Source of the DNA: an uncultured Poribacteria bacterium
Lineage (GTDB): Bacteria; Poribacteria; WGA-4E; PCPOR2b
Length of the DNA: 64,000 bases
Reading direction: 5' to 3'
Assembly: GCA_958296125.1 (NCBI GenBank)
Contig: OY282444.1
Span: 3,629,623 to 3,693,622, forward strand
Shown here: positions 1-64,000 of the stretch, piece after piece
How positions within the stretch are numbered: position 1 is the first letter of the stretch
Layout of the letters: each line of letters begins with the position of its first letter
Program-made: the position numbers and the translations under genes
The notes under the pieces: model-generated
What the model was told of the DNA's origin: nothing
The model's input: the letters and a program-made list of their open reading frames with translations, nothing else
Database searches by the model: none

Positions 1-86
1 CAGACTCCATCCGAACCGAAGAGCATCAGGCCCAACACACCCCACAGAAGCAACCTAAACTTGAGTTTACAAGGCAATCGGTTCAT
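1..86 (-). CDS. 5' end of a probable exported protein, cut by window edge
   Basis: An ATG at 84-86 on the minus strand opens a frame that stays open to base 1. The 28 visible residues start MNRLPCKLKF and continue as a hydrophobic run (LLLWGVLGLMLF), which looks like a signal peptide with a basic n-region. It follows the recR stop by 22 bases, so it may be the last member of that transcript. No clear Shine-Dalgarno is visible. The rest of the gene lies outside the window, so no function can be assigned. Confidence 0.45.
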   Translation of the reverse strand, partial: MNRLPCKLKFRLLLWGVLGLMLFGSDGV

Positions 87-108
87 TAGTTTGTTTTTTG
101 TTTTACGC

Positions 109-708
109 TTAAACGCGCCTGCGTCCTTCCAAGGCTTTCGCGAGCGTCACTGCGTCTATATACTCAAGATCGCCGCCGACCGGAATGCCGTAAGCAATTC
201 GAGTGAGGGTGATCTCAAGATTTTCGAGTTGTTTGGTCAAATAGAGCGCGGTTGCCTGCCCTTCAGTGGTGTAATTTGTTGCGAGGATGACCTCTTTGAC
301 ATCCTCACCGCGAATCCGCTGAAAAAGCTGGTCAATCCTGAGTTCTTTCGGCCCCACACCGTCCAACGGCGATAAAACACCCATGAGCGCATGGTATAAA
401 CCCTTGTACTCCCGTGTGCGCTCAATTGCTAAGAGATCATCCGGCTCTTCAATCACGCAAATCGTTCGGCGGTCACGTCTAGTATCCGTGCAGATATAAC
501 AGGGCTGTTGATCTGTGATATTTCCACAGACGGAGCAGTAGTCCAGATGAGTCTTTACCTCGGAGAGTGCCTGTGCCAGTTTAGTCGTGTCAGATTCGGG
601 CATTTTTAACATAAAAAATGCTAAACGTTGCGCCGTTTTGGCACCAATTGTAGGTAGCTTTTGCAACTCGTTGATAAGACGTGCCAGCGGTTCAGGATAA
701 TGGAGCAT
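109..708 (-). CDS. recR: Recombination mediator protein RecR
   Basis: RecR works with RecO (and RecF) to load RecA at single-strand gaps. The 199 aa are the normal family length. Visible in order: a helix-hairpin-helix region near residues 10-30 (LPTIGAKTAQRLA), a four-cysteine zinc finger at C58, C61, C70 and C73, and a Toprim domain from about residue 80 with the acidic EEPDDL segment, ending in EGRRRV. The start MLHYPEPLARL fits the family N-terminus, although no strong ribosome-binding site precedes it. The gene order dnaX-ybaB-recR is the classic bacterial arrangement, here with 263 bases between ybaB and recR. Confidence 0.97.
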   Translation of the reverse strand: MLHYPEPLARLINELQKLPTIGAKTAQRLAFFMLKMPESDTTKLAQALSEVKTHLDYCSVCGNITDQQPCYICTDTRRDRRTICVIEEPDDLLAIERTREYKGLYHALMGVLSPLDGVGPKELRIDQLFQRIRGEDVKEVILATNYTTEGQATALYLTKQLENLEITLTRIAYGIPVGGDLEYIDAVTLAKALEGRRRV

Positions 709-971
709 ACTTGGATTTTGGCCCGGCGCTCTACGCCAGAAGGGTCTGGCCCTTATAGTCAGAAGTTATGGATTTTGGATTGACAATTGACGTAAAAGTG
801 GGGGTTCACTTCAGGCAAAAAAGACTGCGTTTTTCACGCGGGAAAATCGATCGCAGCACCGCAGCACACAATCTGAAGTCAAGCTGATGGATTGTGGATC
901 ACAAACTAGGTCTCTGGCCTATTCCCTGAATGCTTACAAATCCGCAAACCGAAATCTATTGCCTGTCCTCC

Positions 972-1280
972 TCACATCAGCCCCGGAATTTTAACGCCTC
1001 CAGTCAATTTACTCATCTCTTGCGCCATCAACTCTTGCGCTTGATGCCGCGCTTCATTGACTGCGGCAACGATGAGATCTTCGAGCATTTCGATATCATC
1101 TGGATCAACAACCTCCGGTGAGATTGTGAGGGACACAAGTTCCTGCTGACCATTGGCGACCGCTGTTACCATGCCGCCGCCAACAGTTGCCTCGACAGTG
1201 CGGGTAGCGAGTTCTTCTTGAATATCAAGCATGCGCTGTTGCATCTTTTGCGCTTGTTTCATCAGATTATTCATATTCAT
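972..1280 (-). CDS. ybaB: YbaB/EbfC family nucleoid-associated protein
   Basis: A 102-aa protein of the YbaB/EbfC family, small dimeric DNA-binding proteins that coat the nucleoid. It starts MNMNNLMKQAQKMQQRMLDI, the typical family N-terminal helix, followed by the VEATVGGGMVTAVANGQQE beta segment and the acidic DPDDIEMLEDLIVAAVNEA helix. A GAGGG motif lies just upstream of the start. It sits between dnaX and recR, the usual conserved neighbourhood. The precise role of the family is still described mainly by its DNA binding. Confidence 0.95.
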   Translation of the reverse strand: MNMNNLMKQAQKMQQRMLDIQEELATRTVEATVGGGMVTAVANGQQELVSLTISPEVVDPDDIEMLEDLIVAAVNEARHQAQELMAQEMSKLTGGVKIPGLM

Positions 1281-1409
1281 TTGAATGCCCTCTCGTAAAT
1301 TTTGTTAAATAGTTGTGATTGCAGGTTCTATCATTAAGTATGGGCTGCGCCTTGTCCGCTTAGGTCCGTATTCCCGCGAGTGATAATACACTATGGCCTC
1401 CAACAAAGG

Positions 1410-3284
1410 TTATTTAGGTTCGATTTTAAGAATCTTCGCTTCAAACAGCTTAAGTGTCGGTGCGATCTCCGAATCCCGTTCGGCTTGGTGCCAGAGCATC
1501 ATTGGTGTTATTTCTTGGGACCGCCGAGGCGGAAGGGTTGCGTTGACATGAGGATTTGCGCTTTGAACAACAAAGCTAATTTGAACGGGTTCCCCTAGCA
1601 GATTGGTGAGCATTTCCTTGAGCAACCCCTTTTCGTCATCATCAATTAAGTCTGTATAGGCTGGGGGACAAGCAACTTTCAATTCTAATCCGGTGCTTGA
1701 CGGAGTTGCCTCCCCTTCGTTACTTGGCTGCGGGGTTGCGTCCTTCAAGTATTGATATAGTAACGTTTTTCCTCTGTCTTGTAGCCCTGCCAAGAGTTTT
1801 TCCCAGATCTTTGTCAACTCATTTGAATCAGACAGCCAGAGCCGCGCATCAGCGGGAGCGGATCTGATACGAGGTTGAGGTTGGTCCGCACGATCTTTAT
1901 CTGCATAAGTCTCAGCAGTAGAAACTGGCTTCGGCTTGACATGCACTTCTGAAGATAGCTGCGCTCTATGTTTTAAGGCTTGATTTTTTGCTATTTCTGA
2001 ATCTGTGTTGGATGCTGAAATTGGCGTGGAGGCAGAATCCCTTGGCGGAAGACTCCCAGTTGATTCGGGGACCGTTGGCGGCGCGTGGACTCTAATTGGG
2101 GCTTCTCCCCGGTCAATCTTATCCTCAATCTCTGATAGCCGTTTCAAAATCTTGGTTAGCTGGATACCTTCTTGGATTGAGCAAGCATCAATCAGCGCAG
2201 ATTCAAGGTGGATTTGTGCATATCCATGCCGCTTGATTTCACTGCTTGTTCGCATCAGAATTTTGATAATCCGGGAGAGGCGTTCTGGAGAGGCTAGATG
2301 CGCTTTCTGCTTCATTAGTCCTAGTTCTGATTTAGATGCTTGGATTAGACTCTCTAAATGTGATTCAATGGCTAAGAGCCTCAAATTTCTGAAACAGGTA
2401 ATCTGTTGATGAAGACATTGGGTCAAATCTGTCCCATTCTTTACCAACTTATCGAGGGATTGGAGGGCCGCTGGCAAATCACATCGCAGAATGGCATCAA
2501 CCAATTCATTTATCAGATAACTTGAACCGAACCCCAGTATCTGGTTAATCTGATCCACATCGAGGTCTTTCCCGATTGATGCAGTCAGTCGTTCTAACAA
2601 ATTCTCGGCATCCCTCAGACAACCCTCCGATTGCAGAGAAATCAGCGATAATCCTTGTGCATCAATATGGATAGCTTCGGCTTCACAGATGGCTTGCAGC
2701 CGTCCCATGATTTGATCCTGCTCCATGTAGCGAAAATCAAAATCTTGGCAGCGGGATACAATCGTCTTCGGGATTCTGTGGTGTTCGGTTGTTGCGAGGA
2801 TAAAGATGACGTGCGGCGGGGGCTCTTCAAGCGTTTTCAGAAGGGCATTAAATGCTTCTTGCGTGAGCATATGCGCTTCGTCAATGATGTAGATTTTATA
2901 ACGGCACGCAGCAGGAGCCAGCTTAGTATTCTCGCGTAGCTCGCGGATGGGGTCAATACCTCGATTGGAGGCAGCGTCCATCTCAACGACATCGAATGAA
3001 CGTCCCTGAGAGATTTCCGAGCAGAACTGGCAATCATTGCAAGGTTCAGCCGTGAGTTCTTGGCTAAACTCGGTTTCTCGCTGACGATTGGGGCAATTCA
3101 CCGCTTTCGCGAGGAGGCGGGCAACCGTTGTTTTCCCGGTGCCCCTTGGCCCCCAAAACAGATAGGCATGGCCAATCCGATCCGATAGGATTTGATTGCT
3201 TAGGGTGGTTATCACATGCGCCTGCCCAACCACATCTTGAAATGATTGGGGACGCCATTTCTGAGCTAAAACCTCGTAAGACAT
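1410..3284 (-). CDS. dnaX: DNA polymerase III subunit gamma/tau
   Basis: Clamp-loader ATPase subunit of the replicative polymerase, 624 aa from the chosen start. The ATG at 3282-3284 (MSYEVLAQKWRPQ) has a textbook GGAGGTAATT ribosome site directly upstream, so the longer open frame to 3377 is rejected. Seen in the protein: Walker A GPRGTGKTT at about 46-54, a zinc-binding set C64, C82, C85 and C88, Walker B DEAH at 135-138, sensor LATTE, and the SRC arginine finger near 178. A long polar, low-complexity linker and a C-terminal tau-like domain follow. I see no convincing programmed frameshift signal for a separate gamma form. Confidence 0.97.
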   Translation of the reverse strand: MSYEVLAQKWRPQSFQDVVGQAHVITTLSNQILSDRIGHAYLFWGPRGTGKTTVARLLAKAVNCPNRQRETEFSQELTAEPCNDCQFCSEISQGRSFDVVEMDAASNRGIDPIRELRENTKLAPAACRYKIYIIDEAHMLTQEAFNALLKTLEEPPPHVIFILATTEHHRIPKTIVSRCQDFDFRYMEQDQIMGRLQAICEAEAIHIDAQGLSLISLQSEGCLRDAENLLERLTASIGKDLDVDQINQILGFGSSYLINELVDAILRCDLPAALQSLDKLVKNGTDLTQCLHQQITCFRNLRLLAIESHLESLIQASKSELGLMKQKAHLASPERLSRIIKILMRTSSEIKRHGYAQIHLESALIDACSIQEGIQLTKILKRLSEIEDKIDRGEAPIRVHAPPTVPESTGSLPPRDSASTPISASNTDSEIAKNQALKHRAQLSSEVHVKPKPVSTAETYADKDRADQPQPRIRSAPADARLWLSDSNELTKIWEKLLAGLQDRGKTLLYQYLKDATPQPSNEGEATPSSTGLELKVACPPAYTDLIDDDEKGLLKEMLTNLLGEPVQISFVVQSANPHVNATLPPRRSQEITPMMLWHQAERDSEIAPTLKLFEAKILKIEPK

Positions 3285-3380
3285 AATTACCTCCATTGGG
3301 CGAAGCGGGGTTGACCCAAGGGATTCTATCTGACGAAAGAGAAAGGGGGAGGAGGATAAAAAATCCTGGCCATGCACCTA

Positions 3381-3645
3381 GAGCTTGACAAGTTCCCCCA
3401 AGCGTCACCCAAGCAGTTAGCTCCGACCGGGCTTCCCTGCGTCACACCCCCAGATTATCTGCCGCTGCTTCCTTCCGGACCTGACGGGATTTGATAATTG
3501 CGAGTTGCTCAGGACCCAATCTTCATTACCACTTACGTGGGCCAGTCCTCAAAAGAAGCTCGCCGCACAATAGGAATTCAGCCCTGCTATAGCGGATTGC
3601 AGGTTCAGGGCACCGCTACCTCCCCGCTTAGCATAGCCAAGTCTC
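3381..3645 (-). ncRNA. ffs: Signal recognition particle RNA, large bacterial type
   Basis: The minus strand carries the invariant SRP core GTCAGGTCCGGAAGGAAGCA (near 3453-3473), the binding site of Ffh. About 120-150 bases 5' of it lies the Alu-domain signature GGGGAGGTAGCGGTGCCCTG with GCAATCCGCTATAGCAGGGC, as in the approximately 265-270 nt SRP RNAs of Bacillus, Thermus and similar bacteria. The ends pair (GAGACTTG at the 5' end with CAAGCTC at the 3' end), which sets the boundaries to within a few bases. This is therefore the long form and not the short 4.5S form of proteobacteria. It lies upstream of dnaX, a common location. Confidence 0.93.
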
Positions 3646-3659
3646 GACAGAGGTGATAA

Positions 3660-3750
3660 TGGCGGAGAGAGTGGGATTCGAACCCACGGTACAGTTGCCT
3701 GCACACATGATTTCCAATCATGCCAGTTCAACCAACTCCTGCATCTCTCC
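3660..3750 (-). tRNA. tRNA-Ser(GGA)
   Basis: Ninety-one bases including an encoded CCA. It has the long variable arm typical of serine tRNA, a GGTTCGAATCCC T arm, and anticodon GGA in the loop of the ATGATTGGAAATCAT stem-loop. The acceptor stem GGAGAGA pairs with TCTCTCC and the discriminator is G, the serine identity base. It is the last gene of a minus-strand tRNA cluster starting near 4840. Confidence 0.95.
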
Positions 3751-3855
3751 GAAAATCTTGAGCAGCACATGATTTCCAGCTATCGTTCTATAGCAGAAAA
3801 CCTGTCCCGTGCTGTCCCAAAGTGTGTTCCAACCATTAACGATTGGAAAAATCGA

Positions 3856-3928
3856 TGGAGCAGACGGGATTTGAACCCGTGGCCTCATCCGTGCGAGGGA
3901 TGCGCTCTCCCAACTGAGCCACTGCCCC
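3856..3928 (-). tRNA. tRNA-Ala(CGC)
   Basis: Seventy-three bases. The acceptor GGGGCAG pairs with CTGCTCC and contains the G3-U70 wobble pair, the main alanine identity element. The anticodon stem CATCC/GGATG encloses CTCGCAC, giving anticodon CGC. The discriminator is A and CCA is not encoded. Confidence 0.94.
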
Positions 3929-3934
3929 AAAAGG

Positions 3935-4023
3935 CGGAGAGAGTGGGATTCGAACCCACGGTGACGATAACGCCACAACAGTTTTCGAGACTGTCCTGTT
4001 CAACCAGGCTCCAGCATCTCTCC
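3935..4023 (-). tRNA. tRNA-Ser(CGA)
   Basis: Serine-type tRNA with a long variable arm. The anticodon loop in CAGTCTCGAAAACTG reads CGA. Acceptor GGAGAGA/TCTCTCC and discriminator G match the neighbouring tRNA-Ser(GGA), and the flanking sequence is also alike, which suggests the serine genes arose by duplication. CCA is not fully encoded. Confidence 0.94.
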
Positions 4024-4029
4024 AAAAAT

Positions 4030-4479
4030 TTAAGTTCGCCGACCTCGAAAAAAGGATTTGAGCAGATAGCTACTTTCCGCTGCTAAAATCCCCTGTGTGA
4101 CATCCACTTGATGATTGAGTCGTTCGTCTTGTAATAGGTTGAACAGTGTCCCCGCAGCACCAGCCTTTGGATCTGAGGCGGCGTAAACAACTCGCGGGAT
4201 GCGAGCCAAGACGATTCCTCCACAACACATCGGACACGGTTCCAAAGTTACATAAAGGGTCGTATCCGTTACACGCCAATCACCGACGGAGGAAGCAGCC
4301 AATCGAATCGCAATCAGTTCTGCGTGAGCGGTTGGATCCTTTGTGCCTTCCCGCCCATTGTGAGCGCGAGCAAGAGCAGTTCCGTCCTTGATGATAATCG
4401 CACCGACGGGAACTTCACCGAGGGCAGCACCCTGACGAGCAACCGCAAGGGCTTCACGCATCCAAAACTGATCCGACAT
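4030..4479 (-). CDS. tadA: tRNA-specific adenosine deaminase TadA
   Basis: TadA converts A34 to inosine in the anticodon of tRNA-Arg(ACG). From the ATG at 4477-4479 the protein has 149 aa, the family length. It shows the zinc deaminase motifs: HAE at residues 52-54 (with catalytic E54) and PCPMC with C82 and C85. A longer frame runs to 4563 but has no ribosome site and abuts the tRNA-Arg gene, so the inner start MSDQFWMREAL is preferred; its own ribosome site is weak too. The gene lies between tRNA genes and directly downstream of tRNA-Arg(ACG), its expected substrate. Confidence 0.95.
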   Translation of the reverse strand: MSDQFWMREALAVARQGAALGEVPVGAIIIKDGTALARAHNGREGTKDPTAHAELIAIRLAASSVGDWRVTDTTLYVTLEPCPMCCGGIVLARIPRVVYAASDPKAGAAGTLFNLLQDERLNHQVDVTQGILAAESSYLLKSFFRGRRT

Positions 4480-4565
4480 TGCAAAAGATCGAAACAGGGC
4501 ATTTGCCCCAATTCGCACTTCCAGCCCCGCAGCCAAAGCCGCGGGACCGAAAACGCATATCATTA

Positions 4566-4639
4566 AGCGCCCGAGAGGATTTGAACCCCCGACCTTCTGA
4601 TCCGTAGTCAGATGCTCTGATCCACTGAGCTACAGGCGC
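4566..4639 (-). tRNA. tRNA-Arg(ACG)
   Basis: Seventy-four bases. The acceptor GCGCCTG pairs with CGGGCGC, the anticodon stem TCTGA/TCAGA encloses CTACGGA giving ACG, and the T loop is TTCAAAT. This is the tRNA whose A34 becomes inosine through TadA, encoded immediately downstream. The discriminator appears to be T, which is unusual. CCA is not encoded. Confidence 0.93.
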
Positions 4640-4648
4640 ATAGGAAAT

Positions 4649-4738
4649 TGGCGGAGGAGGTGGGATTCGAACCCACGATGGCGGTTAAGCCATAACTGCT
4701 TAGCAGGCAGCCCAGTTCAACCACTCCTGCACCCCTCC
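4649..4738 (-). tRNA. tRNA-Ser(GCT)
   Basis: Ninety bases with encoded CCA. It has a long variable arm, anticodon GCT within CTGCCTGCTAAGCAG, acceptor GGAGGGG against CCTCCTCC-type sequence, and discriminator G. It belongs to the minus-strand tRNA cluster. Confidence 0.94.
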
Positions 4739-4752
4739 ACATTTTGGAATAA

Positions 4753-4840
4753 TGGCGGTGGGAGTAGGATTCGAACCCACGGTGACTTGCGCCACAACGG
4801 TTTTCAAGACCGCCGCTTTCGACCTCTCAGCCATCCCACC
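4753..4840 (-). tRNA. tRNA-Ser(TGA)
   Basis: Eighty-eight bases with encoded CCA. It has a long variable arm, anticodon TGA in CGGTCTTGAAAACCG, acceptor GGTGGGA/TCCCACC and discriminator G. It is the first gene of the tRNA cluster, and the promoter-bearing repeat at 4858-5077 lies directly upstream and points toward it. Confidence 0.94.
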
Positions 4841-4857
4841 GAAAAAGCACCCTTATT

Positions 4858-5077
4858 TTGACATACTCCCGAACCTAAAGGATTGGGATTCTCACCCGTT
4901 CTCCATTCCAAGAGCCCCAGCCCTTTAGGAGTCGAATTGTGGTATCAACAAGGATAACGGGGCGACCTCCGACCTACATCCTCCCTGGTCTCGGAACGGA
5001 CTCCCCTCGCGGAGACTATTACAAGTGTAACACGTTGCACCTACAAAGTCAACAAAAAAAATGCTAAAACAAGCCTG
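4858..5077 (-). mobile_element. IS200/IS605-like non-autonomous remnant (copy A), possibly encoding an omega-RNA-like transcript
   Basis: On the minus strand the element ends GAGAATCCCAATCCTTTAGG...GTATGTCAA, resembling the right end of IS200/IS605 elements where TnpB guide RNAs terminate. About 200 bases away both copies in the window share TTAGCAT, a promoter (here TTGACT, 17 bases, TACACT at 5024-5052) and a hairpin CTCCGCGAGGGGAG with a GCGA tetraloop. The middle differs between copies. No transposase or TnpB frame is present. Copy B is at 11022-11200. Family assignment rests on remembered end motifs. Confidence 0.5.
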
Positions 5078-5680
5078 ATCACCTATCCTTCGGAACGGGA
5101 TCTGTATTCCAAACATGCCTGTCCCCCTGGTCTCGGCACGGACGATCTATCGGGGAATGTTTGGGCTTTAGACCTAAAGGATTTTAGGTAAGAAAAAAAG
5201 AAGCGTTGTCAAGAATCATTGAGCGCTTTAGGGTCATTTAATTCTCCTGTAGGTCGAAGACTCTCGGAACTTGCATCCCGATTTATCGGGGAGCGACTTA
5301 TCCCACAGAACCGACAGAATGCTCAGAAATGAATCATAGCGTGAGTTCTGAGGCATTTCTTGTTCTATCAAGTTGTCCGGTTTACCCTGAAAACTTCGAA
5401 ACTTTCGAGTGCTACTCAACATGTTTGACTGGCAGCTTAGGTTAAACTTATATTGACTACAAAACTTGTGATTTGCTTGCATCCATTTGGCAATGTGGAT
5501 ATAATATCGAATTATTGCAATACTGCACTGAAACAGCGATCGGTGCGGACTGGGATATTCATCAAGAAGATCGCCCGTGTTTTGAGGGCACTTCCATCGA
5601 GCTAAACAGAGCTCAATGCAAACCGAACACTTTATACGTTTTTGTATGAGGTGTTTCAGGTTGAAAGGTACAGAGACTGA
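5078..5680. other. Intergenic stretch without a supported gene
   Basis: About 600 bases separate copy A of the IS-like remnant from the binding-protein gene. It includes a short motif (CCTGGTCTCGGCACGGAC near 5127-5144) related to segments inside both IS-like copies, at 29527, and more loosely at 52545. It also has a TTTAGGGTCATTTAAT element near 5229 that recurs inverted near 29615. A minus-strand open frame (5234-5692) encodes nothing I recognise and has no ribosome site. The region looks like eroded mobile or repeat DNA. Confidence 0.4.
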
Positions 5681-6922
5681 ATGATACATCAAGAAATGCG
5701 CGAGATTTTCAGAAATTGGAACAAGGTCTTTTTTTATACCGTGAACTATTTAGTTCTAATCATGGGAATCCTGCTTTTTTTTCCAGGGTGCGAGGCTGTC
5801 CAACAACTGCTCCCATCATTGTCAGATACAAGCGATGAGGATGCCATTAAAATTGGCTTTCTCTACACCACGCCGAACCGAAATAACAGTCGGCACGGGG
5901 CAGAATTAGCGACAATGCAACTGAACGAAGCAGGGGGGGTAAGCGGCATACCGATACAACTAATCGCTCGCGGTATACCAACACAACGCTTCATAAACGA
6001 GAATATAAACGATACGGAATATGTCGCAGGACTAGCACTGGAATTGATTGTCGAAGAGGAGGTATCCGCAATCGTCGGCCCCAACCGTTCAACCTATGCC
6101 GTGGTTGTCGGGGAAATTGTCCAAAATCACGGGATACCGATGATGGCAACATCCGCCACCAACCCGTCTGTCACCGCTGCAGGTGACTTTGTGTTTATGG
6201 CAGCATTCACCGACGACTTCCAGGGGGTAGCAATGGCTGCATTTGCCCTCCAGGATTTAGGAGCTCGAACCGCTGCGGTCCTCACACACAAGGGAGATGT
6301 CTATTCGGAAGGTTTATCGCAAACCTTTATTGACAACTTCGCCGCTCATGGGGGTGAGGTGGTAGCTGATGAATTTTATACGGCGGGGGATACTGATTTT
6401 ACCACACAACTGACCGCAATCGCTGAAGCTGCACCGGACATCATCTTTAGCACCGGTTTCATCCCCGAAGTCCCTTTAGGGGTTCAGCAGGCGAGGGAGG
6501 AGATTGGAATAACAGCGACCTTTATCGGCAGCGATAGTTGGGATAACGTGGCGTTAATTCCTGCAGCAGGGGCGGCTATTGACGGGAGTTTCTTCAGTAG
6601 CAGCTTTTCGGCGGAGGCGGAACCGAGTGATTTGGGCGAAGATGCCTATCAATTTGTGACCGCCTACACCGCAATGTTTGGCACCGTTCCCGACGGCGGT
6701 GCTGCATTAGGATATGATGCGCTCCGGCTGGTGGTTCAGGCGATGCGTCGTGCGGACGACTTGACACCAACGGCGATTCGCGAGCAACTCGCGGCGACCA
6801 TGAACTATAGCGGAGCAACCTTTATCTCTGGCTACGATGAAAACCGACATACATCTAAGAGCGTGGTCATCAAACACGTTGTCAATGGCGAAGTGCAGTT
6901 CCACAAATTGATTGAACCGTAA
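5681..6922 (+). CDS. ABC-type branched-chain amino acid-like substrate-binding lipoprotein
   Basis: A 413-aa periplasmic binding protein of the Leu/Ile/Val-binding (type 1) family, which captures a small substrate for an ABC importer or sensor. After a hydrophobic segment the sequence FPGC at residues 34-37 is a plausible lipobox, so it is probably membrane anchored. The mature part starts IKIGFLYTT and contains the family segments GAELATMQLNEAGGVSGIPI, VSAIVGPNRSTYAVVVGEIV and an alternating second lobe up to the C-terminus. No permease or ATPase genes lie nearby. The ligand cannot be deduced. A start at 5696 is also possible. Confidence 0.85.
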   Translation: MIHQEMREIFRNWNKVFFYTVNYLVLIMGILLFFPGCEAVQQLLPSLSDTSDEDAIKIGFLYTTPNRNNSRHGAELATMQLNEAGGVSGIPIQLIARGIPTQRFINENINDTEYVAGLALELIVEEEVSAIVGPNRSTYAVVVGEIVQNHGIPMMATSATNPSVTAAGDFVFMAAFTDDFQGVAMAAFALQDLGARTAAVLTHKGDVYSEGLSQTFIDNFAAHGGEVVADEFYTAGDTDFTTQLTAIAEAAPDIIFSTGFIPEVPLGVQQAREEIGITATFIGSDSWDNVALIPAAGAAIDGSFFSSSFSAEAEPSDLGEDAYQFVTAYTAMFGTVPDGGAALGYDALRLVVQAMRRADDLTPTAIREQLAATMNYSGATFISGYDENRHTSKSVVIKHVVNGEVQFHKLIEP

Positions 6923-7087
6923 TTAACAAGATTAAACCGCTATTCCTCAACCAATTTTGATGTTTTGATGTTCAAGACTAAAGCAAGTTTTTATCCTATG
7001 TCTACGGACTTGGGACAAAGACCTGAGGGAGTCTTTGGGTAAACTATTTTGTTCATTTTTTTATTATCAGTAGGAGGACAAATCGGT

Positions 7088-7924
7088 ATGACCAGCTCAA
7101 ATAGTGATAGGGCATATACGATGGGACGCAGCAAGGAAGAGACAGAACGGTTGATTCAGCAGTCAGGGCTGTATGAAGATATAACAGGACGGCTTCTCAG
7201 GGATGCAGGCCTTTTTACTGGAATGAAGGTGCTTGACATTGGCAGTGGTGCCGGGGATGTGACGTTCGCTGCCGCAGAATTGGTTGGGGGTGAGGGGGAG
7301 GTCCTCGGTGTCGATATGAACCCGGAGATCCTCGAAACTGCCCGAACACGAGCGCAGGCAGCAGGTTTGGCAAACGTCCAATTCGTAGTGGGGGATGCCC
7401 AAACCCTCAACCTACCAAACGACTTTGATGCCCTTATCGGACGCTTGGTCTTGGTCTATCTACCTAATCCTGCGGATACCTTAAAACAGCTCGCAACACA
7501 CCTGCGCCCGGGGGGGATTATTGCTTTTCAGGATGTTGATTTCTCGACCTACTCGTCAATTGCTCGCCCGGAGACCCCGATGATGAACCAGTTAGCTGAG
7601 TGGGGTGTAGAGGTATTTCGGCGTTCAGGGGCGAATGTTGGAATGGGACTTGACCTATACGGCACTTTTGTCGATGCAGGCTTGCCTGAACCGAGTCTAC
7701 AGTATGCCGCCCCGGTGGGCGGGCCAGAAACGTGGATAGGTTACCAATTCATAGCGGACGCTTTTCGCAGTATGCTCCCGCTCTTGGAAGCATACGGGAT
7801 CGCGACTGCTGAAGAGGTTGATTTGGAAACGCTTGCCCAGCGGCTTCGGACGGAAGTCGTTGCATCGAAACGCCCGCTCATCTTGCCGCCGCATGTCACG
7901 GCTTGGACGCAACTTCCAACGTAA
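7088..7924 (+). CDS. SAM-dependent class I methyltransferase
   Basis: A 278-aa enzyme starting MTSSNSDRAYTMGRSKEET. The ATG at 7088 has AGGAGG ten bases upstream, so the TTG-initiated longer frame from 7049 is rejected. The SAM-binding motif I is VLDIGSGAGDVTFAAAE, followed by an acidic loop (VLGVDMNPEILE) and the GDAQTL motif, a standard Rossmann-like methyltransferase core. The N-terminal segment with repeated arginine/glutamate resembles UbiE/Methyltransf_11 members. The substrate is unknown and neighbours give no clue. Confidence 0.85.
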   Translation: MTSSNSDRAYTMGRSKEETERLIQQSGLYEDITGRLLRDAGLFTGMKVLDIGSGAGDVTFAAAELVGGEGEVLGVDMNPEILETARTRAQAAGLANVQFVVGDAQTLNLPNDFDALIGRLVLVYLPNPADTLKQLATHLRPGGIIAFQDVDFSTYSSIARPETPMMNQLAEWGVEVFRRSGANVGMGLDLYGTFVDAGLPEPSLQYAAPVGGPETWIGYQFIADAFRSMLPLLEAYGIATAEEVDLETLAQRLRTEVVASKRPLILPPHVTAWTQLPT

Positions 7925-8263
7925 AGAAACGATTGTCCCATTTTCCCGTTCCCCGTTTACGTCTCCCCCTGACAAGAGAGGGAGATGTAGGGTTATTTAG
8001 TTTTCAGTTTTGGCTCATACCCCTTGTTTGTAAGTGCGCGTTTATCGCGCCTTCTTGTGCTAGTGGTCGAGGTTGTCTTTTATCCGTGTCAGCCGTCAAT
8101 CCGTGTTTATCCGTGATTCAGACAATAATAAGGGAGAATTAGTTGTAAGGAAAAAAAGATTATTGTGCCCTATGGGTAGAGCTCCTGCGCTGTTGGAGCG
8201 GGTAGGGTGTCCTGTTCGCAATCTGACAGATTGCCTTACGGCGCAGCCTGCGTGGGATGGGCT
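7925..8263. other. Intergenic stretch with short repeats
   Basis: No supported gene lies between the methyltransferase and the convergent vWA protein. I see three close copies of ATCCGTG (8081-8115) and one copy of a GGGTTATTTAGTTTTC element near 7989 that recurs near 29349 (GGGCTATTTAGTTTTC). Nothing else is recognisable. Confidence 0.4.
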
Positions 8264-10357
8264 TCATATCCGATTTGCGATGAACATTTCCCCGACCGCC
8301 AACAGGAACACCCCAAGCATCAAATACCACCACATCCCCTGATTTTTTTCAACCTCGCTGTGATACTGCGTGACCATCTCCGTCGTAACAACCTGCGTGG
8401 GGATCGTTTCTTCACCGCCAACCAACATGCTGGTCAATTCCTCCGGATCGCGGGCGGCGAGGTGGGATTCAATCGTGTCCGGATTGACAACGAAATAACG
8501 CGGTTGTTTACCGGAGATATGCACGGAATAGATTCCCGGATGCTCTGTAGCGTCGTAGATAACGCCGCCGCTTTCGTTGATTTCTGTCCGGGCCTCCTCA
8601 CCCACTGGGTTAAAAATGGCGACTTCTGTTCCTGATGGCAGTTGATAGCCGCCCAACTCCACCGGATCGCCGATGCGATAATCGGGCCTCTCATCCGTCC
8701 GTTTGAGGGCGAGGTATTTGACCATTTCATACAGAAACGGGAGATAAACACCGTGAATTGGAAGGTCTGTCCACTCCCGATCGATCGTCGAGGTGAAGCA
8801 GAGGACGCGCCCGGTCCCATAAACTTTCTCGAAAAGTGCCGGACTTCCATCGTCAAAACTTGCCAAGACCGTTGAACCCTTTAGCGGCACGGCTTGGATG
8901 TACCGGTAGAATCGCCCTTTCCCAAAATCACCGTGATTCGCGTCTTTGAACGGATGGAAGATAGGATGATCGTAGTCGAGCGTTGCGAGGATACTGAACC
9001 GATCATGATTGAGTGCGTTCCCAACTGGTTGCACGAAGTTGCACGGCATCAACGGTTCTTCGCCTGCACCGAGTCTGCTCCGATATGCCTCCAAATCCAT
9101 CCGATCTCCCGCGGTGATAATCAAACCACCGCCGCCTCCGACAAATGTCCTCAAGGACTGTGCCTCCGCGCCGGTCAATTTCTCCACATTTGCCAAGATA
9201 ATCACGTCATATTTTGAAATCTCTAAAGCATTTGGCAGTTGACGGGATTGCGTCAAGTCAATTGCTACAATCTGGACCCCCGGCTGAAGTGCCGCCTCCA
9301 AGAAGAACGTCTCATTCTCATAAGGGTGCCGCCCCGGTTCGCCGTTGACGCAGTGCACCTTGATTGACTCCAGGCTTTGCAGACGGAAATACCGCCTATT
9401 GTCAATCTCTAGATGGTCGCCCGGTAAGGCAGCGTAGCCGGTATGAATCTTTTCTGTTCTGAAACGGATTGGGAACAGGGCATCCATCACGTCATTCGGT
9501 TCGATGTCGAGCTCAGTCGTGCCGACGTTGTTATCATCGATAAACAGTTTTACAGGTAGTCCTTCGACCGCTTGTGCCCCGAAGTTTTGAACGCGGACAA
9601 CCACCTGGGCCGGTGTCTGCTCATTCAGCACCACCTGCGGCACACTCACGCCAGTGAGTGCCAGATTAATCGGTTCTTTCGCGCTCACATTGACAAAAAC
9701 AATCTCGATATCGGGACTGAGTTTATCCGTATCAACGAAACTCTCCCACCCGATTCGTTGCAAATCGCTGACGAAGTAGATCTGCTTCCCCCCAATCTTC
9801 ACTTCCTGAAGCATCTCATCTGCCGATTGAATTGCGTCGAGGTAATCGGTGGTGTGATTGGTCAACCGCGCGCCCATCACCGCCGATTGGATCCGCCGGT
9901 GTTCTGCATCAAGCGGTTTAACCACCTTTGCTCTGTTGCTGGTCAAGATGAGGGCGGAGGTGTCATTGGGTTGGAGGGTGTCAGCGAGTTCTGTCACCGC
10001 CTTTTTCGCCCGATCGAAGGTATCGAGATAGCCCATGCTGTAGGAGGTATCGAGAACGATGATAATATTTCGCACCCCACCTGTCCCTCCAGTAGTGACG
10101 GGGGTATTTGCGAAAAATGGGCGTGCAAATGCTAGTCCAAGCAACGCCAAGATCAGGATTCGCATCAACAACAGGAGCAGCTGTTTCAGTCGGTGCCGCT
10201 GCACATTCGCTTGATGGGATATCTTGATGAACCGAATCGTGCTGAACACAAGCCGTCTCGCCCGCTCCCGGTTGAGGAGATGGATAATCAAAGGCAGTGA
10301 TGCTGCCGCCGCACCCGCGGCGAGGAATAGAGGGGTTAGGAATTGGAGTCCAAACAT
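8264..10357 (-). CDS. BatA-like membrane protein with von Willebrand factor A domain
   Basis: A 697-aa protein starting MFGLQFLTPLFLAAGAAAAS at the ATG at 10355-10357; AAGGA lies upstream. The N-terminal hydrophobic segment and LPLIIHLLNRERARRLVFST are typical of the BatA domain (N_methyl-anchor-like membrane region). A second membrane segment follows, then a vWA domain with the MIDAS motif LDTSYSM. The middle holds beta-rich and GATase-like segments (LRTFVGGGGGLIITAGDRM), and a final membrane helix (WYLMLGVFLLAVGEMF) ends the chain. Such proteins often travel with MoxR ATPases and DUF58 proteins; a DUF58 gene lies at 16768. Role unknown, probably envelope maintenance. Confidence 0.88.
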   Translation of the reverse strand: MFGLQFLTPLFLAAGAAAASLPLIIHLLNRERARRLVFSTIRFIKISHQANVQRHRLKQLLLLLMRILILALLGLAFARPFFANTPVTTGGTGGVRNIIIVLDTSYSMGYLDTFDRAKKAVTELADTLQPNDTSALILTSNRAKVVKPLDAEHRRIQSAVMGARLTNHTTDYLDAIQSADEMLQEVKIGGKQIYFVSDLQRIGWESFVDTDKLSPDIEIVFVNVSAKEPINLALTGVSVPQVVLNEQTPAQVVVRVQNFGAQAVEGLPVKLFIDDNNVGTTELDIEPNDVMDALFPIRFRTEKIHTGYAALPGDHLEIDNRRYFRLQSLESIKVHCVNGEPGRHPYENETFFLEAALQPGVQIVAIDLTQSRQLPNALEISKYDVIILANVEKLTGAEAQSLRTFVGGGGGLIITAGDRMDLEAYRSRLGAGEEPLMPCNFVQPVGNALNHDRFSILATLDYDHPIFHPFKDANHGDFGKGRFYRYIQAVPLKGSTVLASFDDGSPALFEKVYGTGRVLCFTSTIDREWTDLPIHGVYLPFLYEMVKYLALKRTDERPDYRIGDPVELGGYQLPSGTEVAIFNPVGEEARTEINESGGVIYDATEHPGIYSVHISGKQPRYFVVNPDTIESHLAARDPEELTSMLVGGEETIPTQVVTTEMVTQYHSEVEKNQGMWWYLMLGVFLLAVGEMFIANRI

Positions 10358-10806
10358 AGAGCCGATCCTTGTTTTTGGGATACGCTGGTTAGTCAAAAGG
10401 TGAAGGCACGAAATCCACAGACACTACAAGAATATGTCACTCTCCTCGTGGCACACAGGGTTCCAGAGTTGTCAGAGAATAGATATTGAAAAAATTTTTG
10501 CTGATTCTTACGACTTCATAGCACAGCAATACCAAGCCGAAAACCCCGGTAAGCCCCCGAGGCGGAAGCCGAGGCGATGGCAAAACGGTTTGGCGAAGTG
10601 CTGAAGGAGTCCGATCTAATAGGTGGCATGGATAAAATTATGGGAGATCGCGAGAATATTATCTGGATAAATGCCCGTTGACGCAGATAGCAGCTATAAA
10701 TGGCGGAATCCTACGCATTATTGTTGTTGCTAGCAGCCACAAAATCCCTTGACTTTAACCCACTACCTATGTATTATATCCCAATCTCAGGCAAAAGATA
10801 TAAGCT
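10358..10806. other. Intergenic stretch with possible gene remnants
   Basis: No intact gene is visible. On the plus strand near 10575-10680 a short frame reads AMAKRFGEVLKESDLIGG and then MDKIMGDRENIIWINAR before a stop, which looks like part of a degraded coding sequence. I do not recognise the family. Confidence 0.3.
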
Positions 10807-11007
10807 ATGAAACTTATCGCTGTTGATCCCTTACTCTCTCAACGCCTGACGATTGAGCGACTAAAAGTTGGATCTGATGGACGGGTGGCGTTGACGGATA
10901 TGCCCGGGCTAGGCGTGCGCGTTGATACAGCGGCGATGGGTGCATATTTAGCCCCTGTGCGGATTAAGGGCGGTAACGAGGTTATTTTTGAGCCGGTTGA
11001 ACTCTGA
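10807..11007 (+). pseudogene. Probable C-terminal fragment of a mandelate racemase/muconate lactonizing enzyme family protein
   Basis: Only 66 codons, whereas this enolase-superfamily enzyme normally has 350-400. The stretch DPLLSQRLTIERLKVGSDGR followed by DMPGLGVRVD resembles the family C-terminus, where a loop with 'PGLGVEID' closes the barrel. No upstream frame supplies the catalytic barrel. It could still be translated, since an AGGCAAAAG sits upstream of the ATG. It ends 14 bases before the IS-like copy B at 11022. Confidence 0.45.
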
Positions 11008-11021
11008 TGCTGCCTTTGTTA

Positions 11022-11200
11022 TTGACATACTTCCAAACCTAAAGGATTGGGATTCTCACCCCTGGCCTGCCCTCCCGCGAACGGGACAGGTCGGCACGGG
11101 GGCTCGGCACGGACAGACCAGGCGGAACAGACTCCCCTCGCGGAGGCTATTACAATTTTAACATATTTCACCGACAAAGCCAACAAAAACATGCTAAAGT
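11022..11200 (-). mobile_element. IS200/IS605-like non-autonomous remnant (copy B)
   Basis: Second copy of the element described at 4858. Minus-strand order: TTAGCATG, promoter TTGGCT-17 bases-TAAAAT, hairpin CTCCGCGAGGGGAG with GCGA loop, a divergent GC-rich middle containing its own inverted repeats, GAGAATCCCAATCCTTTAGG and terminal GTATGTCAA. Conservation of promoter spacing and hairpins against a variable middle is why a transcribed RNA is suspected. No protein gene is inside. Confidence 0.5.
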
Positions 11201-11333
11201 GAAACTTAAGACCTTAGCATGCCTGGTCTCTCCGTCCCGACGAGCCCCGCGAACGGACAAGGCTTGGGTTTTACGGGCTAAAGCCCCTTTTGATAATGTT
11301 GCTGTTCATATAAAAAGAAAGTGTATACTAACA

Positions 11334-12113
11334 ATGGAGAAAAAGATGGTCCAAAAATATCTAGGTGCCTTGATTTTGAACGTTGTTATTATTGCGTGTG
11401 TAATTTTCGTTTCTTGTGGTGATGAGGGCGAAGTGGTGAAACCTGACCCCCCTACTCCACAGCAACCATCGCCGGGTGAGCTAACCCTTGAACCTTCCAC
11501 CCCGCAGCCTGCTGAACAAACGCCTCAACCGGGTGAGCAGACACCCCAACCCCCTGCCCAACCGCAACCGGGCGGGCAGATGCCTGAGCCCCCTCCCCGG
11601 CAGCAGCCGCAGCCAGTAGAGCAGCAACCACAACCCGAACCACCGCGAGTTGAACAGATGCCACAACCCGAACCCCAACCGCAACCGGAGCCAGAGCCAC
11701 CAGTTGCCCTTCCGGGGCTCCCTGAGGACACAGCAGGATATGAGGGCTGGCTGAAACTGAACGCTCAACCGATCCCTCCCGTACCGGGTTTCGACCCGCA
11801 TCGCGGAACGAAAAATGTCTATGTCAACCAAACGCGTGAGGTCATTGCTCCCAACGGTCAGCAGCAGTTCCCTTATCCGGATGGCGCAATTGTCGTGAAG
11901 GATGCGGTTCGCCCAGATAAAGATTTTATTGGGTTGGTCGCGGTTATGTGGAAGATAGCGGGGAGCAACCCTGCCGCTGGCGACTGGAAATTTGAGGAGT
12001 ATACGCGAAATGCACCGGACGCAGAGTTCCGATTGATTGCTTCGGGAGCAGCCTGTAGCGGCTGCCACGCAGGAGCTGCCGCCACAGACTTTGTGTTCGT
12101 AGTACTCGAATAG
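11334..12113 (+). CDS. Lipoprotein with Pro/Gln-rich linker and cytochrome P460-like heme domain
   Basis: About 259 aa from the ATG at 11334; the ATG at 11346, preceded by GGAG, is an equally good start. A hydrophobic stretch ends in VIFVSC, a lipobox. About 100 residues of proline/glutamine-rich repeats (PQP, QPE, EQTPQPG) form an extended linker. The C-terminal 130 residues carry FPYPDGAIVVKD, DFIGLVAVMWK and the heme motif CSGCH, as in cytochrome P460 domain proteins. It is the first gene of a three-gene cytochrome operon. The linker suggests the heme domain is held away from the membrane. Confidence 0.85.
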   Translation: MEKKMVQKYLGALILNVVIIACVIFVSCGDEGEVVKPDPPTPQQPSPGELTLEPSTPQPAEQTPQPGEQTPQPPAQPQPGGQMPEPPPRQQPQPVEQQPQPEPPRVEQMPQPEPQPQPEPEPPVALPGLPEDTAGYEGWLKLNAQPIPPVPGFDPHRGTKNVYVNQTREVIAPNGQQQFPYPDGAIVVKDAVRPDKDFIGLVAVMWKIAGSNPAAGDWKFEEYTRNAPDAEFRLIASGAACSGCHAGAAATDFVFVVLE

Positions 12114-12177
12114 TAGGCGATGAGCAGATCAGTATCTCTGCTTTTCATGCTTTAGTTATACATAAGGAGATTAGCAA

Positions 12178-13353
12178 TTGATATACAGGTTTCAGTTCGG
12201 ATTTTTGGTCTTTTTACTCAGTGGATTGTTGGTTCTTTCGTTCGGCTCTGATAGCAGGGCGCGCCCAGAATTTGCCGCGATGGAAGAAAAAGAGTGTAGC
12301 TTCTGTCACCTCGATCCGGCGGGCGGAGGGCCGCGCAACGCAGTTGGGCAGGTTTATGAAGATAACTACTTTGAATTTCCCGAGGATTTCGATCCGGAAG
12401 CAATTATGGAGGAGGCAGAAGAGGTTCGTCAGAGACTCACAACAGCGGTCAACATTCGTACCGCTTATATCAAAACAGTCCATGTCGATCTTGAAGGACG
12501 TGCAAGAGCCAATTGTACCTCCTGCCATTCAGCCGTTGATAGCTTTCTGCTGATGCAAGGCGAGTTGACCGTCAATGCCCAAGCCTCGGACAAACTCAGG
12601 TTGACTCTATCCAACAATATGGGGGCTACCCTCAACATGTTTGCGACGGTTGATGCTATCCCCAAACACCTCTACGTCAAGGTGGGGCAATTCCGCATTC
12701 CCTTTGGTCTTAAACAGAGAGATCACAATATCCTGGTCCGTCAAGGGTATAACCTCGGATCGCATAAGCGGGATGTCGGGGTCGAAGTTGGGGGAACTTA
12801 CGGCAAGTTGTTCTATAATGCCGCCGTGTTCAACGGAAATCGGAGTGCCGGACAGGCCGTAGATACGAATCAGGATAAAGGGTGGACTGCAACCGCTGGC
12901 GGCACGCTCGGTCCCCTGCGGGGCGGTGTCTCCTTTCTCCTTGATAGACCGTTAGACCGTGAAATGACCGCAGGCGCGTTTTTGACTGCCGTTCACAAAA
13001 ATCTCACCCTTGAAGGCGAGTTCAATTTCAGAGGGAGTTTCGGCGACGATGAGAGCATCGGCTTCAGCGATGATGACATCACATCCAAGGGTTACTATTT
13101 TGGCGCGAAATATCGCGTGATACCGGAACTGATGCTCTCCGGCCGTTATGGGTTGTTCGATTCGGATCGCACGCTCAAAGGGGATGGACGCCAGCGTGTA
13201 ACGCTAGCTGCACAATATATCTTTATGGACAACGGTTCCCTTGAGCTATTCTATTGGCTCAATATCGCAAACGATGACCGGGATGAAGCGATAGCGGACC
13301 GGCAGCTTGAGGGGATAGATCAGCTCATCCTGATGTCGCATTTTTGGTTCTGA
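12178..13353 (+). CDS. Diheme c-type cytochrome fused to an outer-membrane beta-barrel
   Basis: A 391-aa protein starting at TTG 12178, with AAGGAGA eight bases upstream. A signal peptide (FLVFLLSGLLVLSF) precedes two c-heme motifs, CSFCH at about 40-44 and CTSCH at about 113-117. The rest alternates polar and hydrophobic residues in beta strands with GQFRIPFGL and ends in HFWF; a terminal phenylalanine is the outer-membrane assembly signal. This resembles phosphate-selective porin-like barrels. A periplasmic diheme head joined to a porin suggests electron transfer at the outer membrane. It lies 64 bases after the P460 gene and 49 before the next. Confidence 0.8.
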   Translation: MIYRFQFGFLVFLLSGLLVLSFGSDSRARPEFAAMEEKECSFCHLDPAGGGPRNAVGQVYEDNYFEFPEDFDPEAIMEEAEEVRQRLTTAVNIRTAYIKTVHVDLEGRARANCTSCHSAVDSFLLMQGELTVNAQASDKLRLTLSNNMGATLNMFATVDAIPKHLYVKVGQFRIPFGLKQRDHNILVRQGYNLGSHKRDVGVEVGGTYGKLFYNAAVFNGNRSAGQAVDTNQDKGWTATAGGTLGPLRGGVSFLLDRPLDREMTAGAFLTAVHKNLTLEGEFNFRGSFGDDESIGFSDDDITSKGYYFGAKYRVIPELMLSGRYGLFDSDRTLKGDGRQRVTLAAQYIFMDNGSLELFYWLNIANDDRDEAIADRQLEGIDQLILMSHFWF

Positions 13354-13402
13354 CGCAGTTTTTGGGGCAAACTTCGAGAAGTTTAGTCTATAGGGGGATA
13401 GG

Positions 13403-14488
13403 ATGTCTATTGCAACTAGCACAATACTTGGCCTTGTTTTTCTCGGTCTGGGCAATGCCTCCGTGTTTTTGATGTATAAACTGTGGGGCTATCCTTTCGA
13501 CCATGAAACCCGTACCAGTTCGGCACCGAAATCGCTGATGCTTATCCACCGCGCTATCGGCTATGCGTATCTGATCCTGTACATCTTCATGATGTGGCAC
13601 ATGGTCCCCCGCCTGTGGAATTATCAGGTTGAACTTCCACCGCGGACCGTCGCTCACCTGATGCTCGGTATCACAATCGGCGTTTTACTTCTAGTCAAAA
13701 TTTCGATTCTCCGCTTCTTCCGACACTTTGAGGAAGCGATGCCTTATATCGGGACGGTGCTCTTGATATGTACCTATCTCCTGATTGGTCTCTCCATACC
13801 CTTCACATTGCGGGAAAGTGCTCTGCGCGTCAAGGGCAATGTCTTCAGCGATGCCAGCCTCCAACGGACGTATACGCGACTGCAAATGGCGGGATTGCCG
13901 CCCGATGCACCACTGGATAAGCTGGCTTCGAGGCGGAAACTGCGTGAAGGCCAGGACGTTCTGTTGAAGAAATGCGTTCAGTGCCACGATTTGCGAACCA
14001 TCCTAGCGCGCCCACGTACCCCGCCGGATTGGGTGCGGACGGTGGATCGGATGGCAATCAAGCCGATGATAGGGGAACCGATTGTCCAAGAAGATCAGTG
14101 GACGGTGTCCGCATATCTCATCGCCATCACGCCTGAATTACAAAATTCAGCGAAAGAGCAGCGGAAGCAGCAAATACAGGTCAGCCAAGCGCAGAACGCT
14201 TTGGCTGCTTTGACAAACCCAGATGATGTGATTGTGAATCCTGATGAGGTTGAGGAGACAGATGAAATGTCGGCTGAAGATGTCTATAATCCGGAGGCTG
14301 CGAAGGAGTTGTTTGAAATTACCTGCTCCCTCTGCCACGACCTTTCAGACGTTGATAATGTTCCACCGACCTCGGAGGAGGAGACCACGGAACTTATCGC
14401 CCGCATGATCGATAACGGGCTTTTCCTTGAAGAGGAGGATATCAAGACCATCGCGCGGTATCTGAATGAAACCTATGTGAATCCGTGA
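13403..14488 (+). CDS. Membrane-bound diheme cytochrome (four-helix membrane domain plus two CXXCH)
   Basis: A 361-aa protein with four predicted membrane helices (about 5-25, 50-70, 83-103 and 113-133). Histidines at 49, 66, 85 and 108 could ligate b-type heme. The periplasmic part has CVQCH at 191-195 and CSLCH at 308-312, each in a cytochrome-c-like context, separated by an acidic linker. Last gene of the cytochrome operon. It probably links the quinone pool to the outer-membrane diheme barrel and P460 lipoprotein; that role is inferred. No exact family recognised. Confidence 0.78.
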   Translation: MSIATSTILGLVFLGLGNASVFLMYKLWGYPFDHETRTSSAPKSLMLIHRAIGYAYLILYIFMMWHMVPRLWNYQVELPPRTVAHLMLGITIGVLLLVKISILRFFRHFEEAMPYIGTVLLICTYLLIGLSIPFTLRESALRVKGNVFSDASLQRTYTRLQMAGLPPDAPLDKLASRRKLREGQDVLLKKCVQCHDLRTILARPRTPPDWVRTVDRMAIKPMIGEPIVQEDQWTVSAYLIAITPELQNSAKEQRKQQIQVSQAQNALAALTNPDDVIVNPDEVEETDEMSAEDVYNPEAAKELFEITCSLCHDLSDVDNVPPTSEEETTELIARMIDNGLFLEEEDIKTIARYLNETYVNP

Positions 14489-14504
14489 GATAACTAGGCT
14501 TGCG

Positions 14505-15338
14505 TTATCCTTGTGATCGGTTGCTTTCCAACTCGGTCATCATCCGCAGATTCAGCAGATGGGTCATGGTCCCTCCTGCCGCTGGAATCAATCTTCCTGT
14601 GTCATATATTTTCATCGCTGCGATGGCGGCATAGGCGATATCTTCTGGTTTGCCCGGTCGAAACATAAAGACATACCCTTTTTTTGATGCCTCCTCATAG
14701 TCTGGGATACGAATCCGCGACAGATCTGTGTCGATCACACCCGCCTCGATGCCATTGACCTTGATCCCCTCTTCTGCCAATCGTCCCGCGTAGACCTTCA
14801 TATCCATCTCCAAGCCCGCTTTAGAGATGCAGTAGGCAGCGCGGTTGTCAGACGCGAGCGAATCTGAAATAGATAGGGTATAAACAATGCATCCACGAAT
14901 TCCCTCGGCGATCATATAATTCGCAACCCGTTGCGTCAAAAAGTGCGGTGCTTTGAGATTGGTCTGAATGAGGGTATCGAAATCTTCTTCAGATTCTTCG
15001 AGGAGGTCGGCGATGCGCGTAATGCCCGCATTATTGACCAGAATATCGACTTTGCCAAAAGCGTCAACCGCTGTATCAAGCAATTTCTGATGCTGAGCAA
15101 GGTCGCTGACATCCGCTTGCAAGATAACCGCTTTTCGATCGAGCTTTTCGATTTTGCCCTTGACTGTCTCCGCTGCTTGACGATTGCGGTTATAATTAAT
15201 AAGGACATCCGTCCCCTGACGGGCGAGCTCAATCGCAATTGCCCTCCCGATCCCTCGACTTGAACCGGTGACAATAGCACTTTTGCCCTCCAGTGAAATG
15301 TCTGTTGCGAAAAATCCAAGATCTTGCTCTAATGGCAT
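14505..15338 (-). CDS. Short-chain dehydrogenase/reductase (SDR)
   Basis: A 277-aa NAD(P)-dependent oxidoreductase. It has the cofactor motif VTGSSRGIGRA, the NNAG motif (VDILVNNAGIT), the catalytic serine region and YCISKAG with the YxxxK pair. It ends convergently with the cytochrome operon, 16 bases apart, and lies 14 bases downstream of der on the same strand. The substrate is unknown. Confidence 0.9.
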   Translation of the reverse strand: MPLEQDLGFFATDISLEGKSAIVTGSSRGIGRAIAIELARQGTDVLINYNRNRQAAETVKGKIEKLDRKAVILQADVSDLAQHQKLLDTAVDAFGKVDILVNNAGITRIADLLEESEEDFDTLIQTNLKAPHFLTQRVANYMIAEGIRGCIVYTLSISDSLASDNRAAYCISKAGLEMDMKVYAGRLAEEGIKVNGIEAGVIDTDLSRIRIPDYEEASKKGYVFMFRPGKPEDIAYAAIAAMKIYDTGRLIPAAGGTMTHLLNLRMMTELESNRSQG

Positions 15339-15352
15339 GCTGGCCTCCTGTT

Positions 15353-16750
15353 TTACGCCCTACGTTTTCTCGCAGAGGCAAATCTTCCGTCTCGCGCTTT
15401 CCGTTTGTCACGGGACTTTGGATCTAATTTCGCATCTGCAGACCGATAGTAAATTCGTAGCGGTGTCCCGCTGAATCCGAATGCCTCACGGATGCCGTTC
15501 ATCAGATAGGCTTCATAATGGGGCTGAATTTTAGCTGCATGGCGAGCAAAAAGCAAAAAGGTTGGCGGCCGGATCTTGATCTGTGTCATATATTTCAGAG
15601 ACGGACGTACACCACCAGAACGGGGCGGTTGGTGGGCGTTTTTGAGGCGTGCAAGCAGGTTGTTTAACTCGTGCGTGGGGACACTTGTTGAATACTCACG
15701 ATGGATGGTAAGTGTGAGGTCAAGCAGCTTCATCACTCGCAGATCCGTAACTGCTGAAACAAAGAGCAACGGGACATAGAATAGCTGTGGCATCTGTCGA
15801 CGGATCGACTCCACAAACTGATTAAAGGTGGAGTTATCTTTCGCAATTAAATCCCATTTATTGACTGCTAAGATGCACGGTTTACCCTGCCTTACGACGT
15901 AGCTGGCGATTGTTTTGTCTTGATGCGCGATTTCACGGGTGGCATCGACAACGAGCCATGAAATATCGCTTTTGCGAATGCTACGGATGGCACGTTGGAC
16001 GGTCGATTGTTCAAGTTGGCTATTGATGGCAGCTTTCCTACGCATCCCTGCGGTGTCGATTAATTCAAACGGCACCGCATCGTGGGTAAAACTGATGTTT
16101 ACCGCATCGCGCGTTGTGCCGGGGCGATCATCGACAATCATCCGATCCTCGCCGAGAATTGCGTTGATGAGGGACGATTTGCCTGCATTCGGGCGACCAA
16201 CAATAGCGATTTTAATCGGTTCGGTCACGGTATCAGGACTTTCGGTCTCTGCTTCCGGCATGGCGAACACAACTTCATCAAGAAGAATATTAATCCCCAT
16301 GTTTTGTGCACACGAGATAAAAAAAGGTTCACCGAGTGCAAGTTGGTAAAACTCCGTTCCTTCAGTTTCCAACCGAGCGTTATCCGCTTTATTGACGACC
16401 ACAAAAATCTGTTTGTCTGTTTTTCTCAGCAGGTCTGCGATCAGCAGGTCTTGCGGCATAATTCCTGTCTGTGCATCAACGACACATAGGATAACCGTCG
16501 CCTCGTTCAAAGCCACTTCGACCTGCCACTGCACGCTGTTGATAAGCTCATCCTCCGGGTCGAGATCTAACCCACCGGTATCCACGATGGTAAAGTGACC
16601 ATCACCCCACTCGACATCGGCATAAATGCGGTCTCGCGTCACACCCGGCTGATCGTGGACAACAGCGATCCGCTCTTTCGCAATCAGGTTGAAGAGCGAA
16701 GATTTCCCTACATTGGGTCTTCCGACGATTGCGACAATTGGTTGTGTCAT
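15353..16750 (-). CDS. der: Ribosome-associated GTPase Der (EngA)
   Basis: A 465-aa essential GTPase for 50S ribosome assembly. It has the diagnostic pair of G domains: GRPNVGKSSLFN near the start and GRPNAGKSSLINAIL in the second half, each with DTAG/DTGG and NKxD motifs (NKAD, NKWD). A KH-like C-terminal domain ends in a basic tail (KARDGRFASARKRRA). Length and order are typical. Confidence 0.97.
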   Translation of the reverse strand: MTQPIVAIVGRPNVGKSSLFNLIAKERIAVVHDQPGVTRDRIYADVEWGDGHFTIVDTGGLDLDPEDELINSVQWQVEVALNEATVILCVVDAQTGIMPQDLLIADLLRKTDKQIFVVVNKADNARLETEGTEFYQLALGEPFFISCAQNMGINILLDEVVFAMPEAETESPDTVTEPIKIAIVGRPNAGKSSLINAILGEDRMIVDDRPGTTRDAVNISFTHDAVPFELIDTAGMRRKAAINSQLEQSTVQRAIRSIRKSDISWLVVDATREIAHQDKTIASYVVRQGKPCILAVNKWDLIAKDNSTFNQFVESIRRQMPQLFYVPLLFVSAVTDLRVMKLLDLTLTIHREYSTSVPTHELNNLLARLKNAHQPPRSGGVRPSLKYMTQIKIRPPTFLLFARHAAKIQPHYEAYLMNGIREAFGFSGTPLRIYYRSADAKLDPKSRDKRKARDGRFASARKRRA

Positions 16751-16767
16751 GAGTTACCCCCCTTTCC

Positions 16768-17643
16768 TTAATGAATGAAACCGCTCCGTCGTAGGTCTCG
16801 CAAAATAAACTGTTCAATGGGTGTTTGATGATTCATGCGAATATAAGTCACGCCACGATTCAGGCAAAAGCGTTTCAAATTTTCAAAAAAAACGTTCAAT
16901 CGCTCGGTGTAACTCACAAGCGCTTGCTCATTGACGGTAATTTCTTTAGACTGTCCCGTCTCTGCATCCACTAACTGCAACTCGCCTGAAAGTCGTGGGT
17001 GCATCTCTTCATCACTGAGGAGATGAATGAGCATCAGATCGAAATGTCGGGATAAGAGCTGCTTAATGCCTGTCTCGTAACCGTTCATATCCCAAAAATC
17101 CGAGATGATGATTCCAACACCGGGCTCCTTTGTTTCAGTGAGGAAGCGTTGCAAGCACGCTGTCAGATGTGTTTCTCCACCCCCGACAATCCCCTCAATG
17201 GCTTGAGACAGCTTTGGAAACTGCGCTTTACCATACATGAAGGGTGCGATAGGGGTCAGTTGATCTGAGAACGTATAGACTGATACCCGATCAAAACTGA
17301 TTAAACCGATATAACTCAGTGCCGCAGCAATCCGTTTGGCACACTCCAGTTTGGTGGGACAGTCGAAATCCATTGAGGTGCTGTTATCAATTAGGATAAA
17401 GATTGGGAGGTCTTCCTCTGCGTTGAACAACTTAAGAAAGAGCCGATCCAATCGGGCGTAGGCATTCCAATCGATATGACGCAGATCATCACCGAGTTCG
17501 TAGATCCGGTAATCCGCAAATTCAACGCTCGCGCCCCGGTTGGGGCTGCGTCGTTCCCCTTTAAACTGCCCCCGAAATACATCCTCGGATCGGATTTGGA
17601 GGCGCGCAATCTGTTTGAGAAATTTGACATCTAAAAGGGGCAT
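16768..17643 (-). CDS. DUF58 domain (vWA-like) protein
   Basis: A 291-aa protein from the ATG at 17641-17643 (MPLLDVKFLKQIARLQIRS); AGGTGG upstream supports this over the earlier ATG at 17688. It contains the family signature GDDLRHIDWNAYARLDRLFLK and a vWA-like MIDAS motif LIDNSTSM. DUF58 proteins usually pair with MoxR ATPases and BatA-type proteins; a BatA-like gene is 6 kb away but no moxR is in the window. It lies 17 bases upstream of der. Confidence 0.9.
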   Translation of the reverse strand: MPLLDVKFLKQIARLQIRSEDVFRGQFKGERRSPNRGASVEFADYRIYELGDDLRHIDWNAYARLDRLFLKLFNAEEDLPIFILIDNSTSMDFDCPTKLECAKRIAAALSYIGLISFDRVSVYTFSDQLTPIAPFMYGKAQFPKLSQAIEGIVGGGETHLTACLQRFLTETKEPGVGIIISDFWDMNGYETGIKQLLSRHFDLMLIHLLSDEEMHPRLSGELQLVDAETGQSKEITVNEQALVSYTERLNVFFENLKRFCLNRGVTYIRMNHQTPIEQFILRDLRRSGFIH

Positions 17644-18138
17644 TGGTTTTCCACCTATAAACGGATTAAGAACAGCTGAGGTTGTCATTAGTTGGTGCGA
17701 CAGCGTCCTATTTTAACTCAAGTTGCTAGTGCTCTGTCAAATAAATCGTCATAAATCACTCGCGGCTCGGCTTCGGGGCGGGGTGACATGTGTCGCAGTC
17801 GAGTATGGAAACTTGACCTACGGGCTATCTAGCAACTTGCGTTATTTTACCAGACCCTTGCTAAAACTGCCAGACAAATGTCTTAGACATAAGCGATTTC
17901 TCTTGTTCTATCATGCTGTCTGTGAGAAGTCGATCTATAGCGACTAACAAAACTGAAATATGAAGCAGCCCGCTCCTCACGTTTCACACTTCATACGTGA
18001 CACCGTGACGTTCAGTTTCCAAGCGGAAAAATTTTCTGTGGTTTAGTTATGGCACACTCATACCGCAGTCATCGTTTGAGAGTTGCTGCAATAATAGACT
18101 GTTAATAACCTTCCCTCTCTATCAATCCGAATTTTGAC
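17644..18138. other. Intergenic stretch, divergent promoter region
   Basis: Nearly 500 bases between the DUF58 gene (minus) and the tRNA-tig block (plus). No gene-like frame with a ribosome site is visible on either strand. It should hold the promoter of the DUF58-der-SDR group, which I could not place with confidence. Confidence 0.4.
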
Positions 18139-18167
18139 TTGCAACTACCTATAAAATGTGGTATATT
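18139..18167 (+). promoter_or_regulatory. Promoter of the six-tRNA cluster
   Basis: A -35 box TTGCAA (18139-18144), a 17-base spacer and a -10 box TATATT (18162-18167) fit a primary sigma factor promoter. The first tRNA begins about 130 bases downstream, leaving a leader that contains GC-rich inverted segments. The upstream 20 bases are AT-rich. Confidence 0.6.
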
Positions 18168-18297
18168 TTCCGAACCTTTTTGCAGCAAGTCCGAAAAAAG
18201 ACGGGTGTAGCATGGCCCGGTTAATGTATTCCGGTCGAAGAAATCCGGGAAGGTGGGGGGTTAAACCCTTTCCGCTCTGTTTTTTCGCCTTTTGTAT

Positions 18298-18375
18298 GCG
18301 CCCGTAGCTCAGCTTGGATAGAGCACCTGACTTCTAATCAGGTGGTCGCAGGTTCAAATCCTGCCGGGCGTGCCA
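18298..18375 (+). tRNA. tRNA-Arg(TCT)
   Basis: Seventy-eight bases with encoded CCA. Anticodon stem CTGA/TCAG with loop CTTCTAA gives TCT. The acceptor is GCGCCCG and the T arm GCAGG TTCAAAT CCTGC is perfect. First gene of the plus-strand tRNA cluster. Confidence 0.95.
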
Positions 18376-18385
18376 ACCCTTTTAT

Positions 18386-18459
18386 GGTGGATGTAGCTCA
18401 GTCGGTAGAGCGCTTGACTGTGGATCAAGTGGTCGTGGGTTCAAATCCCATCATCCACC
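18386..18459 (+). tRNA. tRNA-His(GTG)
   Basis: Anticodon GTG within TTGACTGTGGATCAA. An extra G precedes the acceptor stem (G-1), opposite a C discriminator, the histidine-specific feature. Acceptor GTGGATG/CATCCAC. CCA is not encoded. Confidence 0.95.
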
Positions 18460-18467
18460 CCTTTTTT

Positions 18468-18542
18468 CGGGGCGTAGCGCAGCCCGGTTAGCGCGTCTGC
18501 TTTGGGAGCAGAAGGTCGGAGGTTCAAATCCTCTCGCCCCGA
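18468..18542 (+). tRNA. tRNA-Pro(TGG)
   Basis: Acceptor CGGGGCG pairs with CGCCCCG. Anticodon TGG lies within TCTGCTTTGGGAGCAGA. The D arm begins TAGCGCAGCCCGG, as in proline tRNAs. Discriminator A; CCA not encoded. Confidence 0.95.
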
Positions 18543-18596
18543 TTTATCGCAAAAACGGAGCATCTTTTAATCTTTCCGTAATAATGTTAGCAATAT

Positions 18597-18670
18597 GCGT
18601 CCGTAGTTCAATTGGATAGAGCAATAGACTTCGGATCTATAAGTTGGGGGTTCGAGTCCCTCCGGGCGCG
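18597..18670 (+). tRNA. tRNA-Arg(TCG)
   Basis: Acceptor GCGTCCG/CGGGCGC, anticodon stem ATAGA/TCTAT with loop CTTCGGA giving TCG, and a TTCGAGT T loop. Discriminator G; CCA not encoded. Confidence 0.94.
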
Positions 18671-18680
18671 CTTTTCTTCT

Positions 18681-18757
18681 GCGCCGTTAGCTCAACCAGG
18701 CAGAGCATCTGACTCTTAATCAGGTGGTTGAAGGTTCAATTCCTTCACGGCGCACCA
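18681..18757 (+). tRNA. tRNA-Lys(CTT)
   Basis: Acceptor GCGCCGT/ACGGCGC, anticodon CTT in CTGACTCTTAATCAG, T arm GAAGG TTCAATT CCTTC. Discriminator A and an encoded CCA. Confidence 0.95.
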
Positions 18758-18766
18758 TTTTGACCT

Positions 18767-18853
18767 GGGCGGGTGTTGGAATCGGTAGACAAGATAGATT
18801 TAGGATCTATTGGGGTTTTCCCCGTGAGGGTTCAAATCCCTCCTCGCCCACCA
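18767..18853 (+). tRNA. tRNA-Leu(TAG)
   Basis: Eighty-seven bases with encoded CCA and a long variable arm (TGGGGTTTTCCCCGT). Anticodon TAG in ATAGATTTAGGATCTAT. Acceptor GGGCGGG/CTCGCCC and discriminator A fit leucine. It lies 26 bases before the tig start, so tRNAs and tig may share a transcript. Confidence 0.95.
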
Positions 18854-18879
18854 AACGTTGATATAATCTGGAGGTCTAC

Positions 18880-20184
18880 TTGAACGTTGAAGTTGAAAGG
18901 TTAGGGAACAGTCAGGTATGTTTACGGGTTGAAATCTCTGCTGAAGAAGTCAACCAAGAGCTTGAGCGTAACTGCCAAGATTTGCGAACCAAGGTGTCAG
19001 TTCCTGGCTTTCGCAAAGGAAGAGTTCCCCTTAGCATCCTTAAATCACGATTTGCAGAGCACCTTAAAGCTGAAGCCATCCAAAATCTCGTCCCACCTGC
19101 CTATGAACAGGCTTTGATGTCTGAGCGACTGATTCCCCTTGGCAACCTTGAGCTTTCGCCGCCGATGAATCGGATGGAACTTAAAGAAGGGCAGCCACTT
19201 GTTTTTGAAGCAACGCTTGATGTCAAGCCTGATTTTGTCCTCCCAACATACGAAGATTTAGTCATTGATAAATCACCCCCCAATGTCCCTCGTGAGGAAG
19301 TAGAGGAGTATATTCAGCGGTTGCAAGAACAGTATGCGACCTACATTCCGCTTGAAGTGGACCGACCGGTCCAGGCAAGCGACTCCGTGCGGATTGACTG
19401 GGAATGCCTTGTCGACGGAACGCCAATCACTGATGGGAGCAAGCAGGATGCGGATATCGACATTGGCAAGGGGCAGCTCCTACCAGCGGTTGAGGCCGAG
19501 ATCATTGGTATGCGTGCCGATGAGACCCGGCAGATTGAAATGGACTTTGATGATAATCACGAAAACCGTGAGCTTGCCGGCAAACATGCCGTATTTAACG
19601 TAATGCTCCGAGCAATCACCGAGAAGCAGCTCCCACCCCTTGATGACGAATTCGCAAAAGATTTAGAATACGAAAATTACGATCAATTGAGGGGGGCAAT
19701 TTGGAATAATCTTGTCGAGGAGCAAAAGGCACTCCACAATCAGCGTCAGCGAGAAGATATCCTTCAACAGCTAATCGAAAAAACGACGATTGAAATTCCT
19801 GAATCTATTGTTAGTCAGCACGTGCAGCAAACGGTTCAAAACGTTCTCCAACGATTGAGGCAAGAGGGACAAACTCCTGAGCAAGCCGGAATAGATATGG
19901 CAAAGTTGCCGACGGAATTGCGCGAAGATGCAATCAAGCAAACGAAGCAGGCGTGGATGTTCGATATCATTGCCGAGCATGAAAATATTAGGGTCACGGA
20001 CGATGAGTTGGATATAGAAATTCGACGCATCGCCGACCAGCAAAATCGGGACCCTCAAAAATATGCGAGTTTGCTGAAGGAGAGCAATCGTTTAGAGGAG
20101 TTTCGGGACGCGTTGCGGAATGATAAGGTTTACCGTCTGCTCATTCAGCGCGCTTCTGCCAAGCAGTCTGTGATTATTGTATGA
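18880..20184 (+). CDS. tig: Trigger factor
   Basis: Ribosome-bound chaperone and peptidyl-prolyl isomerase, 434 aa, the usual length. It starts at TTG 18880, with GGAGG six bases upstream. The N-terminal ribosome-binding signature is present as VPGFRKGRVPLSILKSRF, followed by the FKBP-like domain (SDSVRIDWEC... HAVFNVMLRAI) and the helical C-terminal domain. It heads the proteostasis group tig-clpP-clpX-lon, a conserved bacterial order. Confidence 0.96.
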   Translation: MNVEVERLGNSQVCLRVEISAEEVNQELERNCQDLRTKVSVPGFRKGRVPLSILKSRFAEHLKAEAIQNLVPPAYEQALMSERLIPLGNLELSPPMNRMELKEGQPLVFEATLDVKPDFVLPTYEDLVIDKSPPNVPREEVEEYIQRLQEQYATYIPLEVDRPVQASDSVRIDWECLVDGTPITDGSKQDADIDIGKGQLLPAVEAEIIGMRADETRQIEMDFDDNHENRELAGKHAVFNVMLRAITEKQLPPLDDEFAKDLEYENYDQLRGAIWNNLVEEQKALHNQRQREDILQQLIEKTTIEIPESIVSQHVQQTVQNVLQRLRQEGQTPEQAGIDMAKLPTELREDAIKQTKQAWMFDIIAEHENIRVTDDELDIEIRRIADQQNRDPQKYASLLKESNRLEEFRDALRNDKVYRLLIQRASAKQSVIIV

Positions 20185-20229
20185 CAAGCGAAAAACGCAT
20201 TGCGTCAGGGTTTGAGGAGAATTTTTAAC

Positions 20230-20841
20230 ATGAATCTTGTTCCGATTGTTGTGGAACAAACAAGTCGCGGCGAGCGCTCTTACGACATTTACTCGCGGCT
20301 GCTGAGGGATCGGATCATCATGGTTGGTTCGGTGATTGATGATAGTGTCGCTAACAGTGTTATGGCTCAGATGCTCTTTTTAGAAAGCGATAATCCCGAC
20401 GCTGATATCATGCTTTACCTAAACACGCTAGGTGGATCTGTACCGGCTGGGTTAGCAATCTATGACACGATGCAGTATATCAGACCTGATGTGCAAACGT
20501 GGTGTGTCGGGCAAGCCTATAGTATGGGGGCAGTCTTGCTTGCTGGTGGCACAAGTGGCAAACGGTATGCCTTACCACACTCTACCACCCTGATTCATCA
20601 ACCCATAACTAGGGGCATTAGCGGTCAGGCATCTGATATTGATATCCATGCGAAAGAGATTCTTCGGACCCGCGAAGAGCTATATACCATCTTAGCCCAG
20701 CACACGGGGCAATCGCCGGATAAAATTGAGACAGATGCAGACCGCGATTTTTACATGACAGCCCAAGAGGCACTCGAATACGGTATTATTGATTCAGTCC
20801 CTTCCCGCCGGTCTGCCGAAGCAGTTGAACGTGATGCCTAA
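20230..20841 (+). CDS. clpP: ATP-dependent Clp protease proteolytic subunit
   Basis: A 203-aa serine peptidase that forms the barrel used by ClpX. The ATG at 20230 ([20 protein letters not shown]) follows a GAGGAGA ribosome site; the earlier in-frame start at 20200 is rejected. Catalytic Ser is S98 in QAYSMGAVL and His is H123 in LIHQP; the Asp lies in the [11 protein letters not shown] region. It lies 45 bases after tig and 153 before clpX. Confidence 0.97.
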
Positions 20842-20994
20842 TGTGCATACCGTCAAATATTTCATAAATACAAAGGTGCTATCTTAGTTTTTTTGAATAG
20901 CTTCCGTTTCAAGAAACTGAACAAGTTGGGTGACAGGTGCCTTCCCAACTTAGTGTGATATTGTTGCTATCATTGAACAAATTTGGAGACTTCC

Positions 20995-22266
20995 ATGCAG
21001 GATATTATTGATGAACAGCGGTGTTCCTTTTGCGATAAGGGCCAGGAAGAGGTACGCAAGCTTATTGCAAGCCCTATCGAAACTGGTATTTACGTTTGTA
21101 ATGAGTGTGTCCAATTATGCAACGACATTTTAACGGATCTGTATGAGGTGGAAGAAGAGGAAGAAGTTACGGCAGTGCCAGGTTCCCTAGCCCCCCCGTT
21201 GCCTGCTGAAATTAAGGCGCAGCTTGATAAGTATGTAATTGGTCAGGATGAAGCAAAGAAAATTCTTTCCGTTGCCGTATACAATCACTACAAAAAACTA
21301 CAATTCCATACAGACTCGAATGTTGAGTTAGAAAAAAGTAATATCCTGTTGATTGGTCCGACAGGAACGGGTAAAACCCTTCTGGCGCAAACCTTAGCAC
21401 GTATTTTAAATGTACCTTTCGCTATCACGGATGCAACCACACTGACAGAAGCCGGGTATGTGGGAGAAGATGTGGAAAATATCATCCTGAAGCTAGTGCA
21501 AGCGGCAGAAGGCGATATCACGCGCGCAGAGCAAGGCATTATCTATATTGACGAAATCGACAAGATTAGCCGCAAATCCGAAAATCCCTCGATTACGAGA
21601 GATGTTTCAGGGGAAGGGGTTCAGCAAGCCCTATTGAAGATTTTGGAAGGAAAAACAGCGAATGTTCCTCCTCAAGGCGGCCGAAAACACCCGCATCAAG
21701 AATTAATTGAAGTGGATACTTCAAAGGTATTGTTTATATGTGGGGGCACCTTTGTTGGCCTAGATAAGATTATCGAGCAACGTATTGGGCACCAAGGGTT
21801 GGGATTTGGATCCTCGGTTCAAGCAAAGAGCGAAAGAAAGGTTCACGAAACCCTCTCACAGGCTGCTCCGAAAGATTTAATCCAATACGGCTTCATCCCG
21901 GAGTTCGTCGGACGTCTGCCTATGACCGCGGTGCTGCATGACCTTGACGAATCTGCCTTGATCCAAATCTTAACCGAACCCCAAAATGCCCTGATAAAGC
22001 AGTATACCCAGCTGCTTCATTACGATAAAGTGAGGCTGCATGTTCCAGACGACGCAATCAGAGCTATCGCTCAGGAAGCCATAAAGCGTGAAACGGGCGC
22101 AAGGGGGTTAAGGGCAATCTTGGAAAACCTGATGTTAGATATCATGTACGAAATTCCATCCTCCCCCAAACTGGTCAAAGAATGTATCATTACTGCAGAT
22201 GCTATTTTGAAAAATGAAACGCCTTTAGTGGTTTATGGAGATGAACAAGAGGCTTTAACTGCCTAG
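20995..22266 (+). CDS. clpX: ATP-dependent Clp protease ATP-binding subunit ClpX
   Basis: AAA+ unfoldase, 423 aa. The ATG at 20995 ([16 protein letters not shown]) is preceded by TTGGAG; a TTG start 12 bases upstream is possible but less likely. It has the N-terminal zinc-binding domain with C10, C13, C35 and C38, Walker [13 protein letters not shown], Walker B YIDEIDK, and the ClpP-contact IGF-like loop present as GLGFG, plus the arginine finger region RLP. Confidence 0.97.
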
Positions 22267-22327
22267 CAAATTAACGAATGGGCGAATTACGTATCACGCA
22301 CTATGTTTTACGTTCAAGGAGTTCATT

Positions 22328-24787
22328 ATGAACCAAGATTCAAGCAAGGACCGTCAGGCTGATGAAGTTGTTATACTTCCGGTGATTCCTACCCCCGGGA
22401 AGGTTTTCTTTCCTCGTATAAGTACCCCTTTAAATGTCATTCGCAAGATGGGAGTCCGGGCGACAAAATACGCCGTGCACTCAAATCAGGATGTGCTATT
22501 GCTCAACCAAAAAAACAAAGAAGAGGAAAACCCGGGGCCTGATGCCTTTTATCGTGTTGGCACAGCCACAGGCATTGCCGATTCTTATGACCCACGCGAT
22601 GGAAGCATTCGGATTGCGATTGAAGGATATAGCCGTGCCATCGTGCTACGCTGCTTTGAAACGAAAGGTTTTCTGAAAGCAGAGGTTAAAATTGTTCACG
22701 AGGAATTGGATCAATCAAAGCAAGCAATCTCATTGATGAAAACAGCAGTGGTAGCCTTTGAAGAGTATATCAAAGGGAATCGTCAAACGCCTGAAGAGGT
22801 GCTGATGGTTGTCCAAAAAGAGGTTGAACCGGGCCATCTTGCGGACTCAATTGCCGGTTTCACCAGTATGGGGGCGGAGAGGTTGCAAGCCGTATTAGAC
22901 GAGATTAACCCGATTAAGCGGCTTCAGATTGTTATCGACCTGCTTCAGGAAGACTTGGAGCTTTTTAAGTTGGACGATAAAATTAATACGCAGGTGCGTA
23001 AGTCTGTTGAGCGAACCCAAAAGGAATTTTACCTTCAGGAAAAGATGAAAGCCATCCAGAAGGAGCTGGGGCGGGGAGATGAACAGGGGGACGCTGATGA
23101 GCTGCGGGAGCAGATTGAGGCAGCAGGTATGACCGAGGAAGCGCAAGAAAAAGCTTTGAAAGAGCTTGATCGATTGCAACAGATGCCGCCGATGTCTGCA
23201 GAATCCGGTGTCATCCGCACCTATATTGACTGGCTCCTTGCCTTACCTTGGGACCAACAGACGGAGAGCGAAATTGACTTAGAGGCTGCAGAGAAAATAC
23301 TGGACGATGACCACTATGGGCTCGAAAAACCGAAAGAGCGAATTGTTGAGTATCTGGCCGTGCTGCAGTTGGTCAAGAAGCTCAAGGGGCCCATTCTCTG
23401 TTTCGTCGGCCCGCCCGGGGTCGGAAAAACCTCATTGGGTCAATCAATAGCTAGAGCAACCGGGCGAAACTTCGTCCGCATGTCCTTGGGAGGCGTTCGG
23501 GACGAAGCCGAAATCCGTGGGCATCGCCGGACTTATATCGGATCTTTGCCCGGCCGGATTCTTCAAGGACTTCGGGATGCAAAATCGAGGAACCCGCTTT
23601 TCCTCTTGGATGAAATCGACAAGATGAGCATGGATTTTCGAGGAGATCCGGCGTCAGCGCTGCTTGAAGTCCTTGACCCAGAGCAAAACGGGACCTTTCG
23701 TGACCATTACTTGGATGTAGCTTTCGATCTCTCAGAAATTATGTTTATAACCACTGCAAATACACGGGAACCAATTCCGCCTGCTCTGGAAGATCGGATG
23801 GAGATTATCGAACTCCCCGGCTACACGGAATATGAAAAGCACAAAATCGCCAACCTATTCCTGATTCCCAAGCAAATCGGAGCCCACGGCCTCAAGGAGG
23901 AGTACCTCCAATTCTCGGACGATGCAATTTTTCACATCATTCAAAAATATACCCGTGAAGCGGGTGTCCGAAACCTAGAACGCGAAATTACGAGTATCTG
24001 TCGCAAAGCCGCAAAGGAGGTTGTGAAAAGCGGCAACACGGAGGTTAAAATTGATGTCGGTGTTGAGGATTTGGCAGAATATCTTGGCCCCCCGAAATTT
24101 GCACAGGGAAAAGCGGAAAAACAGGATGAGGTCGGCGTTGCAACGGGCTTGGTTGTTTCACAGGCTGGTGGAGATGTTGTTCCAATTGAAGTTGCGACAA
24201 TGGTTGGGGATGGCAAGCTAAACATGACAGGCAGACTTCAGGAAATTATGCGTGAATCCGTTCAGACAGCACTCGGTTACATCCGTTCTCAAGCCGAATC
24301 TCTCAAGGTGCCGCCTAATTTTGATTTCAATAAGTACGATATCCACATCCATGTCCCTGAAGGTGCCATTCCCGTAGAGGGTCCATCGGCGGGCATTACG
24401 CTCGCTACGGCGATGATTTCTGCGATGACGGGGCATCAGGTCCGTAAGGATATCGCGATGACCGGCGAAATCACCTTGCGTGGGCATGTCCTTCCGATCG
24501 GGGGGTTGAAAGAGAAGGTCCTCGCAGCACACCGCAATAGAATCAAGAACGTTATTATCCCGGAAGATAACGATAAAGATCTTCCTGACATTCCTCAAGA
24601 AGTTCGGAATGCCTTGCATTTTCACAAGGTCACTGATATGAGTGAAGTGTTAGCTCTCGCTCTGAAAAAATCTGATTCGTCTAATGATGTCACCCAAGAG
24701 GGTGATGATATAACTGAAGTCTTGGATTTACCCTTGGGGACACCCGATGCGCCTCGACAAATTCCTACAGGTGAGCCGCCTCATTAA
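22328..24787 (+). CDS. lon: ATP-dependent protease La (Lon)
   Basis: An 819-aa AAA+ protease. AAGGAG lies seven bases before the ATG. It has the N-terminal substrate domain ([17 protein letters not shown], a diverged version of the usual 'LPLR..VLFPG'), Walker [17 protein letters not shown], Walker B LLDEIDKM, and the catalytic Ser in [10 protein letters not shown] with Lys in [12 protein letters not shown]. The C-terminal 35 residues are acidic and variable. Its end overlaps the next gene by 41 bases. Confidence 0.97.
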
Positions 24788-25013
24788 ACGCCGGACCGTT
24801 GCGAACTCGATTTGTAGCCGTGGACGGGTGCTGGTCAACGGACACCCAGCCAAGGCAGGCAAAGAACTGTCTGTTGGTGATATATTGTCAATTGACTTTG
24901 GGGAGGGAAGGCCCACTGTATATGAGGTGCTGGAAGTCCCTGCCGGCAATGTCCGGAGAGGGAACGCCTCAACCCTCTACCGACGAATCAACGAATCGGA
25001 AGATAGTGAGTAA
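24747..25013 (+). CDS. rqcP: S4-domain RNA-binding protein, RqcP/YabO-like
   Basis: An 88-aa protein with one S4 domain: [20 protein letters not shown], then CSRGRVLVNGHPAKAGKEL and VGDILSIDFG. This matches RqcP (YabO), which works with RqcH in ribosome-associated quality control of stalled chains, and is related to Hsp15. Its start overlaps the 3' end of lon by 41 bases, implying translational coupling with the protease, and it is the last gene before a terminator at 25021. Confidence 0.88.
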   Translation: MRLDKFLQVSRLIKRRTVANSICSRGRVLVNGHPAKAGKELSVGDILSIDFGEGRPTVYEVLEVPAGNVRRGNASTLYRRINESEDSE

Positions 25014-25020
25014 AATCTCA

Positions 25021-25052
25021 GACCTCGATCGAAGATCGGGGTCTATTTTTTT
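25021..25052 (+). terminator. Rho-independent terminator after lon-rqcP
   Basis: GACCTCGATC, a GAA loop and GATCGGGGTC form a 10-base-pair stem (one G-U) followed by TATTTTTTT. It lies eight bases after the rqcP stop. Confidence 0.85.
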
Positions 25053-25095
25053 GCGTACATAGGAATAGACCAGAACCCTAGGAGAGGATGTTGAT

Positions 25096-26499
25096 ATGGG
25101 CGATACCGATATACATCATTACGACCTTATTTGTATTGGCAGCGGCAGCGGCGGGTTTTCAGCAGCGATGACCGCCAAAGCCGAAGGATTGAAGAACATT
25201 CTTTTGATAGAGAAACGTCGCATCGGATACAGCTTATGCACAAACGAGGGCTGCATGCCCTCCAAAACCTTGCTCGCCTCCGCAAGCGTGAAGCGCACCT
25301 TTGAAGAGAGCCCCAATTTCGGTATCACAGCCAGCGACTTACAGGTCAATTGGTCAACCGTGCAGAAACGCGTCCGAACTTTGGTGGAAGATGATTTTTT
25401 TGCTGCACGCAGGGAGGCAATCCTCAACGCGTCGGTCGATATCGTAGAGGGTAGCGCGAGTTTCACTGATCCGCATACCATTCAGGTTGGAGATAACCGT
25501 TACGCAGGTGAGAAAATCGTTATCGCCACCGGATCTATGGTTGACGTACCCCCCTTGCATGGGTTAGAAGAGACAGGATACATCACCAGCGATGAGGCAC
25601 TCTATTTGGAGCATCTCCCCAGCTCTTTGATTGTTATCGGAAGCGGGTATATCGCTCTGGAGCTGGGATATCTTTTCCATACGATGGGGGTCGAAGTGAC
25701 GATGTTGGTCCGCAGTCCGCGGGTTTTAAGACGCCTTGACCCGGATATCGGCTTTGAGTTACAGGAGTTGCTTCGGCGGGAAGGGATGAATATCCTGACC
25801 GAGACTCGTTTGAAATCGTTCGCACGCACGGAGAAGGGTAAGGAGGTACACTTCGTCCATGAGGACGAGGAGAAGGGGGTCAGTGCAGAGGAGATTATGG
25901 TAAATACGGGCCGCCGCCCCGCGATAGATGGGTTAGGCTTAGAAAAAACGGGTTTGCTTCTCGATGAAAAAGGTGGGATTGAGGTCGATAACTACATGCA
26001 AACCAGTGTTCCACACATCTATGCGGTCGGGGATGTCACCGGCAAAACAGGGTTGGTTTATGCCGCTACGATGGAAGGAAAAGTTGCTGGATTACACGCA
26101 GCGGGAAAACGCGGCATCAAAATGAACTACGACTTGGTCTCCAACATCATTTTCTCTCACCCGGAGATTGGCACGGTGGGCCTTACCGAAGCAGAGGCAA
26201 GGGCACAGGGTTTGGACATCATCACCGTGAAAACGCCGATGGAGGATATTGGCAAAGCTGTGGCAATCGGCGAAATAGATGGCTTCGTAAAGATGATTGC
26301 CGAGCGACCTTCAGGACGCATCGTCGGTCTACATATTCTTGGACCCCACGCGACCGATATTATGCAGATTGCGCTGCCACATCTCTATCATAATGACACT
26401 GTATTTGATGTGCTGAATATCCCGTATCCGCATCCAACTCTTGGGGAAGCACTCAGTTATCCTGCGGAGGACATCGCTGATGAGTTGACCGCTGCCTAA
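25096..26499 (+). CDS. Dihydrolipoamide dehydrogenase-like FAD disulfide oxidoreductase
   Basis: A 467-aa class I flavoprotein disulfide reductase. It has the FAD motif CIGSGSGGFSAAMTA, the redox pair C48 and C53 in CTNEGCMPSK, the NAD motif VIGSGYIALELG, the second FAD motif HIYAVGDVTG, and the C-terminal dimer histidine region HPHPTLGEA. The loop before the disulfide reads RRIGYSLCTNEGC instead of the usual GGTCLNxGC. No 2-oxoacid dehydrogenase genes are adjacent, so the true partner (lipoyl protein, mercury or another disulfide) is open. AGGAG precedes the start. Confidence 0.88.
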   Translation: MGDTDIHHYDLICIGSGSGGFSAAMTAKAEGLKNILLIEKRRIGYSLCTNEGCMPSKTLLASASVKRTFEESPNFGITASDLQVNWSTVQKRVRTLVEDDFFAARREAILNASVDIVEGSASFTDPHTIQVGDNRYAGEKIVIATGSMVDVPPLHGLEETGYITSDEALYLEHLPSSLIVIGSGYIALELGYLFHTMGVEVTMLVRSPRVLRRLDPDIGFELQELLRREGMNILTETRLKSFARTEKGKEVHFVHEDEEKGVSAEEIMVNTGRRPAIDGLGLEKTGLLLDEKGGIEVDNYMQTSVPHIYAVGDVTGKTGLVYAATMEGKVAGLHAAGKRGIKMNYDLVSNIIFSHPEIGTVGLTEAEARAQGLDIITVKTPMEDIGKAVAIGEIDGFVKMIAERPSGRIVGLHILGPHATDIMQIALPHLYHNDTVFDVLNIPYPHPTLGEALSYPAEDIADELTAA

Positions 26500-26613
26500 A
26501 TTGGTTGGGAGTTACGCGGTGGGGCCCGCTCATTCCACGATACATTGCTGCAATCTGAACAGGAGAAATACCCAACATCCAGAGACTGTGTGACCGAGTG
26601 AAAATTTTGAACC

Positions 26614-27627
26614 CTATAGCTGCACAAAAAGCACCCACATCGGGTTGTCCCCAACCGTGTATGTTTCCAAAGGTTGAAGTTGGCCGCTCTGTGCATTAAT
26701 CCGGTAGGTAGCGAGTCTCCCCGACCCCTGACCGCCGGCAAATAGAAAGTTCCCTGTCAAATCAACGTTGAATGCTCTCGGCGTTGGTTCCGTTGGCTGT
26801 TGCCCAATCGCAGTGAGTGCTCCTGTCACATCATCGGTTACGAACCCGGCAATGCTATCATGCCCCCGGTTTGAAACGTACACAAACTTCCCGTTGGGCG
26901 TAGTGTGGATCTGTGCACAGGAATTTTCCTCATCAAAATCATCCGGTAACGTCGAGACCGTGTGAAAAGCCGACAAGGTGCCCGCCGATGAGTCAAAATT
27001 GTAGGCGGTTACACTGCTCCCCTGCTCGTTTGAGAAATAGAGAATATCTTTGCTCGGATGAAAAACATAGTGGCGGGGTCCCTCCCCTTCCCCAGCAGCA
27101 AGCATGGGAACGGAGGCATTGGGGGTCAGCGCGCCAGTGTTTTCATCAAATTGGAATTGAAAAATAACGTTGGACTCACCGACATGAGGGAGAAAGGCGA
27201 ACTGATTGGAGGCATCGGTCATAATACAATGTGCTTTATTCGCCGTAGTGCGCCATTCGATGGCGGGCCCACCCACAGCCCCATCCTCGCCGATGGGATG
27301 AACCGCTGCCACCCCGGCACCGTAGCAGGCGGAGAGTAAAAAGTTGCCGTTTCCATCCGTGGAGATATAGCAGGGGTCCGCTTCAAGCGATACCGCCCCT
27401 ATTGACGATAGGTCGCCTGTGCTTGGATCGATGCTAAAACTGGCGATTTCCCGCGTGGAGCGGAGTCCCGCGTAAAGAAATTTACTCTCAGGATCTACCG
27501 CCAGTGGGCCGGGGGTACCGCCAACCGCTACATCACGCTGAAACGTGAGCTGCCCGGTATCCGGATTCAGGGTGAAGGTCGAAATCTTGTTCTCGCCTGC
27601 AATTGGGATATAAACGTAGTATGCCAT
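26614..27627 (-). CDS. Lactonase family beta-propeller protein
   Basis: A 337-aa seven-bladed propeller of the Pfam lactonase (6-phosphogluconolactonase-like) family. It shows repeated blades of the form 'PDTGQLTFQRDVAVGGTPGP', 'FLYAGLRSTREIASFSID' and 'KFVYVSNRGHDSIAGFVTDD'. AAGGA lies upstream of MAYYVYIPIAGENKIST. No signal peptide is seen, so it is probably cytoplasmic. The substrate may be a sugar lactone, but the family is broad. Confidence 0.82.
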   Translation of the reverse strand: MAYYVYIPIAGENKISTFTLNPDTGQLTFQRDVAVGGTPGPLAVDPESKFLYAGLRSTREIASFSIDPSTGDLSSIGAVSLEADPCYISTDGNGNFLLSACYGAGVAAVHPIGEDGAVGGPAIEWRTTANKAHCIMTDASNQFAFLPHVGESNVIFQFQFDENTGALTPNASVPMLAAGEGEGPRHYVFHPSKDILYFSNEQGSSVTAYNFDSSAGTLSAFHTVSTLPDDFDEENSCAQIHTTPNGKFVYVSNRGHDSIAGFVTDDVTGALTAIGQQPTEPTPRAFNVDLTGNFLFAGGQGSGRLATYRINAQSGQLQPLETYTVGDNPMWVLFVQL

Positions 27628-27763
27628 CTCTATTTCCTTCTCTCAAGCTATCTGTGATTCAAAAATCGGGTGAAATGATGGGTTAAATTACCGTGAATTC
27701 GCTGTTTCCTGCTTCAGAGGCGGCTGGCTCCACCTCTTTAGCGGAAATTACTGCTCCCCTCAA

Positions 27764-28489
27764 TTAGTGGGCATGGTATTCCTTTAAGCTATACGCTTTT
27801 CGGACGAGATCTGGATCCTTGGCAAACCGTTTTGTTGCATCAATCAGATGATCAATGTGTGTGTGCATGTCCTTCTCGATTTGGGAGATCCGGTCCAGTA
27901 AGTAAGTTTCTTCGCTCTGATAAATCGCTTTTCTGATAATTGAAAGGAGATACATATAGACCGTGTCCGCTTCGCTTCCTTCTATTTCAATGGCAATCTC
28001 AAATCCCTCTTGAAGCGTAATCTGTTCTGAAACAACTTGCCCCTCATATTTGTCTAGGGCATGCGTAATCTGCTGGATAGATACAGGCGGCATCTCTGTG
28101 GCGGGTGTATCAAGTCCAAAACTTCGGGCGCACAGCGACCTTCCAAAATCGACGAGGATGTAGTGTTGCCATTCCTCTGTGCTCATCTGCTCCCAAAACC
28201 GAGCGACCCGCTCATCAACATTCCCCAACAGAAGGGACAGCGTCGCGTATAGTTTTGCATGTCTCAGTTCAATGTCTTGACATGAATCGAATACTTCTGC
28301 TAAAGTCACAGGCTGTTTATCCTTTCTAATGGATTTGGTAGAATATACTAAACATAAGTATAGCAGAATGTTGACGATGAAGCAAATAAAAAGCGCAATT
28401 ACGGTCTGATGCTTGGTCGGTATTACCACCTCTCGAGCACCGTTGGATTTGACAGTCCAACGGGAACGTTGCGAGGCGTAGGCTCTCAC
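27764..28489 (-). CDS. Ferritin-like (diiron-type) protein with N-terminal membrane helix
   Basis: A 241-aa product starting at GTG 28487-28489, which overlaps the upstream gene's TGA (GTGA), a sign of translational coupling. One membrane helix (TVIALFICFIVNILLYLCLVYS) is followed by four helices carrying E/ExxH-type residues: DIELRHAKLY, TEEWQHYILVDF, AIEIEGSEADTVY and IEKDMHTHIDHL, the pattern of rubrerythrin/ferritin-like diiron sites. An alternative GTG at 28307-28309, with AAAGGA upstream, would give a soluble 181-aa form. Function is inferred from the helix pattern only. Confidence 0.6.
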   Translation of the reverse strand: MRAYASQRSRWTVKSNGAREVVIPTKHQTVIALFICFIVNILLYLCLVYSTKSIRKDKQPVTLAEVFDSCQDIELRHAKLYATLSLLLGNVDERVARFWEQMSTEEWQHYILVDFGRSLCARSFGLDTPATEMPPVSIQQITHALDKYEGQVVSEQITLQEGFEIAIEIEGSEADTVYMYLLSIIRKAIYQSEETYLLDRISQIEKDMHTHIDHLIDATKRFAKDPDLVRKAYSLKEYHAH

Positions 28490-29265
28490 CTCAGTGCAGG
28501 CAAATTATCCCAACTGCACTCAAGGCAGAAGTAACTCTCCCCACCGATTCGCTGAACCTCTCCGTCACATTCTGGACATTTTGTTATCATAGCCGGTGAC
28601 TCCTCCCGAATGCGTTGCTGATGAAGGGCTTTACCCTCGATTTCTGCACCGACGTTATTCCGGATAGTGTCAATCACGTTTTGGGGGTGGAGTGCTAACG
28701 GTGGAGGTGTGCTGCCGGCGAGATCAATAAACTCACTATGATAAACGTTGATTTCGTTGGCTGCATTGACCTGACGAAGAAAGATTGTGTACTTGTTTGG
28801 CGCGATTAGGTACCCCTCCGTGTCTAAAAGTTGGGTCCCTGTCCCCACAATGAGGTCGTATCCGCTGAAGTTGATAAGGCGGCGACTATATCGACTGCCC
28901 CTGTTATAAACCTCAAACAGTTCGCGTACCCGTCTAGAAGATAAAAGAAGACAATATTGACGGTGTCGGTAGCGGTTCAAGCGGACTGTTGGCAAAAAGA
29001 TATCGGGTTCAGCAGCACCTCTCAAAAACCTGATAAACATCTTGTAGGCATCGTTGGGGACTTCATTGCGAATTTGCCGCGTTAGATTACGACGTGTGCT
29101 ATCTCTGAGCGCGTGCAGATGGTGAATCTCCCATGAGCGAAGCAGAGCCCCAACCTCAACATCAAGTTCCTGATGCTGCTCCGGTGGTGTAATTCGACAC
29201 AGGTGCATCGTCGCCTGATCTGTTGTTTTGATAGTAAATGGGAGCATGTTCATTGGATCAATCAC
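28486..29265 (-). CDS. Hypothetical protein with C-terminal zinc ribbon
   Basis: A 259-aa protein of no family I recognise. Visible: a basic helical N-terminal half with many arginines, a beta-rich centre (YDLIVGTGTQLLDTEGYLIA), and a C-terminal CPECDGE...CLECS zinc ribbon. It overlaps the downstream ferritin-like gene by four bases, so the two are probably made together. An alternative start lies a few codons inside (MNMLPFTIK). Confidence 0.55.
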   Translation of the reverse strand: MIDPMNMLPFTIKTTDQATMHLCRITPPEQHQELDVEVGALLRSWEIHHLHALRDSTRRNLTRQIRNEVPNDAYKMFIRFLRGAAEPDIFLPTVRLNRYRHRQYCLLLSSRRVRELFEVYNRGSRYSRRLINFSGYDLIVGTGTQLLDTEGYLIAPNKYTIFLRQVNAANEINVYHSEFIDLAGSTPPPLALHPQNVIDTIRNNVGAEIEGKALHQQRIREESPAMITKCPECDGEVQRIGGESYFCLECSWDNLPALR

Positions 29266-29731
29266 TTCAGTATTGAAGCAGTATCTGATAGCAACCTAAA
29301 TTAGTTTACCACAGGGGCTAAAGCATGTCCAGCAAAAAGGGTGGCACTTTAGGGCTATTTAGTTTTCCGATTTTGCCCCCCCCTCAATCTCCCCAACCTC
29401 CCTTATCCCCCCGCGAGCGGATGAAGTAACCCCCCTTAATCCCCCGCAAGCGATACCCCCCTTAATCCCCCCGCAAGCGGGGGGAAGGGGGGGCCTACAT
29501 CGGAGGAGGGGCAGGATGCCCCGCCCCTGGTCTCGCCTGCCTGCCCCGTTCGCGGGGCTCTCGGAATGGAGGCACGCCTGTCCCAATCTTATCGGGGGAT
29601 GGCACGGACCGAGGTATTAAATGACCCTAAATCAGCGGGATTGTTGTGGATGGTAATTCCGATCTGTGCTATAATGATTTTATCATTAAAATTATAGCGG
29701 ATATACAGCACAAAGTGATAGGGGAAATCAG
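29266..29731. repeat. Intergenic region with short tandem and interspersed repeats
   Basis: From about 29400 to 29490 three to four imperfect copies of a C-rich unit (CCCCCCTTAATCCCCC with CGCAAGCG) are arranged in tandem; the last has a self-complementary CCCCCCGCAAGCGGGGGG. Flanking it are interspersed short elements shared with other intergenic regions: GGGCTATTTAGTTTTC (29349), CCTGGTCTCGCCTG (29527) and ATTAAATGACCCTAAA (29617). No gene is seen. Confidence 0.6.
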
Positions 29732-31057
29732 ATGCTAAAAAGTTGTGACACAATGGTTGCCCTCCCGAGCGCAACCAAAGAGAACCAAACAATCTTTGCC
29801 AAAAATAGTGACCGCCCGGCGACCGAATGTCAACCACTCGTTCAACGCGCAAGAGAGACCCATCCCACTGGCGCGATTACGAAATGCCAATTTGTCGAGC
29901 TCCCTGAATTGACCACAACCTATCGTCATATTGGCTCGCAGCCGTATTGGTGTTGGGGATACGAACATGGATTTAACGAACATCAGGTCGTGATCGGAAA
30001 CGAGGGATTAGGTTCCAAATATGAATTTGATTCTCCGAAGCTCATTGGTATGGAACTGATACGGCTCGGTTTGGAACGTGCAGAAACCGCCTCCGAAGCG
30101 GTTAGTGTCATGACGGAGTTGATTACAAAATATGGTCAGGGGAAATTCAGCAATGATCAAGGAGTTCGCACCTACGACAACGGCTACATCATCGCCGATC
30201 CGAAGGAGGCGTATATCCTCCAGACCGCAGGGCACGAATGGGCGGTTAAACGGGTTCAGGGGGCGGTGGGAATCAGCAACGTCTATTCTATTGAGGAGGA
30301 CTGGGATCTCCTATCGTCCAACAGTGTGGACGGAGCAGTTGCACAAGGTTGGTGGACAGATACTTCGGCACGATTTAATTTTTCGGAAGCATACAGCCGC
30401 GAGGCGGATCGATCGGTAGGGAGTGGTGCCATGCGTCGCGGGCGTTCCTGCGCGGTGCTTAGCAAATACACCGGCAGCATTGACGTGCAAACTATGGGGG
30501 CGTTGTTGAGCGACCACTCCGATGGGAGTAGGCCCGATGAACCTTTTCAAACGGAAATTTCGAGCGGAACCTCCATCTGCGTTCATCACGATGATAAGGG
30601 AGAGGGGGGCAACACCGCTGCGAGTCTGGTGGCACATCTCTGCGATGATGGCTCGCGGTTGCCTGTCTACTGGTGCAGCTTCTATTCACCCTGTTTAGGT
30701 GTTTTCCTACCGATGTTTATTGAAGGGGAACTGCCGCAAGTCTTGGCACTTGGCGATGAGACCCTTTCAGCTGACAGCCCGTGGTGGCTCTTCCGCCAAT
30801 TGAGTCTCAAACTGCGTTTAGAAGAAGCGGAACTGATTCCAGATGTTCAGGCAAAATGGAGAGAGCTCCAAACCCAACTTTTCACGACCGCTTATGAGAT
30901 AGCCAAAGAGGGTAAATTCCTCATTGAGCGGGGATGCGAAACTACCGCCAATCAGCTCCTGACGCGATATATGGCGGAGAATGTAGAGATGATGTTAACA
31001 ACGGTTCGGGGGATGTTATCAGGAGTTGAGCAATCGATCGAAATGGCTGCGGATTGA
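29732..31057 (+). CDS. Peptidase family C69 (secernin/dipeptidase-like Ntn hydrolase)
   Basis: A 441-aa protein. The N-terminal MLKSCDTMVAL provides the cysteine nucleophile expected after self-processing in family C69 N-terminal nucleophile hydrolases. NQTIFAKNSDRPATECQ and the later GNEGLGSKYEF and YGQGKFSNDQGVRTYDNGYIIADP match secernin-type proteins. AGGGGAAA precedes the ATG. It lies 30 bases upstream of a PhyH gene on the same strand. Substrates are unknown. Confidence 0.82.
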   Translation: MLKSCDTMVALPSATKENQTIFAKNSDRPATECQPLVQRARETHPTGAITKCQFVELPELTTTYRHIGSQPYWCWGYEHGFNEHQVVIGNEGLGSKYEFDSPKLIGMELIRLGLERAETASEAVSVMTELITKYGQGKFSNDQGVRTYDNGYIIADPKEAYILQTAGHEWAVKRVQGAVGISNVYSIEEDWDLLSSNSVDGAVAQGWWTDTSARFNFSEAYSREADRSVGSGAMRRGRSCAVLSKYTGSIDVQTMGALLSDHSDGSRPDEPFQTEISSGTSICVHHDDKGEGGNTAASLVAHLCDDGSRLPVYWCSFYSPCLGVFLPMFIEGELPQVLALGDETLSADSPWWLFRQLSLKLRLEEAELIPDVQAKWRELQTQLFTTAYEIAKEGKFLIERGCETTANQLLTRYMAENVEMMLTTVRGMLSGVEQSIEMAAD

Positions 31058-31087
31058 AATAGCCCGCCCCTGAAAGGAAGATAGGAT

Positions 31088-31831
31088 ATGGCAGATCGTT
31101 CAATTATCCCACAACATTTGAATCCTGAGCTCAGTCCTGAGTTGGCGCAGGAGGTCGCTTTTTTCCTGAAATGGGGCTATCTCGTTGTGGAGGAAGCGAT
31201 AAGCCAAGAGCAGGTGCAGGCACTACGCGAGGCGTTGGATGAAGCCTTTAACAGGAAAGGGGAGCAGTTCACCCACCAACTCTTGGAGGAAGATGATTGC
31301 TTTACATTTCTCTTAGATAACCCGCCGGTGCTCACACGCATGAAAGCCATTCTCGGCAATTGCGTTCAACTCCATAGCGCGACCGCCCGCGTGACGCAGC
31401 CGGGGGAGCCGGATCAGAACTGGCACCGTGATGGACCCTGGCCCATGGCACCAGAAAACACGCCTTATGGCAGTATCCCCGGTCAGATTAACTGCGGTTA
31501 TTTCCTCGACGAATTGACGATGGAGAATGGTCCGATTGCGATTCTGCCCGGCAGCCAACGGGTCCCCTTCCGTCCGCCTGAAGGATATCCACATTTTCCC
31601 GACGAAAAATTTGTCCTTGCCACACCGGGTCAGGCGGTCATGTTCGACGGATGGATTTATCATCGCGGTGTCGCCAACAATTCTGACCAGCGGCGACGGG
31701 TTTGCCTGATGTGCTACCAAAATGCGTGGATGAAATCCCGCGAGCCCTTCAATGGTCCCCGTGTCACAAAGCTACTCGAAAATGGCACGCCAGAGCAACA
31801 GCTTCTCCTTGGCGGCATACCGCGTTGGTAG
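31088..31831 (+). CDS. Phytanoyl-CoA dioxygenase (PhyH) family protein
   Basis: A 247-aa Fe(II)/2-oxoglutarate oxygenase. The iron triad is visible: H113 and D115 in NWHRDGPW and distal H192 in IYHRGVANN, with arginines at 202-204 (QRRR) for 2-oxoglutarate. AAGGAAG precedes the start. It is one of three PhyH proteins in the window. The family hydroxylates varied small molecules, so no substrate is assigned. Confidence 0.9.
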   Translation: MADRSIIPQHLNPELSPELAQEVAFFLKWGYLVVEEAISQEQVQALREALDEAFNRKGEQFTHQLLEEDDCFTFLLDNPPVLTRMKAILGNCVQLHSATARVTQPGEPDQNWHRDGPWPMAPENTPYGSIPGQINCGYFLDELTMENGPIAILPGSQRVPFRPPEGYPHFPDEKFVLATPGQAVMFDGWIYHRGVANNSDQRRRVCLMCYQNAWMKSREPFNGPRVTKLLENGTPEQQLLLGGIPRW

Positions 31832-31918
31832 GGACTTATGTGCACTGTTCCATAAGGCGAAAAGCCGAAATACATCAGAAAAGGTAACATTTTACACGCG
31901 AAAATGCCAAAGTTGTTT

Positions 31919-32026
31919 CCATTTCAGACTTGAGAGTCCTACCATAGTTAGATTGTAGGGGCAAGCCTTGTGCTTGCCCTTTTTTTATAGTTTCTATCTC
32001 ATAGTAGAGCTGCTTGCCACAGTCAG
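31919..32026 (-). repeat. Two decayed CRISPR repeats beyond the trailer end
   Basis: At 31990-32026 an ungapped 37-base stretch matches the array repeat at about 25 positions (it begins GTTTCTATCTCAT and ends CAG). At about 31919-31950 a second, shortened match reads TTTCA...TTGAGAGTC...CATAG. The spacings of 71 and 83 bases to the next repeat approximate array units (about 74). They extend the array past its last recognisable repeat. Confidence 0.55.
31958..31986 (+). terminator. Rho-independent terminator-like hairpin after the PhyH gene
   Basis: GGGGCAAGC and GCTTGCCC form a stem around CTTGT and are followed by seven T residues. It would end plus-strand transcription from 29732-31831 before the array. 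It sits between the two decayed repeats. Confidence 0.7.
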
Positions 32027-32072
32027 ATCCCTCTACCCTTCCATCCCTTCACGCTTCCATCCTAAGTGTTTC

Positions 32073-34719
32073 ATTTCAATCTCATTATTGAGAGTCTTGT
32101 CATTGATAGTGAACCGGCGTGCTTCTTCGGCTGCGACTGCCATGGGTTTCAATCTCATTATTGAGAGTCTTGTCATTGATAGGCTTTGCCCCTGATTGGC
32201 TGCATGGTATTGCCCATAGTTTCAATCTCATTATTGAGAGTCTTGTCATTGATAGGCGGTGCGATCAAGGTCAACCGGCGGCGTAAACATGTTTCAATCT
32301 CATTATTGAGAGTCTTGTCATTGATAGAACCCGAAATTCTCAACGATAGAATCGCGACAAGCTGGTTTCAATCTCATTATTGAGAGTCTTGTCATTGATA
32401 GACAAACGGTACCGAATGCCTTGCCCTTGCCCTTGATACTCTCGTTTCAATCTCACTATTGAGAGTCTTGTCATTGATAGATACGTATCCCCTGTGATAG
32501 GAATCCGCATGGCTACGTTTCAATCTCATTATTGAGAGTCTTGTCATTGATAGGAAAGCAAACCCTCCTCGCACCATCCGCATTGACTATTTGTTTCAAT
32601 CTCACTATTGAGAGTCTTGTCATTGATAGAAAACACCTGGCAAGAGTGCGAATGGGGTTTTGTCAAGTTTCAATCTCACTATTGAGAGTCTTGTCATTGA
32701 TAGGTATCACCAGTGGAGGCATCAGGAGTAGGCTCCTCTACGTTTCAATCTCACTATTGAGAGTCTTGTCATTGATAGAAGGTTGATGAAGTGAAGAGAA
32801 TCGAATCTAAAAAGTTTCAATCTCACTATTGAGAGTCTTGTCATTGATAGGGAGACAACAGATGAATGAGACAGTGTTTTTCGCTATGTTTCAATCTCAC
32901 TATTGAGAGTCTTGTCATTGATAGTCAACGGCTGGTTGGGCGGTCATGTCAGTCGCCAGATGTTTCAATCTCACTATTGAGAGTCTTGTCATTGATAGGA
33001 CCATATACCAGGTCTGACAAACTCATCGCCGGGTGTAGTTTCAATCTCACTATTGAGAGTCTTGTCATTGATAGCGCTTCGCCGTCCAGCGCTTGATCGG
33101 GGAGGGCATGGTTTCAATCTCACTATTGAGAGTCTTGTCATTGATAGATATTACAATCACCCCCGACGATGCGGCGAACACCATGTTTCAATCTCACTAT
33201 TGAGAGTCTTGTCATTGATAGGTTAATCTTGGGGAGGCAGGCTGATGGCGTTTGAAAGTTTCAATCTCACTATTGAGAGTCTTGTCATTGATAGCGGTTC
33301 GGGTAAGTGAAGCTCTAGAAGATATCATAACTGTTTCAATCTCACTATTGAGAGTCTTGTCATTGATAGTACACACTGAGCATAGCGTTGGTTCGCTTCC
33401 CGTATAGAGTTTCAATCTCACTATTGAGAGTCTTGTCATTGATAGGACTCGACACAAGCCGTGACGGTATGGATATCCACTAAAGTTTCAATCTCACTAT
33501 TGAGAGTCTTGTCATTGATAGTTTGAAGATGCGAACGCCGCAACGATCGTGATTAGCCTAACCGTTTCAATCTCACTATTGAGAGTCTTGTCATTGATAG
33601 AGCGGTTCAAGCGGTTCAAGCGGTTCAAGGAACCGAAGTTTCAATCTCACTATTGAGAGTCTTGTCATTGATAGTCCCATACCCGTTATACACCGAGCCC
33701 CCATGCTCCATCAGTTTCAATCTCACTATTGAGAGTCTTGTCATTGATAGCCAGAGCCATACGAAGATCCCGACTTGGAAGTTAATTTGTTTCAATCTCA
33801 CTATTGAGAGTCTTGTCATTGATAGCAAACGAGATGAATTCTTTGCAGTCAAAAAGGAATGTTTCAATCTCACTATTGAGAGTCTTGTCATTGATAGATC
33901 TGACGAGACCAAAATCGATAGTTGCGAAGTGTATTAGGGTTTCAATCTCACTATTGAGAGTCTTGTCATTGATAGTCAAAAGAAAGCAAATACCCGCATG
34001 GTCGACAGTTGATAATGATCGTTTCAATCTCACTATTGAGAGTCTTGTCATTGATAGTTGTTCAAACGGGTTAGGGCTGCTTTGGCTCATGTCAGGTTTC
34101 AATCTCACTATTGAGAGTCTTGTCATTGATAGGACGCAAGGAGGGAAGGAACGCTTAGGCTGTAAAATGTTTCAATCTCACTATTGAGAGTCTTGTCATT
34201 GATAGGATGAATCCGTAAAGTGAACAATACACGACAACGCTGTTTCAATCTCACTATTGAGAGTCTTGTCATTGATAGGGCGACTGTCGGGACGATTGCC
34301 CTTGCGATATGATTGTTTCAATCTCACTATTGAGAGTCTTGTCATTGATAGTCACTACGATCCGTATTACCGCTCCCCAGACCATCAAGGTTTCAATCTC
34401 ACTATTGAGAGTCTTGTCATTGATAGGCTTGCCAAGCCGTCTGGATCGTTTGATTCTCTCTTGTTTCAATCTCACTATTGAGAGCCTTGTCATTGATAGG
34501 GGGGGGTGGACCGTGCCACGCCGCAAAGCGTAAAGGTTTCAATCTCACTATTGAGAGCCTTGTCATTGATAGTTAGATGGCACCGGCACCAACCGGGTCA
34601 GGGGTGGAGTTTCAATCTCACTATTGAGAGCCTTGTCATTGATAGTCGCAATTTTGCGAGCCCAAACTGTATCTGCTATCACGTTTCAATCTCACTATTG
34701 AGAGCCTTGTCATTGATAG
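32073..34719 (-). CRISPR. CRISPR array, 36 repeats of 37 bases and 35 spacers
   Basis: Repeats start every 72-82 bases from 32073 to 34683, with spacers of 35-45 bases. In the transcribed (minus) sense each repeat starts CTATCAATGACAAGACTCTC and ends AGTGAGATTGAAAC: a TCTCA/TGAGA stem with an ATAG loop, then the 8-base handle ATTGAAAC usual for Cas6-cut crRNA. The leader lies at 34720-34939 next to cas2. Variants are ordered: the four leader-proximal repeats carry GGCTCTC instead of GACTCTC; six trailer-end repeats (32073, 32146, 32219, 32291, 32365, 32517) have an ATAA loop; the last repeat (32073) ends ATTGAAAT. One spacer (33601-33637) is a tandem of AGCGGTTCA. Confidence 0.98.
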
Positions 34720-34939
34720 TGCCTATCATTTCGGATCTGTATTGGTAAGGGTTTGCCCGCCCTACTTCTGTCAGGTCCCTTTTCGTTGTTGCGTTGACAT
34801 TCTATTTGCCACAGTTTCCTGAACCTACTCATTATTAACCCTTGACTGTGACTAGCTTTGCGAAATTACTGTCAGGGTAGCAGGTTTTTGCTAGCCCTGC
34901 GCCTCACAGATTTCAACTTTGCAATTGCGTATCTAATTA
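34720..34939 (-). promoter_or_regulatory. CRISPR leader region
   Basis: About 220 bases between the leader-proximal repeat and the cas2 stop codon. Its position, the handle orientation of the repeats and trailer degeneration at the other end all place the leader here. It should carry the array promoter and the integration signals used by Cas1-Cas2. I could not fix the promoter with confidence. Confidence 0.65.
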
Positions 34940-35212
34940 TTACACAATGTATGACTTCCTGTCAACCTCTTTTTCGACACCAATCCGTTCAACTCCCTTC
35001 TCACAGGAACGGCATAGGTGGTAGAAGGTGACAGAATCCTCCTGTAGGTTAATCGCCTCCATAAGCCGATGCTGCAAACGAAGGTAGGCACGTCGATCGG
35101 TGCTGCACTCAAAGAGACTGTATTGGATGCGTGTACCGAAATCCAGCAAAATTTTGGCAACTGCGTTTCGCCGCCGGTCATTGGTAATATCATAAGCAAC
35201 AGCGTAAAACAT
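34940..35212 (-). CDS. cas2: CRISPR-associated endonuclease Cas2
   Basis: A 90-aa ferredoxin-fold protein that pairs with Cas1 in spacer acquisition. The ATG at 35210-35212 is nine bases from GAGGAGG; the GTG six bases earlier is too close. It starts MFYAVAYDITNDRRRNAVAK with the family Asp (D9) and continues RIQYSLFECSTD. It is the last cas gene and lies next to the leader. Confidence 0.93.
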   Translation of the reverse strand: MFYAVAYDITNDRRRNAVAKILLDFGTRIQYSLFECSTDRRAYLRLQHRLMEAINLQEDSVTFYHLCRSCEKGVERIGVEKEVDRKSYIV

Positions 35213-35315
35213 TATCACAGACCTCCTCTATAACATGCCATGATTACTCACAAAAGAACCCGAAATCCGAAGCGAAAAACTTCTTCCAACCTTCCATGTT
35301 TCCCTCTCTGTGGAC

Positions 35316-36953
35316 TCATCGAACTGTCAGCGGTGTATAGGTCTCAATCTCTCCCATAAGACACTTGGCGAGCAGTCGCACTTGTAATTCAAGCGCGCGG
35401 CGAAAGCTAATTTTGTACTTGAAAACGGGATGTGTAATCGTCTCATTTTTGCGCCTCTCATAGGCAGCGTAAAACTTCTTGCGAGCCGGGTCTTTAAGAA
35501 ACCAACCGCCGTGAGATTGGGTGAAGTCGTTTGGCGTAATTTGCCTATTATTGATGAGCGTTACCACCACCGAATCGGCAATAATCGGGCGAAATTCTTC
35601 CATCAGATCCAGCGCGAGACAGGGGCGTCCGTAAGTCTGTTGGTGGAAGAAGCCGACATAGGGGTCAAGTCCGACGGTTTGGATTGCGGAGATAACATCT
35701 GCGGTCAGTAGGGAGTAGGCAAAACTGAGCAGCGCGTTGGTCGAATCTTTGGGAGGACGTCGAGTGCGATGTTCAAAACTGAACCCCATCTCCGTGTTCA
35801 GTATTGATGAGAAAGATCGAAAATAGTCCGCCGATGCATTTCCCTCAAACCCAAGTAATTCGGAGAGATTTTCCGCTTTAGGGAGGCGTCCTCGCATTTT
35901 CCGCATGCCTTCTATACTTGATTCGATAGTGGCTTCTTCGGCATCTGTTTCGGGCTTACCTCGCCATTTCCGGCGTTGGAGCATCATCCGCATGTTACTA
36001 ATTTTGCCATGTACAAACGTCTTCGCAAGCGCGAGGCACTTCTCCTGGTCATCTGCGACCCGATGTTGAGCGACGCGTAGGAGCGAATTTCGAGAGATTT
36101 GTGGCATCAGTACACCCTGATAGCGTCCGTATGCGGAGAGGTAAACGATGGGAATCCCTTCGTTGAGCAAGGTCTGCATCACTGGGGTTGTCACACTGAT
36201 GTTTCCACAAAGCACAACCTGCCCCAGGTGGATGAGTGGGATGTCACGGATGGTTTCCCCCTCTTTGACCACGAGCAGGCGTGCCCCAGTCTTTTTGAGG
36301 ATGCAGCCCTGTTCGTCGACATACAACACGTTATCAATACCGAGGGCGGGCTTGATCCGTTTGGGCCGGTCGTCCAGTTCGTTGAGGTAAGCGACCTCGT
36401 CCGGCAGGCAGATCCCCCGGACGCTACACCCGTTGCATCGGTTATCGTGGACCGGTTCGGGAATCTTTCTGGTCTGCAACAGCGATTCCGCGTCCGAGAC
36501 AAAGTCACGGCTGATCTGCCGCAGTTCCGCATCAAATACTACCTTGCGGCGGCGTTTAGAACCGATATAGTAGATATAGCCGTGAGGGACCACCGTGCCA
36601 GTGCTCTCTTCGATCAACATCCCTTGTAGACAGAGTTGGACCTGATCGTTGAGCCAGTTGCCCGTGCCGGCTTTCTTATATTCGACAGGGCACGATACCC
36701 CCTTCTTCTCTTCAATCAGATCGAGATAACCGGAGACACCCAGCGTGTCAGAGGCGAGATATTGACGACGAGAGACTTTCACCCCCCGCTCATTACGGTT
36801 TTTCATCTCCGTATCAACGCGGGCATGTTTGATTTTCCCTTCCTCAACATGCTCGTTAATCACTTGGTGCCCCTCAACGGATTCGTAGTAGAATCGGCGT
36901 GGACAGAAAACGTAAGTGTTTATCTGCGAAAGCGGTATGTAAGTTTCGGACAT
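35316..36953 (-). CDS. cas4-cas1: Cas4-Cas1 fusion protein
   Basis: A 545-aa fusion of two adaptation proteins. The Cas4 half (1 to about 195) has C17 in YVFCPRRFYYE, the RecB-type nuclease residues D78 (GYLDLIE) and E91-x-K93 (PVEYKKA), and C173, C176 and C182 to complete the iron-sulfur site. The Cas1 half (about 200-545) has the metal ligands E370 (GFEGNASADYF), H437 (FFHQQTYGRP) and the acidic LDLMEEFRP. Cas4 selects and trims PAM-containing prespacers, and Cas1-Cas2 integrates them. Fusions of this kind are known in several type I systems. Confidence 0.96.
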   Translation of the reverse strand: MSETYIPLSQINTYVFCPRRFYYESVEGHQVINEHVEEGKIKHARVDTEMKNRNERGVKVSRRQYLASDTLGVSGYLDLIEEKKGVSCPVEYKKAGTGNWLNDQVQLCLQGMLIEESTGTVVPHGYIYYIGSKRRRKVVFDAELRQISRDFVSDAESLLQTRKIPEPVHDNRCNGCSVRGICLPDEVAYLNELDDRPKRIKPALGIDNVLYVDEQGCILKKTGARLLVVKEGETIRDIPLIHLGQVVLCGNISVTTPVMQTLLNEGIPIVYLSAYGRYQGVLMPQISRNSLLRVAQHRVADDQEKCLALAKTFVHGKISNMRMMLQRRKWRGKPETDAEEATIESSIEGMRKMRGRLPKAENLSELLGFEGNASADYFRSFSSILNTEMGFSFEHRTRRPPKDSTNALLSFAYSLLTADVISAIQTVGLDPYVGFFHQQTYGRPCLALDLMEEFRPIIADSVVVTLINNRQITPNDFTQSHGGWFLKDPARKKFYAAYERRKNETITHPVFKYKISFRRALELQVRLLAKCLMGEIETYTPLTVR

Positions 36954-37066
36954 GGTTTAATACTCCTCCTTCAATCAAGGGTGGGGCAGGCAGATTGGAT
37001 GGGTCACTCCTAACCTTCCACTCCAATTCTGCTTGTGCAGAGGCAAGCTGAGGCTTGCCATCTTTC

Positions 37067-37906
37067 CTACCTCCTCCTTGTCTGTCCCATCCCCATCGTT
37101 GTTTTGTAGCCGGTGCCGCAATAGAAAGCGAAATCAGCGAGCAGGTTCGCCAAACGTAACATCTCAGTGGATCCCTCACCATCGGATTGACGCTCCACGA
37201 AAAATTGGTATGCACAACTTCCAACAAATCCGATCGCCTTATGTTTGCCGAAATCGAGCATCCGGCTCTTGCTGTCAACCGCCGTTAGCCCGGCGTGATG
37301 TGCCACGAAATCGAGAAGGGGCTGCTTATCAATCTGCATCGGTGCAAAGGCGTTCCATTTGTTAACCCAGCTCTGATAGCAACGCACGAGGTCGATATGC
37401 GACTGATTGCGCGTTTTTTGCCCACGCGGCGACAGCTCCCGAAAGGCAGTCGGCGAATAGAATCGCACCCGCATCCGAGTCTCTGTCCCCGCAGATTCAA
37501 TCAGGTCCTCATAAGTCTTTGTGCCACTCCAATTATTACTTTCTGTCCCAGAGGCAACCATTCGGCTCAGTTGAAAGGTTGCTCCCCCGAGCCGAATGGA
37601 CGGTAGACTCTGCGTCAAGAAGGCGTTGCCGAAGTGGGCGAAAAGTGCATCGTCAAGAAATGTGAAGCGGAGCCAGCATTCTGTGCCAGCGCGGATTCGC
37701 AGGAAATTACCACGCCGTTCCCCGTTGCCAATCAACGGCGAAACGGTGAACGGTTTCTGCGCGGATATGGCGTGAATTTCTTCCGCCTTTTCCGGGTCGC
37801 CAATTCGCAGCAGCGAGAGAAACGCGCCGTGCGCGTGATGCCCCATCGTCGGACGCAAGGTGACATCTTCGGGGGGGATGAGGTGGATGACGGTGCTGAT
37901 AGGCAT
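37067..37906 (-). CDS. cas6: CRISPR repeat-processing endoribonuclease Cas6
   Basis: A 279-aa RAMP protein that would cut the array transcript 8 bases from the repeat 3' end. The C-terminal glycine-rich loop YCGTGYKTTMGMGQTRR is the family hallmark; histidines near the N-terminus (MGHHAHGAF) could be catalytic. AAGGAGG lies just upstream of MPISTVIHL. It lies 11 bases after cas3' and 113 before cas4-cas1. Type I-D and I-B Cas6 proteins have this size. Confidence 0.9.
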   Translation of the reverse strand: MPISTVIHLIPPEDVTLRPTMGHHAHGAFLSLLRIGDPEKAEEIHAISAQKPFTVSPLIGNGERRGNFLRIRAGTECWLRFTFLDDALFAHFGNAFLTQSLPSIRLGGATFQLSRMVASGTESNNWSGTKTYEDLIESAGTETRMRVRFYSPTAFRELSPRGQKTRNQSHIDLVRCYQSWVNKWNAFAPMQIDKQPLLDFVAHHAGLTAVDSKSRMLDFGKHKAIGFVGSCAYQFFVERQSDGEGSTEMLRLANLLADFAFYCGTGYKTTMGMGQTRRR

Positions 37907-37917
37907 GGGGAACCTCC

Positions 37918-39807
37918 TTAATCAAGGTTCAAAAAGGTCAACTGTTCACCGCCTTCTGAAGGAGGTTCAACAGATTTTACTTGTTGTGCCGGTTCTGTGT
38001 CAGTCTCTTCCGATTGATTAGAAATTGTGGTGTCTTCTGGCATGGGTGTCGCCAAGTCTCGCAGATAATGCAACCAGATTTTTCGAGGTTCGCGGTTTTC
38101 ATCGGTTGTATTATAGATAAAATTTTGCCGATACCCACTAATACCCCCGTATTCAAAAACTTTGGGGAGCTCATTATAACCTAACTCTTCAGAAAAGTAA
38201 GATTCAGGCACCTCAACAAAGAGTTCTTTAAAGTAAACATTACCGCCAAAGTTAAGTGGCACAAACTTGAATTCTTCGTGATAGTCATCATAAGAGCGTT
38301 GGTACACCTTAAAATTCGGATTCACAACTTCGTCGTTTTGTGTATTTGCGATACAACTTCGGAGCGACACGCTGACAGCGTTTTTTGGTCGGTGTTCAGG
38401 TGATTCGGGGACCTTAGTTGTGAGAGTAATTGAAGGTTCAAAACTCCGAGTAATAACAAGGCCCCTATCGTGAAGAGGTTTGTTTTCAAGGCGCGCTTCA
38501 TAGACATACTCATATAGCATGTCAAAGAGCACTTCCGCCCTATAGTCAGAGTGCGGCTCGTATCTCATAACTTTGAGGATTTCGTCCGGACTGAACCTGT
38601 CTCCATCCAGCTTTTGCAAGATTTGAAGATATTCCTTCTCCATTTCTTGAGAAATGTTAGAGAGACGTATCTTGTTTCCCACAACAATGATTTCAGCGTC
38701 CGGAATTTTGCCATTGCGGTTGCATCTGCCTGCCCGTTGGATGAGTTGATCGGGGTTGCACAACTCTGTAATAAGCAGATTTGCATCAAGGTCACACCCT
38801 ACCTCAATTGCACTTGTTGTAAAAAGGAGATAACCCTCATTTTTCTTTAACTTACCATAGACCCTTTTGCGTTGCAGATTGGATAGTCGTCCGTGGTAGA
38901 GAAAAATGTTCTCATCGCCGCTCCGCTCTTTCATATACTGGTAAGCCGGAATAAGGTCTTGAATCGTTTCAATGGTGACAATGGTCCGCTTACTTGGATC
39001 GTACCGCTGCGATATGCAGGCACAGATTTCGTCCCGAACCTTTCCCCCTGGCTCCACACTAATGCGCTTAATTGACTTGTTAGGATGCTGCCGCTTCTGC
39101 TTTTGTTCCTGCCAACTTTCTAGTTCTCGTTGATTCTCACCTGTGGTATAATCCACTTTATCTAAGAAATCCAATTCCTCTTGGTACGCGTCAGGCATTG
39201 TCGCAGTCATGACAACTATATCCAGATTGGCTTTGTAGAGTGCCTTAATGAGCCGTTCAAAGTTGACAAACGCAACCCCATCATAGGAATGGACTTCGTC
39301 AAAACAGAAAAGATTCTGCCGTTGACTGTGGTGAATCCGGAACGGGTAGATATAAGATTTTATGGGTTCACCAAATCCAAAAAAGCGATACAGGAACTTG
39401 TCAAACGTTGTGAGGATAACATCGCCATCGTAGAGATGGCGATTTCCTTTTTCCATTTCTTTGCCAGTCTTAAAAACGGTGCGTTCAGACTCGGCTCCTG
39501 TGTCAACAACTAGCGCATAAGATTTTCCCAGCTTTTCTGATGTACGCTGGAGGTACTCTGTGCATCGGCCAATCTGGTCTTCAACAAGACTCCGCGAAGG
39601 AAAGATCAGAAATAGGCGACGAGGGCACTCTGCGGCGAAGCTTGGCACAAGGACTGCCTCTGTTTTTCCACTGCCTGTGGGTGCCTTGAGTAGAATCGCA
39701 GGATTCTTCTCTTTCGGAGCAATGAGAGCAAAAAGTTTATCCTGCATCGGGTTCGGCTCGAATTTTGTGCCTGCAATCTGTTGATACGCCTCTAATACGC
39801 TTTGCAT
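37918..39807 (-). CDS. cas3: Cas3' helicase of type I-D character
   Basis: A 629-aa superfamily 2 helicase without an HD domain. The start MQSVLEAYQQ at 39807 has GGAAGG ten bases upstream; the ATG at 39831 has none. Motifs: Walker A APTGSGKT (42-49), DEVH (170-173), TAT (201-203), and motif VI QRAGRCNR. The DEVHSYDG box and overall length match the helicase-only cas3 of type I-D (cyanobacterial subtype) systems. It overlaps the HD nuclease gene by 16 bases, so nuclease and helicase are translated together as separate proteins. Confidence 0.9.
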   Translation of the reverse strand: MQSVLEAYQQIAGTKFEPNPMQDKLFALIAPKEKNPAILLKAPTGSGKTEAVLVPSFAAECPRRLFLIFPSRSLVEDQIGRCTEYLQRTSEKLGKSYALVVDTGAESERTVFKTGKEMEKGNRHLYDGDVILTTFDKFLYRFFGFGEPIKSYIYPFRIHHSQRQNLFCFDEVHSYDGVAFVNFERLIKALYKANLDIVVMTATMPDAYQEELDFLDKVDYTTGENQRELESWQEQKQKRQHPNKSIKRISVEPGGKVRDEICACISQRYDPSKRTIVTIETIQDLIPAYQYMKERSGDENIFLYHGRLSNLQRKRVYGKLKKNEGYLLFTTSAIEVGCDLDANLLITELCNPDQLIQRAGRCNRNGKIPDAEIIVVGNKIRLSNISQEMEKEYLQILQKLDGDRFSPDEILKVMRYEPHSDYRAEVLFDMLYEYVYEARLENKPLHDRGLVITRSFEPSITLTTKVPESPEHRPKNAVSVSLRSCIANTQNDEVVNPNFKVYQRSYDDYHEEFKFVPLNFGGNVYFKELFVEVPESYFSEELGYNELPKVFEYGGISGYRQNFIYNTTDENREPRKIWLHYLRDLATPMPEDTTISNQSEETDTEPAQQVKSVEPPSEGGEQLTFLNLD

Positions 39808-40592
39808 AAAATCATATCCTTCCGCTGACATTTCGTATAGGTGTGTGCCTTAACAATTAGTTCACGTAGATGGCTCAACCCTTTTTGCGAACTATCTCCT
39901 GTTAGTGCCTGGGCTATCTGACAACGGTCTTCCTTGGGCATATCAAATTGATAATATGTAAGGGATAGAGGAATCCCCTCATTTTCGCCCTCGTTGCCGA
40001 ATGGATAGGGGGTAACTTCAACCCTTCCCTCTTTGGGCATACGCGAGTGAAAATCCATAAAGACACGTGGTTGTACATTGCCTGTGAACGCGTATGTTTC
40101 AATCTCCGCCTCAATCTGATCGCACATTTCTAGGATGTAAAGGTCAAGAAGAAAGCTTTCAATCTTTTCTTTGGAGAACCCTGAATTGGAAAGTTCAAAC
40201 TGGGCTTTAACGATACCTTCGACGGAAAATTCGTGATGCAGCCGGATAAGCAGTTCAACATAGAGATTGGGATCAAAAACCCTAAAACGGTGACCTGCAA
40301 AGGAGTAGCCTAGGGATTTGGGGGTGCTCCCTTTCCAACCCCGATAAGTTAGGCGAAAGGTTTCCGGTTTCGCGTCGTCATGTTTTTGGGCCGCGCGTAC
40401 CAGCAGGTCGCGAGTTTCTTGGGCACCCCATTTAAAGGTTGGATAGAAATCTCGCCGAAACTTTTCCACCAACTTGACAACATTTCCAACGTGGCTCTCC
40501 AGAGTGAGCACAGTAACGGTTTCTATATCCGGCCCACTATCCGGTCTAAAGAAAACCCGACCAACCTTAACTGTATCTATTGTATTAGTCAC
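39792..40592 (-). CDS. cas3'': Stand-alone HD nuclease Cas3''
   Basis: A 266-aa protein starting at GTG 40590-40592, seven bases after AAAGGAG. The open frame runs further upstream through cas5 but the GTG is well supported. It contains a complete HD set: H34, H71-D72, H101, H119/H120 and D158 (LEMCDQIEAEIE). It overlaps the cas5 stop by 8 bases and cas3' by 16. In standard type I-D this domain is the N-terminus of Cas10d; here it is a separate gene next to the helicase, as in type I-A. Confidence 0.85.
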   Translation of the reverse strand: MTNTIDTVKVGRVFFRPDSGPDIETVTVLTLESHVGNVVKLVEKFRRDFYPTFKWGAQETRDLLVRAAQKHDDAKPETFRLTYRGWKGSTPKSLGYSFAGHRFRVFDPNLYVELLIRLHHEFSVEGIVKAQFELSNSGFSKEKIESFLLDLYILEMCDQIEAEIETYAFTGNVQPRVFMDFHSRMPKEGRVEVTPYPFGNEGENEGIPLSLTYYQFDMPKEDRCQIAQALTGDSSQKGLSHLRELIVKAHTYTKCQRKDMILCKAY

Positions 40593-41370
40593 CTTCTGCT
40601 CCTTTCCGCAATTCATCAACGAACGGTCGCGGGAGGTACACTGTCCCATCCGTATAGTAATCGAGTTCAATCTCCCCTTGAACTTCTCCGGCAACAAAGG
40701 GAATGAATCCTTTAATAGAACTGGGTTCAGGGTGTTCAAGGGGTGTATCTGGGGAGGGCTTCCCTTCCCAAGCATAACGATACAGTGAAAACGCTTCGCA
40801 TGGAATCCCGACGAGTTCGGTCCCGGGCAAGAGTGTATCAGGTTCAGCGCGTGTTCGTTCCAAGGCGAGTTGGGTCGGCCCGCAAATCCTATCCACAAAA
40901 GCGTATCCCTCTTTGCCGATTTTACAACCGAAGTTTTTAACCGTTTTCAATTGGCTCAGGAGCTCCTCGTCTTCCGAAACCACGTAACCAATGAGTTTTT
41001 CAACAAAGAGGTATTCCCACGTGTGGAGTTGATAGTTTTCTTCTTGTTTCCTTTTATAGCCAACGATTCGCGAGAAGGTACTGTGGTTGAAAGCCTTCAT
41101 CCCCTGTCGCTTTGTTGTATGGACACAATACCCTCGTGCCTTGGGATATGCCCCAAGTGGACAAAGTTGGGGCGGCAAGGCGTAATAATCCGGATCTTTG
41201 ATAGCGGTTTCCGGGAAATGCCCAGCTCCCAGCAGCTTCAAGCGGCGCAAAAAGCCGGACATCGTTGTCGGCGGTAGAAACGGATAGGTACTGATATGCA
41301 GGATGGACGACGGCATCCGTCGAAATGTCAATCCTGATGTCGGTTTAATTTCCAGTTTCAGCATCCACAT
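40585..41370 (-). CDS. cas5: Cas5 family protein (Csc1-like)
   Basis: A 261-aa RAMP protein that should cap the 5' handle of crRNA in the Cascade complex. The start MWMLKLEIK at 41370 is nine bases after GGAGG. The N-terminal strand is followed by YPFLPPTTMSGFLRRL, the proline-rich segment usual in Cas5 proteins. Assignment to the I-D Csc1 branch rests on its position next to a Csc2-like gene. It overlaps cas7 by 26 bases. Confidence 0.8.
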   Translation of the reverse strand: MWMLKLEIKPTSGLTFRRMPSSILHISTYPFLPPTTMSGFLRRLKLLGAGHFPETAIKDPDYYALPPQLCPLGAYPKARGYCVHTTKRQGMKAFNHSTFSRIVGYKRKQEENYQLHTWEYLFVEKLIGYVVSEDEELLSQLKTVKNFGCKIGKEGYAFVDRICGPTQLALERTRAEPDTLLPGTELVGIPCEAFSLYRYAWEGKPSPDTPLEHPEPSSIKGFIPFVAGEVQGEIELDYYTDGTVYLPRPFVDELRKGAEGD

Positions 41371-42316
41371 TGCTAAGTACCTCCGTTTCAAAACTGACTA
41401 GATACTCCGATATCTTTGCGATAGCGGCATTCCCGACGTATCGGTGGAAGTTCCCTTGGGTCAATTCGCTGTCAGATGGCTGTTCGCTCCCGGCAATTGA
41501 AAAAACAGCCTTCTTGAACTGAGCTTTCGCCAAGTCAACATCTGTAATGGCGGGCGAAACCACAGGCCGCTTGCCAAGTGGGGCGAGATACCGGTCAATG
41601 ACAAGCCACGGTTCATCCTCATCTAGTTTCGTAAGCGGAGCATCATGGATCTTAACCCCTTTGGGATTGCCCGCTCCCAGACGTGCCAATGCCCCCATAA
41701 ACGCGTAAGCAACAGCGGAGAATTCACGGTCCGTCATACTCACACAATGATTGTAAACTGGATAGAGAAGCCCCGGTTGATTATACTCTCGTTTGAAAGG
41801 GGTTGGTGTCGGGTCCGCTTCGGGGGGTTTCCGCATGATTGAAGGATGCATCGCACGCTGCTTCTCCTCGGGGCCCAACGCCTGAATTGCAACTCCGCCG
41901 CTATGCGTCAAGCGGCCAATAAGTGTGGTTGGAGGACGTTTTTCGCCTTCAATCTCAGTTGCACTTGTAATCAGTCCACCAAAGACACGGCAGATTGGAC
42001 ACTCGGCTTTGCTACAAGTGTGTGGAATACCGCAGTTCAGTCCATCACCCAGCAGTCCAGTTCCAGTTGGTGCCCAAATTAGCGAGCGCCGTTCAACACC
42101 ACGCCGCTTGGTCGGGGAGAGATAGCATTTCTCAAGTTCGTTGGCCTCGGTGTCATTAGATACCGGGATAGTAACCATCTCGACGATGTTGACATTCACC
42201 TGCGTCTCATGTCCGAAGAAGAGTTCCTGGCCCCCTTCAAGAATTGCGTAAATGTCAAAGTGGAATCGCGGTTCGTCGGTGTAAGTCTCAAGTCCAGATT
42301 TCACGTTAATTGCCAT
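41345..42316 (-). CDS. cas7: Cas7 family backbone protein, Csc2-like
   Basis: A 323-aa protein expected to coat the crRNA spacer in six or more copies. AAGGAGA precedes MAINVKSGLETYT. The central segment WAPTGTGLLGDGLNCG, followed by a possible zinc site (C95, H99, C101, C106 and C109), and the DREFSAVAYAFMGALARLGAG region agree with Csc2, the Cas7 of type I-D. It lies 17 bases downstream of the large-subunit gene. Confidence 0.85.
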   Translation of the reverse strand: MAINVKSGLETYTDEPRFHFDIYAILEGGQELFFGHETQVNVNIVEMVTIPVSNDTEANELEKCYLSPTKRRGVERRSLIWAPTGTGLLGDGLNCGIPHTCSKAECPICRVFGGLITSATEIEGEKRPPTTLIGRLTHSGGVAIQALGPEEKQRAMHPSIMRKPPEADPTPTPFKREYNQPGLLYPVYNHCVSMTDREFSAVAYAFMGALARLGAGNPKGVKIHDAPLTKLDEDEPWLVIDRYLAPLGKRPVVSPAITDVDLAKAQFKKAVFSIAGSEQPSDSELTQGNFHRYVGNAAIAKISEYLVSFETEVLSNVDAETGN

Positions 42317-42333
42317 TTTGGTTAATCTCCTTT

Positions 42334-42792
42334 CTAGTTGAATAGGGAGGCGAACTTCGTATAAAGGTTAAGTTTGAGCTGATAAAACAACTTTCTCTGT
42401 TCAGCCTTGTTATATCTTTGAGATAACTCGGCGTAAGCGTTGAGAATGTCGTCAAAGTAAATTACTAGATGCTCCTGCCCTTTCTCATTATGTTCTTCAC
42501 GACTGGATAACTCCAATTTAAGCGTTCCTTGCAATAGTCGCTTTGCTTGATCGTAGCAGAAGTAGTTATCATCGTTGCGGAACATCGTTGCGCGCGTACC
42601 GGGGAGTATATCAGAAGCTTCGTAGTTGAAGAAACTAGCGTTCGCAACTTTCTCGATCAGTTTTTTGACTTCGCGTTGTACCGTATCGCGAGTTTTTGAT
42701 TTTTCGAGTTCCCCGCGGACGTAATGACAATAAGCGTAGGTCAATCCGGTAAGCGCGGCGACATCGTAAAAAAATGCTGCTTTTTTGACCAT
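42334..42792 (-). CDS. cas11d: Putative internally translated Cas11-like small subunit
   Basis: Inside the large-subunit gene and in the same frame, AAAAGGAG (42801-42808) is followed after eight bases by ATG (42790-42792). This is a better ribosome site than that of the full gene. The product would be the C-terminal 152 aa (MVKKAAFFYDVAALTGLTYA...), mostly helical, the right size and fold class for Cas11. In type I-D, I-B and I-C systems the small subunit is known to be made from an internal start of the large-subunit gene. Confidence 0.7.
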   Translation of the reverse strand: MVKKAAFFYDVAALTGLTYAYCHYVRGELEKSKTRDTVQREVKKLIEKVANASFFNYEASDILPGTRATMFRNDDNYFCYDQAKRLLQGTLKLELSSREEHNEKGQEHLVIYFDDILNAYAELSQRYNKAEQRKLFYQLKLNLYTKFASLFN

Positions 42793-44541
42793 GAGTTTAT
42801 CTCCTTTTGAGGATTGCTCAAGTAAAGTACAGTGTTTTTCCCGGAGCTCCTCAAGACTCCGTTTTTCACTATATGACCAATCATAGATTGGTGTTGCTTC
42901 AGTGGATTCTGCGGTTGCCAATTTATACATAGCAGAAATCACTTCATCTTTCTGAATGAGCCGAATCGCTTGACATAACTGCATATTATCTTTACGGTTC
43001 ACGATAAGACGAGGTGAAAAACTTTCTTGGAGATGACTAAGCCAAACTAGATATCGACTTGGTAACAAAATCTCCGATTCGCCTGCAAAAAGCGTAAAAT
43101 CCATCTTTTCAAGCGCGCCAACGGGAAGAGTTCTGGCGACTCTCCAGAGTGTATACTGCACCTGCCCGATTTTTTCTGAAACGGGTGTTGAACCCCCGCG
43201 CTCGCGTACAAATTCGCGGCAGTTCATCAGTAAATATCGTCCGGCAATCAGATTCATTTCACCAAGGGTTAGCATCTGGAGATATTTTTCAGGTAATACC
43301 TGTTGGTTCTCCTCGCCAGTTTGTGGTGCCAAACGAACGATAATCGCGCCGCCTGCTAGTTTAATCGGGCAACCGAAAGCAACCGTAAGGCAGTTAGGGC
43401 AAATAGACGCTTTAGGGCGGTCTTGCGCGTTCCCTGATTGCAACCTTTGAGAGGGATCTGAAAAGACAAATCGGTTTGCCGTTAGGTTGCCCTTAAAGTG
43501 GTGGGTCTCGCTTTTGGGTGGTAAATACCTGCCACAACTGTAGCAACGGTTTCTGGCTGTATCACCAGCACCGTGGGTGTGGTTTTGCGCCATTTCGTCA
43601 ACTGAAGCAAGTGGACAGGCCAGAATACTAACAGGTTCATTCAAAATCTCAATAATTTTATCTTCAATTTTTCCTTTTTTTGAGCGAGGTTTCACCGTAC
43701 CGTAAGAAAATTGGCTTGAACCAGTTCGGTTGAATTGATGAGAAAGCCTTACCGCTTTGTCGAAACTGAGCCTATTGGTTCGCAGCTCAGCGCGCAAACC
43801 GGCTAGGAGTTCCCTCAGTTCTTCACTATTCGCTTTGAAGGCAGTCTTGCGCTCCTCGTCGGTTTTGGCTTTCTTATAGTTGTCGGGGTATCGAACAACT
43901 CTTTCCTCAAGTGTTGCAATGTAAAAGGCGGCTTGCCAAAGCTTCATCGCTTCTGTTACCGATGGAAAGTGAACGTAACCAAAACCTCTATTAGTCAACT
44001 TCATGCTATTCACAAATAACGTAAAGGACTTATATAAATCTTCTTCTGAATAAGCAAATTGAATGAACTGTTGCCATTCATTCTCAATCTGAAAATTTGT
44101 CTTTGGTATAAACAGGGTAACTGTCAATCGATTTTCTGAAAGACGGATAGCACATTTTTCCTGCTGTAGGAATCCCATGAACCTTTCAATCAACGTGTCA
44201 TAAGCAAGCCTAATCTGAATCTCTTGCGGAAGTATGGTCCGGTAATAACTATAGGTTTTCCCAATCGGCTTGTCCTTAAAGATGATTATGTCTCCATGCT
44301 GGGACAGCAGGTCAAGCGGGCTCGGCGGGCACTTATCAGTTTCTGATTTATATTTCATTATCTGCTTAGCATACCGTAGGACGCGCAATGCCTCCATTTC
44401 ATCCCACCACTGTTTGAGTTGTTCGGACTTTCCTCTGTGTTGCATCCAGTTTACGAATACCTCAAGGTCCCCTGTGAGTTCATCTTGTTTTGTCGCTGCA
44501 AGGTGAGCAGCGAAAATCTTTTCTCTCTGTTGGGCATTCAT
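42334..44541 (-). CDS. cas10d: Cascade large subunit, Cas10d/Csc3-like but without HD domain
   Basis: A 735-aa protein at the head of the cas operon. It has a pair of CxxC motifs (C333/C336 and C381/C384), as in Cas10 and Cas8 large subunits, a helical C-terminal domain, and no HD or GGDD motif. Gene order and the Csc2/Csc1/helicase partners point to type I-D, where the usual Csc3 is about 900-1000 aa with an N-terminal HD; adding the separate 266-aa HD protein gives about 1000. AAGGAG lies 12-13 bases before the ATG. An internal start at 42792 (see next feature) could add a small subunit. A Cas8 identity cannot be excluded. Confidence 0.75.
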   Translation of the reverse strand: MNAQQREKIFAAHLAATKQDELTGDLEVFVNWMQHRGKSEQLKQWWDEMEALRVLRYAKQIMKYKSETDKCPPSPLDLLSQHGDIIIFKDKPIGKTYSYYRTILPQEIQIRLAYDTLIERFMGFLQQEKCAIRLSENRLTVTLFIPKTNFQIENEWQQFIQFAYSEEDLYKSFTLFVNSMKLTNRGFGYVHFPSVTEAMKLWQAAFYIATLEERVVRYPDNYKKAKTDEERKTAFKANSEELRELLAGLRAELRTNRLSFDKAVRLSHQFNRTGSSQFSYGTVKPRSKKGKIEDKIIEILNEPVSILACPLASVDEMAQNHTHGAGDTARNRCYSCGRYLPPKSETHHFKGNLTANRFVFSDPSQRLQSGNAQDRPKASICPNCLTVAFGCPIKLAGGAIIVRLAPQTGEENQQVLPEKYLQMLTLGEMNLIAGRYLLMNCREFVRERGGSTPVSEKIGQVQYTLWRVARTLPVGALEKMDFTLFAGESEILLPSRYLVWLSHLQESFSPRLIVNRKDNMQLCQAIRLIQKDEVISAMYKLATAESTEATPIYDWSYSEKRSLEELREKHCTLLEQSSKGDKLMVKKAAFFYDVAALTGLTYAYCHYVRGELEKSKTRDTVQREVKKLIEKVANASFFNYEASDILPGTRATMFRNDDNYFCYDQAKRLLQGTLKLELSSREEHNEKGQEHLVIYFDDILNAYAELSQRYNKAEQRKLFYQLKLNLYTKFASLFN

Positions 44542-44594
44542 AACTATTCAAAATTCTCCTTGGGTTGTTGGGCTATTTAGATTGATCGACGGTT

Positions 44595-44622
44595 ATAATA
44601 ACATACGACCACAGTCGCACAA
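44595..44622 (-). promoter_or_regulatory. Candidate promoter of the cas operon
   Basis: On the minus strand TATTAT (44595-44600) would be the -10 box and TTGTGC (44617-44622) a weak -35 box, 16 bases apart, about 55 bases before the large-subunit ATG. The weak -35 box suggests the promoter may need an activator or be subject to control. Confidence 0.4.
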
Positions 44623-44844
44623 ACCTGCGCCTGATCGAAAAAAAATTCAACGCAATCTCATTTTTTTTTAGAAAAATTTAATCTTTCTTGAATTGAATGC
44701 TAATGATATGTAAGACCGAACCCCTCCTTGGCGATAGTTTTTTCAAGAATCGAGTCAACATACAGATAGTCTTTCAACCGCAAATTTATTGATATAAATA
44801 GTATTAAACAAAATAGTAACATAACATTTAATAAAACGCAAATA
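44623..44844. other. AT-rich region between cas promoter and mini-CRISPR terminator
   Basis: Strongly AT-rich, with long A and T runs (for example near 44638-44676). No frame with a ribosome site is visible. It could hold operator sites for the WYL regulator or targets of the mini-CRISPR RNA. One 6-base match (CAACAT at 44756-44761) to the first bases of the mini-CRISPR spacer was noted, too short to mean much. Confidence 0.35.
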
Positions 44845-44882
44845 AAAAATAAAGGCTCCCAGATCCGTTAAGCCTTTATTTC
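44845..44882 (-). terminator. Terminator of the mini-CRISPR RNA
   Basis: On the minus strand AAATAAAGGCT and AGCCTTTATTT form an 11-base-pair stem with a 13-base loop, followed by TTTTTT. The stem is flanked by A and T runs on the two sides, so it may work in both directions. Confidence 0.8.
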
Positions 44883-44996
44883 CAACTAACTCAAAATTGA
44901 GATTCTTCTAGAAAAGTTGCATAAAACATAATACCAACATTTTTCAATCTCGTATTTATTTCAATCCCACTCTTCATCGAGAGTCTTTCCACTATA
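44845..44996 (-). ncRNA. Solitary mini-CRISPR (CreR-like) RNA gene upstream of the cas operon
   Basis: Read on the minus strand: degenerate repeat at 44958-44996 (GACTCTC hairpin and AGTGGGATTGAAAT end), a partial copy at 44941-44950 (GAGATTGAAAA), a spacer-like segment starting ATGTTGGTATTATG, a second degenerate repeat around 44885-44918 (AAGAATCTCAATTTTGAG against AAGACTCTCAATAGTGAG), then the terminator. A consensus promoter directly precedes it. The likely RNA is about 145 bases from near 44987. This layout matches Cas-regulating RNAs (CreR), which guide Cascade to repress cas promoters. Function is inferred. Confidence 0.6.
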
Positions 44997-45022
44997 ATAC
45001 CACAACCCATCCTTTGGGTCAA
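44994..45022 (-). promoter_or_regulatory. Consensus promoter of the mini-CRISPR RNA
   Basis: TTGACC (45017-45022), exactly 17 bases, TATTAT (44994-44999) on the minus strand. The -10 box touches the first degenerate repeat, so transcription would start just before its hairpin. It is clearly stronger than the candidate cas-operon promoter. Confidence 0.75.
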
Positions 45023-45222
45023 GGACAGAATCAAACATTTTGCCCTTGCTCTATGAAGGCAGAGCCTTAACCCCATTGCTATTTGTCCGCTGTTCAGGTG
45101 CCCTCAACGCAAGCGTCAACCGCCGACAGTTTTCGCAAACTCTCTACCGTATTCGCAATCTCTTTTTCACGCGCGTTGCAGACAAAATAAATATCCCCTT
45201 CCACCCTTCCCTTCTTCCAATC

Positions 45223-46191
45223 TTAATTCTTTCGATATACCTCTACCATCTTCTCCGCTGTCTCCGCCACCCATTCTCGCAATTCTTTCGGTTCAATCAC
45301 CTCTGCCTCATCTCCCCACCCCAAAACCCACCAACCGACTTCCTGCCAGCCCGCGACTGTGGCTTCAAAGCGTAGGCTCCCAGCGTTTTCGTGTATCTCC
45401 TGCGTTGAGTGCCAGTGCACCTCTCGGATGAGAGGGGCGATGCGCGGCGCGAACTCAATAACGACGTGTGTCTCCGGGCCAAGCCTGAAAGCCCAACTCT
45501 TCTCCATATATCGCTGCACGGAGAAATCTTCGGGGATCGTATAGGGGGCAGAGCTGATGAAGAGAGAGTCAATGCGGTTGATGCGGAAAGTTAGAATCTT
45601 ATTTAATCTTTCAGTGGATCCAATCACATACCATGCGCGTCTGCGAAACAGGACTGCATACGGTGAAAGCCGATGCTGCTCCCGCCTTCCACTGCTGAAA
45701 GAATTATATGCCATGTTGACCTTGCGCCGTTTCCGAATCGCTTCGTATAGCTTCTCTTTATGCAATTGCGTTTCATCGATTTGGCTGACCTGTTGATGTG
45801 GAACTTCAATCTGTGGAGCAATTTGGCTTAAAGTTTCGTTTGTCTGCTTTGGTAAATTCGAGGTGATTTTATGGATGGCACTATTGAGAACCTCTATTGC
45901 CTGCTCCCCTTCTGCTGCCTGATAAAAACGGGCTGCTGTAATGAGTGCGAGTGCCTCCTCAAAGTTAAGATTGGGGATAGGGAGGAAAAAGTCGGAGGTC
46001 ATTTCGTATCCCTGTTTGCCACATGGATTAATCTGGATTTCCATGCCACGCAACAGATCAATATCACGTTGGATGGTTCCTTTATCGACTCTAAGGTGTG
46101 CTGCCAACCGAGGGCGGGTCCACCGACGCGGTTCGTTGTGAATAAGGGACGCGATTTTGATGATTCGCGCCATCTGATATGTTCGGTACAT
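45223..46191 (-). CDS. WYL-domain transcriptional regulator
   Basis: A 322-aa regulator. The ATG at 46189-46191 (MYRTYQMARIIKIASLIHNE) follows AAAGGAT; the frame upstream to 46377 is rejected because it would overlap the neighbouring gene and has no ribosome site. An N-terminal winged helix (RPRLAAHLRVDKGTIQRDID) precedes a WYL domain (RREQHRLSPYAVLFRRRAWYVIG) and a C-terminal WCX-like part. WYL proteins near CRISPR loci regulate cas genes by sensing ligands such as nucleic acids. It lies 200 bases upstream of the mini-CRISPR promoter on the same strand. Confidence 0.9.
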   Translation of the reverse strand: MYRTYQMARIIKIASLIHNEPRRWTRPRLAAHLRVDKGTIQRDIDLLRGMEIQINPCGKQGYEMTSDFFLPIPNLNFEEALALITAARFYQAAEGEQAIEVLNSAIHKITSNLPKQTNETLSQIAPQIEVPHQQVSQIDETQLHKEKLYEAIRKRRKVNMAYNSFSSGRREQHRLSPYAVLFRRRAWYVIGSTERLNKILTFRINRIDSLFISSAPYTIPEDFSVQRYMEKSWAFRLGPETHVVIEFAPRIAPLIREVHWHSTQEIHENAGSLRFEATVAGWQEVGWWVLGWGDEAEVIEPKELREWVAETAEKMVEVYRKN

Positions 46192-46265
46192 GGTATCCTT
46201 TTGGTGCCTTTTGGGCAGGGTGCCCCTACCAAATAACTCATCCTTCCTTTCCATACGCATTGGTG

Positions 46266-47129
46266 TTATTTGTTGCTTTCTTGGGTCGCCTTCTTCGCTT
46301 GACTTGCAAGCCGCCCAGCTTGTTTTGCCAATCGCTTGGCTTCCTCGATCCGTTTCATCAAGGCGCGGTTCGTCCACGCAACGCCAGCCAAATACCGAAT
46401 CTCCTTGCCGTTGGTCGCTGATGCGTTCAACGCCTCTGCAGCAAGATAAACCTGCAAACCACTATCTGCAATATGGCGGAGTCCTGTATTAACACCCCTA
46501 CCATCAACCTCAACGCTGAAAGTCAGACTGCCCCGTGCAAAGGCGGGGTGAAAATCTTTACTGATACCCAAGAACGCGCCGTTCAATACTTGGCTGATAC
46601 CAATATCTTCGACAAAACGGCGATTCCCGATACCGATATGGCCCGTAATATGATGAATACGTGGTAGGGTGAACTGCTTGCTAACCGCAAGGAACGCGGA
46701 CTTGCGTTCGTATCGCTCCATATCTTTCAGTTCGCTCTCAACACTGTCGCCGATATTTTCCAGTCCGACTGCGACGTTGGGAACAACCCCAGTCTCGCGG
46801 AGCAGAAGCACTTTGAGATTTCCCAATAAAAAACTCCGTTGATTGTGTCGAACATTTGTCAAACCAATCTCGACACGATCGAAAAGCCCAAAATCGAGTT
46901 GGAGTGCAACTTCGTCGCGGGGCAATTCGCTGGCGTTACGAAAGCCAAAGTAAGTTCCAAGGTTAAATACCCCATGTTCGATAACCTTGCCCGTCGGTAT
47001 GTCTACCAATCCACTAGCCCGGTAATAGGGAGCAGCCCACAGACGAGGTGAACAAAGTATGGTAACGCAAAACAGAGAAATGATTAGCCGTTGCAGCCCA
47101 ATCGGAAAAGCATTATAAATGAAATTCAT
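46266..47129 (-). CDS. Exported outer-membrane beta-barrel-like protein
   Basis: A 287-aa protein with a signal peptide (LIISLFCVTILCSPRLWA) followed by alternating beta strands (YYRASGLVDIPTGKVIEHG, DFGLFDRVEIGLTNV, ARGSLTFSVEVDGRG). The pattern resembles YjbH/Gram-negative barrel proteins. The C-terminus is a lysine/alanine-rich helix (RLAKQAGRLASQAKKA). Role unknown. It lies 74 bases upstream of the WYL gene and could be co-transcribed with it. Confidence 0.6.
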   Translation of the reverse strand: MNFIYNAFPIGLQRLIISLFCVTILCSPRLWAAPYYRASGLVDIPTGKVIEHGVFNLGTYFGFRNASELPRDEVALQLDFGLFDRVEIGLTNVRHNQRSFLLGNLKVLLLRETGVVPNVAVGLENIGDSVESELKDMERYERKSAFLAVSKQFTLPRIHHITGHIGIGNRRFVEDIGISQVLNGAFLGISKDFHPAFARGSLTFSVEVDGRGVNTGLRHIADSGLQVYLAAEALNASATNGKEIRYLAGVAWTNRALMKRIEEAKRLAKQAGRLASQAKKATQESNK

Positions 47130-47332
47130 CGGTCTATCCGAGGGTTTGAAACCGTTTCAAGGAGGGGTGCCACAAAGGGGGAGATGATACCGTTTCCGAA
47201 TGGGGATCTCTCATTATGATGGAAGGGAGTTAATGCGAGGTGGTTATTCCGAATCGGCATCTTAGGAATTGAGTATGAAAAGAAGGGACCGCCTCCGAAG
47301 GGAGCAGCCCCTTCCGTAATGAATTTTATGGT

Positions 47333-47758
47333 TTATTCGAGGCCAAGCTGGTGCATAAATGCAAGCATCTTTGCTTCCGCCTGCTGAGCGACCTGCTCTA
47401 GTGTTTCAGGATCGACTGTTGTCTGCTGGATCCTTTCATCGGTGTTTGTCGCCAGACAGAAACCGAGGTTGTACTTGAGATCGTGCATTGCTTGCTCGAT
47501 GTGAGCACTGACAGGCCCGGCGGGATACATCCACTGCCGTGCCCTGTTCTGTTTCAGATTGATGTGACAATGCCCCTTTCCGCCTTGCTTTTTTGCCTCG
47601 CCAAAGCAGTCAAGACGCAAGATTTCTTGGTCATAGGCGAAGATAGATGCTGCGGGCCCATACCCGGCGCGGTCATTCCGCCAGTAGACTTCCAACCGAA
47701 CATTGTCTTCTAGCGGATATTCGACCAGATCTCTTCTTCCTTGTTGTTCTGGCGCCAT
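47333..47758 (-). CDS. Hypothetical protein
   Basis: A 141-aa protein of no family I recognise. The start MAPEQQGRRDLVEY at 47758 is preceded by GAAAGGAAAAACG. It has a beta-rich N-terminal part (VRLEVYWRNDRAGYGPAASI, then HCHINLK) and a helical C-terminal part ending MLAFMHQLGLE. It looks like a small cytoplasmic protein; similar products often sit beside toxin or regulatory genes, but nothing here proves that. Confidence 0.6.
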   Translation of the reverse strand: MAPEQQGRRDLVEYPLEDNVRLEVYWRNDRAGYGPAASIFAYDQEILRLDCFGEAKKQGGKGHCHINLKQNRARQWMYPAGPVSAHIEQAMHDLKYNLGFCLATNTDERIQQTTVDPETLEQVAQQAEAKMLAFMHQLGLE

Positions 47759-47981
47759 CGTTTTTCCTTTCAATTGTGGATGGTTTGATTGGTAAAAGCG
47801 TTTGCAATTCTAACACCGCACGAATCAACGAGGTGCAGACCGTATCACCTTTTAGCCGAATGGGTGCTCCTGTCTTAGATTCGTGTTATTAGCATTCTAC
47901 TACAAAGAATGTGCAAGGTCAAGTCCTATTTTTGTAATCTCTATCAGATTTGATTAAACTCACCCTTCCTTTTGAATCGTC
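47759..47981. other. Intergenic region upstream of the pglZ promoter
   Basis: No gene-like frame is seen between the hypothetical protein (minus) and the PglZ gene (plus). The region should hold the promoter of the hypothetical gene, which I could not place. Confidence 0.35.
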
Positions 47982-48010
47982 TTGACAGCACTTCTATAAC
48001 CAAGTAAAAT
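47982..48010 (+). promoter_or_regulatory. Consensus promoter of the PglZ-domain gene
   Basis: TTGACA (47982-47987), exactly 17 bases, TAAAAT (48005-48010). Transcription should start near 48017, leaving a leader of about 47 bases before the ATG at 48064. Confidence 0.7.
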
Positions 48011-48063
48011 ATGCGAAGTGTATCTTGGCTTTTGTGCAATTCCCACTGGGGCGTATCAAAATC

Positions 48064-50466
48064 ATGCCAACTGAAAAACCAGAAGATTGGATTAACAGCT
48101 CTTGGATTGAAAACTATTTGACACATTCGGTTCCCACCATGGGTCCCTGGCTCTTTATCCATGATACGTCGAAAATCTTCCCAAGTCTTCATGTGTTGAA
48201 ACTCTTTGACCGCGAATATGAGGTCATCTTTTTTGAAAGCGATTTACGGATTCGACAAAGTTTGGAGCGTAACAAAGATAACCCGGGAGCATTTGCTGCA
48301 TGCATTGTTTCTCGTCAATCACACGAAGTGAATCTCCAAATTCTTGACTACATTGTGCGGAGTCAATCCGTCGAGATGACACCGCAATCGATTCTAGAGT
48401 TTGCCCAGCCGGGATACAGTTGGCCTCACTCAGTCAGCCAATTGTGCGGCGAGGATTTCTGGACGCTTTTTGAACGGCTTCAGGCATACCGCCTAAACTA
48501 TCCGCGCTCTATGATGCCCGCTGAAGCGACGAATCTCCTGCTTTCAACTCAACTGGATATTGATTTGCGAGCCAACCTATCGGTCCGGGAAGCAGTAGAG
48601 ATATGGCAACAGATGGAGAGAGATACAGATTTAATTGTGTGGGGAAAGAAATATCCTCAATTGTTTCAGGCGTTAAATCTCAAGGTTCGGGCGGCACTCC
48701 CACTCATGGACAAGTTGGAGGGGGATGCAGATTTTGTTCACTTTCTCTGGACTTCGTATTCACTGGCGCAGCATAATAAGGATTACGACCTCTTCCTTCC
48801 CGAAATCTTCGGGGACACGATTTGGAAAAAGTATGGTAATACCCCACCGGAGGAGATATGGAACGCCTGTCCTCAACTCATCCGAAGTGATCCAGAACGG
48901 GTCATGGACCAAATTAAGCAGACAGAAATCTGGCTGACCCAAGACCAACAACGGCTTGAACTCTTCCAACGATGGGTGGGGCTTGATGCTGCCAATCTAA
49001 GCAAAACGGTGGAATATGTGAAGAAAGAGATTCTCTTTTGTGTTCCGGTGCGTGAAGCCCTGCGTCTGCTTGCTGCACAACTCTGTCATTTCCCTGAATC
49101 GTTGGATACAGCTGAAGTTCACAAAATTATTGCAAACATTCAACGGCGACATCTGTTTCAGACGAACACCGAAAATTATCTGCACATTCAAGATATGTTC
49201 CGGGCATTTACCAATCTGGTTGAGTTAAGTCAGTTAATTGCAAGAGTAGAACGCAAGAGTTGGTTGGCTGGGGAGGGCCGAAGTAGGGCACAAAATCAGG
49301 TTGCTTTGGACCCCGATGAAATTGGGGAGGCAGGGGCCTGGGGCTATCCAGCATACCTCTCAAAGCTGGAGTTGATGGCGGCTGAGCTGGAGCAACTTAA
49401 CTTCCAGTGTGATTTTTTGCCCAAGCCTATGATTGGTGAGGTCCTAGGGCGCGTCAAGGGATTGATAGATGAATATAATACGGAATTCACCCAATGGATT
49501 GCGACCTCCCTCCCCGCGTGGACCACCTTGAATAGAGATAAGCCACTGCTGACAGTCGATTTTTTGGATCTACTTTTTTTACCTCGTTATCAGCAATACC
49601 TCCAAGAAAGGGCACGATCGGCTTACATTTTTATGTTTGATGGGATGCGGTGGGATACCTGGGAGACAATCAAACCGAAAGTGTTGAGCACGTTTCAAGG
49701 GCGGCTTGCCCTCGACGGTGTTTTTCCGTTGGTTTCGATTCTGCCTTCGACAACGGAGTATAACAAATACGCCATTTTTACGGGAGAGTTCCCGAACGGG
49801 GATACGGACGACGATTGGGAGGATGCGCTGATACCTGCTTTTCAGAAGCGTGGCATTCATGGCGTGCGATGGATCAGGGACAGCGGAAACAATCAGGCGG
49901 AGATGCTCGCTCTCATTGAGACAGATGAGGTCCCTGTCAAGGTTTTCAATTTTACATTCATCGATCAGAAACTTCAGCATGCGACGCAAAACCTGTCCAC
50001 GGTTTATGAAGAGATTAAGGTCAACTTTAAACTTCTGGTCCAACCTTACCTTGAGCGGATTCCGAGTGACTCGCTCATTTTTCTAATCTCGGATCGCGGC
50101 TTTATTGAGTCCACAGACTATCGGGAACTTTCGGGAGATGCCTTTCAAATGTCCTCCAGTGCGGTGCATCATCAACGTTACGTTGACTTATCAAGTCGCC
50201 CCGCCCGGACAGATTTAGCGCAGTTCGTCTTTTTCAGGGCGAGTCAGATCGCTTTACAACCCGCTGGGGATACGTTGCATTATGGATTTGCAACGGGACG
50301 TACGCAGATTCTTCCTTCAACTAACGCACAGGCCCGAGACGACCTTTTACCTCGCGAACCAGCCCGTTACCCGCACGGTGGCATCTCCATGCAGGAGATG
50401 ATTATACCGTGTGTAGTTTTTGTGCCAACAGCAAAGGGACAGTTGGAAATATTCCTACCACAATGA
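48064..50466 (+). CDS. pglZ: Orphan PglZ-domain (alkaline phosphatase-like) protein
   Basis: An 800-aa protein of the PglZ family. The start MPTEKPEDWINSSW is chosen because it lies downstream of the promoter; the TTG at 48025 would be only a few bases from the transcription start. The alkaline-phosphatase-like domain shows FMFDGMRWDTW (metal/nucleophile region), SDRGFIES and the signature YPHGGISMQEMIIPCVVF. N-terminal LFIHDTSKIF and VIFFESDLRIRQ resemble BREX PglZ proteins. PglZ is the core BREX phosphatase, but no brxL, brxC, pglX or brxA is adjacent, so this one is alone, 2 kb from a CRISPR locus. Confidence 0.85.
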   Translation: MPTEKPEDWINSSWIENYLTHSVPTMGPWLFIHDTSKIFPSLHVLKLFDREYEVIFFESDLRIRQSLERNKDNPGAFAACIVSRQSHEVNLQILDYIVRSQSVEMTPQSILEFAQPGYSWPHSVSQLCGEDFWTLFERLQAYRLNYPRSMMPAEATNLLLSTQLDIDLRANLSVREAVEIWQQMERDTDLIVWGKKYPQLFQALNLKVRAALPLMDKLEGDADFVHFLWTSYSLAQHNKDYDLFLPEIFGDTIWKKYGNTPPEEIWNACPQLIRSDPERVMDQIKQTEIWLTQDQQRLELFQRWVGLDAANLSKTVEYVKKEILFCVPVREALRLLAAQLCHFPESLDTAEVHKIIANIQRRHLFQTNTENYLHIQDMFRAFTNLVELSQLIARVERKSWLAGEGRSRAQNQVALDPDEIGEAGAWGYPAYLSKLELMAAELEQLNFQCDFLPKPMIGEVLGRVKGLIDEYNTEFTQWIATSLPAWTTLNRDKPLLTVDFLDLLFLPRYQQYLQERARSAYIFMFDGMRWDTWETIKPKVLSTFQGRLALDGVFPLVSILPSTTEYNKYAIFTGEFPNGDTDDDWEDALIPAFQKRGIHGVRWIRDSGNNQAEMLALIETDEVPVKVFNFTFIDQKLQHATQNLSTVYEEIKVNFKLLVQPYLERIPSDSLIFLISDRGFIESTDYRELSGDAFQMSSSAVHHQRYVDLSSRPARTDLAQFVFFRASQIALQPAGDTLHYGFATGRTQILPSTNAQARDDLLPREPARYPHGGISMQEMIIPCVVFVPTAKGQLEIFLPQ

Positions 50467-50499
50467 GCACGATGCGCTGATGGAGGATAAACGAGTAAA

Positions 50500-51666
50500 A
50501 TGAATATGGACATCTTGAGTATTTGGGCATACGTTTGGGATGTTATTGATGGGGGTGTTGATTCGGTCATTTCGACCCTCAAAAACGAGATTGGCTTGAA
50601 CACGCTCAGTGTTGCAACATGCTATCATAGTGTCGATCACTTGCGCCTGCATCGTTTGGAGAACAACTTTTATAGCTCACAGGCGGCAATCTATTTTCAG
50701 CCGGATCAATCGCTGTATACAAACACCCGGATCGAGCCGCCTGTGTCACCGATCGCGGAAAGAATGAATCCGCTACGGGGTATCTCCGACGGTTGTGAAC
50801 GATACGGCATGAAACTCTCTTCATGGACGGTGTGCCTTCACAACTCAACGATTGGACGAAATCAGCCAGAGGTGGCGCAACGCGATGTCTTTGGGAACCC
50901 GTGTTGGCATGCCCTCTGTCCCGCAAATGAAGATGTACGTGAGTATATGCGGGCACTTGTGGCGGATTTGACGACAAACTATAATTTCGCCACCGTCGAG
51001 TTGGAGTCGTGCGATTATCAAGGCGGCCGTCATTACCACGGACACGAGAAGATCGGCATCCCGCTCGGAGAAACAGATCGGCTCCTGCTTGGACTGTGCT
51101 TCTGTGAAAGTTGTCGCAAGCGTGGGAGAGAGACTGGAATTGATGTTACCGCTATCGCAGAGGGCGTGCGATCGGAGCTCGCAGCCAGTTTTGAGTCTGG
51201 GAATCCGATCCAGATCGGGTTCGACGAATTTTGCGATAAAGTCCCCGAAATACGTGCATATCTCGAAATGCGCGAATCCATTGTCAGCTCGCTCATTGCA
51301 GAGATTAAATCCGTTTCTAAAGCTTCAATTGCGTCAATGGCAATGGGAGATCAGCGATATTCGGGGCTCCACACAGAACGGATCCGGAAGATTGCCGATT
51401 GGTACGAGATTTTGTGCTACACGCCGTCAAGAGAGTCCATTGAGACCTCTGTACGAAACGCCACGGCACTGATGAACGGTGAGGTGGATAGGGTCTGGGT
51501 TGGTGTCTGTGCTTATCCACCAGCGAGTCCAACCGCCGAGACCCTCGCCGCAAATGTCGAAGCGGTAGCAGCACTCGGTGTCCGTGCTGTATCTTTCTAC
51601 AACTACGGGATTATGCCCAAACGTAACCTGCAATGGGTCAAGGCTGCAATTGAAAGTATTGAGTGA
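50500..51666 (+). CDS. Hypothetical TIM-barrel-like protein (glycoside-hydrolase-like)
   Basis: A 388-aa soluble protein; GGAGGA lies upstream. The N-terminus VDSVISTLKNEIGLNTLSVAT, the CPANEDVREYMRALV and TVELESCDY segments and the late VWVGVCAYPP/AVSFYNYGIM strand pattern suggest a TIM barrel like those of uncharacterised family-10-like or alpha-amylase-like hydrolases. A CFCESCRKRG cysteine cluster is unusual and may bind metal. It is 33 bases downstream of pglZ and 33 upstream of an SDR gene. Enzyme activity not established. Confidence 0.6.
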   Translation: MNMDILSIWAYVWDVIDGGVDSVISTLKNEIGLNTLSVATCYHSVDHLRLHRLENNFYSSQAAIYFQPDQSLYTNTRIEPPVSPIAERMNPLRGISDGCERYGMKLSSWTVCLHNSTIGRNQPEVAQRDVFGNPCWHALCPANEDVREYMRALVADLTTNYNFATVELESCDYQGGRHYHGHEKIGIPLGETDRLLLGLCFCESCRKRGRETGIDVTAIAEGVRSELAASFESGNPIQIGFDEFCDKVPEIRAYLEMRESIVSSLIAEIKSVSKASIASMAMGDQRYSGLHTERIRKIADWYEILCYTPSRESIETSVRNATALMNGEVDRVWVGVCAYPPASPTAETLAANVEAVAALGVRAVSFYNYGIMPKRNLQWVKAAIESIE

Positions 51667-51699
51667 TTATGGTTGTCACATTTTACAGGAGGTTGCCCT

Positions 51700-52449
51700 A
51701 TGAGATTTGAGGGAAGAGTTGCGCTGGTGACGGGTGCCAGTCGTGGCATTGGCAGGGCAACGGCGATGAAACTTGCCGGCGAAGGTGCTGATGTTGCGGT
51801 GCATTATGTGAGATCGGCAAAACCAGCAGAGGTCGTTTGCGAGGAGATCCGTAAGCTTGGACGACGCGCAACTGCCCTTCAGGCTGACATCGCAGACCGG
51901 GCCGCGGTCAATAAAATGGTAGCACAGGCTACGGCGGCCCTCGGTCCCATCGAGCTGCTCGTGAATAACGCCGGCGATGTCGGCAATATAGATTTTGATC
52001 GACTTACGCCCGAACACTGGGATCGGATTATTGCCATTAATCTGACCGGCCCTTTCAACGTCATCTGGGCGGTTAAGGATGGAATGGTGCAACGGAAGTT
52101 TGGACGAATTGTCAATGTCTCATCAATTGCGGCGTTGGCTCCGCGGCCCAGTCAGTTCGCCTATGCAGCAGCGAAAGCAGGCGTAATCTCCCTCACCAAG
52201 TCTGCCTGCGCCCCCTTGGCTTCGCATAATGTTCGGATTAACTCACTTGCCCCCGGTGCCATAGATACGGATATGATCCACGAGATCTCGCCGGAGCTGC
52301 TTGAACATCTGCGCTCAACCACGCCGCTGCAACGTTTGGGTACGCCCAAGGAGATGGCAAATGTCATCGCGTTCCTGCTCAGCGAAGATGCCAGTTATAT
52401 GACCGGCGCGACCATCATCGCTAGCGGGGGACGGGTGCTGTTCCCGTAA
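51700..52449 (+). CDS. Short-chain dehydrogenase/reductase (FabG-like)
   Basis: A 249-aa enzyme. The ATG at 51700 (MRFEGRVALVTGASRGIGRA) lies seven bases after AGGAGG; the earlier start at 51673 is rejected. It has TGxxxGIG, NNAG (LLVNNAGDVG), the catalytic SSIA serine and YAAAKAG. The C-terminus ENASYMTGATIIASGG-like region is typical of 3-oxoacyl-ACP reductase-like SDRs. Substrate not assignable. Confidence 0.92.
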   Translation: MRFEGRVALVTGASRGIGRATAMKLAGEGADVAVHYVRSAKPAEVVCEEIRKLGRRATALQADIADRAAVNKMVAQATAALGPIELLVNNAGDVGNIDFDRLTPEHWDRIIAINLTGPFNVIWAVKDGMVQRKFGRIVNVSSIAALAPRPSQFAYAAAKAGVISLTKSACAPLASHNVRINSLAPGAIDTDMIHEISPELLEHLRSTTPLQRLGTPKEMANVIAFLLSEDASYMTGATIIASGGRVLFP

Positions 52450-52587
52450 AGTATGGATCAATTCCGCATGGTTAGGGTCTGTTGACATTTGGCTTATAGA
52501 TAGATGGAGTGAAGCCCAACGCCACCCCGGTAGGTCGGGCATCCCCGATAAATCAGGTCTCGACACCCAAATGTTAACACGCCCTAG

Positions 52588-53778
52588 TTACCAGCTAGCG
52601 ATGAAATCTTCCACCTCAAAATTGCCGGGCTCCTCTTCAAAAAAGTATCGCATCGGTCCAGACTGGAAGCCGGGAACGAAAAGCTCTTCTTCCGCTTGGA
52701 GTTTGGAATCGAGCACCTCGAACCGTTGCCAGATGAGGTCTGCCTCCGCCTTTGAAAAACGGTCAGCGAATTGTGGGCCCCAGTTGATGCTTATCGAGTG
52801 CGGACTGGAGGCGCGTCGACAAATCTCCGATGGCAGCTTGTCTAAGTCGGGGCTTTTCAATATATGAATGTGATAGGCTGCCTTGGAGAGGTATATCGCT
52901 AGCACCATTTGACCCTTCTCGCCTGCACCGGGCTGGAGTGCTTCGACCGCTTCGCTGTATGCTTCGGCATCCTTTTTCAGAATTGCCCGCAATGCTGCTT
53001 CTGTCAAATCCTGCATCCGGTTGCTTGCCCGCGTCCAATCCTCAAAAGTCTGTCGTGCCATCGGGGACAGAAACTGCGTGAAATGAAGGTCTGGATAGTA
53101 CGGGAAAATCGTGTGGCCTCCGTGAATTGTTCGACGTAACTGGGTGCTGTAATTGCTGCCCCAATGCAGGATGTAGTTGGAATACGCTACGCCATCCCCG
53201 CCTTTCAGCTCAACAGGGATGCCGCCCGGCAAAGGGACACGAGGGTTTTTGAGCAGTTGGCGGTTTTCCGCGTCGGTGTTGAGACGACGGTGACTACCGG
53301 GCACCACCCAAAGCACATCATCATCATAGAGCGAAATATTCCACTGGAGATACTTGGGTCCGTTCTCCAAGAAATCCGCTTGCAGACTCGCCATAGGTGC
53401 CATGTCGATGGGATGGACATCGCGGTGCCAGTGAGCTGGACCGTGGTCGCGTTGGGGGCTGCACATCAGCATCATCCCGGCAATTCCCGTTTGTTCGGGC
53501 ACGCTCAACAGTTGACGGGCAACCCCCAAGGTATTGTCGTGCAGCCATGTCTCAACAGCGTTAGCGGTTTCTTCGTCAATGAGGTTCTCGAAGTGCACCA
53601 GCCGTGGCTGTGCACCAGTTTCCCACACACTCGAACTGTTTTCCTGCGCCCATATCTCCTTTTGACGTTCAACAAGCACTTCAAAGCTGGCGCGCACATC
53701 GTCCAACTGTTCCGGGGGAATAACCTCCCGTAGGATGATATAACCGTCGTCTCGCAACTGTTGTGGATTGACCTTCAT
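52588..53778 (-). CDS. Phytanoyl-CoA dioxygenase (PhyH) family protein
   Basis: A 396-aa Fe(II)/2-oxoglutarate oxygenase, longer than most. The start MKVNPQQLRDDGYIILREVI at 53778 follows AGGAGAGAAG. The iron ligands H118 and D120 lie in HWHRDVHP; a distal histidine is probably in YILHWGSNYS or RRTIHGG. The C-terminal 140 residues (after LSPMARQTFEDW) form an extra helical region not needed for the catalytic fold. The substrate is unknown. Confidence 0.88.
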   Translation of the reverse strand: MKVNPQQLRDDGYIILREVIPPEQLDDVRASFEVLVERQKEIWAQENSSSVWETGAQPRLVHFENLIDEETANAVETWLHDNTLGVARQLLSVPEQTGIAGMMLMCSPQRDHGPAHWHRDVHPIDMAPMASLQADFLENGPKYLQWNISLYDDDVLWVVPGSHRRLNTDAENRQLLKNPRVPLPGGIPVELKGGDGVAYSNYILHWGSNYSTQLRRTIHGGHTIFPYYPDLHFTQFLSPMARQTFEDWTRASNRMQDLTEAALRAILKKDAEAYSEAVEALQPGAGEKGQMVLAIYLSKAAYHIHILKSPDLDKLPSEICRRASSPHSISINWGPQFADRFSKAEADLIWQRFEVLDSKLQAEEELFVPGFQSGPMRYFFEEEPGNFEVEDFIASW

Positions 53779-53955
53779 AGCTTCTCTCCTGTTAAATAGG
53801 TCTTGACGAGCAAAGTAGAGTGGGGCTGCCAAGTCCCGATGCCTCAACCGCGGCAACCAGTCCTTGATACTGTCGAGGACCATTTACCGGCGACCAGCAA
53901 CAAAAGAACCGGCTAGCCGCGGGTGCTACTATTCCGTGTGCAGGGACCAATCCCA

Positions 53956-54858
53956 TTAAGAAACGGTGACGTTGGTCAACCCAAGTTCGGCGACACATTT
54001 CCTCAACGCTGTCTGTTGTTCGACAGTCAAAGGAGATCCAGGGGGTCTAGGATAACCACAATCGATCCCGAGCCGTTCGCTGAGGGTTGCCTTGAGCAGC
54101 GCGTGAAACCCGCCGCCACATCCAAGGACTCTGTCTGCCGCATCACAAGCTCTGTCTTGGGCAGCTGCCGCCCGCTCCAAATCTCCAGCTTGGTAGGCGT
54201 TCCAAATTTCCACCCAAAGTTCGGGAGCCATGTTTGGGGGGCCGTCTACGCAGCCTGTGGCACCAATCGTCAAAGCCGGCAGCATTAATCGGCTGTTTCC
54301 GATTAAGCAGAAGAGTCCCATCTTAGCAAAAGCGCGAACATTACCGAATGTCACCGCAGAATGCTTCAGTCCAGCCAACTGCGGCACCCGGTCCTGAATT
54401 TTCCGCATCAAAGCAGGGGTGATTTCAACGCCGGTGGCACCGGGTAAATTGTAGACAAACAGAGGCAGATCGGCCGCAGCTGCCACAATACGGTAGTGCT
54501 CGACAATCTCCGCATCGTCGCGCCCATAGAAAAAAGGGGGCACACAGCAGATGGACTCAACGCCAGCCTTGGCGGCATGTTCTGCCATCTTGGCAGCCCG
54601 TGCCGTTGTTGGCGCACCGACGTGCATGATGTTCTTTATTCTCCCATTGGATTGGTCTGCCACAATCTCCGCGATTCGGTTATTCTCTTCGTCATCCAGC
54701 AGAACGCTTTCTCCAGTCCCTCCAGCTACCCAGAAGCCGTGGACACCCGCTTGGATGTTGAATTCGATGACTTTGCGAAAAGCCACTTCATTCAACTTTC
54801 CTTCAGGTGTCATCGGCGTAATAATCGCGGGGAATATACCGTGAAATTCAGTTTTCAT
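53956..54858 (-). CDS. Dihydrodipicolinate synthase (DapA/NanA) family lyase
   Basis: A 300-aa class I aldolase. The start MKTEFHGIFPAIITPMTPEG at 54858 follows AGGAGG. It has the family GGTGES (WVAGGTGESVLLDDEE), the catalytic tyrosine in LFVYNLPG and the Schiff-base lysine in LAGLKHSA. Because the nearby genes are catabolic, it more likely acts on sugar acids or a related oxo acid than in lysine synthesis. It lies downstream of a Gfo/Idh/MocA gene on the same strand. Confidence 0.9.
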   Translation of the reverse strand: MKTEFHGIFPAIITPMTPEGKLNEVAFRKVIEFNIQAGVHGFWVAGGTGESVLLDDEENNRIAEIVADQSNGRIKNIMHVGAPTTARAAKMAEHAAKAGVESICCVPPFFYGRDDAEIVEHYRIVAAAADLPLFVYNLPGATGVEITPALMRKIQDRVPQLAGLKHSAVTFGNVRAFAKMGLFCLIGNSRLMLPALTIGATGCVDGPPNMAPELWVEIWNAYQAGDLERAAAAQDRACDAADRVLGCGGGFHALLKATLSERLGIDCGYPRPPGSPLTVEQQTALRKCVAELGLTNVTVS

Positions 54859-55019
54859 AACTTTTCCTCCTAAGTCGTAGGTGATAATACAATAGTGGGT
54901 TATTTGGGCTTCGTCCATGTACACTTGGTCTCGGAGGGCCACCTGGCTCCTTCAGATGCACCGGGGTGGGGTGTCGAGTGGGATGAGGCGTACTTTTCCT
55001 CTCTAGTATCGGCGGAATA

Positions 55020-56210
55020 CTATTGACGCGGGAAGAAGGTATTGATTCCAGCTTCGACATCATCGATCGGCTGGCCGTGCTGTTGTTCATAACTTTCGTG
55101 GATGTCGCGCTCGGTTTCGGTGAGATCGGTTAACGGGAAGGTCAAGGTGACTCGACTCTGTTTGGCGGACTCGCTCATGGCAATGTTCATCTCCTGATCT
55201 TGCCGTCCAAGTTGAGCACCATACTTCGGCTCGGTATTGTGGAGGACCGCATTCGCGAGACTCAACAGTTCGTCGGCAACCGGGATCTGTCCTTCGGTGA
55301 GCGCGTAGTGCCTTAGCGGGTTCTCCCATGTAATCAGTTGGTCGGGAAGTTCCAATTCAATCTTCTCAATCACCTCCGTCCCATCTACATCAATTGTCGT
55401 GCGTTTCGGTTGATAACCAATACTTTTCGCACCGTTCTCCAAATCTTCGGGCGGTACAACGTGGATCTCTTCGCCGACAATTGTTCCCTTGCTGCCGTCA
55501 ATCTGCGAAATACCGCCCTGCCCACGCCCTAGTGAGCGGGCATGAATGACATTGGAATAAACCATCAAGGCGGTTGCGTTGTTGTCAAACTCTAGAAAGC
55601 CGAACGTCCAGTTATCGCTCGTGTGGTGACGCTTCATGCGGTCAATGATTGGAATGACCGGCGTGGATTGGGTGATGCCGAGAATCGACTTTGGCTCTCC
55701 TTTCGCACGCAGCCGAAGCATACTCATGCCGTGATAACCGCCTTCGTAGAAAATCCGGTAGATTCGCCCCACTTCGCCTATCACGCCTGAATCAATTACA
55801 GCGGATAGAAAACGTTCTCGCGGCGCACGGTAGTAATTTTCTGCCACTTCCAGCTTGACGTTGTTTTTCTGTGCCACTGTAATCATGAGATCTGTCATCG
55901 GCAACGTCACGGCGATTGGCGTTTCGACGATGATATTCACACCGGCATCTGCCATAAAACAAGCGATGGCGTGGTGAGCGGTTCCGGGCACGGTGATATC
56001 CACGGCATCCAGTTTTTCATGTGCCACCAGATCTCGGACGTTGGTGTAGGGAGTCCCACCGTACTGATCGGCGTACTGTCTAGCGACCGCTTGGTCTATA
56101 TCACAGATTGCAACGAGGTTGTAGACATCTTTCAGTTTGGCAATCACAGGAAGGTGCGCTTGCCCACCGCGTCTGCCCGCACCAACCAGCGCAATATTTA
56201 ATTTTGACAT
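55020..56210 (-). CDS. Gfo/Idh/MocA family oxidoreductase
   Basis: A 396-aa NAD(P)-dependent dehydrogenase. It starts MSKLNIALVGAGRRGGQAHL with the Rossmann GxGxxG, followed by VAICDIDQAVARQYA, DAVDITVPGTAHH and the family EKP position replaced by ETPIAVT. AAGGAAG precedes the start. These enzymes oxidise sugars or inositols. It sits upstream of the DHDPS-family gene with a 161-base gap. Confidence 0.9.
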   Translation of the reverse strand: MSKLNIALVGAGRRGGQAHLPVIAKLKDVYNLVAICDIDQAVARQYADQYGGTPYTNVRDLVAHEKLDAVDITVPGTAHHAIACFMADAGVNIIVETPIAVTLPMTDLMITVAQKNNVKLEVAENYYRAPRERFLSAVIDSGVIGEVGRIYRIFYEGGYHGMSMLRLRAKGEPKSILGITQSTPVIPIIDRMKRHHTSDNWTFGFLEFDNNATALMVYSNVIHARSLGRGQGGISQIDGSKGTIVGEEIHVVPPEDLENGAKSIGYQPKRTTIDVDGTEVIEKIELELPDQLITWENPLRHYALTEGQIPVADELLSLANAVLHNTEPKYGAQLGRQDQEMNIAMSESAKQSRVTLTFPLTDLTETERDIHESYEQQHGQPIDDVEAGINTFFPRQ

Positions 56211-56263
56211 TTGTGGCTTCCTTATTGTTCCTTTACCCTAAGTTGTCTTCTGAACACCTAATG

Positions 56264-57193
56264 TCAGTTGTCTCTTTCAGGATTATATAGACGATAAATT
56301 CCATGTCCTACCCTCCAATAATATTTATGGTTGCTAGAATGATGACGATATGACGGGCTATTGGGGCATCCCGCCGCAATTTCAGGGTCCACATTCGTAA
56401 TTTTAAAGTCGGGATACTTCTCTAACTCTAAAATGTGATCTCGGACTTGTTTGATTGAAAATTCAAAGTTTGTATCTCCTTCCGTTAATTCCTGCACTGC
56501 TTCAAACACTATCTCCTTTACTGGCTTGTCACCCGACCATCGCGAACTCGACGAGGCAGTCAGCCTCGCAGCTTTAGGCGTGATAATGTCTTCACCTCCA
56601 ACTTTTGCTTCTGTATTGACAAGCCGTTCTCCCGATTCCGTTTGGAACATTGAAACCGTTAGACAGTTGATGTCCATACCATAGGAAATTCGGAGGAATC
56701 TGCAAACGCGCAATACCGAGTTCGGTATCTCTTCTGCTACAATGAATAAACGCAGCCTACGATTCAGTGCTGGCATTTCGACTTCAAACATTTCACTGAA
56801 AGTGTCTTGAAGCGTCATCTCTTTTTTAGTGTTCTGGAAGTAAGTTGCTGCTATCCCCTGAATCTGCTCATCTGAAAGTTCTTTTGCCCATGCTGCGTAT
56901 TCAAGCAGTTGCGCGACAACTTCCCTTGGAGCCTTGCTCCTTTTCAGTTCGACGATGACAAGGTTTCCATCGGAATCCACACCGAGCAAGTCAGGAATGA
57001 TAGTGCTTTCTTCGACGTTGGCCCTCGTTTGTTTACCAATCCAGAGGATGGGTTCTCCTTCGACAAGTGTCCATGGATTGCTTTCAAGCCAACTTTCTAA
57101 ATAGCTTTCAAGTTCGATATCAGTTTCTTTTGCAATGACGAGTTCGGCATTGTGCAGATTGTCGCCTTCTTCATTCAATTGAAAAATAGCCAT
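56264..57193 (-). CDS. PD-(D/E)xK nuclease-like protein (NucS/DUF91-type domain)
   Basis: A 309-aa protein; the ATG at 57193 (MAIFQLNEEG) has GGAG six bases upstream. Residues about 20-115 show ESWLESNPWTLVEGEPILWI, PDLLGVDSDGNLVIVELKRS and EVVAQLLEYAAWAKEL: the D...ELK core of PD-(D/E)xK nucleases, close to the NucS/DUF91 branch. The C-terminal part (about 200-309) is a separate domain with a possible RHHSSNHKYYWR basic motif. Canonical NucS has a different N-terminal DNA-binding domain, so this is a distinct architecture. Role may be repair or defence. Confidence 0.65.
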   Translation of the reverse strand: MAIFQLNEEGDNLHNAELVIAKETDIELESYLESWLESNPWTLVEGEPILWIGKQTRANVEESTIIPDLLGVDSDGNLVIVELKRSKAPREVVAQLLEYAAWAKELSDEQIQGIAATYFQNTKKEMTLQDTFSEMFEVEMPALNRRLRLFIVAEEIPNSVLRVCRFLRISYGMDINCLTVSMFQTESGERLVNTEAKVGGEDIITPKAARLTASSSSRWSGDKPVKEIVFEAVQELTEGDTNFEFSIKQVRDHILELEKYPDFKITNVDPEIAAGCPNSPSYRHHSSNHKYYWRVGHGIYRLYNPERDN

Positions 57194-57286
57194 CGTGTTC
57201 TCCATCGTGTTCTAAAGTGATGTGTAACAAATTCGCTTCGGGGAGTTGTTGATATTTTACAGTGCGAATGTCTAGATTCACTTCTT

Positions 57287-57718
57287 TTATTCGGGCATAT
57301 CAATGACCACATACCGCTGATCGACGGATACAGAGTAGGTCTCGGCGGTGTACGGTCCCTTTTGCAGCCCTGATGCCACGGTAGCCCCGTCCTCTACCTC
57401 CACCGGATACTTTCTAACACGCCTCTGTGCAGGGTTCCACCACGACTGCCCCGTTTTGATATCGAACTCCCAGCCGTGCCAGACGCAGCGCAGGATTTCG
57501 CCTTTACGGGTATATTTGTATTCACCGGGCACATTAGACTCAAGGAGGCCTGTCAGCCGCCCCTCGCATAGGGGAGCTCCCTGATGGGGACAGATGTTCC
57601 GCACGGCATAAAACTCGCCATCAATATTAAAAACGCCGAGCGACCGTCCTTCAAGTTCGACGATTTTGCGTTCACCCGGCGGAATTTCATCTACAGTTGC
57701 GACTACATGTTTTGCCAT
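57287..57718 (-). CDS. Rieske [2Fe-2S] protein
   Basis: A 143-aa ferredoxin-like Rieske protein with both cluster motifs: C43-P-H45 in NICPHQGAPL and C78-V-W-H81 in CVWHGWEF. No signal peptide, so it is soluble. It may pass electrons to an oxygenase or act with the amidohydrolases downstream, as in aromatic-degradation clusters. It lies on the same strand as, and 114 bases from, an amidohydrolase gene; it is upstream neither in frame nor overlapping. Confidence 0.93.
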   Translation of the reverse strand: MAKHVVATVDEIPPGERKIVELEGRSLGVFNIDGEFYAVRNICPHQGAPLCEGRLTGLLESNVPGEYKYTRKGEILRCVWHGWEFDIKTGQSWWNPAQRRVRKYPVEVEDGATVASGLQKGPYTAETYSVSVDQRYVVIDMPE

Positions 57719-57831
57719 AGGATTCTATCGTATTGCACGAAATGTAGTATCAGGTCAGGGGTTCAGATTTCACAAAACTCCTGCGTGCTTTTACTCATGA
57801 ACCCCTGAACGGTTTGTTGATTTGCAGATTT

Positions 57832-58893
57832 CTACAATTTATACAGCTCGCGCGCGTTATCCGCCATAATCCGTCGCCTTACGTCCGGTGCAAGACTTGT
57901 TGGGAAAGCGCGATCAGGCGCATCGAAGTCCCAATGCGGATAATCGGTTGCGAACATCAGTCTCTCCTGTGCGTTGAGCTGCTCTAGCAGCAGGTCGAAA
58001 TACTCCCGTTTGGGAGGCTCCTCCACCGGCTGCGAGCTGAGCCAGAAATGCTCCTTCATATACTCTGATGGCAGCTTTTTCAGATCCGGGACCTCCTCTT
58101 TCAGTTTATTCCAACTCTGATCGAGCCGCCACATCAACGGCGGGAACCAAGCAAAGCCCCCTTCAATCAAGACAAACTTGAGTGTGGGGAAACGTTCAAA
58201 AACGCCTTCACAAACGAGACTGATCACCTGTGTCTGGAACGCTTGCGGCATACCGCCGTGGTCCTCGATGTAGTAGGAGGGCGAACCTGCGCCGGTGATT
58301 GGACCGGCACCGACACCACCGAAGTGGATGCCAATCGGGAGATCATAGCGCGTTGCGGCTTCGTAGATTTTCCAATACTTTCGCCGTCCCAAGGGTTCGT
58401 CCGTGCGGGCAATCAACAACACCTGCACAAAGTTCGGATCTTCACCCCGCCGGTCAATCTCCTCTGCTGCCAATTCCCCGTCTTCATAAGGGACAACAAT
58501 TGATGCCTTCAGGCGTGGTTCGGGTGCCGTCCACTCTTCGACCTGCCAATCATTAATCGCTCGTGCGATTGCCGCGACGTATTCCAAATTGAGTCCGCTG
58601 CCACCCATGAGCGGATTCAGAATCCCGTATTCAAAATCCCAAGCGTCGAGCAATTGCTCCTGCATAAAAGCAAGGTCCGCACCCGGTGCAAGCCCGGATG
58701 GGGGCCAGGCATCGTGCCGAGCCGCATGAGGCATCCCCCGCGGATAAGCGGATCCAGCATGTCCACGCCCACCGATCATCTCCTGATGCTTGCGCCAGCG
58801 TTCAGAGAGGTATGGATGCAGCGATTCCGACGATGGGAGGTTGTTGTGAATATCAGTGTCAATGACAGGGACTTTTTCCCGTGTGCTTTTCAT
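57832..58893 (-). CDS. Amidohydrolase family 2 metal-dependent hydrolase/decarboxylase
   Basis: A 353-aa TIM-barrel enzyme; AAAGGAG seven bases before the ATG at 58893. It has the N-terminal metal motif VIDTDIHNN (DxH variant), GIHFGGV, LKFVLIEGGFAW and the C-terminal metal Asp in MFATDYPHWDFD. The family includes ACMSD-like decarboxylases and related hydrolases. It is a paralogue of the gene at 59167-60249, which shares the PYLxxxW, IEGGF and TDYPHW segments. Confidence 0.88.
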   Translation of the reverse strand: MKSTREKVPVIDTDIHNNLPSSESLHPYLSERWRKHQEMIGGRGHAGSAYPRGMPHAARHDAWPPSGLAPGADLAFMQEQLLDAWDFEYGILNPLMGGSGLNLEYVAAIARAINDWQVEEWTAPEPRLKASIVVPYEDGELAAEEIDRRGEDPNFVQVLLIARTDEPLGRRKYWKIYEAATRYDLPIGIHFGGVGAGPITGAGSPSYYIEDHGGMPQAFQTQVISLVCEGVFERFPTLKFVLIEGGFAWFPPLMWRLDQSWNKLKEEVPDLKKLPSEYMKEHFWLSSQPVEEPPKREYFDLLLEQLNAQERLMFATDYPHWDFDAPDRAFPTSLAPDVRRRIMADNARELYKL

Positions 58894-59166
58894 CAAAAAA
58901 CTCCTTTAGGTGTGGAAACCCAAGTAAGGAACGTGAAGTGTATTCCCGACTTGGAAGAAAACACCCGCCCTAGCATTTTTTCTTGTAACCGTGCGGGTTT
59001 TGTAATATACTATGCTTATAGCTCGATGACTAAGGAAAACGCTCGTTTTCGCTCGCCTCGGGTCGTGATAGACCCAAGGCGAGTTGTCTGAGGTTTCGCG
59101 TGGAAGTTGAGTGATTAGAATCGCCGATTCGATGAAACTTGCTTCTAAAGGTAATCCTGATACATT

Positions 59167-60249
59167 TTACAGTTGATAAAACTCCCGCGCATTTTCTGCC
59201 AGAATCTTCTTCATCAGCGATTCCGGCAATCCCATCGGCAGGGCTTCCTCCGGGGAATCAAATTGCCAGTGTGGATAATCGGTTGAAAACATCAGCATAT
59301 CGTCCGAATCAAGCTGACCAATCATCCGAAGGAACTGCTTGGGATCTGGCGGTGTGTCCATTGGTTGAAGCGTGAAACGGAGGTGTTCGCGCATGTATTC
59401 CGACGGTAGACGTTTGATCCACGGCGTATTGTGGCGCAGGCCTCGCCATTCCTTATCAATCCGCCACATGACTGATGGGAGCCACGTGAAGCCGCCTTCG
59501 ATTAAGGCTACTCGCAGATCTGGAAACCGGTCGAATGCACCTTCCGTAACCAAGCTAATGACCTGGGCTTGGAAAACCTGCCCCATACCGGCGTACTCCT
59601 CCAAATAGGTTGAAAACCAACCGCTTGGACTTGGAGGGATGCCCGCAGCCCCACCGTAATGGATACCAATCACGAGGTTATGGCGGACAGCAGCTTCAAA
59701 AATCGGGTCATAGTGTCGCTTTCCATAAGGCATCAGCGAGCGCACCGGCAATAGTACCTGCACAAAGCCAGGGTAGTCGCCCATGCGTTCAATCTCTTGC
59801 GCTGCTGATAGTGGATTTTGGCTCGAAACAACCAGTGAGGCGCGCAGCCGTGGCTCTGGGTCAAGCCAGTGTTCAACCTGCCAGTCGTTAGTTGCAGAAG
59901 CGAGTGCCGCTGCCAGATATTCATTATGGACGGTTTGCACCCAATACGCGCAGTTCAAGATGCCGTAGTCCGCTTCCCAGAAATCGAGCGTCTGCTCCCG
60001 CAGCAACTCCAAATCTGATCCCGGCGGTCCGTCTGAAGGTTTCGTGTCTAGAAGTGCTGATGTCGGCGCGCCCCCTGGATAGTCCCCCATTTCAGGTCCC
60101 CCGAACCCGGAGGTGCTACAATACTCAACCCAAAAGTCCGGTAGGTATGGATAAAGGGTTCCCAGCGACGGTACGCGATTATGGATATCACAGTCAATCA
60201 ATGGAAGATCTGACCGAATAAAGCTCGGTTTTGTATCCCATGTCTCCAT
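59167..60249 (-). CDS. Amidohydrolase family 2 metal-dependent hydrolase (paralogue)
   Basis: A 360-aa enzyme of the same family as the preceding one. It has LIDCDIHNRVPS, GIHYGGAAG, LRVALIEGGFTWLPSVMWRID and MFSTDYPHWQFD. GGAGAAAG precedes METWDTKPSF. The pair is separated by about 270 bases and probably arose by duplication. Substrates unknown. Confidence 0.88.
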   Translation of the reverse strand: METWDTKPSFIRSDLPLIDCDIHNRVPSLGTLYPYLPDFWVEYCSTSGFGGPEMGDYPGGAPTSALLDTKPSDGPPGSDLELLREQTLDFWEADYGILNCAYWVQTVHNEYLAAALASATNDWQVEHWLDPEPRLRASLVVSSQNPLSAAQEIERMGDYPGFVQVLLPVRSLMPYGKRHYDPIFEAAVRHNLVIGIHYGGAAGIPPSPSGWFSTYLEEYAGMGQVFQAQVISLVTEGAFDRFPDLRVALIEGGFTWLPSVMWRIDKEWRGLRHNTPWIKRLPSEYMREHLRFTLQPMDTPPDPKQFLRMIGQLDSDDMLMFSTDYPHWQFDSPEEALPMGLPESLMKKILAENAREFYQL

Positions 60250-60454
60250 GGCTTTCTCCTAGTACAATTGTAAGGTCTTTTATAGGATACACATCTAGAA
60301 CCTTTTTGTCAATAGGAAGTTTCGCTGTATTGGTGGTTTGAGTTATTTTCCGACGGAAGCAATTTTCCATACACAACGGCATCGGGTATAGAAATTGACA
60401 ACTTTAATTCCCTGGGTTATCATTCGTTCCATATTCACTTGAGGAGAAATGGAA

Positions 60455-61087
60455 ATGATCAACGTTTTTGAAAAAATGGAAGCCCTCAAAGCCCAAGCGG
60501 TCGTCTGCACTGACTGTGGATTGGCGGACACCCGATTGAACGTCGTTTTTGGCAACGGTGATCCTACCTCCAAATTCGTTATTGTTGCTGAGGGGCCATC
60601 GGCGACGGATGAACATACGCTAATCCCATTTTCAGGACCATCGGGCGTTATGCTCGACGAAGTGCTTCATGCAAACGACTTAGCTCGTGACGAAATCTGG
60701 ATAACGAACGTCATCAGATGCCGCGCCGCTGTCCGAGAAGGGCACGTCGTAAAAAACCGCCCGCCGAAAGCCGGGGAGATTAAGGCCTGCTCAAAATGGC
60801 TCGACGGAGAGCTCACGTTGATTAGCCCCTCGGTCATCGTCTGTATGGGAAGCCCCGCTGCCAATACGCTCATCCACAAAGGCTTTCGCATGACCGAAGA
60901 ACGAGGCGAATGGTTTACAGATACACTTTACGCCCCATTTGTCTTGGCGACCTATAACCCGGCATTTGTGTTGAGGCAGGAAGGCGAAGCGTATACGCGT
61001 GCCCGGCAAGCTCTGATTGATGATATAGCCGAAGCGAAGCGTAAACTGTCAGAAGCCCCTGAGGCCCCGAAGTTGACCCTATTCTAA
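60455..61087 (+). CDS. Uracil-DNA glycosylase family 4-like protein
   Basis: A 210-aa iron-sulfur DNA glycosylase-like protein. GAGGAG is eight bases before the ATG at 60455 (MINVFEKMEALKAQ). Likely cluster ligands are C18, C21, C89 and C112. Motif A is diverged (VIVAEGPSATDEHTLIPFSG where family 4 has GEGPGEQED..PFVG). Motif B reads TYNPAFVLR instead of HPAxLLR, so the catalytic histidine is an asparagine. It may repair a different base or be altered in activity. Confidence 0.8.
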   Translation: MINVFEKMEALKAQAVVCTDCGLADTRLNVVFGNGDPTSKFVIVAEGPSATDEHTLIPFSGPSGVMLDEVLHANDLARDEIWITNVIRCRAAVREGHVVKNRPPKAGEIKACSKWLDGELTLISPSVIVCMGSPAANTLIHKGFRMTEERGEWFTDTLYAPFVLATYNPAFVLRQEGEAYTRARQALIDDIAEAKRKLSEAPEAPKLTLF

Positions 61088-61122
61088 ATTTGGCTAATAT
61101 TGAACAATCCCATTTTTATCTC

Positions 61123-62058
61123 TCAAATGGGTGGTTCAAGGTTTAGCCCAATATCCCGCAAGATACTCTTTTTCATCTTGCAGACCATCGTATACGCTGG
61201 ATCATAGACATTGCCCATATCATACTCCACACACTGACCCAGCAGGATGTGGGGTGCGTTGCCTTCCAAGCCGAGTTCATTCAGCCAACGGACCATCTCT
61301 GTCGTTGCGTGTTGCACCGCCTGATCCAAGGGACGTGCATTTCCAGCCGTTAGGATATAGTCGTTATTTTCCGCTCGGGGCCAACCGATCTCTTTGCCTT
61401 TGATTACGTTGACCGTAAACTGCACATCAAACGAGATCTCAATCCCGGTTCCGACAATCTCGCCGTCGCCTTGTATAGCATGTCCATCCCCAATGTGGAA
61501 CAGGGCACCATCCACAAAGACGGGTAAATAAACGGTGACACCTTCACAAAAACCGCGGTAGTCCATGTTCCCGCCGTGTGTTGAAGAGGTCGCCGTGGAG
61601 ATTGCCTGCCTACGCGGGGGGGCGACACCAAAACACCCTGCCATCGGCTCTAGCGGCAGTGTGAGCCTACCGAGGCTCGTTTCCGGTGAAACGAGGGTCG
61701 CTGTCCATTTGTCTAGATCAATTTCCCAATCTCCTCTGCCGCTCTCCGGCAGATTGGACGCTACATATTGTGCGTCGAGGACGTGCGGGGCAATCACCGT
61801 TGAGGTCCGTCCCATCTTGCGATTGGGAACCAGGCGATCAAAGTGGACGACAAGTGTATCTCCCGATGCTGCATCGCTAATATAAAAAGGACCCGTCTGC
61901 GGATTTCCCCCTTCAGTGACCTGTTCCCCGGCAGCATCAACCCCACCGGCATCAACGGTTGTTGTGACAACGGTATCGCCACTATCAATGTGGAGCACCG
62001 GTTCGTGTGCCCCGATTGCGATGTGGTAAACGGTCGGTTCAAAGTGATGTATTGCCAT
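61123..62058 (-). CDS. Acetamidase/formamidase family protein
   Basis: A 311-aa enzyme that hydrolyses short amides to ammonia and acids. It starts MAIHHFEPTVYHIAIGAHEP with the family GDTVVTTTVDAGG and GPFYISDAASGDTLVV, then GGNMDYRGFCEGVTVYLPV and GDGHAIQGDGEI (metal/active site region). Length matches AmdA/FmdA. It ends convergently with the glycosylase gene. Confidence 0.93.
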   Translation of the reverse strand: MAIHHFEPTVYHIAIGAHEPVLHIDSGDTVVTTTVDAGGVDAAGEQVTEGGNPQTGPFYISDAASGDTLVVHFDRLVPNRKMGRTSTVIAPHVLDAQYVASNLPESGRGDWEIDLDKWTATLVSPETSLGRLTLPLEPMAGCFGVAPPRRQAISTATSSTHGGNMDYRGFCEGVTVYLPVFVDGALFHIGDGHAIQGDGEIVGTGIEISFDVQFTVNVIKGKEIGWPRAENNDYILTAGNARPLDQAVQHATTEMVRWLNELGLEGNAPHILLGQCVEYDMGNVYDPAYTMVCKMKKSILRDIGLNLEPPI

Positions 62059-62149
62059 GGATCCCTCCTCTATTATCCGTATTTGAGTTGGTTACTTAAA
62101 AGCGGGTTGTTTCGGTTCTGGCAGTTTTGGGGGTAGCTAATCTCCGAAT

Positions 62150-63634
62150 TCATGGGTAACCTCCTTGTTTTTGTCTTGGCCATGAAAGTTTTGGAGATAA
62201 CAAAGCTGCCGCAAAAAAGCAGCAATATACTCGTGCCATTTTTGTCCTTTCATCCATCCTCTGTGGATGGGCGATTAGGTGACGTTGCGTTCTTATGACA
62301 TCGGCGAGAGGAACATCATATTTATCAAATGTACCATACAGACTATACTCTACACGATAATCTGTATGACTCCGAATGAGGTCGTAAAAGGGCGATTGGG
62401 GATCCTGATCTGTTCCCAACCCCCTTTTAAGCCATTCGTGTAGGGTAATAGGGAGATCGCTATCAATAACGAGATTGCTGAAATCTATTTCAAACGCTAC
62501 TGGATTATCTCTTGTGGCTTTTACGGCGATATCTCTGATATTCTTGTTGTGGTATGAAGGAAATTTCCTTTTCAGCTGTTCATACTTGTCGCTGATCGAT
62601 TGAATTTCGTCGTCTTTAGTTCTTATGCTCTCAGTATGGGTGTTGATTTCTCCTCGAAGTTGATCGATTTGCCTTTTCAACTCGGCATTCTCTCCATTTT
62701 TGTTACGGCTTTCGGCTTGAAGTGATTTAATGTCGTCATCTTTAGTCAAGATTATTTCCTCTTTTTCTGACAAAGTTTTATTAAGGTTGCCAATAGTTGT
62801 CTCGTGGGTGTTGACTTGCTTATCAAGTTCACGATTGCTCCTATTCAACCCATCCTTCTCTCTATCTCTTTCACCGATTGCGTCGTTGAGTGATTGAATT
62901 TCGCCCTCTTTTTCTGACACAGTTTGATGAAGATTGTCACCGATTGTCTCATGGGTGTTGATTTCTCCCTCAAGTCGAGCGATTCGCGTTTTCAACTCGT
63001 TATTTTCTCTATATCTTTCACCGGTCGCGTCGTTGATCGATTGAATTTCGCCCTCTTTTTCTGACACAGTTTGACGAAGATTGTCGAGGGTTGTCGCGTG
63101 GGTGTTAATTGCTTCCTCAAGTTGATCGGTTCGTCTTTTCAACTCGTCATTTTCTCTGAGCAATCGAGTGTTGTCGTCTTTAGTCAATTTCAATTCATGC
63201 AAAGTGTTACCAAAAAGGCTGGCAATATCTTCTTGCAGGTGGGATTCCTCAACCGGTTCTGGCGCGAGATTGATTACACGGTCTGTCTGCCCTTCGCTTT
63301 CCCAGATTATGTTAATAATTCCTTCCAAAATCGCGCGATAGGTCTGCTCGCCACCCGGCTCCGGTGAATGGAGGGCGACATCATTTTCCAAGCTATAGCT
63401 TGGCAGTCTTCTAAGTCGGCCCTGCTCATTGCGATACTCTGCTCTCATCTCATCAGTAAATCGTTCACGAAATTCTTCCCAATCGATTTCGTTGGATTGC
63501 CACTGTGCAAGCAACCTCTGTGATGGTGCCAATTCCGGAATATTCTGCATAGATGGAACTTCCTCGTGACAGATTGCAAATTTTTGCTCCGTTGGACTGG
63601 CTTCGGCGTTTTCAATAGAATTCAGATATAACAT
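62150..63634 (-). CDS. Long coiled-coil protein with internal repeats
   Basis: A 494-aa protein of no known family. Residues about 155-360 are a continuous coiled coil with four or five copies of a unit of about 55 residues (core RLEGEINTHETIGDNLHQTV then SEKEGEIQSLNDAIGE), also visible as repeated DNA. An N-terminal part has a WEEFRERFTDEMRAEYR segment resembling the end of DUF488. The C-terminal 130 residues form a separate globular domain (DLIRSHTDYRVEYSLYGTFD). A possible later start is MQNIPELAPS. It may be structural or a scaffold. Confidence 0.6.
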   Translation of the reverse strand: MLYLNSIENAEASPTEQKFAICHEEVPSMQNIPELAPSQRLLAQWQSNEIDWEEFRERFTDEMRAEYRNEQGRLRRLPSYSLENDVALHSPEPGGEQTYRAILEGIINIIWESEGQTDRVINLAPEPVEESHLQEDIASLFGNTLHELKLTKDDNTRLLRENDELKRRTDQLEEAINTHATTLDNLRQTVSEKEGEIQSINDATGERYRENNELKTRIARLEGEINTHETIGDNLHQTVSEKEGEIQSLNDAIGERDREKDGLNRSNRELDKQVNTHETTIGNLNKTLSEKEEIILTKDDDIKSLQAESRNKNGENAELKRQIDQLRGEINTHTESIRTKDDEIQSISDKYEQLKRKFPSYHNKNIRDIAVKATRDNPVAFEIDFSNLVIDSDLPITLHEWLKRGLGTDQDPQSPFYDLIRSHTDYRVEYSLYGTFDKYDVPLADVIRTQRHLIAHPQRMDERTKMARVYCCFFAAALLSPKLSWPRQKQGGYP

Positions 63635-63684
63635 GATGTATCCTCCTTGCTGTTGTTTGGAAGGTAAACCCAGTGCTTCCCTTC

Positions 63685-64000
63685 CTATCCATACTTTAAC
63701 CAGTTATCGAAAAGCGGTTTGATTCGCGGGTTAAGACCGTCAAGGAACGCTGGATCGTTCAACCATTCCTGATTCGTAGGGCTATCCGGGTTCGGCGATT
63801 CCCCTTCGGGCGGTGCAACTACAAACGCGTAATGCAGTGTTTGGCGAATCGCTCCGGACTTGTTATACCCTTTGTGAAGCAGACTAGAGTTGTAGAGAAC
63901 GATATCGCCCGCCTTCAGTTGAACAGCCATCTGATTGGGCATGTCAGCTTTGGGCGAATTTTGTAGGATATGCCGCTCGGTGTCGGTGATTTCCCGTCGG
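63685..64000 (-). CDS. Phytanoyl-CoA dioxygenase family protein, 5' end beyond the window
   Basis: The minus-strand frame is open to base 64000, so the visible 104 codons are the C-terminal part of a longer gene. LKAGDIVLYNSSLLHKGYNK carries the distal iron histidine of PhyH-type oxygenases, followed by RQTLHYAFVVAP with the 2-oxoglutarate arginine. The HxD motif would lie outside the window. Confidence 0.8.
   Translation of the reverse strand, partial: RREITDTERHILQNSPKADMPNQMAVQLKAGDIVLYNSSLLHKGYNKSGAIRQTLHYAFVVAPPEGESPNPDSPTNQEWLNDPAFLDGLNPRIKPLFDNWLKYG

Follow-up and report, generated by a model that had tools for sequence, protein, structure and literature searches.

A poribacterial CRISPR system with a two-protein Cas3, probably a subtype I-B variant with I-D affinities

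Gene content of the locus

The window, a stretch of 64,000 nucleotides from a Poribacterium, carries a complete CRISPR locus that encodes a WYL-domain protein, a large subunit, Cas7, Cas5, an HD protein, the helicase Cas3', Cas6, a Cas4-Cas1 fusion and Cas2 and includes a CRISPR array. An earlier note on this DNA had located effector genes correctly within 39792-44541; they lie on the minus strand. The system reaches past this span, with the helicase, Cas6, adaptation genes and array at 32073-39807 and the WYL gene at 45223-46377. The latter, at the head of the locus on the minus strand, encodes a transcriptional regulator (Pfam WYL, 1.7e-14; WCX, 1.5e-19), and its true start probably lies further downstream than annotated. 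Counting the locus in the window, we found nine poribacterial loci in eight genomes. The copy in genome G030 is damaged: its large subunit is missing the end and its cas7 the beginning, so not all copies of the system are functional.

The processing and adaptation genes all lie on the minus strand. Cas6 (37067..37906), the crRNA-processing nuclease, has Pfam Cas6 domains and matches PADLOC Cas6d (4e-39). The 545-aa Cas4-Cas1 fusion (35316..36953) scores 636.8 bits with NCBIfam cas4g_cas1g (cut-off 560) and is also above the cut-off for the I-D model cas1_CYANO (387.7; cut-off 385), while Cas2 (34940..35218) matches Pfam PF09827 (1e-22) and PADLOC Cas2d (2e-28). I-D models are the best PADLOC matches of Cas2, Cas6 and the helicase, and the top Cas4 model is likewise an I-D one. 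The array (32073..34719) consists of 36 repeats of 37 nt (GTTTCAATCTCACTATTGAGAGTCTTGTCATTGATAG), which differ from this sequence by up to 2 substitutions, and 35 spacers of 35-45 nt. Three of these spacers were scanned in part, by exact matching, against viral contigs, and no match was obtained.

Effector subunits

The 735-aa large subunit (42334..44541, minus strand) is a Cas8b by profile (PADLOC PDLC01527, 5e-119), and it matches no Cas10d/Csc3 or Cas8a profile at E up to 1. The earlier note had proposed a Cas10d-type subunit, and had named a better match to a Cas8 family as the result that would speak against it; at the profile level, this is the result obtained. Its observation that the protein lacks an HD motif holds, as no HD dipeptide was found in it. 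No GGDD motif was found either. Four cysteines of a zinc ribbon (C333, C336, C381 and C384) are invariant in 17 rows. Profile-profile comparison with the I-D counterpart (hhalign) was negative (E 0.7), and a search of PDB sequences with the large-subunit profile returned three chance-level matches up to E 10, none of them a Cas protein. The predicted fold points in another direction: the sole Foldseek match in the PDB at E<=0.001 was 7sba_I, an I-D Cas10d. This best match speaks for the earlier proposal. The similarity is of moderate strength (Z 7.3 and rmsd 7.9 over 473 aligned residues), and the structure-comparison tool warns that a Z under 8 may reflect a common arrangement only. The I-B Cas8b structure solved from Synechocystis 6714 (8H67) is absent among the best 50 matches of the large subunit, an absence that excludes nothing. 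A Cas10d-like core may have been retained in this HD-less protein.

The large-subunit gene also contains an in-frame start near its 3' end, with the predicted ribosome-binding site AAGGAG (42801-42806) 8 nt before the ATG at 42792, which fits an internally translated small subunit, a predicted Cas11 of 152 aa (42334..42792, minus strand). A comparable site is present in 21 of 22 large-subunit rows and in 11 of the 12 cyanobacterial rows. We scanned Cas7, Cas3' and Cas4-Cas1 as control genes, counting columns present in 4 or more rows. Cas7 had one such column, which is the cas5 start (8/8 rows); Cas3' had two (5/8 and 4/8), as did Cas4-Cas1 (5/7 and 4/7), and in the single example row of each of these four columns, GTG or TTG is combined with a 4-letter motif. 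Column 691 of the large subunit, seen in 11 of 22 rows, from cyanobacteria, was rejected as an internal start because it is explained by a conserved Lys-Gly.

Cas7, the 323-aa backbone subunit with a CPICRVFGG motif (41345..42316, minus strand), and Cas5 (40585..41370, minus strand) match the PADLOC models Cas7b (PDLC01388, 3e-106) and Cas5b (PDLC01389, 7e-75). The Cas5 frame is open from 41391, and its start is probably the ATG at 41370, judging from the SD-like GGAGGT that precedes it in the window; an SD-like site occupies the same column in 8/8 rows of the Cas7 control, with letters printed for the window row only. Both proteins had been read as pointing to I-D. For Cas7, described as Csc2-like, we found no direct match to Csc2 profiles and an hhalign E of 0.03 over 23 columns, confined to the Cys motif, and its profile matched nothing among PDB sequences. 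For Cas5 there was no Csc1 match, and hhalign against Csc1 gave E 0.03 over 25 columns. Cas7 is tied to Csc2 solely through a lineage that we call type B, whose Cas7 matches both. No NCBIfam model for Cas8b, Cas7 or Cas5 reached its cut-off, and the large subunit had no NCBIfam match at all; the I-B label depends on the PADLOC models.

Separate HD nuclease and helicase

Between cas5 and the helicase gene, overlapping the former by 8 nt and the latter by 16 nt, lies a gene for a stand-alone HD protein of 266 aa with a GTG start (Cas3''; 39792..40592, minus strand). Both its overlaps and its full set of motif residues had been described correctly: H34, H71-D72, H101, H119, H120 and D158 are all present. 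K75 is present as well. These residues are invariant across a 20-row alignment, the window being one of its rows, and also in a 12-row set that includes two added distant homologues. With the ligand order H, HD, H, HH, D and an HD fold in the AF2 model (pLDDT 90.7), the protein is predicted to be a Cas3-type HD nuclease. The best 50 structural matches of the model are mostly HD-superfamily proteins, among them Cas3 4q2c (Z 6.3, rmsd 4.0, 155 residues). These matches do not separate a Cas3 HD from a Cas10d HD, and Cas10d is absent among the best 50, where absence excludes nothing. Foldseek with the HD model gave zero matches at E<=0.001, and HD profiles against PDB sequences gave just weak unrelated or general HD matches.

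The Cas3' helicase (37918..39807, minus strand; 629 aa; cas3_core, 2e-45) has the DEVH box that had been noted, together with APTGSGKT, TAT and QRAGR motifs. As the earlier note held, the helicase points to I-D: its best PADLOC model is Cas3d (5e-59), followed by Cas3a1, and it has no HD domain, as I-D requires. Its frame stays open up to an ATG at 39831 that is missing from 3 of the 7 junctions read (the window supplies one of the 7); we take the ATG at 39807 as the start because it is conserved in all 7.

The arrangement of this junction bears on whether the split is real. One could suppose that a frameshift error or decay has divided a normal fused cas3. HD and helicase share one frame in 13 of the 14 cyanobacterial and Thermaceae loci tested, and such fused genes can themselves be disrupted: that of Picosynechococcus L001 is broken inside the helicase, and Thermus thermophilus HB27 has a shorter annotated cas3 followed by an overlapping 660-nt ORF. 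Against this, the two lie in separate frames in 9/9 poribacterial loci, with ligands and motifs intact, and in 7/7 junctions, from seven genomes, the overlap is 16 nt with the same -1 frame relation and the helicase ATG lies 8 nt past an SD-like AAGGAN inside the HD gene. This hexamer is AAGGAT in the window (39816..39821, minus strand) and AAGGAG in 5 of the 7, and a confident strand of the HD model (residues 256-264) covers the site and the beginning of the overlap. The recurrence of the overlap and SD-like site in all seven indicates that the split is conserved and not an error, an explanation to which we give almost no credence. Programmed ribosomal frameshifting in the overlap, which would produce a fused Cas3 in addition to the two proteins or in their place, would account for the constant overlap length and -1 relation, and an SD-like element upstream also occurs at some bacterial frameshift sites. 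We consider it very improbable, as no shared slippery heptamer was seen by eye in the seven junctions, and the SD-like site stands at an ordinary 8-nt spacing from the ATG in every one.

The split could instead have arisen in the large subunit. The earlier note proposed a type I-D system in which the N-terminal HD nuclease of Cas10d has become a separate protein, and the large-subunit fold match, the I-D models for helicase, Cas6, Cas2 and Cas4, and the gene order of type B, where a separate HD directly precedes the large subunit, agree with this. On the other side, the proteins of the window have no Cas10d/Csc3, Csc2 or Csc1 profile match; profile-profile comparisons found nothing for HD, Cas5 or the large subunit and, for Cas7, no more than the 23-column Cys motif. 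The HD protein, whose profile has no similarity to that of the Cas10d HD, is a homologue of the HD domain with which the one-piece Cas3 of its nearest relatives begins; the gene order there is the same, so the split appears to lie in Cas3 and not in the large subunit. The active sites also differ: H101, H119 and H120 are invariant here beside H34, H71-D72 and D158, whereas the site residues named for Cas10d are H81, H115, D116 and D210 (PMC9123187), of which H81 and H115 are the only invariant histidines in six Cas10d rows. We consider the Cas10d reading unlikely.

Evolution and comparison with known systems

We conclude, with a probability of roughly 0.8, that the locus encodes a complete type I system belonging to the Cas8b (I-B) group, with a Cas3 made as two proteins from overlapping genes. 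By analogy with established type I biology, Cas6 would cut the array transcript, and Cas7, Cas5, the large subunit and Cas11 would form a Cascade that finds a PAM-flanked target and opens an R-loop. The HD nuclease and helicase, probably produced by coupled translation, would be recruited together, as in I-A, the former nicking the displaced strand and the latter unwinding, while Cas4-Cas1 and Cas2 would insert spacers.

Two trees address the root of the family. A helicase tree (built without the rows for I-C and the Nostoc plasmid) and a helicase+Cas7+Cas5 tree (L017, with a damaged cas7, left out) both join Thermaceae and cyanobacteria with weak support (55/28 and 85/65, respectively); an earlier tree with an I-C row was set aside for a very long branch. 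The poribacterial group has support of 100/100 and 68/92 in the two trees. Neither a grouping of Poribacteria with cyanobacteria (p-AU 0.49 and 0.33) nor one with Thermaceae (p-AU 0.085 and 0.17) was rejected, and the same holds for type B with Poribacteria in the helicase tree (p-AU 0.37).

Makarova et al. 2011 (PMC3150331) derived the HD domain from Cas10: on their proposal it first separated from that protein and afterwards became joined to the helicase, and in I-D an inactivated Cas10 acquired it, either by transfer or by fusion with a stand-alone HD protein. Loci that combine a separate HD with an HD-less large subunit, whose fold may be Cas10d-like, provide material to test this proposal and may help show how the HD nuclease moved between proteins. 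We speculate, while thinking it rather doubtful, that the stand-alone HD is ancestral, that the poribacterial family and type B are living intermediates of HD movement between the Cas10d-like large subunits of I-D and the Cas3 of other type I systems, that fusion to the helicase occurred once, in the ancestor of Thermaceae and cyanobacteria, and that the "Cas8b" here is a Cas10d core without HD. If so, the part of subtype I-B represented here belongs beside I-D. A separately encoded helicase has been suggested, in PMC10212523, to go with bidirectional cleavage, and a conserved two-protein Cas3 outside I-A permits testing of that suggestion.

Among known systems, the pTT27 I-B loci of T. thermophilus HB8 and HB27 share with the window homologous proteins and the order WYL, large subunit, Cas7, Cas5, Cas3 and Cas6. 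Unlike in the window, HD and helicase are in one open frame in HB8, and Cas4, Cas1 and Cas2 each have a gene of their own, encoded on the other strand. A T. thermophilus HB27 I-B system is described as interfering in vivo with a TTC PAM (PMC10989782), and by elimination we identify it with the HB27 relative. Cyanobacterial relatives (e.g., Nostoc, Pseudanabaena and Dolichospermum) have the same effector genes, with large subunits 29-33% and Cas7 53-56% identical to those of the window over the alignments, but their Cas3 is in one piece, and Cas4 and Cas1, where found, match as two separate stretches.

Type I-D (Synechocystis pSYSA) resembles the window in its HD-less helicase, similar Cas6 and adaptation proteins, WYL protein and, possibly, large-subunit fold, and differs in having HD on Cas10d, Csc2 and Csc1, and another gene order. 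The type B lineage comprises two loci (L066 and L068), from a Rubrobacter radiotolerans plasmid, where a CARF gene is present, and Poribacterium G050. Like the window, it has a stand-alone HD and a large subunit without HD; its HD, Cas7 and the N-terminal part of its large subunit are related to those of the window by profile. Its gene order, unlike that of the window, is the I-D order (helicase, HD, large subunit, Cas7, Cas5), and its Cas7 is closer to Csc2. In type I-A, Cas3' and Cas3'' are encoded separately (PMC10212523), as they are here, but the 735-aa protein has no Cas8a match. The earlier descriptions of the locus as split like I-A and as an intermediate thus retain some support, from the Cas10d fold match, the I-D PADLOC models and type B; the description of an HD split off the large subunit does not. 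The PADLOC assignments Cas8b, Cas7b and Cas5b place the locus in subtype I-B, from which it departs in lacking a one-piece Cas3. We classify it as a subtype I-B variant with split Cas3 and I-D affinities; the poribacterial family and the type B lineage stand between I-B and I-D as these are now defined.

The HD protein and its junction with the helicase

The CRISPR-cas operon of the window lies on the minus strand (ORFs at 34940-46377) and adjoins an array in which 36 repeats of 37 nt enclose 35 spacers (32073-34719). The earlier note read it as a type I-D-like system whose HD nuclease is split from the large subunit; the genes, sizes and HD residues that it listed are correct on the ORFs of the window. 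Searches with the HD protein as a 368-aa ORF against Pfam, NCBIfam and PADLOC gave no match at E up to 1. In tblastn searches of 20 distinct loci with the window proteins as queries, the order large subunit-Cas7-Cas5-HD-helicase was common to all 20. One open frame of 865-946 codons carries HD and helicase in 13 of the 14 cyanobacterial and Thermaceae loci; in the fourteenth, from Picosynechococcus PCC 8807 (L001:15922-18629), the cas3 frame is interrupted inside the helicase. HD and helicase occupy two frames in all nine poribacterial loci, from eight genomes (the window, six distinct tblastn loci and two loci of genome G075). In a 20-row HD alignment, H34, H71, D72, K75, H101, H119, H120 and D158 are invariant, and the window HD shares 26-32% identity with the fused forms. 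The gene order, the single frame in relatives and the invariant residues indicate, at the level of sequence, that the stand-alone HD protein is the nuclease half of Cas3. The Thermus thermophilus HB27 locus (L034:11780-14229) is annotated with a shorter cas3 followed by an overlapping 660-nt ORF.

Seven junctions were read base by base, those of the window and of poribacterial loci L012-L017. In all seven, the HD and helicase genes share 16 nt, with the HD stop past the helicase ATG. This ATG stands 8 nt after AAGGAG in five junctions. In the other two, from the window and its closest relative, the hexamer is AAGGAT or AAGGAC. A second in-frame ATG upstream of the helicase start is present in only four junctions. 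The layout is consistent with coupled translation of two proteins. In the HD model (overall pLDDT 90.7), strand 256-264 runs across the SD-like site.

Identity of the large subunit and its predicted internal product

At profile level, the I-D type of large subunit and the Csc2-like Cas7 suggested by the earlier note were not borne out: PADLOC calls the 735-aa protein Cas8b (5e-119), with no Cas10d model at E up to 1, and the Cas7 as Cas7b (3e-106), with no Csc2 model at the same limit. Cas5 is called Cas5b (7e-75), and no Csc1 model matched the window proteins at E up to 1. I-D models rank first for the helicase, Cas6 and Cas2; for the Cas4-Cas1 fusion, Cas1g comes first, ahead of Cas1b and Cas1d, and the best Cas4 model is Cas4d. 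In NCBIfam, the large subunit and Cas7 are both without a match. PADLOC models exist for both the window family and the second lineage, type B, so the families themselves are already known.

Four zinc-ribbon cysteines of the large subunit are invariant in 17 rows. An AF2 model of this subunit was built from 17 rows (pLDDT 77.5, pTM 0.72). Its sole PDB match at E<=0.001 was the I-D Cas10d chain 7sba_I (E 9.9e-4, probability 1.00). A second structural comparison placed model residues 1-732 on chain residues 84-965 with Z 7.3 and rmsd 7.9 over 473 residues, and for this tool a Z under 8 may reflect no more than a common arrangement. The next matches were unrelated proteins (Z 5.4 and below); other chains gave Z 4.2-5.2 (Cas10d), 3.7-5.0 (type III Cas10) and 3.7 (I-B CAST Cas8). 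A large-subunit profile showed no similarity to six Cas10d sequences. Makarova et al. 2011 (PMC3150331) describe a resemblance between Cas10d and Cas8b in the zinc-finger region of the latter, and suggest that large subunits may derive from Cas10 by inactivation; the fold match therefore agrees with a known idea.

Internal translation is known to produce Cas11 in I-B, I-C and I-D systems (PMC11096372, PMC9123187). Large-subunit genes were scanned for start codons with SD-like sites in eight poribacterial rows, leaving out the truncated L017. Only one column reached at least four of the eight, at window codon 584 (ATG 42792). Six rows have it: four read AAGGAG-N8-ATG and two GGAG-N8-ATG. In L015 and L064, judged by eye, AAGGAG is at this site and ATG comes one codon later. 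Six columns upstream, 13 of 14 other rows, all except L031, carry an SD-like site together with ATG, or with GTG in one case. The predicted Cas11 product has 152 aa and takes in the helical region at the C-terminus of the modelled large subunit.

Host and distribution

The window sits in a 5.16-Mb single-contig genome. Sixteen relatives were found in named genomes, the closest being four Candidatus Poribacteria, with 11 from cyanobacteria and one from Calidithermus, and the closest copies of the system come from genomes that share the host's order and family; we therefore take the host to be a Poribacterium. A large-subunit profile search matched nine of 84 genomes of the phylum; one of these, G050, is type B, leaving the window family in eight of 84.

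Several further features were observed. Two diverged copies of the system, L064 and L065, occur in G075 on separate contigs, and each matches all eight cas queries. In L017, from genome G030 (11413-13492), the large-subunit gene is missing its end and cas7 its start, and the HD, helicase, Cas6 and adaptation genes are retained. The host genome has three more Cas1 matches (G000:C1 near 2630623, 1245576 and 4878873, the last short with an internal stop), which probably mark other CRISPR loci. Just past the CRISPR locus, an 813-aa protein (48025-50466) matches a PglZ domain weakly, at E 1.4e-4 and below the Pfam cut-off, and is possibly the product of another defence gene. The window also encodes a large bacterial SRP RNA (3370-3636) and two tRNA clusters (3660-4840, 18298-18853).

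Type B, direction of change and known systems

G050 was recognized by a weak match to the large-subunit profile (E 4e-4). Its type B locus (L066:6363-13725) runs helicase, stand-alone HD (286 aa), large subunit (912 aa), Cas7, Cas5; no array was found in an 18-kb stretch around it. Among PADLOC models, the helicase matches one labelled I-D at 1202 bits; I-B models fit the large subunit and Cas5, and Cas7 matches Cas7b (3e-21) ahead of Cas7d (1e-8). A Rubrobacter radiotolerans plasmid (L068:2555-9723) has the same gene order; its annotation calls Cas7 Csc2, leaves the protein at the Cas5 position unnamed and gives the large-subunit gene as 2067 nt, with a 450-nt ORF behind it. This locus also has a TIGR02710-family CARF gene. 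In profile comparisons resting on two type B sequences each, the type B HD (E 8e-11, 61 columns), large subunit (E 2e-12, 99 columns) and Cas7 (E 3e-16, 221 columns) matched their window-family counterparts; Cas7 also matched Csc2 (E 1.6e-6, 132 columns), and neither the large subunit nor the HD was linked to Cas10d.

The poribacterial copies form one group in the helicase tree (support 100/100) and the helicase+Cas7+Cas5 tree (68/92). The trees do not settle the branching order of Poribacteria, Thermaceae and cyanobacteria, and alternatives to the best trees are not rejected. If type B represents the old state, one fusion would suffice on the best trees. The gene order has HD directly before the helicase, which is also the arrangement in fused Cas3, and is compatible with both directions of change.

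No description of split Cas3 in the window's group was found among the titles and abstract openings listed for I-D, I-B, Cas8-Cas10 and poribacterial CRISPR systems. The 2025 classification (PMC12669027) compares Cas8 and Cas10d folds, and the portions available do not discuss the split-Cas3 case; those of a review on type I systems in cyanobacteria (PMC11903412) do not mention it. Within this literature, the conserved Cas3 split, its junction and the cross-lineage comparison appear to be undescribed. An I-B system of T. thermophilus HB27 is reported to interfere in vivo (PMC10989782), and by elimination this would be the HB27 relative of the window family. Type B has the gene order of I-D, an HD that stands alone between helicase and large subunit, and a mixture of I-B and I-D profiles.

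Follow-up and report, generated by a model that had tools for sequence, protein, structure and literature searches.

Translation of the small subunit Cas11 from a start codon inside the large-subunit gene is an established feature of type I CRISPR systems. It is known from types I-B, I-C and I-D, as the first-pass annotation of the present locus had stated and as the literature bears out (PMC11096372, PMC11899642, PMC10212523), and it has been described as widespread there; the case predicted here is a further member. Such genes within genes include Cas10d/Cas11d in the type I-D system of Synechocystis 6803 and Cas8c/Cas11c in type I-C (PMC10212523; PMC7684278). In type I-B, the Cas8b (Cmx8) of Synechocystis sp. 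PCC 6714 carries an internal ribosome site that yields a Cas11b of less than 15 kDa, present in three copies per Cascade, and structures of this complex with its Cmx8/MYXAN Cas8b are available (PDB 8H67, 8IP0; PMC11096372). In Haloferax volcanii, mutation of the start codon traced the type I-B Cas11b to an internal ATG (Met545) of cas8b, behind a weak Shine-Dalgarno (SD)-like GGATG (PMC11899642).

The DNA analysed here, called the window below, is a stretch of 64,000 nucleotides from the genome of an uncultured Poribacteria bacterium, assembled as a single contig of 5.16 Mb. It holds an operon that runs entirely on the minus strand, in the order cas8b, cas7b, cas5b, a gene for an HD-like protein, the Cas3' helicase gene, cas6, cas4-cas1 and cas2, and then a CRISPR array. 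With the regulator upstream, the features are:

45223..46377, minus strand: WYL-domain regulator, upstream of the operon (PF13280, PF25583)
42334..44541, minus strand: cas8b large subunit, 735 aa (PADLOC PDLC01527 Cas8b, CAS-I-B effector_LS, E=5e-119)
41345..42316, minus strand: cas7b backbone subunit (PADLOC PDLC01388 Cas7b, E=3e-106)
40585..41370, minus strand: cas5b (PADLOC PDLC01389 Cas5b, E=7e-75)
39792..40616, minus strand: HD-type nuclease, putative Cas3'' (by eye, from ...KHDDAK... and position)
37918..39831, minus strand: Cas3' helicase (NCBIfam TIGR01587, 155 bits, above cut-off; PADLOC Cas3d, E=5e-59)
37067..37906, minus strand: cas6 (Pfam PF19308/PF10040 and TIGR01877, above cut-off; PADLOC Cas6d, E=4e-39)
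35316..36953, minus strand: cas4-cas1 fusion (NCBIfam NF049935 cas4g_cas1g, 637 bits, cut-off 560)
34940..35218, minus strand: cas2 (TIGR01573, PF09827)
32073..34645, no strand assigned: CRISPR array with the 37-nt repeat GTTTCAATCTCACTATTGAGAGTCTTGTCATTGATAG, ~36 copies at a spacing of 72-82 nt

Cas8b, Cas7b, Cas5b, Cas6 and Cas3 make up a type I-B effector module, the HD part of Cas3 (Cas3'') being recognised by eye. The large subunit is assigned to Cas8b by its PDLC01527 match, which falls into two stretches, the best aligning residues 301-733 to positions 358-750 of the 759 in the profile. Searches of Pfam and NCBIfam gave this protein no family at a meaningful score, and PDB sequence searches with Cas8b, its profiles, a Picosynechococcus homologue, Cas7 and Cas5 found no relative. 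Cas8b also contains a CxxC...CxxC zinc-binding-like motif (C333/C336, C381/C384). The likely start of cas5b is the ATG at 41370, behind a GGAGG. The HD-like protein between cas5b and the Cas3' helicase contains ...AAQKHDDAKPETF... and has no family match in Pfam, NCBIfam, PADLOC or PHROGs; it is probably Cas3'', and Cas3 would then be split into Cas3' and Cas3'', whereas Synechocystis 6714 has a single Cas3 gene.

The operon also has a likeness to type I-D, as PADLOC I-D profiles for Cas1, Cas2, Cas4, Cas6 and Cas3 score well on it. Its large subunit nevertheless matches Cas8b, the sole PADLOC match with none in NCBIfam, and shows no Cas10d profile and no recognised HD domain, the HD-like protein being separate. 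Since PADLOC gives Cas8b, Cas7b and Cas5b, Cas11b of type I-B is a more apt comparator than the Cas11d of type I-D that had first been proposed. As a whole the locus is a mosaic, with a Cas4-Cas1 that scores as type I-G (Cas4g/Cas1g), a I-B effector and I-D-like Cas2, Cas6 and Cas3'. At the low-coordinate end of the array, two strongly degenerate repeat units (~61-73% alike) occupy 31909-32027.

No separate small-subunit gene was found in the operon, either among its open reading frames or among NCBIfam, Pfam and PADLOC matches, in line with what had been noticed at first reading; there is no room for a separate cas11, because cas7b begins 17 nt downstream of cas8b. An in-frame start with a ribosome site of its own lies near the 3' end of cas8b. 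On the minus strand, an ATG with its A at 42792 stands 8 nt behind AAAAGGAG; the minus-strand sequence CCTCAAAAGGAGATAAACTCATG around 42790-42812 is the complement of catgagtttatctccttttgagg on the plus strand. The ATG is codon 584, in frame with the 735-codon ORF at 42334-44541, and its product would be residues 584-735 of Cas8b (152 aa, 17.9 kDa, pI 8.7). Site, eight-base spacing, start position and product length agree exactly with those initially read from the sequence. The features within cas8b are:

42334..42792, minus strand: predicted internally started Cas11b (ATG kept in 10/10 lineage representatives; isolated domain pLDDT 86.7, pTM 0.81)
42801..42808, minus strand: internal Shine-Dalgarno AAAAGGAG (sequence; SD energy; synonymous windows ranking 1, 3 and 4 of 492)
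42766..42861, minus strand: raised synonymous conservation, codons 561-592 (synonymous identity)

The 16S rRNA of the same genome has the 3' end ...GGATCACCTCCTTTCT, so the AAGGAG of the internal site pairs with the genome's true anti-SD. Computed against this anti-SD, the internal site reaches -8.9 kcal/mol, close to the cas7 start (-9.0 kcal/mol). The start of full-length cas8b, where AAGGAG stands at a long spacing of 14 nt from the ATG, has -6.4 kcal/mol, which confirms that the internal site is the stronger of the two.

In the cmx8 gene of Synechocystis 6714, carried on pSYLB, the 3' part contains a single strong internal ATG, at codon 428 (AAAAAGGAGATTTTGACATG; SD -8.9), with a product of 14.5 kDa and pI 8.6. 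This mass fits the reported band of less than 15 kDa, and codon 428 therefore appears, from size and site, to be the Cas11b start. The start TCAAAAAGGAGATTTTGACATG is nearly identical to TCAAAAGGAGATAAACTCATG in the window and equal to it in computed SD strength, and in both loci the internal site lies towards the 3' end of cas8b, a separate small-subunit gene is absent and the encoded product is basic. They differ in length, Cas11b having 124 aa in Synechocystis 6714 and 152 aa here. An hhalign comparison with Cmx8 was not significant (Prob 0.3% for the large subunits, 0.7% for the C-terminal domains); the short stretch that it aligned, likewise non-significant, occupies comparable positions in the two Cas11 regions. 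Haloferax volcanii shares the in-frame start within cas8b, but there the host is archaeal and Cas11b experimentally demonstrated, whereas here it is predicted.

Taken singly, such a site is unexceptional. In 293 ORFs sampled from ~464 kb of the same genome (400 kb of stretches together with the window), there are ~5.9 internal in-frame ATGs per gene, and 3.7% of the 1,742 ATGs have an SD at least as strong. With about six candidates per gene and a peptide that favours the motif, the site judged alone was rejected as evidence. To a large extent the SD motif follows from the encoded peptide SSKGDKL, an equal or better SD arising in 36% of the synonymous recodings of this peptide, and support for an SD beyond this constraint is modest in single genes (combined P=0.004 over all genes, P=0.035 over 10 representatives). 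Both percentages lend weight to a reading in which the C-terminal domain is never free but acts within full-length Cas8b, like the fused small subunits of types I-F and I-G, the SD-like motif being a by-product of a K-G-D/E-K hinge. The weak SDs of several cyanobacterial members (CY313, CY346 and Picosynechococcus, -2.9 to -4.2 kcal/mol) point the same way. What speaks against it is the behaviour of the site across homologues.

The homologues come from Poribacteria (seven more genes), another phylum (two genomes, G180 and G193), Cyanobacteria (seven genes, two Picosynechococcus plasmids included) and Thermus thermophilus plasmids. The closest are in Candidatus Poribacteria MAGs, and a search of viral contigs found no cas8b homologue. 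An in-frame ATG is present in 20/20 of the homologous genes examined, which span four phyla and have an intact 3' part, 8-15 codons upstream of a conserved D-V-A-x-L/M-T/A-G-L motif. It is retained in every one of them despite a changing hinge, the peptide that leads into it reading KGDKLM, KGENSKM, VGM, IHM, GNNM, GETM, GESM or EGDM. As the Met occupies differing alignment positions in an unconserved peptide, it is the start codon that is kept and not the residue. Ten lineage representatives with a median pairwise identity of 31% have the ATG in 10/10, at 6 different offsets, and in eight of the ten the SD energy is -4 kcal/mol or lower. The first-pass annotation had made its prediction depend on the survival of both SD and Met in homologues, and both survive: beside the ATG, a GGAG-like site occurs in most of them, even with unrelated amino acids around it. 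Indels alter the peptide in L018 and L020, yet SD and ATG are retained; in Thermus HB8 the internal start reads AAAAGGAGGTGGGCATG and in the G180/G193 genomes TTGGAGGTATGGATYCACATG. Elsewhere among 169 conserved anchor columns, same-site neighbours excepted, the maximum is 8 ATGs with 1-2 SDs (1 SD in the best alternative that does not overlap the site), and the product of the per-gene ATG chance probabilities, which assumes independent lineages, is ~1e-10.

The Picosynechococcus and Thermus thermophilus members of PDLC01527 are direct homologues, sharing ~31-33% identity with the query where the two match, with the same order cas8-cas7-cas5-cas3-cas6 and an internal ATG in the hinge. They are annotated as 'hypothetical protein', no small-subunit gene is annotated in their loci, and our literature search found no report of Cas11 from them. 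On two Thermus thermophilus plasmids (L054:2119-4167 and L056:2119-4173), cas8b is annotated only as a protein of ~264 aa from an internal start; a full frame of ~683 codons is open, and the database start is probably wrong. One Poribacteria homologue (L012, G030:C40) was considered as a natural test and dropped: its cas8b joins cas7 directly and out of frame, with loss of the Cas11 part, through either a deletion in a decayed locus or an assembly join.

Constraint at the nucleotide level was followed in six Poribacteria genes, in which synonymous constraint within cas8b peaks at the codons of the ribosome site. When the 492 five-codon windows are ranked by synonymous conservation, those over the SD take places 1, 3 and 4 (P=0.0004 relative to random codons, P=0.002 relative to codons after 500), and codons 577-582 (TCC TCA AAA/AAT GGA GAT/GAC AAA) are almost invariant. 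Synonymous identity is ~0.81 over codons 561-577, 0.93 over 578-582 and 0.82 over 584-592, against a background of 0.49 (codons 401-560) and 0.60 (593-735); the constrained zone, 561-592, would roughly coincide with a translation-initiation region. A domain used only as part of Cas8b accounts neither for this constraint nor for the persistent ATG, and the operon encodes no other small subunit, so that we regard the fused form as improbable. Still less credible is the making of Cas11 by proteolytic cleavage in the Cas8b hinge, which is poorly conserved and probably flexible, or from an internal transcript, in either case independently of initiation within the cas8b mRNA, as proteolysis leaves the conserved ATG and the synonymous codons over the SD unexplained and a promoter scan, limited to the sigma-70 consensus, found no minus-strand site upstream of 42792.

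Structure prediction gave a more mixed picture. The model of the 152-aa piece, built from seven sequences, is confident and mainly helical, with five helices and a small three-strand part, which speaks for the prediction; its comparison with Cas11, whose fold is an alpha-helical bundle, produced no decisive match in Foldseek or VIA-align. Foldseek returned no Cas11 relative for the model (best E 0.43). VIA-align aligned the small-subunit protein Cmr5 (2zop) over 92 residues at Z 4.2 and rmsd 5.1, below unrelated helical proteins; its highest-ranked matches, at Z ~5-7, are helical proteins such as ribosome recycling factors, and the tool warns that values of this size are common. The full-length Cas8b model was poor (pLDDT 48.8) and was for this reason not used for fold searches. 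One might go further and see here a small subunit structurally distinct from known Cas11, a helical protein of ~150 aa that carries a small beta insertion and has no relative of solved structure. It would be either independent in origin of the Cmx8-type Cas11b or too diverged from it to be recognised, and each Cas8b lineage would have retained the internal start or evolved it anew; we consider this whole reading rather unlikely.

We conclude that cas8b very likely makes two proteins, Cas8b and an internally started Cas11b. Internal Cas11 translation is favoured to this degree by the conserved ATG, the mostly GGAG-like SDs, the synonymous constraint, the lack of a separate gene and the Synechocystis precedent taken together. 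Ribosomes would start at the ATG at 44541 to produce the 735-aa large subunit, and a second start on the polycistronic mRNA, at 42792 behind AAAAGGAG, would release the C-terminal domain as free Cas11b; this second start is well supported by the sequence comparisons. The internal start would probably be used more often, leaving Cas11b in excess. By analogy with the I-B, I-C and I-D precedents, from which its production, copy number and role are taken, several copies of Cas11b may line the inner belly of Cascade beside the C-terminal domain of Cas8b and may stabilise the displaced (non-target) DNA strand of the R-loop.

On this reading, gene-within-gene Cas11 would also occur in a Cas8b family of Poribacteria, Cyanobacteria and Thermus for which no structure has been solved. 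Some of its genes may already be covered by McBride et al. 2020, reportedly the primary survey of such sites. There is also a practical side, as the predicted internal start of Thermotoga cas8b1 failed in E. coli (PMC13199841). In rebuilt Cascades, for example one from the Thermus HB8 plasmid system used as a DNA-targeting tool, Cas11 should be supplied as its own gene, because a foreign host may not use the internal start (PMC13199841). The analysis supplies a concrete start codon that would be cheap to test. More generally, a start codon conserved against a changing peptide would offer a clean route to hidden subunits.

What the first reader, a model, noticed from the sequence alone, without database searches (positions are those of the whole stretch)
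44842..45022. Mini-CRISPR transcription unit (CreR-like guide RNA) upstream of the cas operon
A consensus promoter (TTGACC-17-TATTAT) runs straight into a degenerate CRISPR repeat, followed by a partial repeat, a short spacer-like stretch, a second degenerate repeat and a strong terminator, all within about 180 bases and just upstream of cas10d. This layout fits Cas-regulating RNAs that guide Cascade to the cas promoter for autorepression, or CreTA-like guard units. The first bases of the spacer (ATGTTG) have only 5-6 base matches in the cas upstream region (44600-44604 next to the -10 box; 44756-44761), too short to prove a target.
Basis: partly seen in the sequence, partly recalled or inferred. 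Interest (0 to 1): 0.85.

Follow-up and report, generated by a model that had tools for sequence, protein, structure and literature searches.

The report
Mini-CRISPR guide RNA silencing neighbouring promoter
A tiny CRISPR-like gene beside this bacterium's CRISPR system appears to make a guide RNA that turns off a neighbouring promoter instead of attacking a virus; in related bacteria the silenced promoter drives toxin-like genes, so it probably helps guard or tune the immune system.

Summary
The mini-CRISPR unit is real: minus strand, promoter, degenerate repeat, duplicated handle, spacer, second degenerate repeat, strong terminator. The organism is a Candidatus Poribacterium and the adjacent operon is type I-B (Cas8b), not I-D/cas10d. 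The spacer matches 44822-44806, behind a GTT PAM, on the -10 box of a promoter between the unit and the cas promoter. This is the only exact hit to the pairing pattern in the 5.16-Mb genome. I found 14 such units in Poribacteria with I-B or I-D systems. Their sequences differ between genomes, yet positions 1-5 and 7-11 are matched in 13-14 of 14, position 6 in only 5 of 14, with GTT in 12 of 14: the CreA/Cascade signature, with covariation. In 12 units the silenced promoter drives a protein gene: an RNase-H-like DUF3800 protein (10) or a ~79-aa helical protein (2). This is CrePA-like, with proteins I found nowhere linked to CreA. In the window and its closest unit-bearing relative that gene is absent; the regulated output (mini-toxin RNA, or the cas operon by read-through) is unresolved. 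Window seed pairing is 9/10, so repression may be weakened. New variant of a known kind.

The parts
44994..45022 (-). creA promoter, TTGACC-17-TATTAT with extended -10
   Evidence: conserved in G001 and G003
44958..44996 (-). first degenerate repeat (psiR1)
   Evidence: alignment to array repeat, 0/2000 shuffles as good
44941..44953 (-). duplicated repeat end ACGAG-ATTGAAAA; the handle whose following base starts the matched spacer
   Evidence: same duplication in G001, G037 and G058; the earlier handle gives no PAM-flanked target
44911..44940 (-). pseudo-spacer ATGTTGGTATTATGTTTTATGCAA...
   Evidence: first 17 nt identical in G001; matches target at 44822
44878..44910 (-). second degenerate repeat (psiR2)
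44844..44884 (-). intrinsic terminator of the unit
   Evidence: z -4.5
44813..44841 (-). targeted promoter TTGCGT-17-TACTAT (extended -10 TGT)
   Evidence: sequence; equivalent TTGCGC-17-TAGTAT in G001 and TTGCAA-17-TATTGT in G003
44823..44825 (-). PAM GTT
44806..44822 (-). protospacer matched by the spacer (1-5, 8-11, 13-17)
   Evidence: 14/15 scored positions; unique exact hit in the genome
44640..44806 (-). stretch behind the targeted promoter; candidate regulated RNA or mini-ORF, no protein gene
44745..44776 (-). block conserved only in the window genome and G001
44594..44630 (-). proximal cas promoter with conserved GGTTTGTGCGACTG element
   Evidence: shared with G001, G003, G004, G053 and G043
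42334..44541 (-). cas8b (type I-B large subunit)
41345..42316 (-). cas7b
40585..41391 (-). cas5b
37918..39831 (-). cas3 helicase
37067..37906 (-). cas6 (best PADLOC model Cas6d)
35316..36953 (-). cas4-cas1 fusion
32073..34719 (-). main CRISPR array, 36 repeats
45223..46377 (-). WYL-domain regulator next to the unit

Best explanation
The unit is a creA-type gene. It is transcribed from its own promoter (inferred) and cut by Cas6 at the degenerate repeats (inferred) into a crRNA-like RNA. Loaded in the type I effector, this RNA pairs through seed positions 1-5 and 7-11 with a GTT-flanked site on the promoter at 44841-44813 and represses it without cleavage, because complementarity fades after about 17 nt. 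The target and its selective maintenance are shown by sequence comparison; repression itself is inferred. Across Poribacteria the repressed promoter normally drives a DUF3800 or small helical protein gene, so the ancestral role is probably a CRISPR-repressed toxin-like guard (CrePA-like). In the window the protein gene is gone. The likely current output is either a very short toxic RNA or ORF (about 45%) or the cas operon through read-through (about 35%); a decaying relic accounts for the rest.
For: Best spacer match in each of three genus members is the same place with PAM GTT (14/15, 14/15, 12/15; next best 10); 0, 0 and 7 of 4000 shuffled spacers do as well with GTN. Unique exact hit in the whole genome. 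14 units, 3 in the genus and 11 outside it, found by scanning upstream of cas8b, cas10d and DUF3800 genes: matched positions 1-5 14/14, 6 5/14, 7-11 13-14/14, 12 7/14, 18-24 2-5/14; several letters at positions 3, 4, 5, 7, 8, 9, always matched except window position 7. 337 kb of control DNA gives no seed hit with a GTN PAM. GTN is the type I-D PAM (PMC10212523), and the seed rule 1-5/7-11 with 6 and 12 free is that of CreA (PMC8501985). psiR1 stem keeps pairing with double changes. DUF3800 Pfam hit and RNase-HII-like fold.
Against: Window seed is 9/10: position 7 mismatched, and in a tested CreA every seed position was needed. The Cas6 hairpin before the second handle is not the minimum-energy fold in the window. 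No credible ORF and no RNA structure behind the target. No expression data. PAM of the window's I-B system could not be checked from protospacers.
Confidence: 0.78

Rival explanations
1. CreR proper: the RNA represses the proximal cas promoter (around 44604) directly.
For: ATGTT match at 44604-44600 next to the cas -10, conserved in G001 and G004.
Against: Only 9/15 scored positions and PAM CGT, against 14/15 with GTT at the other site. In 12 relatives the target is the promoter of another gene.
Confidence: 0.05
2. CreR by read-through: after loss of the protein gene the targeted promoter is a distal cas promoter, so the unit now tunes cas expression.
For: No protein gene and no convincing terminator between target and cas8b; unit and target kept in two species with different effectors (I-B and I-D) and no protein gene.
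Against: Not shown that transcripts reach cas8b; a proximal cas promoter exists; a conserved 32-nt block of unknown role lies in between.
Confidence: 0.3
3. Relic: the window's unit lost its partner gene and is decaying.
For: Seed mismatch at position 7; partner gene absent; G004 lost unit and target altogether.
Against: Promoter, handle, 17-nt spacer identity with G001 and a strong terminator are all intact.
Confidence: 0.15
4. Leftover end of an old CRISPR array without function.
For: Repeats are array-derived.
Against: Far from the array leader, own promoter and terminator, self-targets covarying in 14 genomes, none in control DNA.
Confidence: 0.02

Closest known systems
CreTA (type I-B haloarchaea, type I-F Acinetobacter; PMC8501985, PMC9458426, PMC10097628)
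   Same: Two divergent degenerate repeats, no leader, spacer with seed match to a nearby PAM-flanked promoter.
   Different: CreT is a small RNA toxin; here no tRNA-sequestering mini-ORF is evident, and most relatives carry a protein gene. Systems are I-B and I-D in Poribacteria.
CrePA (CRISPR-repressed protein toxin; reviewed in PMC12737573)
   Same: CreA-guided repression of a protein gene beside cas genes, as the layout of 12 of 14 units here suggests.
   Different: The review describes CreP with a KilA-N domain acting on cell division; here the genes are DUF3800 (RNase-H-like) or a ~79-aa helical protein, and toxicity is untested. The window itself has no such gene.
CreR (I-B, I-E, V-A; reviewed in PMC12737573 and PMC13131331)
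   Same: Mini-CRISPR beside the cas operon, partial complementarity to a promoter upstream of cas.
   Different: The targeted promoter is not the proximal cas promoter.

Membership tests
CreA guide RNA | two degenerate CRISPR repeats flanking a short spacer, no leader | tested here: met
CreA guide RNA | seed (1-5, 7-11) match to a nearby promoter with cognate PAM, free position 6 | tested here: met
   met across the set; the window itself 9/10, position 7 mismatched; PAM of the window's own I-B system not independently known
CreA guide RNA | Cas6 processing and Cascade-dependent repression | not testable with these tools
   needs small-RNA sequencing and reporters
CreTA | targeted promoter drives a toxic small RNA | tested here: inconclusive
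   only a short unstructured stretch, 44640-44806
CrePA | targeted promoter drives a protein toxin gene | tested here: not met
   absent in the window and G001; gene present in 12 relatives, toxicity untested
CreR | target lies in the cas promoter | tested here: inconclusive
   not the proximal promoter; possible distal promoter
type I-D system | cas10d next to the unit | tested here: not met
   Cas8b/Cas7b/Cas5b; I-D only in relatives such as G001

The most novel reading that the evidence does not exclude
A phylum-wide family of CRISPR-repressed guard modules in Poribacteria, in which the same creA unit serves exchangeable effectors (I-B or I-D) and guards exchangeable protein genes (RNase-H-like DUF3800 or a small helical protein). 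In the window lineage the toxin-like gene was lost, so a CrePA-type guard may have turned into a CreR-type regulator of the cas operon.
Probability: 0.35. Interest if true: 0.8.

Novelty: new variant of a known kind. Interest (0 to 1): 0.66.

Why it matters
It extends CRISPR-repressed guard modules to an uncultured phylum and to type I-D operons, and names two candidate protein families as the repressed genes, one with an RNase-HII-like fold and weak similarity to candidate defence effectors. Fourteen natural spacer-target pairs give an evolutionary readout of the Cascade seed. The same unit is found with I-B or I-D effectors within one genus, which makes the evolution from toxin guard to self-regulator testable.

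Tried and rejected
The cas10d/I-D reading of the window was rejected by profiles. The cas promoter as target was rejected. The first handle (spacer AAATACGAG...) gives no PAM-flanked target. PAM from protospacers: 8 array spacers gave nothing but the array itself in 85 genomes, and one spacer was not found in viral contigs. Rfam: no match for the window stretch or nine relatives. Mini-ORFs behind the target (MLTRFLKKLSPRRGS..., MKDYLYVDS...) have no Pfam family and no convincing coding conservation. DUF3800 and the small protein have no plasmid homologues. The first three-way alignment used the wrong strand and was redone.

Full report
What is there. The finding lies on the minus strand. Reading down from 45022 there is a promoter (TTGACC-17-TATTAT), a degenerate copy of the array repeat (44996-44958), a duplicated repeat end ACGAGATTGAAAA (44953-44941), a spacer-like stretch (from 44940), a second degenerate repeat (44910-44878) and a terminator hairpin with a U-run (44884-44844; -14.4 kcal/mol, z -4.5). 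Both repeat copies beat shuffled sequence. The second copy is closer to the repeat of a genus relative, G001 (CTATCAATTAGAAGAATCTCAAGTATGAGATTGAAAC), than to the window's own array repeat. The main array (36 repeats, 34719-32073) lies on the far side of the cas operon.

Setting. The organism is a Candidatus Poribacterium: the records of the two unit-bearing genus relatives carry that name. The operon behind the unit is type I-B: Cas8b, Cas7b, Cas5b, Cas3, Cas6, Cas4-Cas1. A WYL regulator lies upstream. G004 has the same I-B operon (83% identity) and cas promoter but lacks the unit, the targeted promoter and, locally, cas1-cas2 and the array; no array repeat of this kind was found elsewhere in that genome, which is 88% complete.

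The target. I scored the spacer against its surroundings over positions 1-17, leaving out 6 and 12, which do not pair in type I effectors. In all three genus members the best match is the same place, just downstream of the unit's terminator, preceded by GTT: 14/15, 14/15 and 12/15, next best 10. With a GTN PAM required, 0, 0 and 7 of 4000 shuffled spacers do as well. A pattern built from the paired bases has one exact hit in the 5.16-Mb genome, at this place. In the window the site is GTT-ATGTTACTATTTTGTTT at 44825-44806. It covers the -10 box of a promoter TTGCGT-17-TACTAT that has direct equivalents in G001 and G003. It is not the proximal cas promoter, which reaches 9/15 with PAM CGT.

The family. 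I collected cas8b and cas10d relatives in the phylum, read their upstream DNA and scanned for a handle followed within a few hundred bases by a seed match. Further units turned up beside DUF3800 genes. In total 14 units are known: G000 (window), G001, G003, G023, G030, G036, G037, G043, G055, G058, G071, G075, G080, G081. Matches per spacer position are 14/14 at 1-5, 5/14 at 6, 13, 14, 14, 13, 13 at 7-11, 7 at 12, then 9, 10, 8, 7, 6 at 13-17 and 2-5 at 18-24. The scans scored the seed, so the high seed values are partly selected; position 6 was never scored, so its low value shows only that it is unconstrained. The PAM was not required for full seed matches, although GT was required. Twelve of 14 sites have GTT; the others are GCT (G080, with a full 17/17 match) and GTC (G081, whose gene is broken). 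Several letters occur at positions 3, 4, 5, 7, 8 and 9, and spacer and target agree each time except at position 7 of the window: this is covariation. In 337 kb of control DNA three seed matches occurred outside a CRISPR array, none with GTN. The stem of the first repeat keeps pairing in ten units, with changes on both sides at two pairs.

What is silenced. In ten units the targeted promoter drives a DUF3800 protein of about 200 aa (Pfam E 9e-8 to 4e-9 for three tested); two of these are broken (G058 by an amber codon, G081 by stops). The AlphaFold model (pLDDT 88, pTM 0.86) matches RNase HII structures (best E 9e-7). In two units it drives a ~79-aa protein (54% identity between them), predicted as one long helix plus a short one; in G003 an IS element sits at its end. 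Cas-linked copies without a unit are only fragments (G046, G031, G008): 9 of 12 intact with the unit against 0 of 3 without, p 0.044, a small sample. DUF3800 is known as an accessory RNase-H-fold protein of some class 2 loci (PMC10910872, PMC12669027), and PADLOC gives weak hits to DUF3800_VII and PDC-M04A. Toxicity is inferred, not shown.

The window. Alignment with G003 and G043 shows that the window and G001 keep the targeted promoter and the 3' flank but lack the protein gene. About 200 nt separate the target from the cas promoter, with a 32-nt block found only in these two genomes out of 85, no stable structure and no credible ORF. The window's target also has a mismatch at seed position 7, partly offset by pairing at 13-17; in a tested haloarchaeal CreA every seed position was needed, so repression may be weaker. 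I therefore commit to a CreA-type promoter repressor, and leave open whether its present output is a short toxic RNA or the cas operon.

Relation to known systems. The anatomy meets the published description of creA genes (two divergent repeats, no leader, seed complementarity; PMC8501985). The relatives are laid out like CrePA, with different proteins. CreR would require the cas operon as output, which is possible only by read-through. In the papers I could read I found no type I-D or Poribacteria example, but that search was limited to open-access text. Whether the WYL protein regulates any of these promoters is unknown.

Noticed in passing
L041 11360-11130 (minus); also L111, L114, L116, L118, L120-L129: A roughly 100-nt element, often in tandem (CAGAAAACCACC...GGTGGGCAACC...GGCATACGCAACAGTTTTCGGC...TTTACTTCTG), sits in the leader of many Poribacteria cas operons; the loci searched gave no Rfam match. 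Possible riboswitch or repeat element.
   Followed up: partly
window 35316-45022 versus L006 and L050: Within one genus the effector module behind the same regulator, unit and cas promoter is either I-B or I-D: an effector swap inside a conserved locus.
   Followed up: partly
L133 (G080), target at 670: In G080 the spacer pairs 17/17 with its target but the PAM is GCT rather than GTT, as if full pairing were tolerated only with a weak PAM.
   Followed up: no
L040 1749-1786 (G053): An array repeat stands about 600 nt beyond the end of its array, followed by two copies of a different repeat (AAGAAACTCGATTACGAGATTGAAAC).
   Followed up: no
L002 1340-1382; L050 5710-5660: A GC-rich hairpin element (GCAGGGCCTACA-CCACCGCCAAGGATGGGTTCGGTCCTGC) with a T-run on the opposite strand lies before the cas promoter in G001 and G003; half of it remains in the window near 44720.
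   Followed up: no
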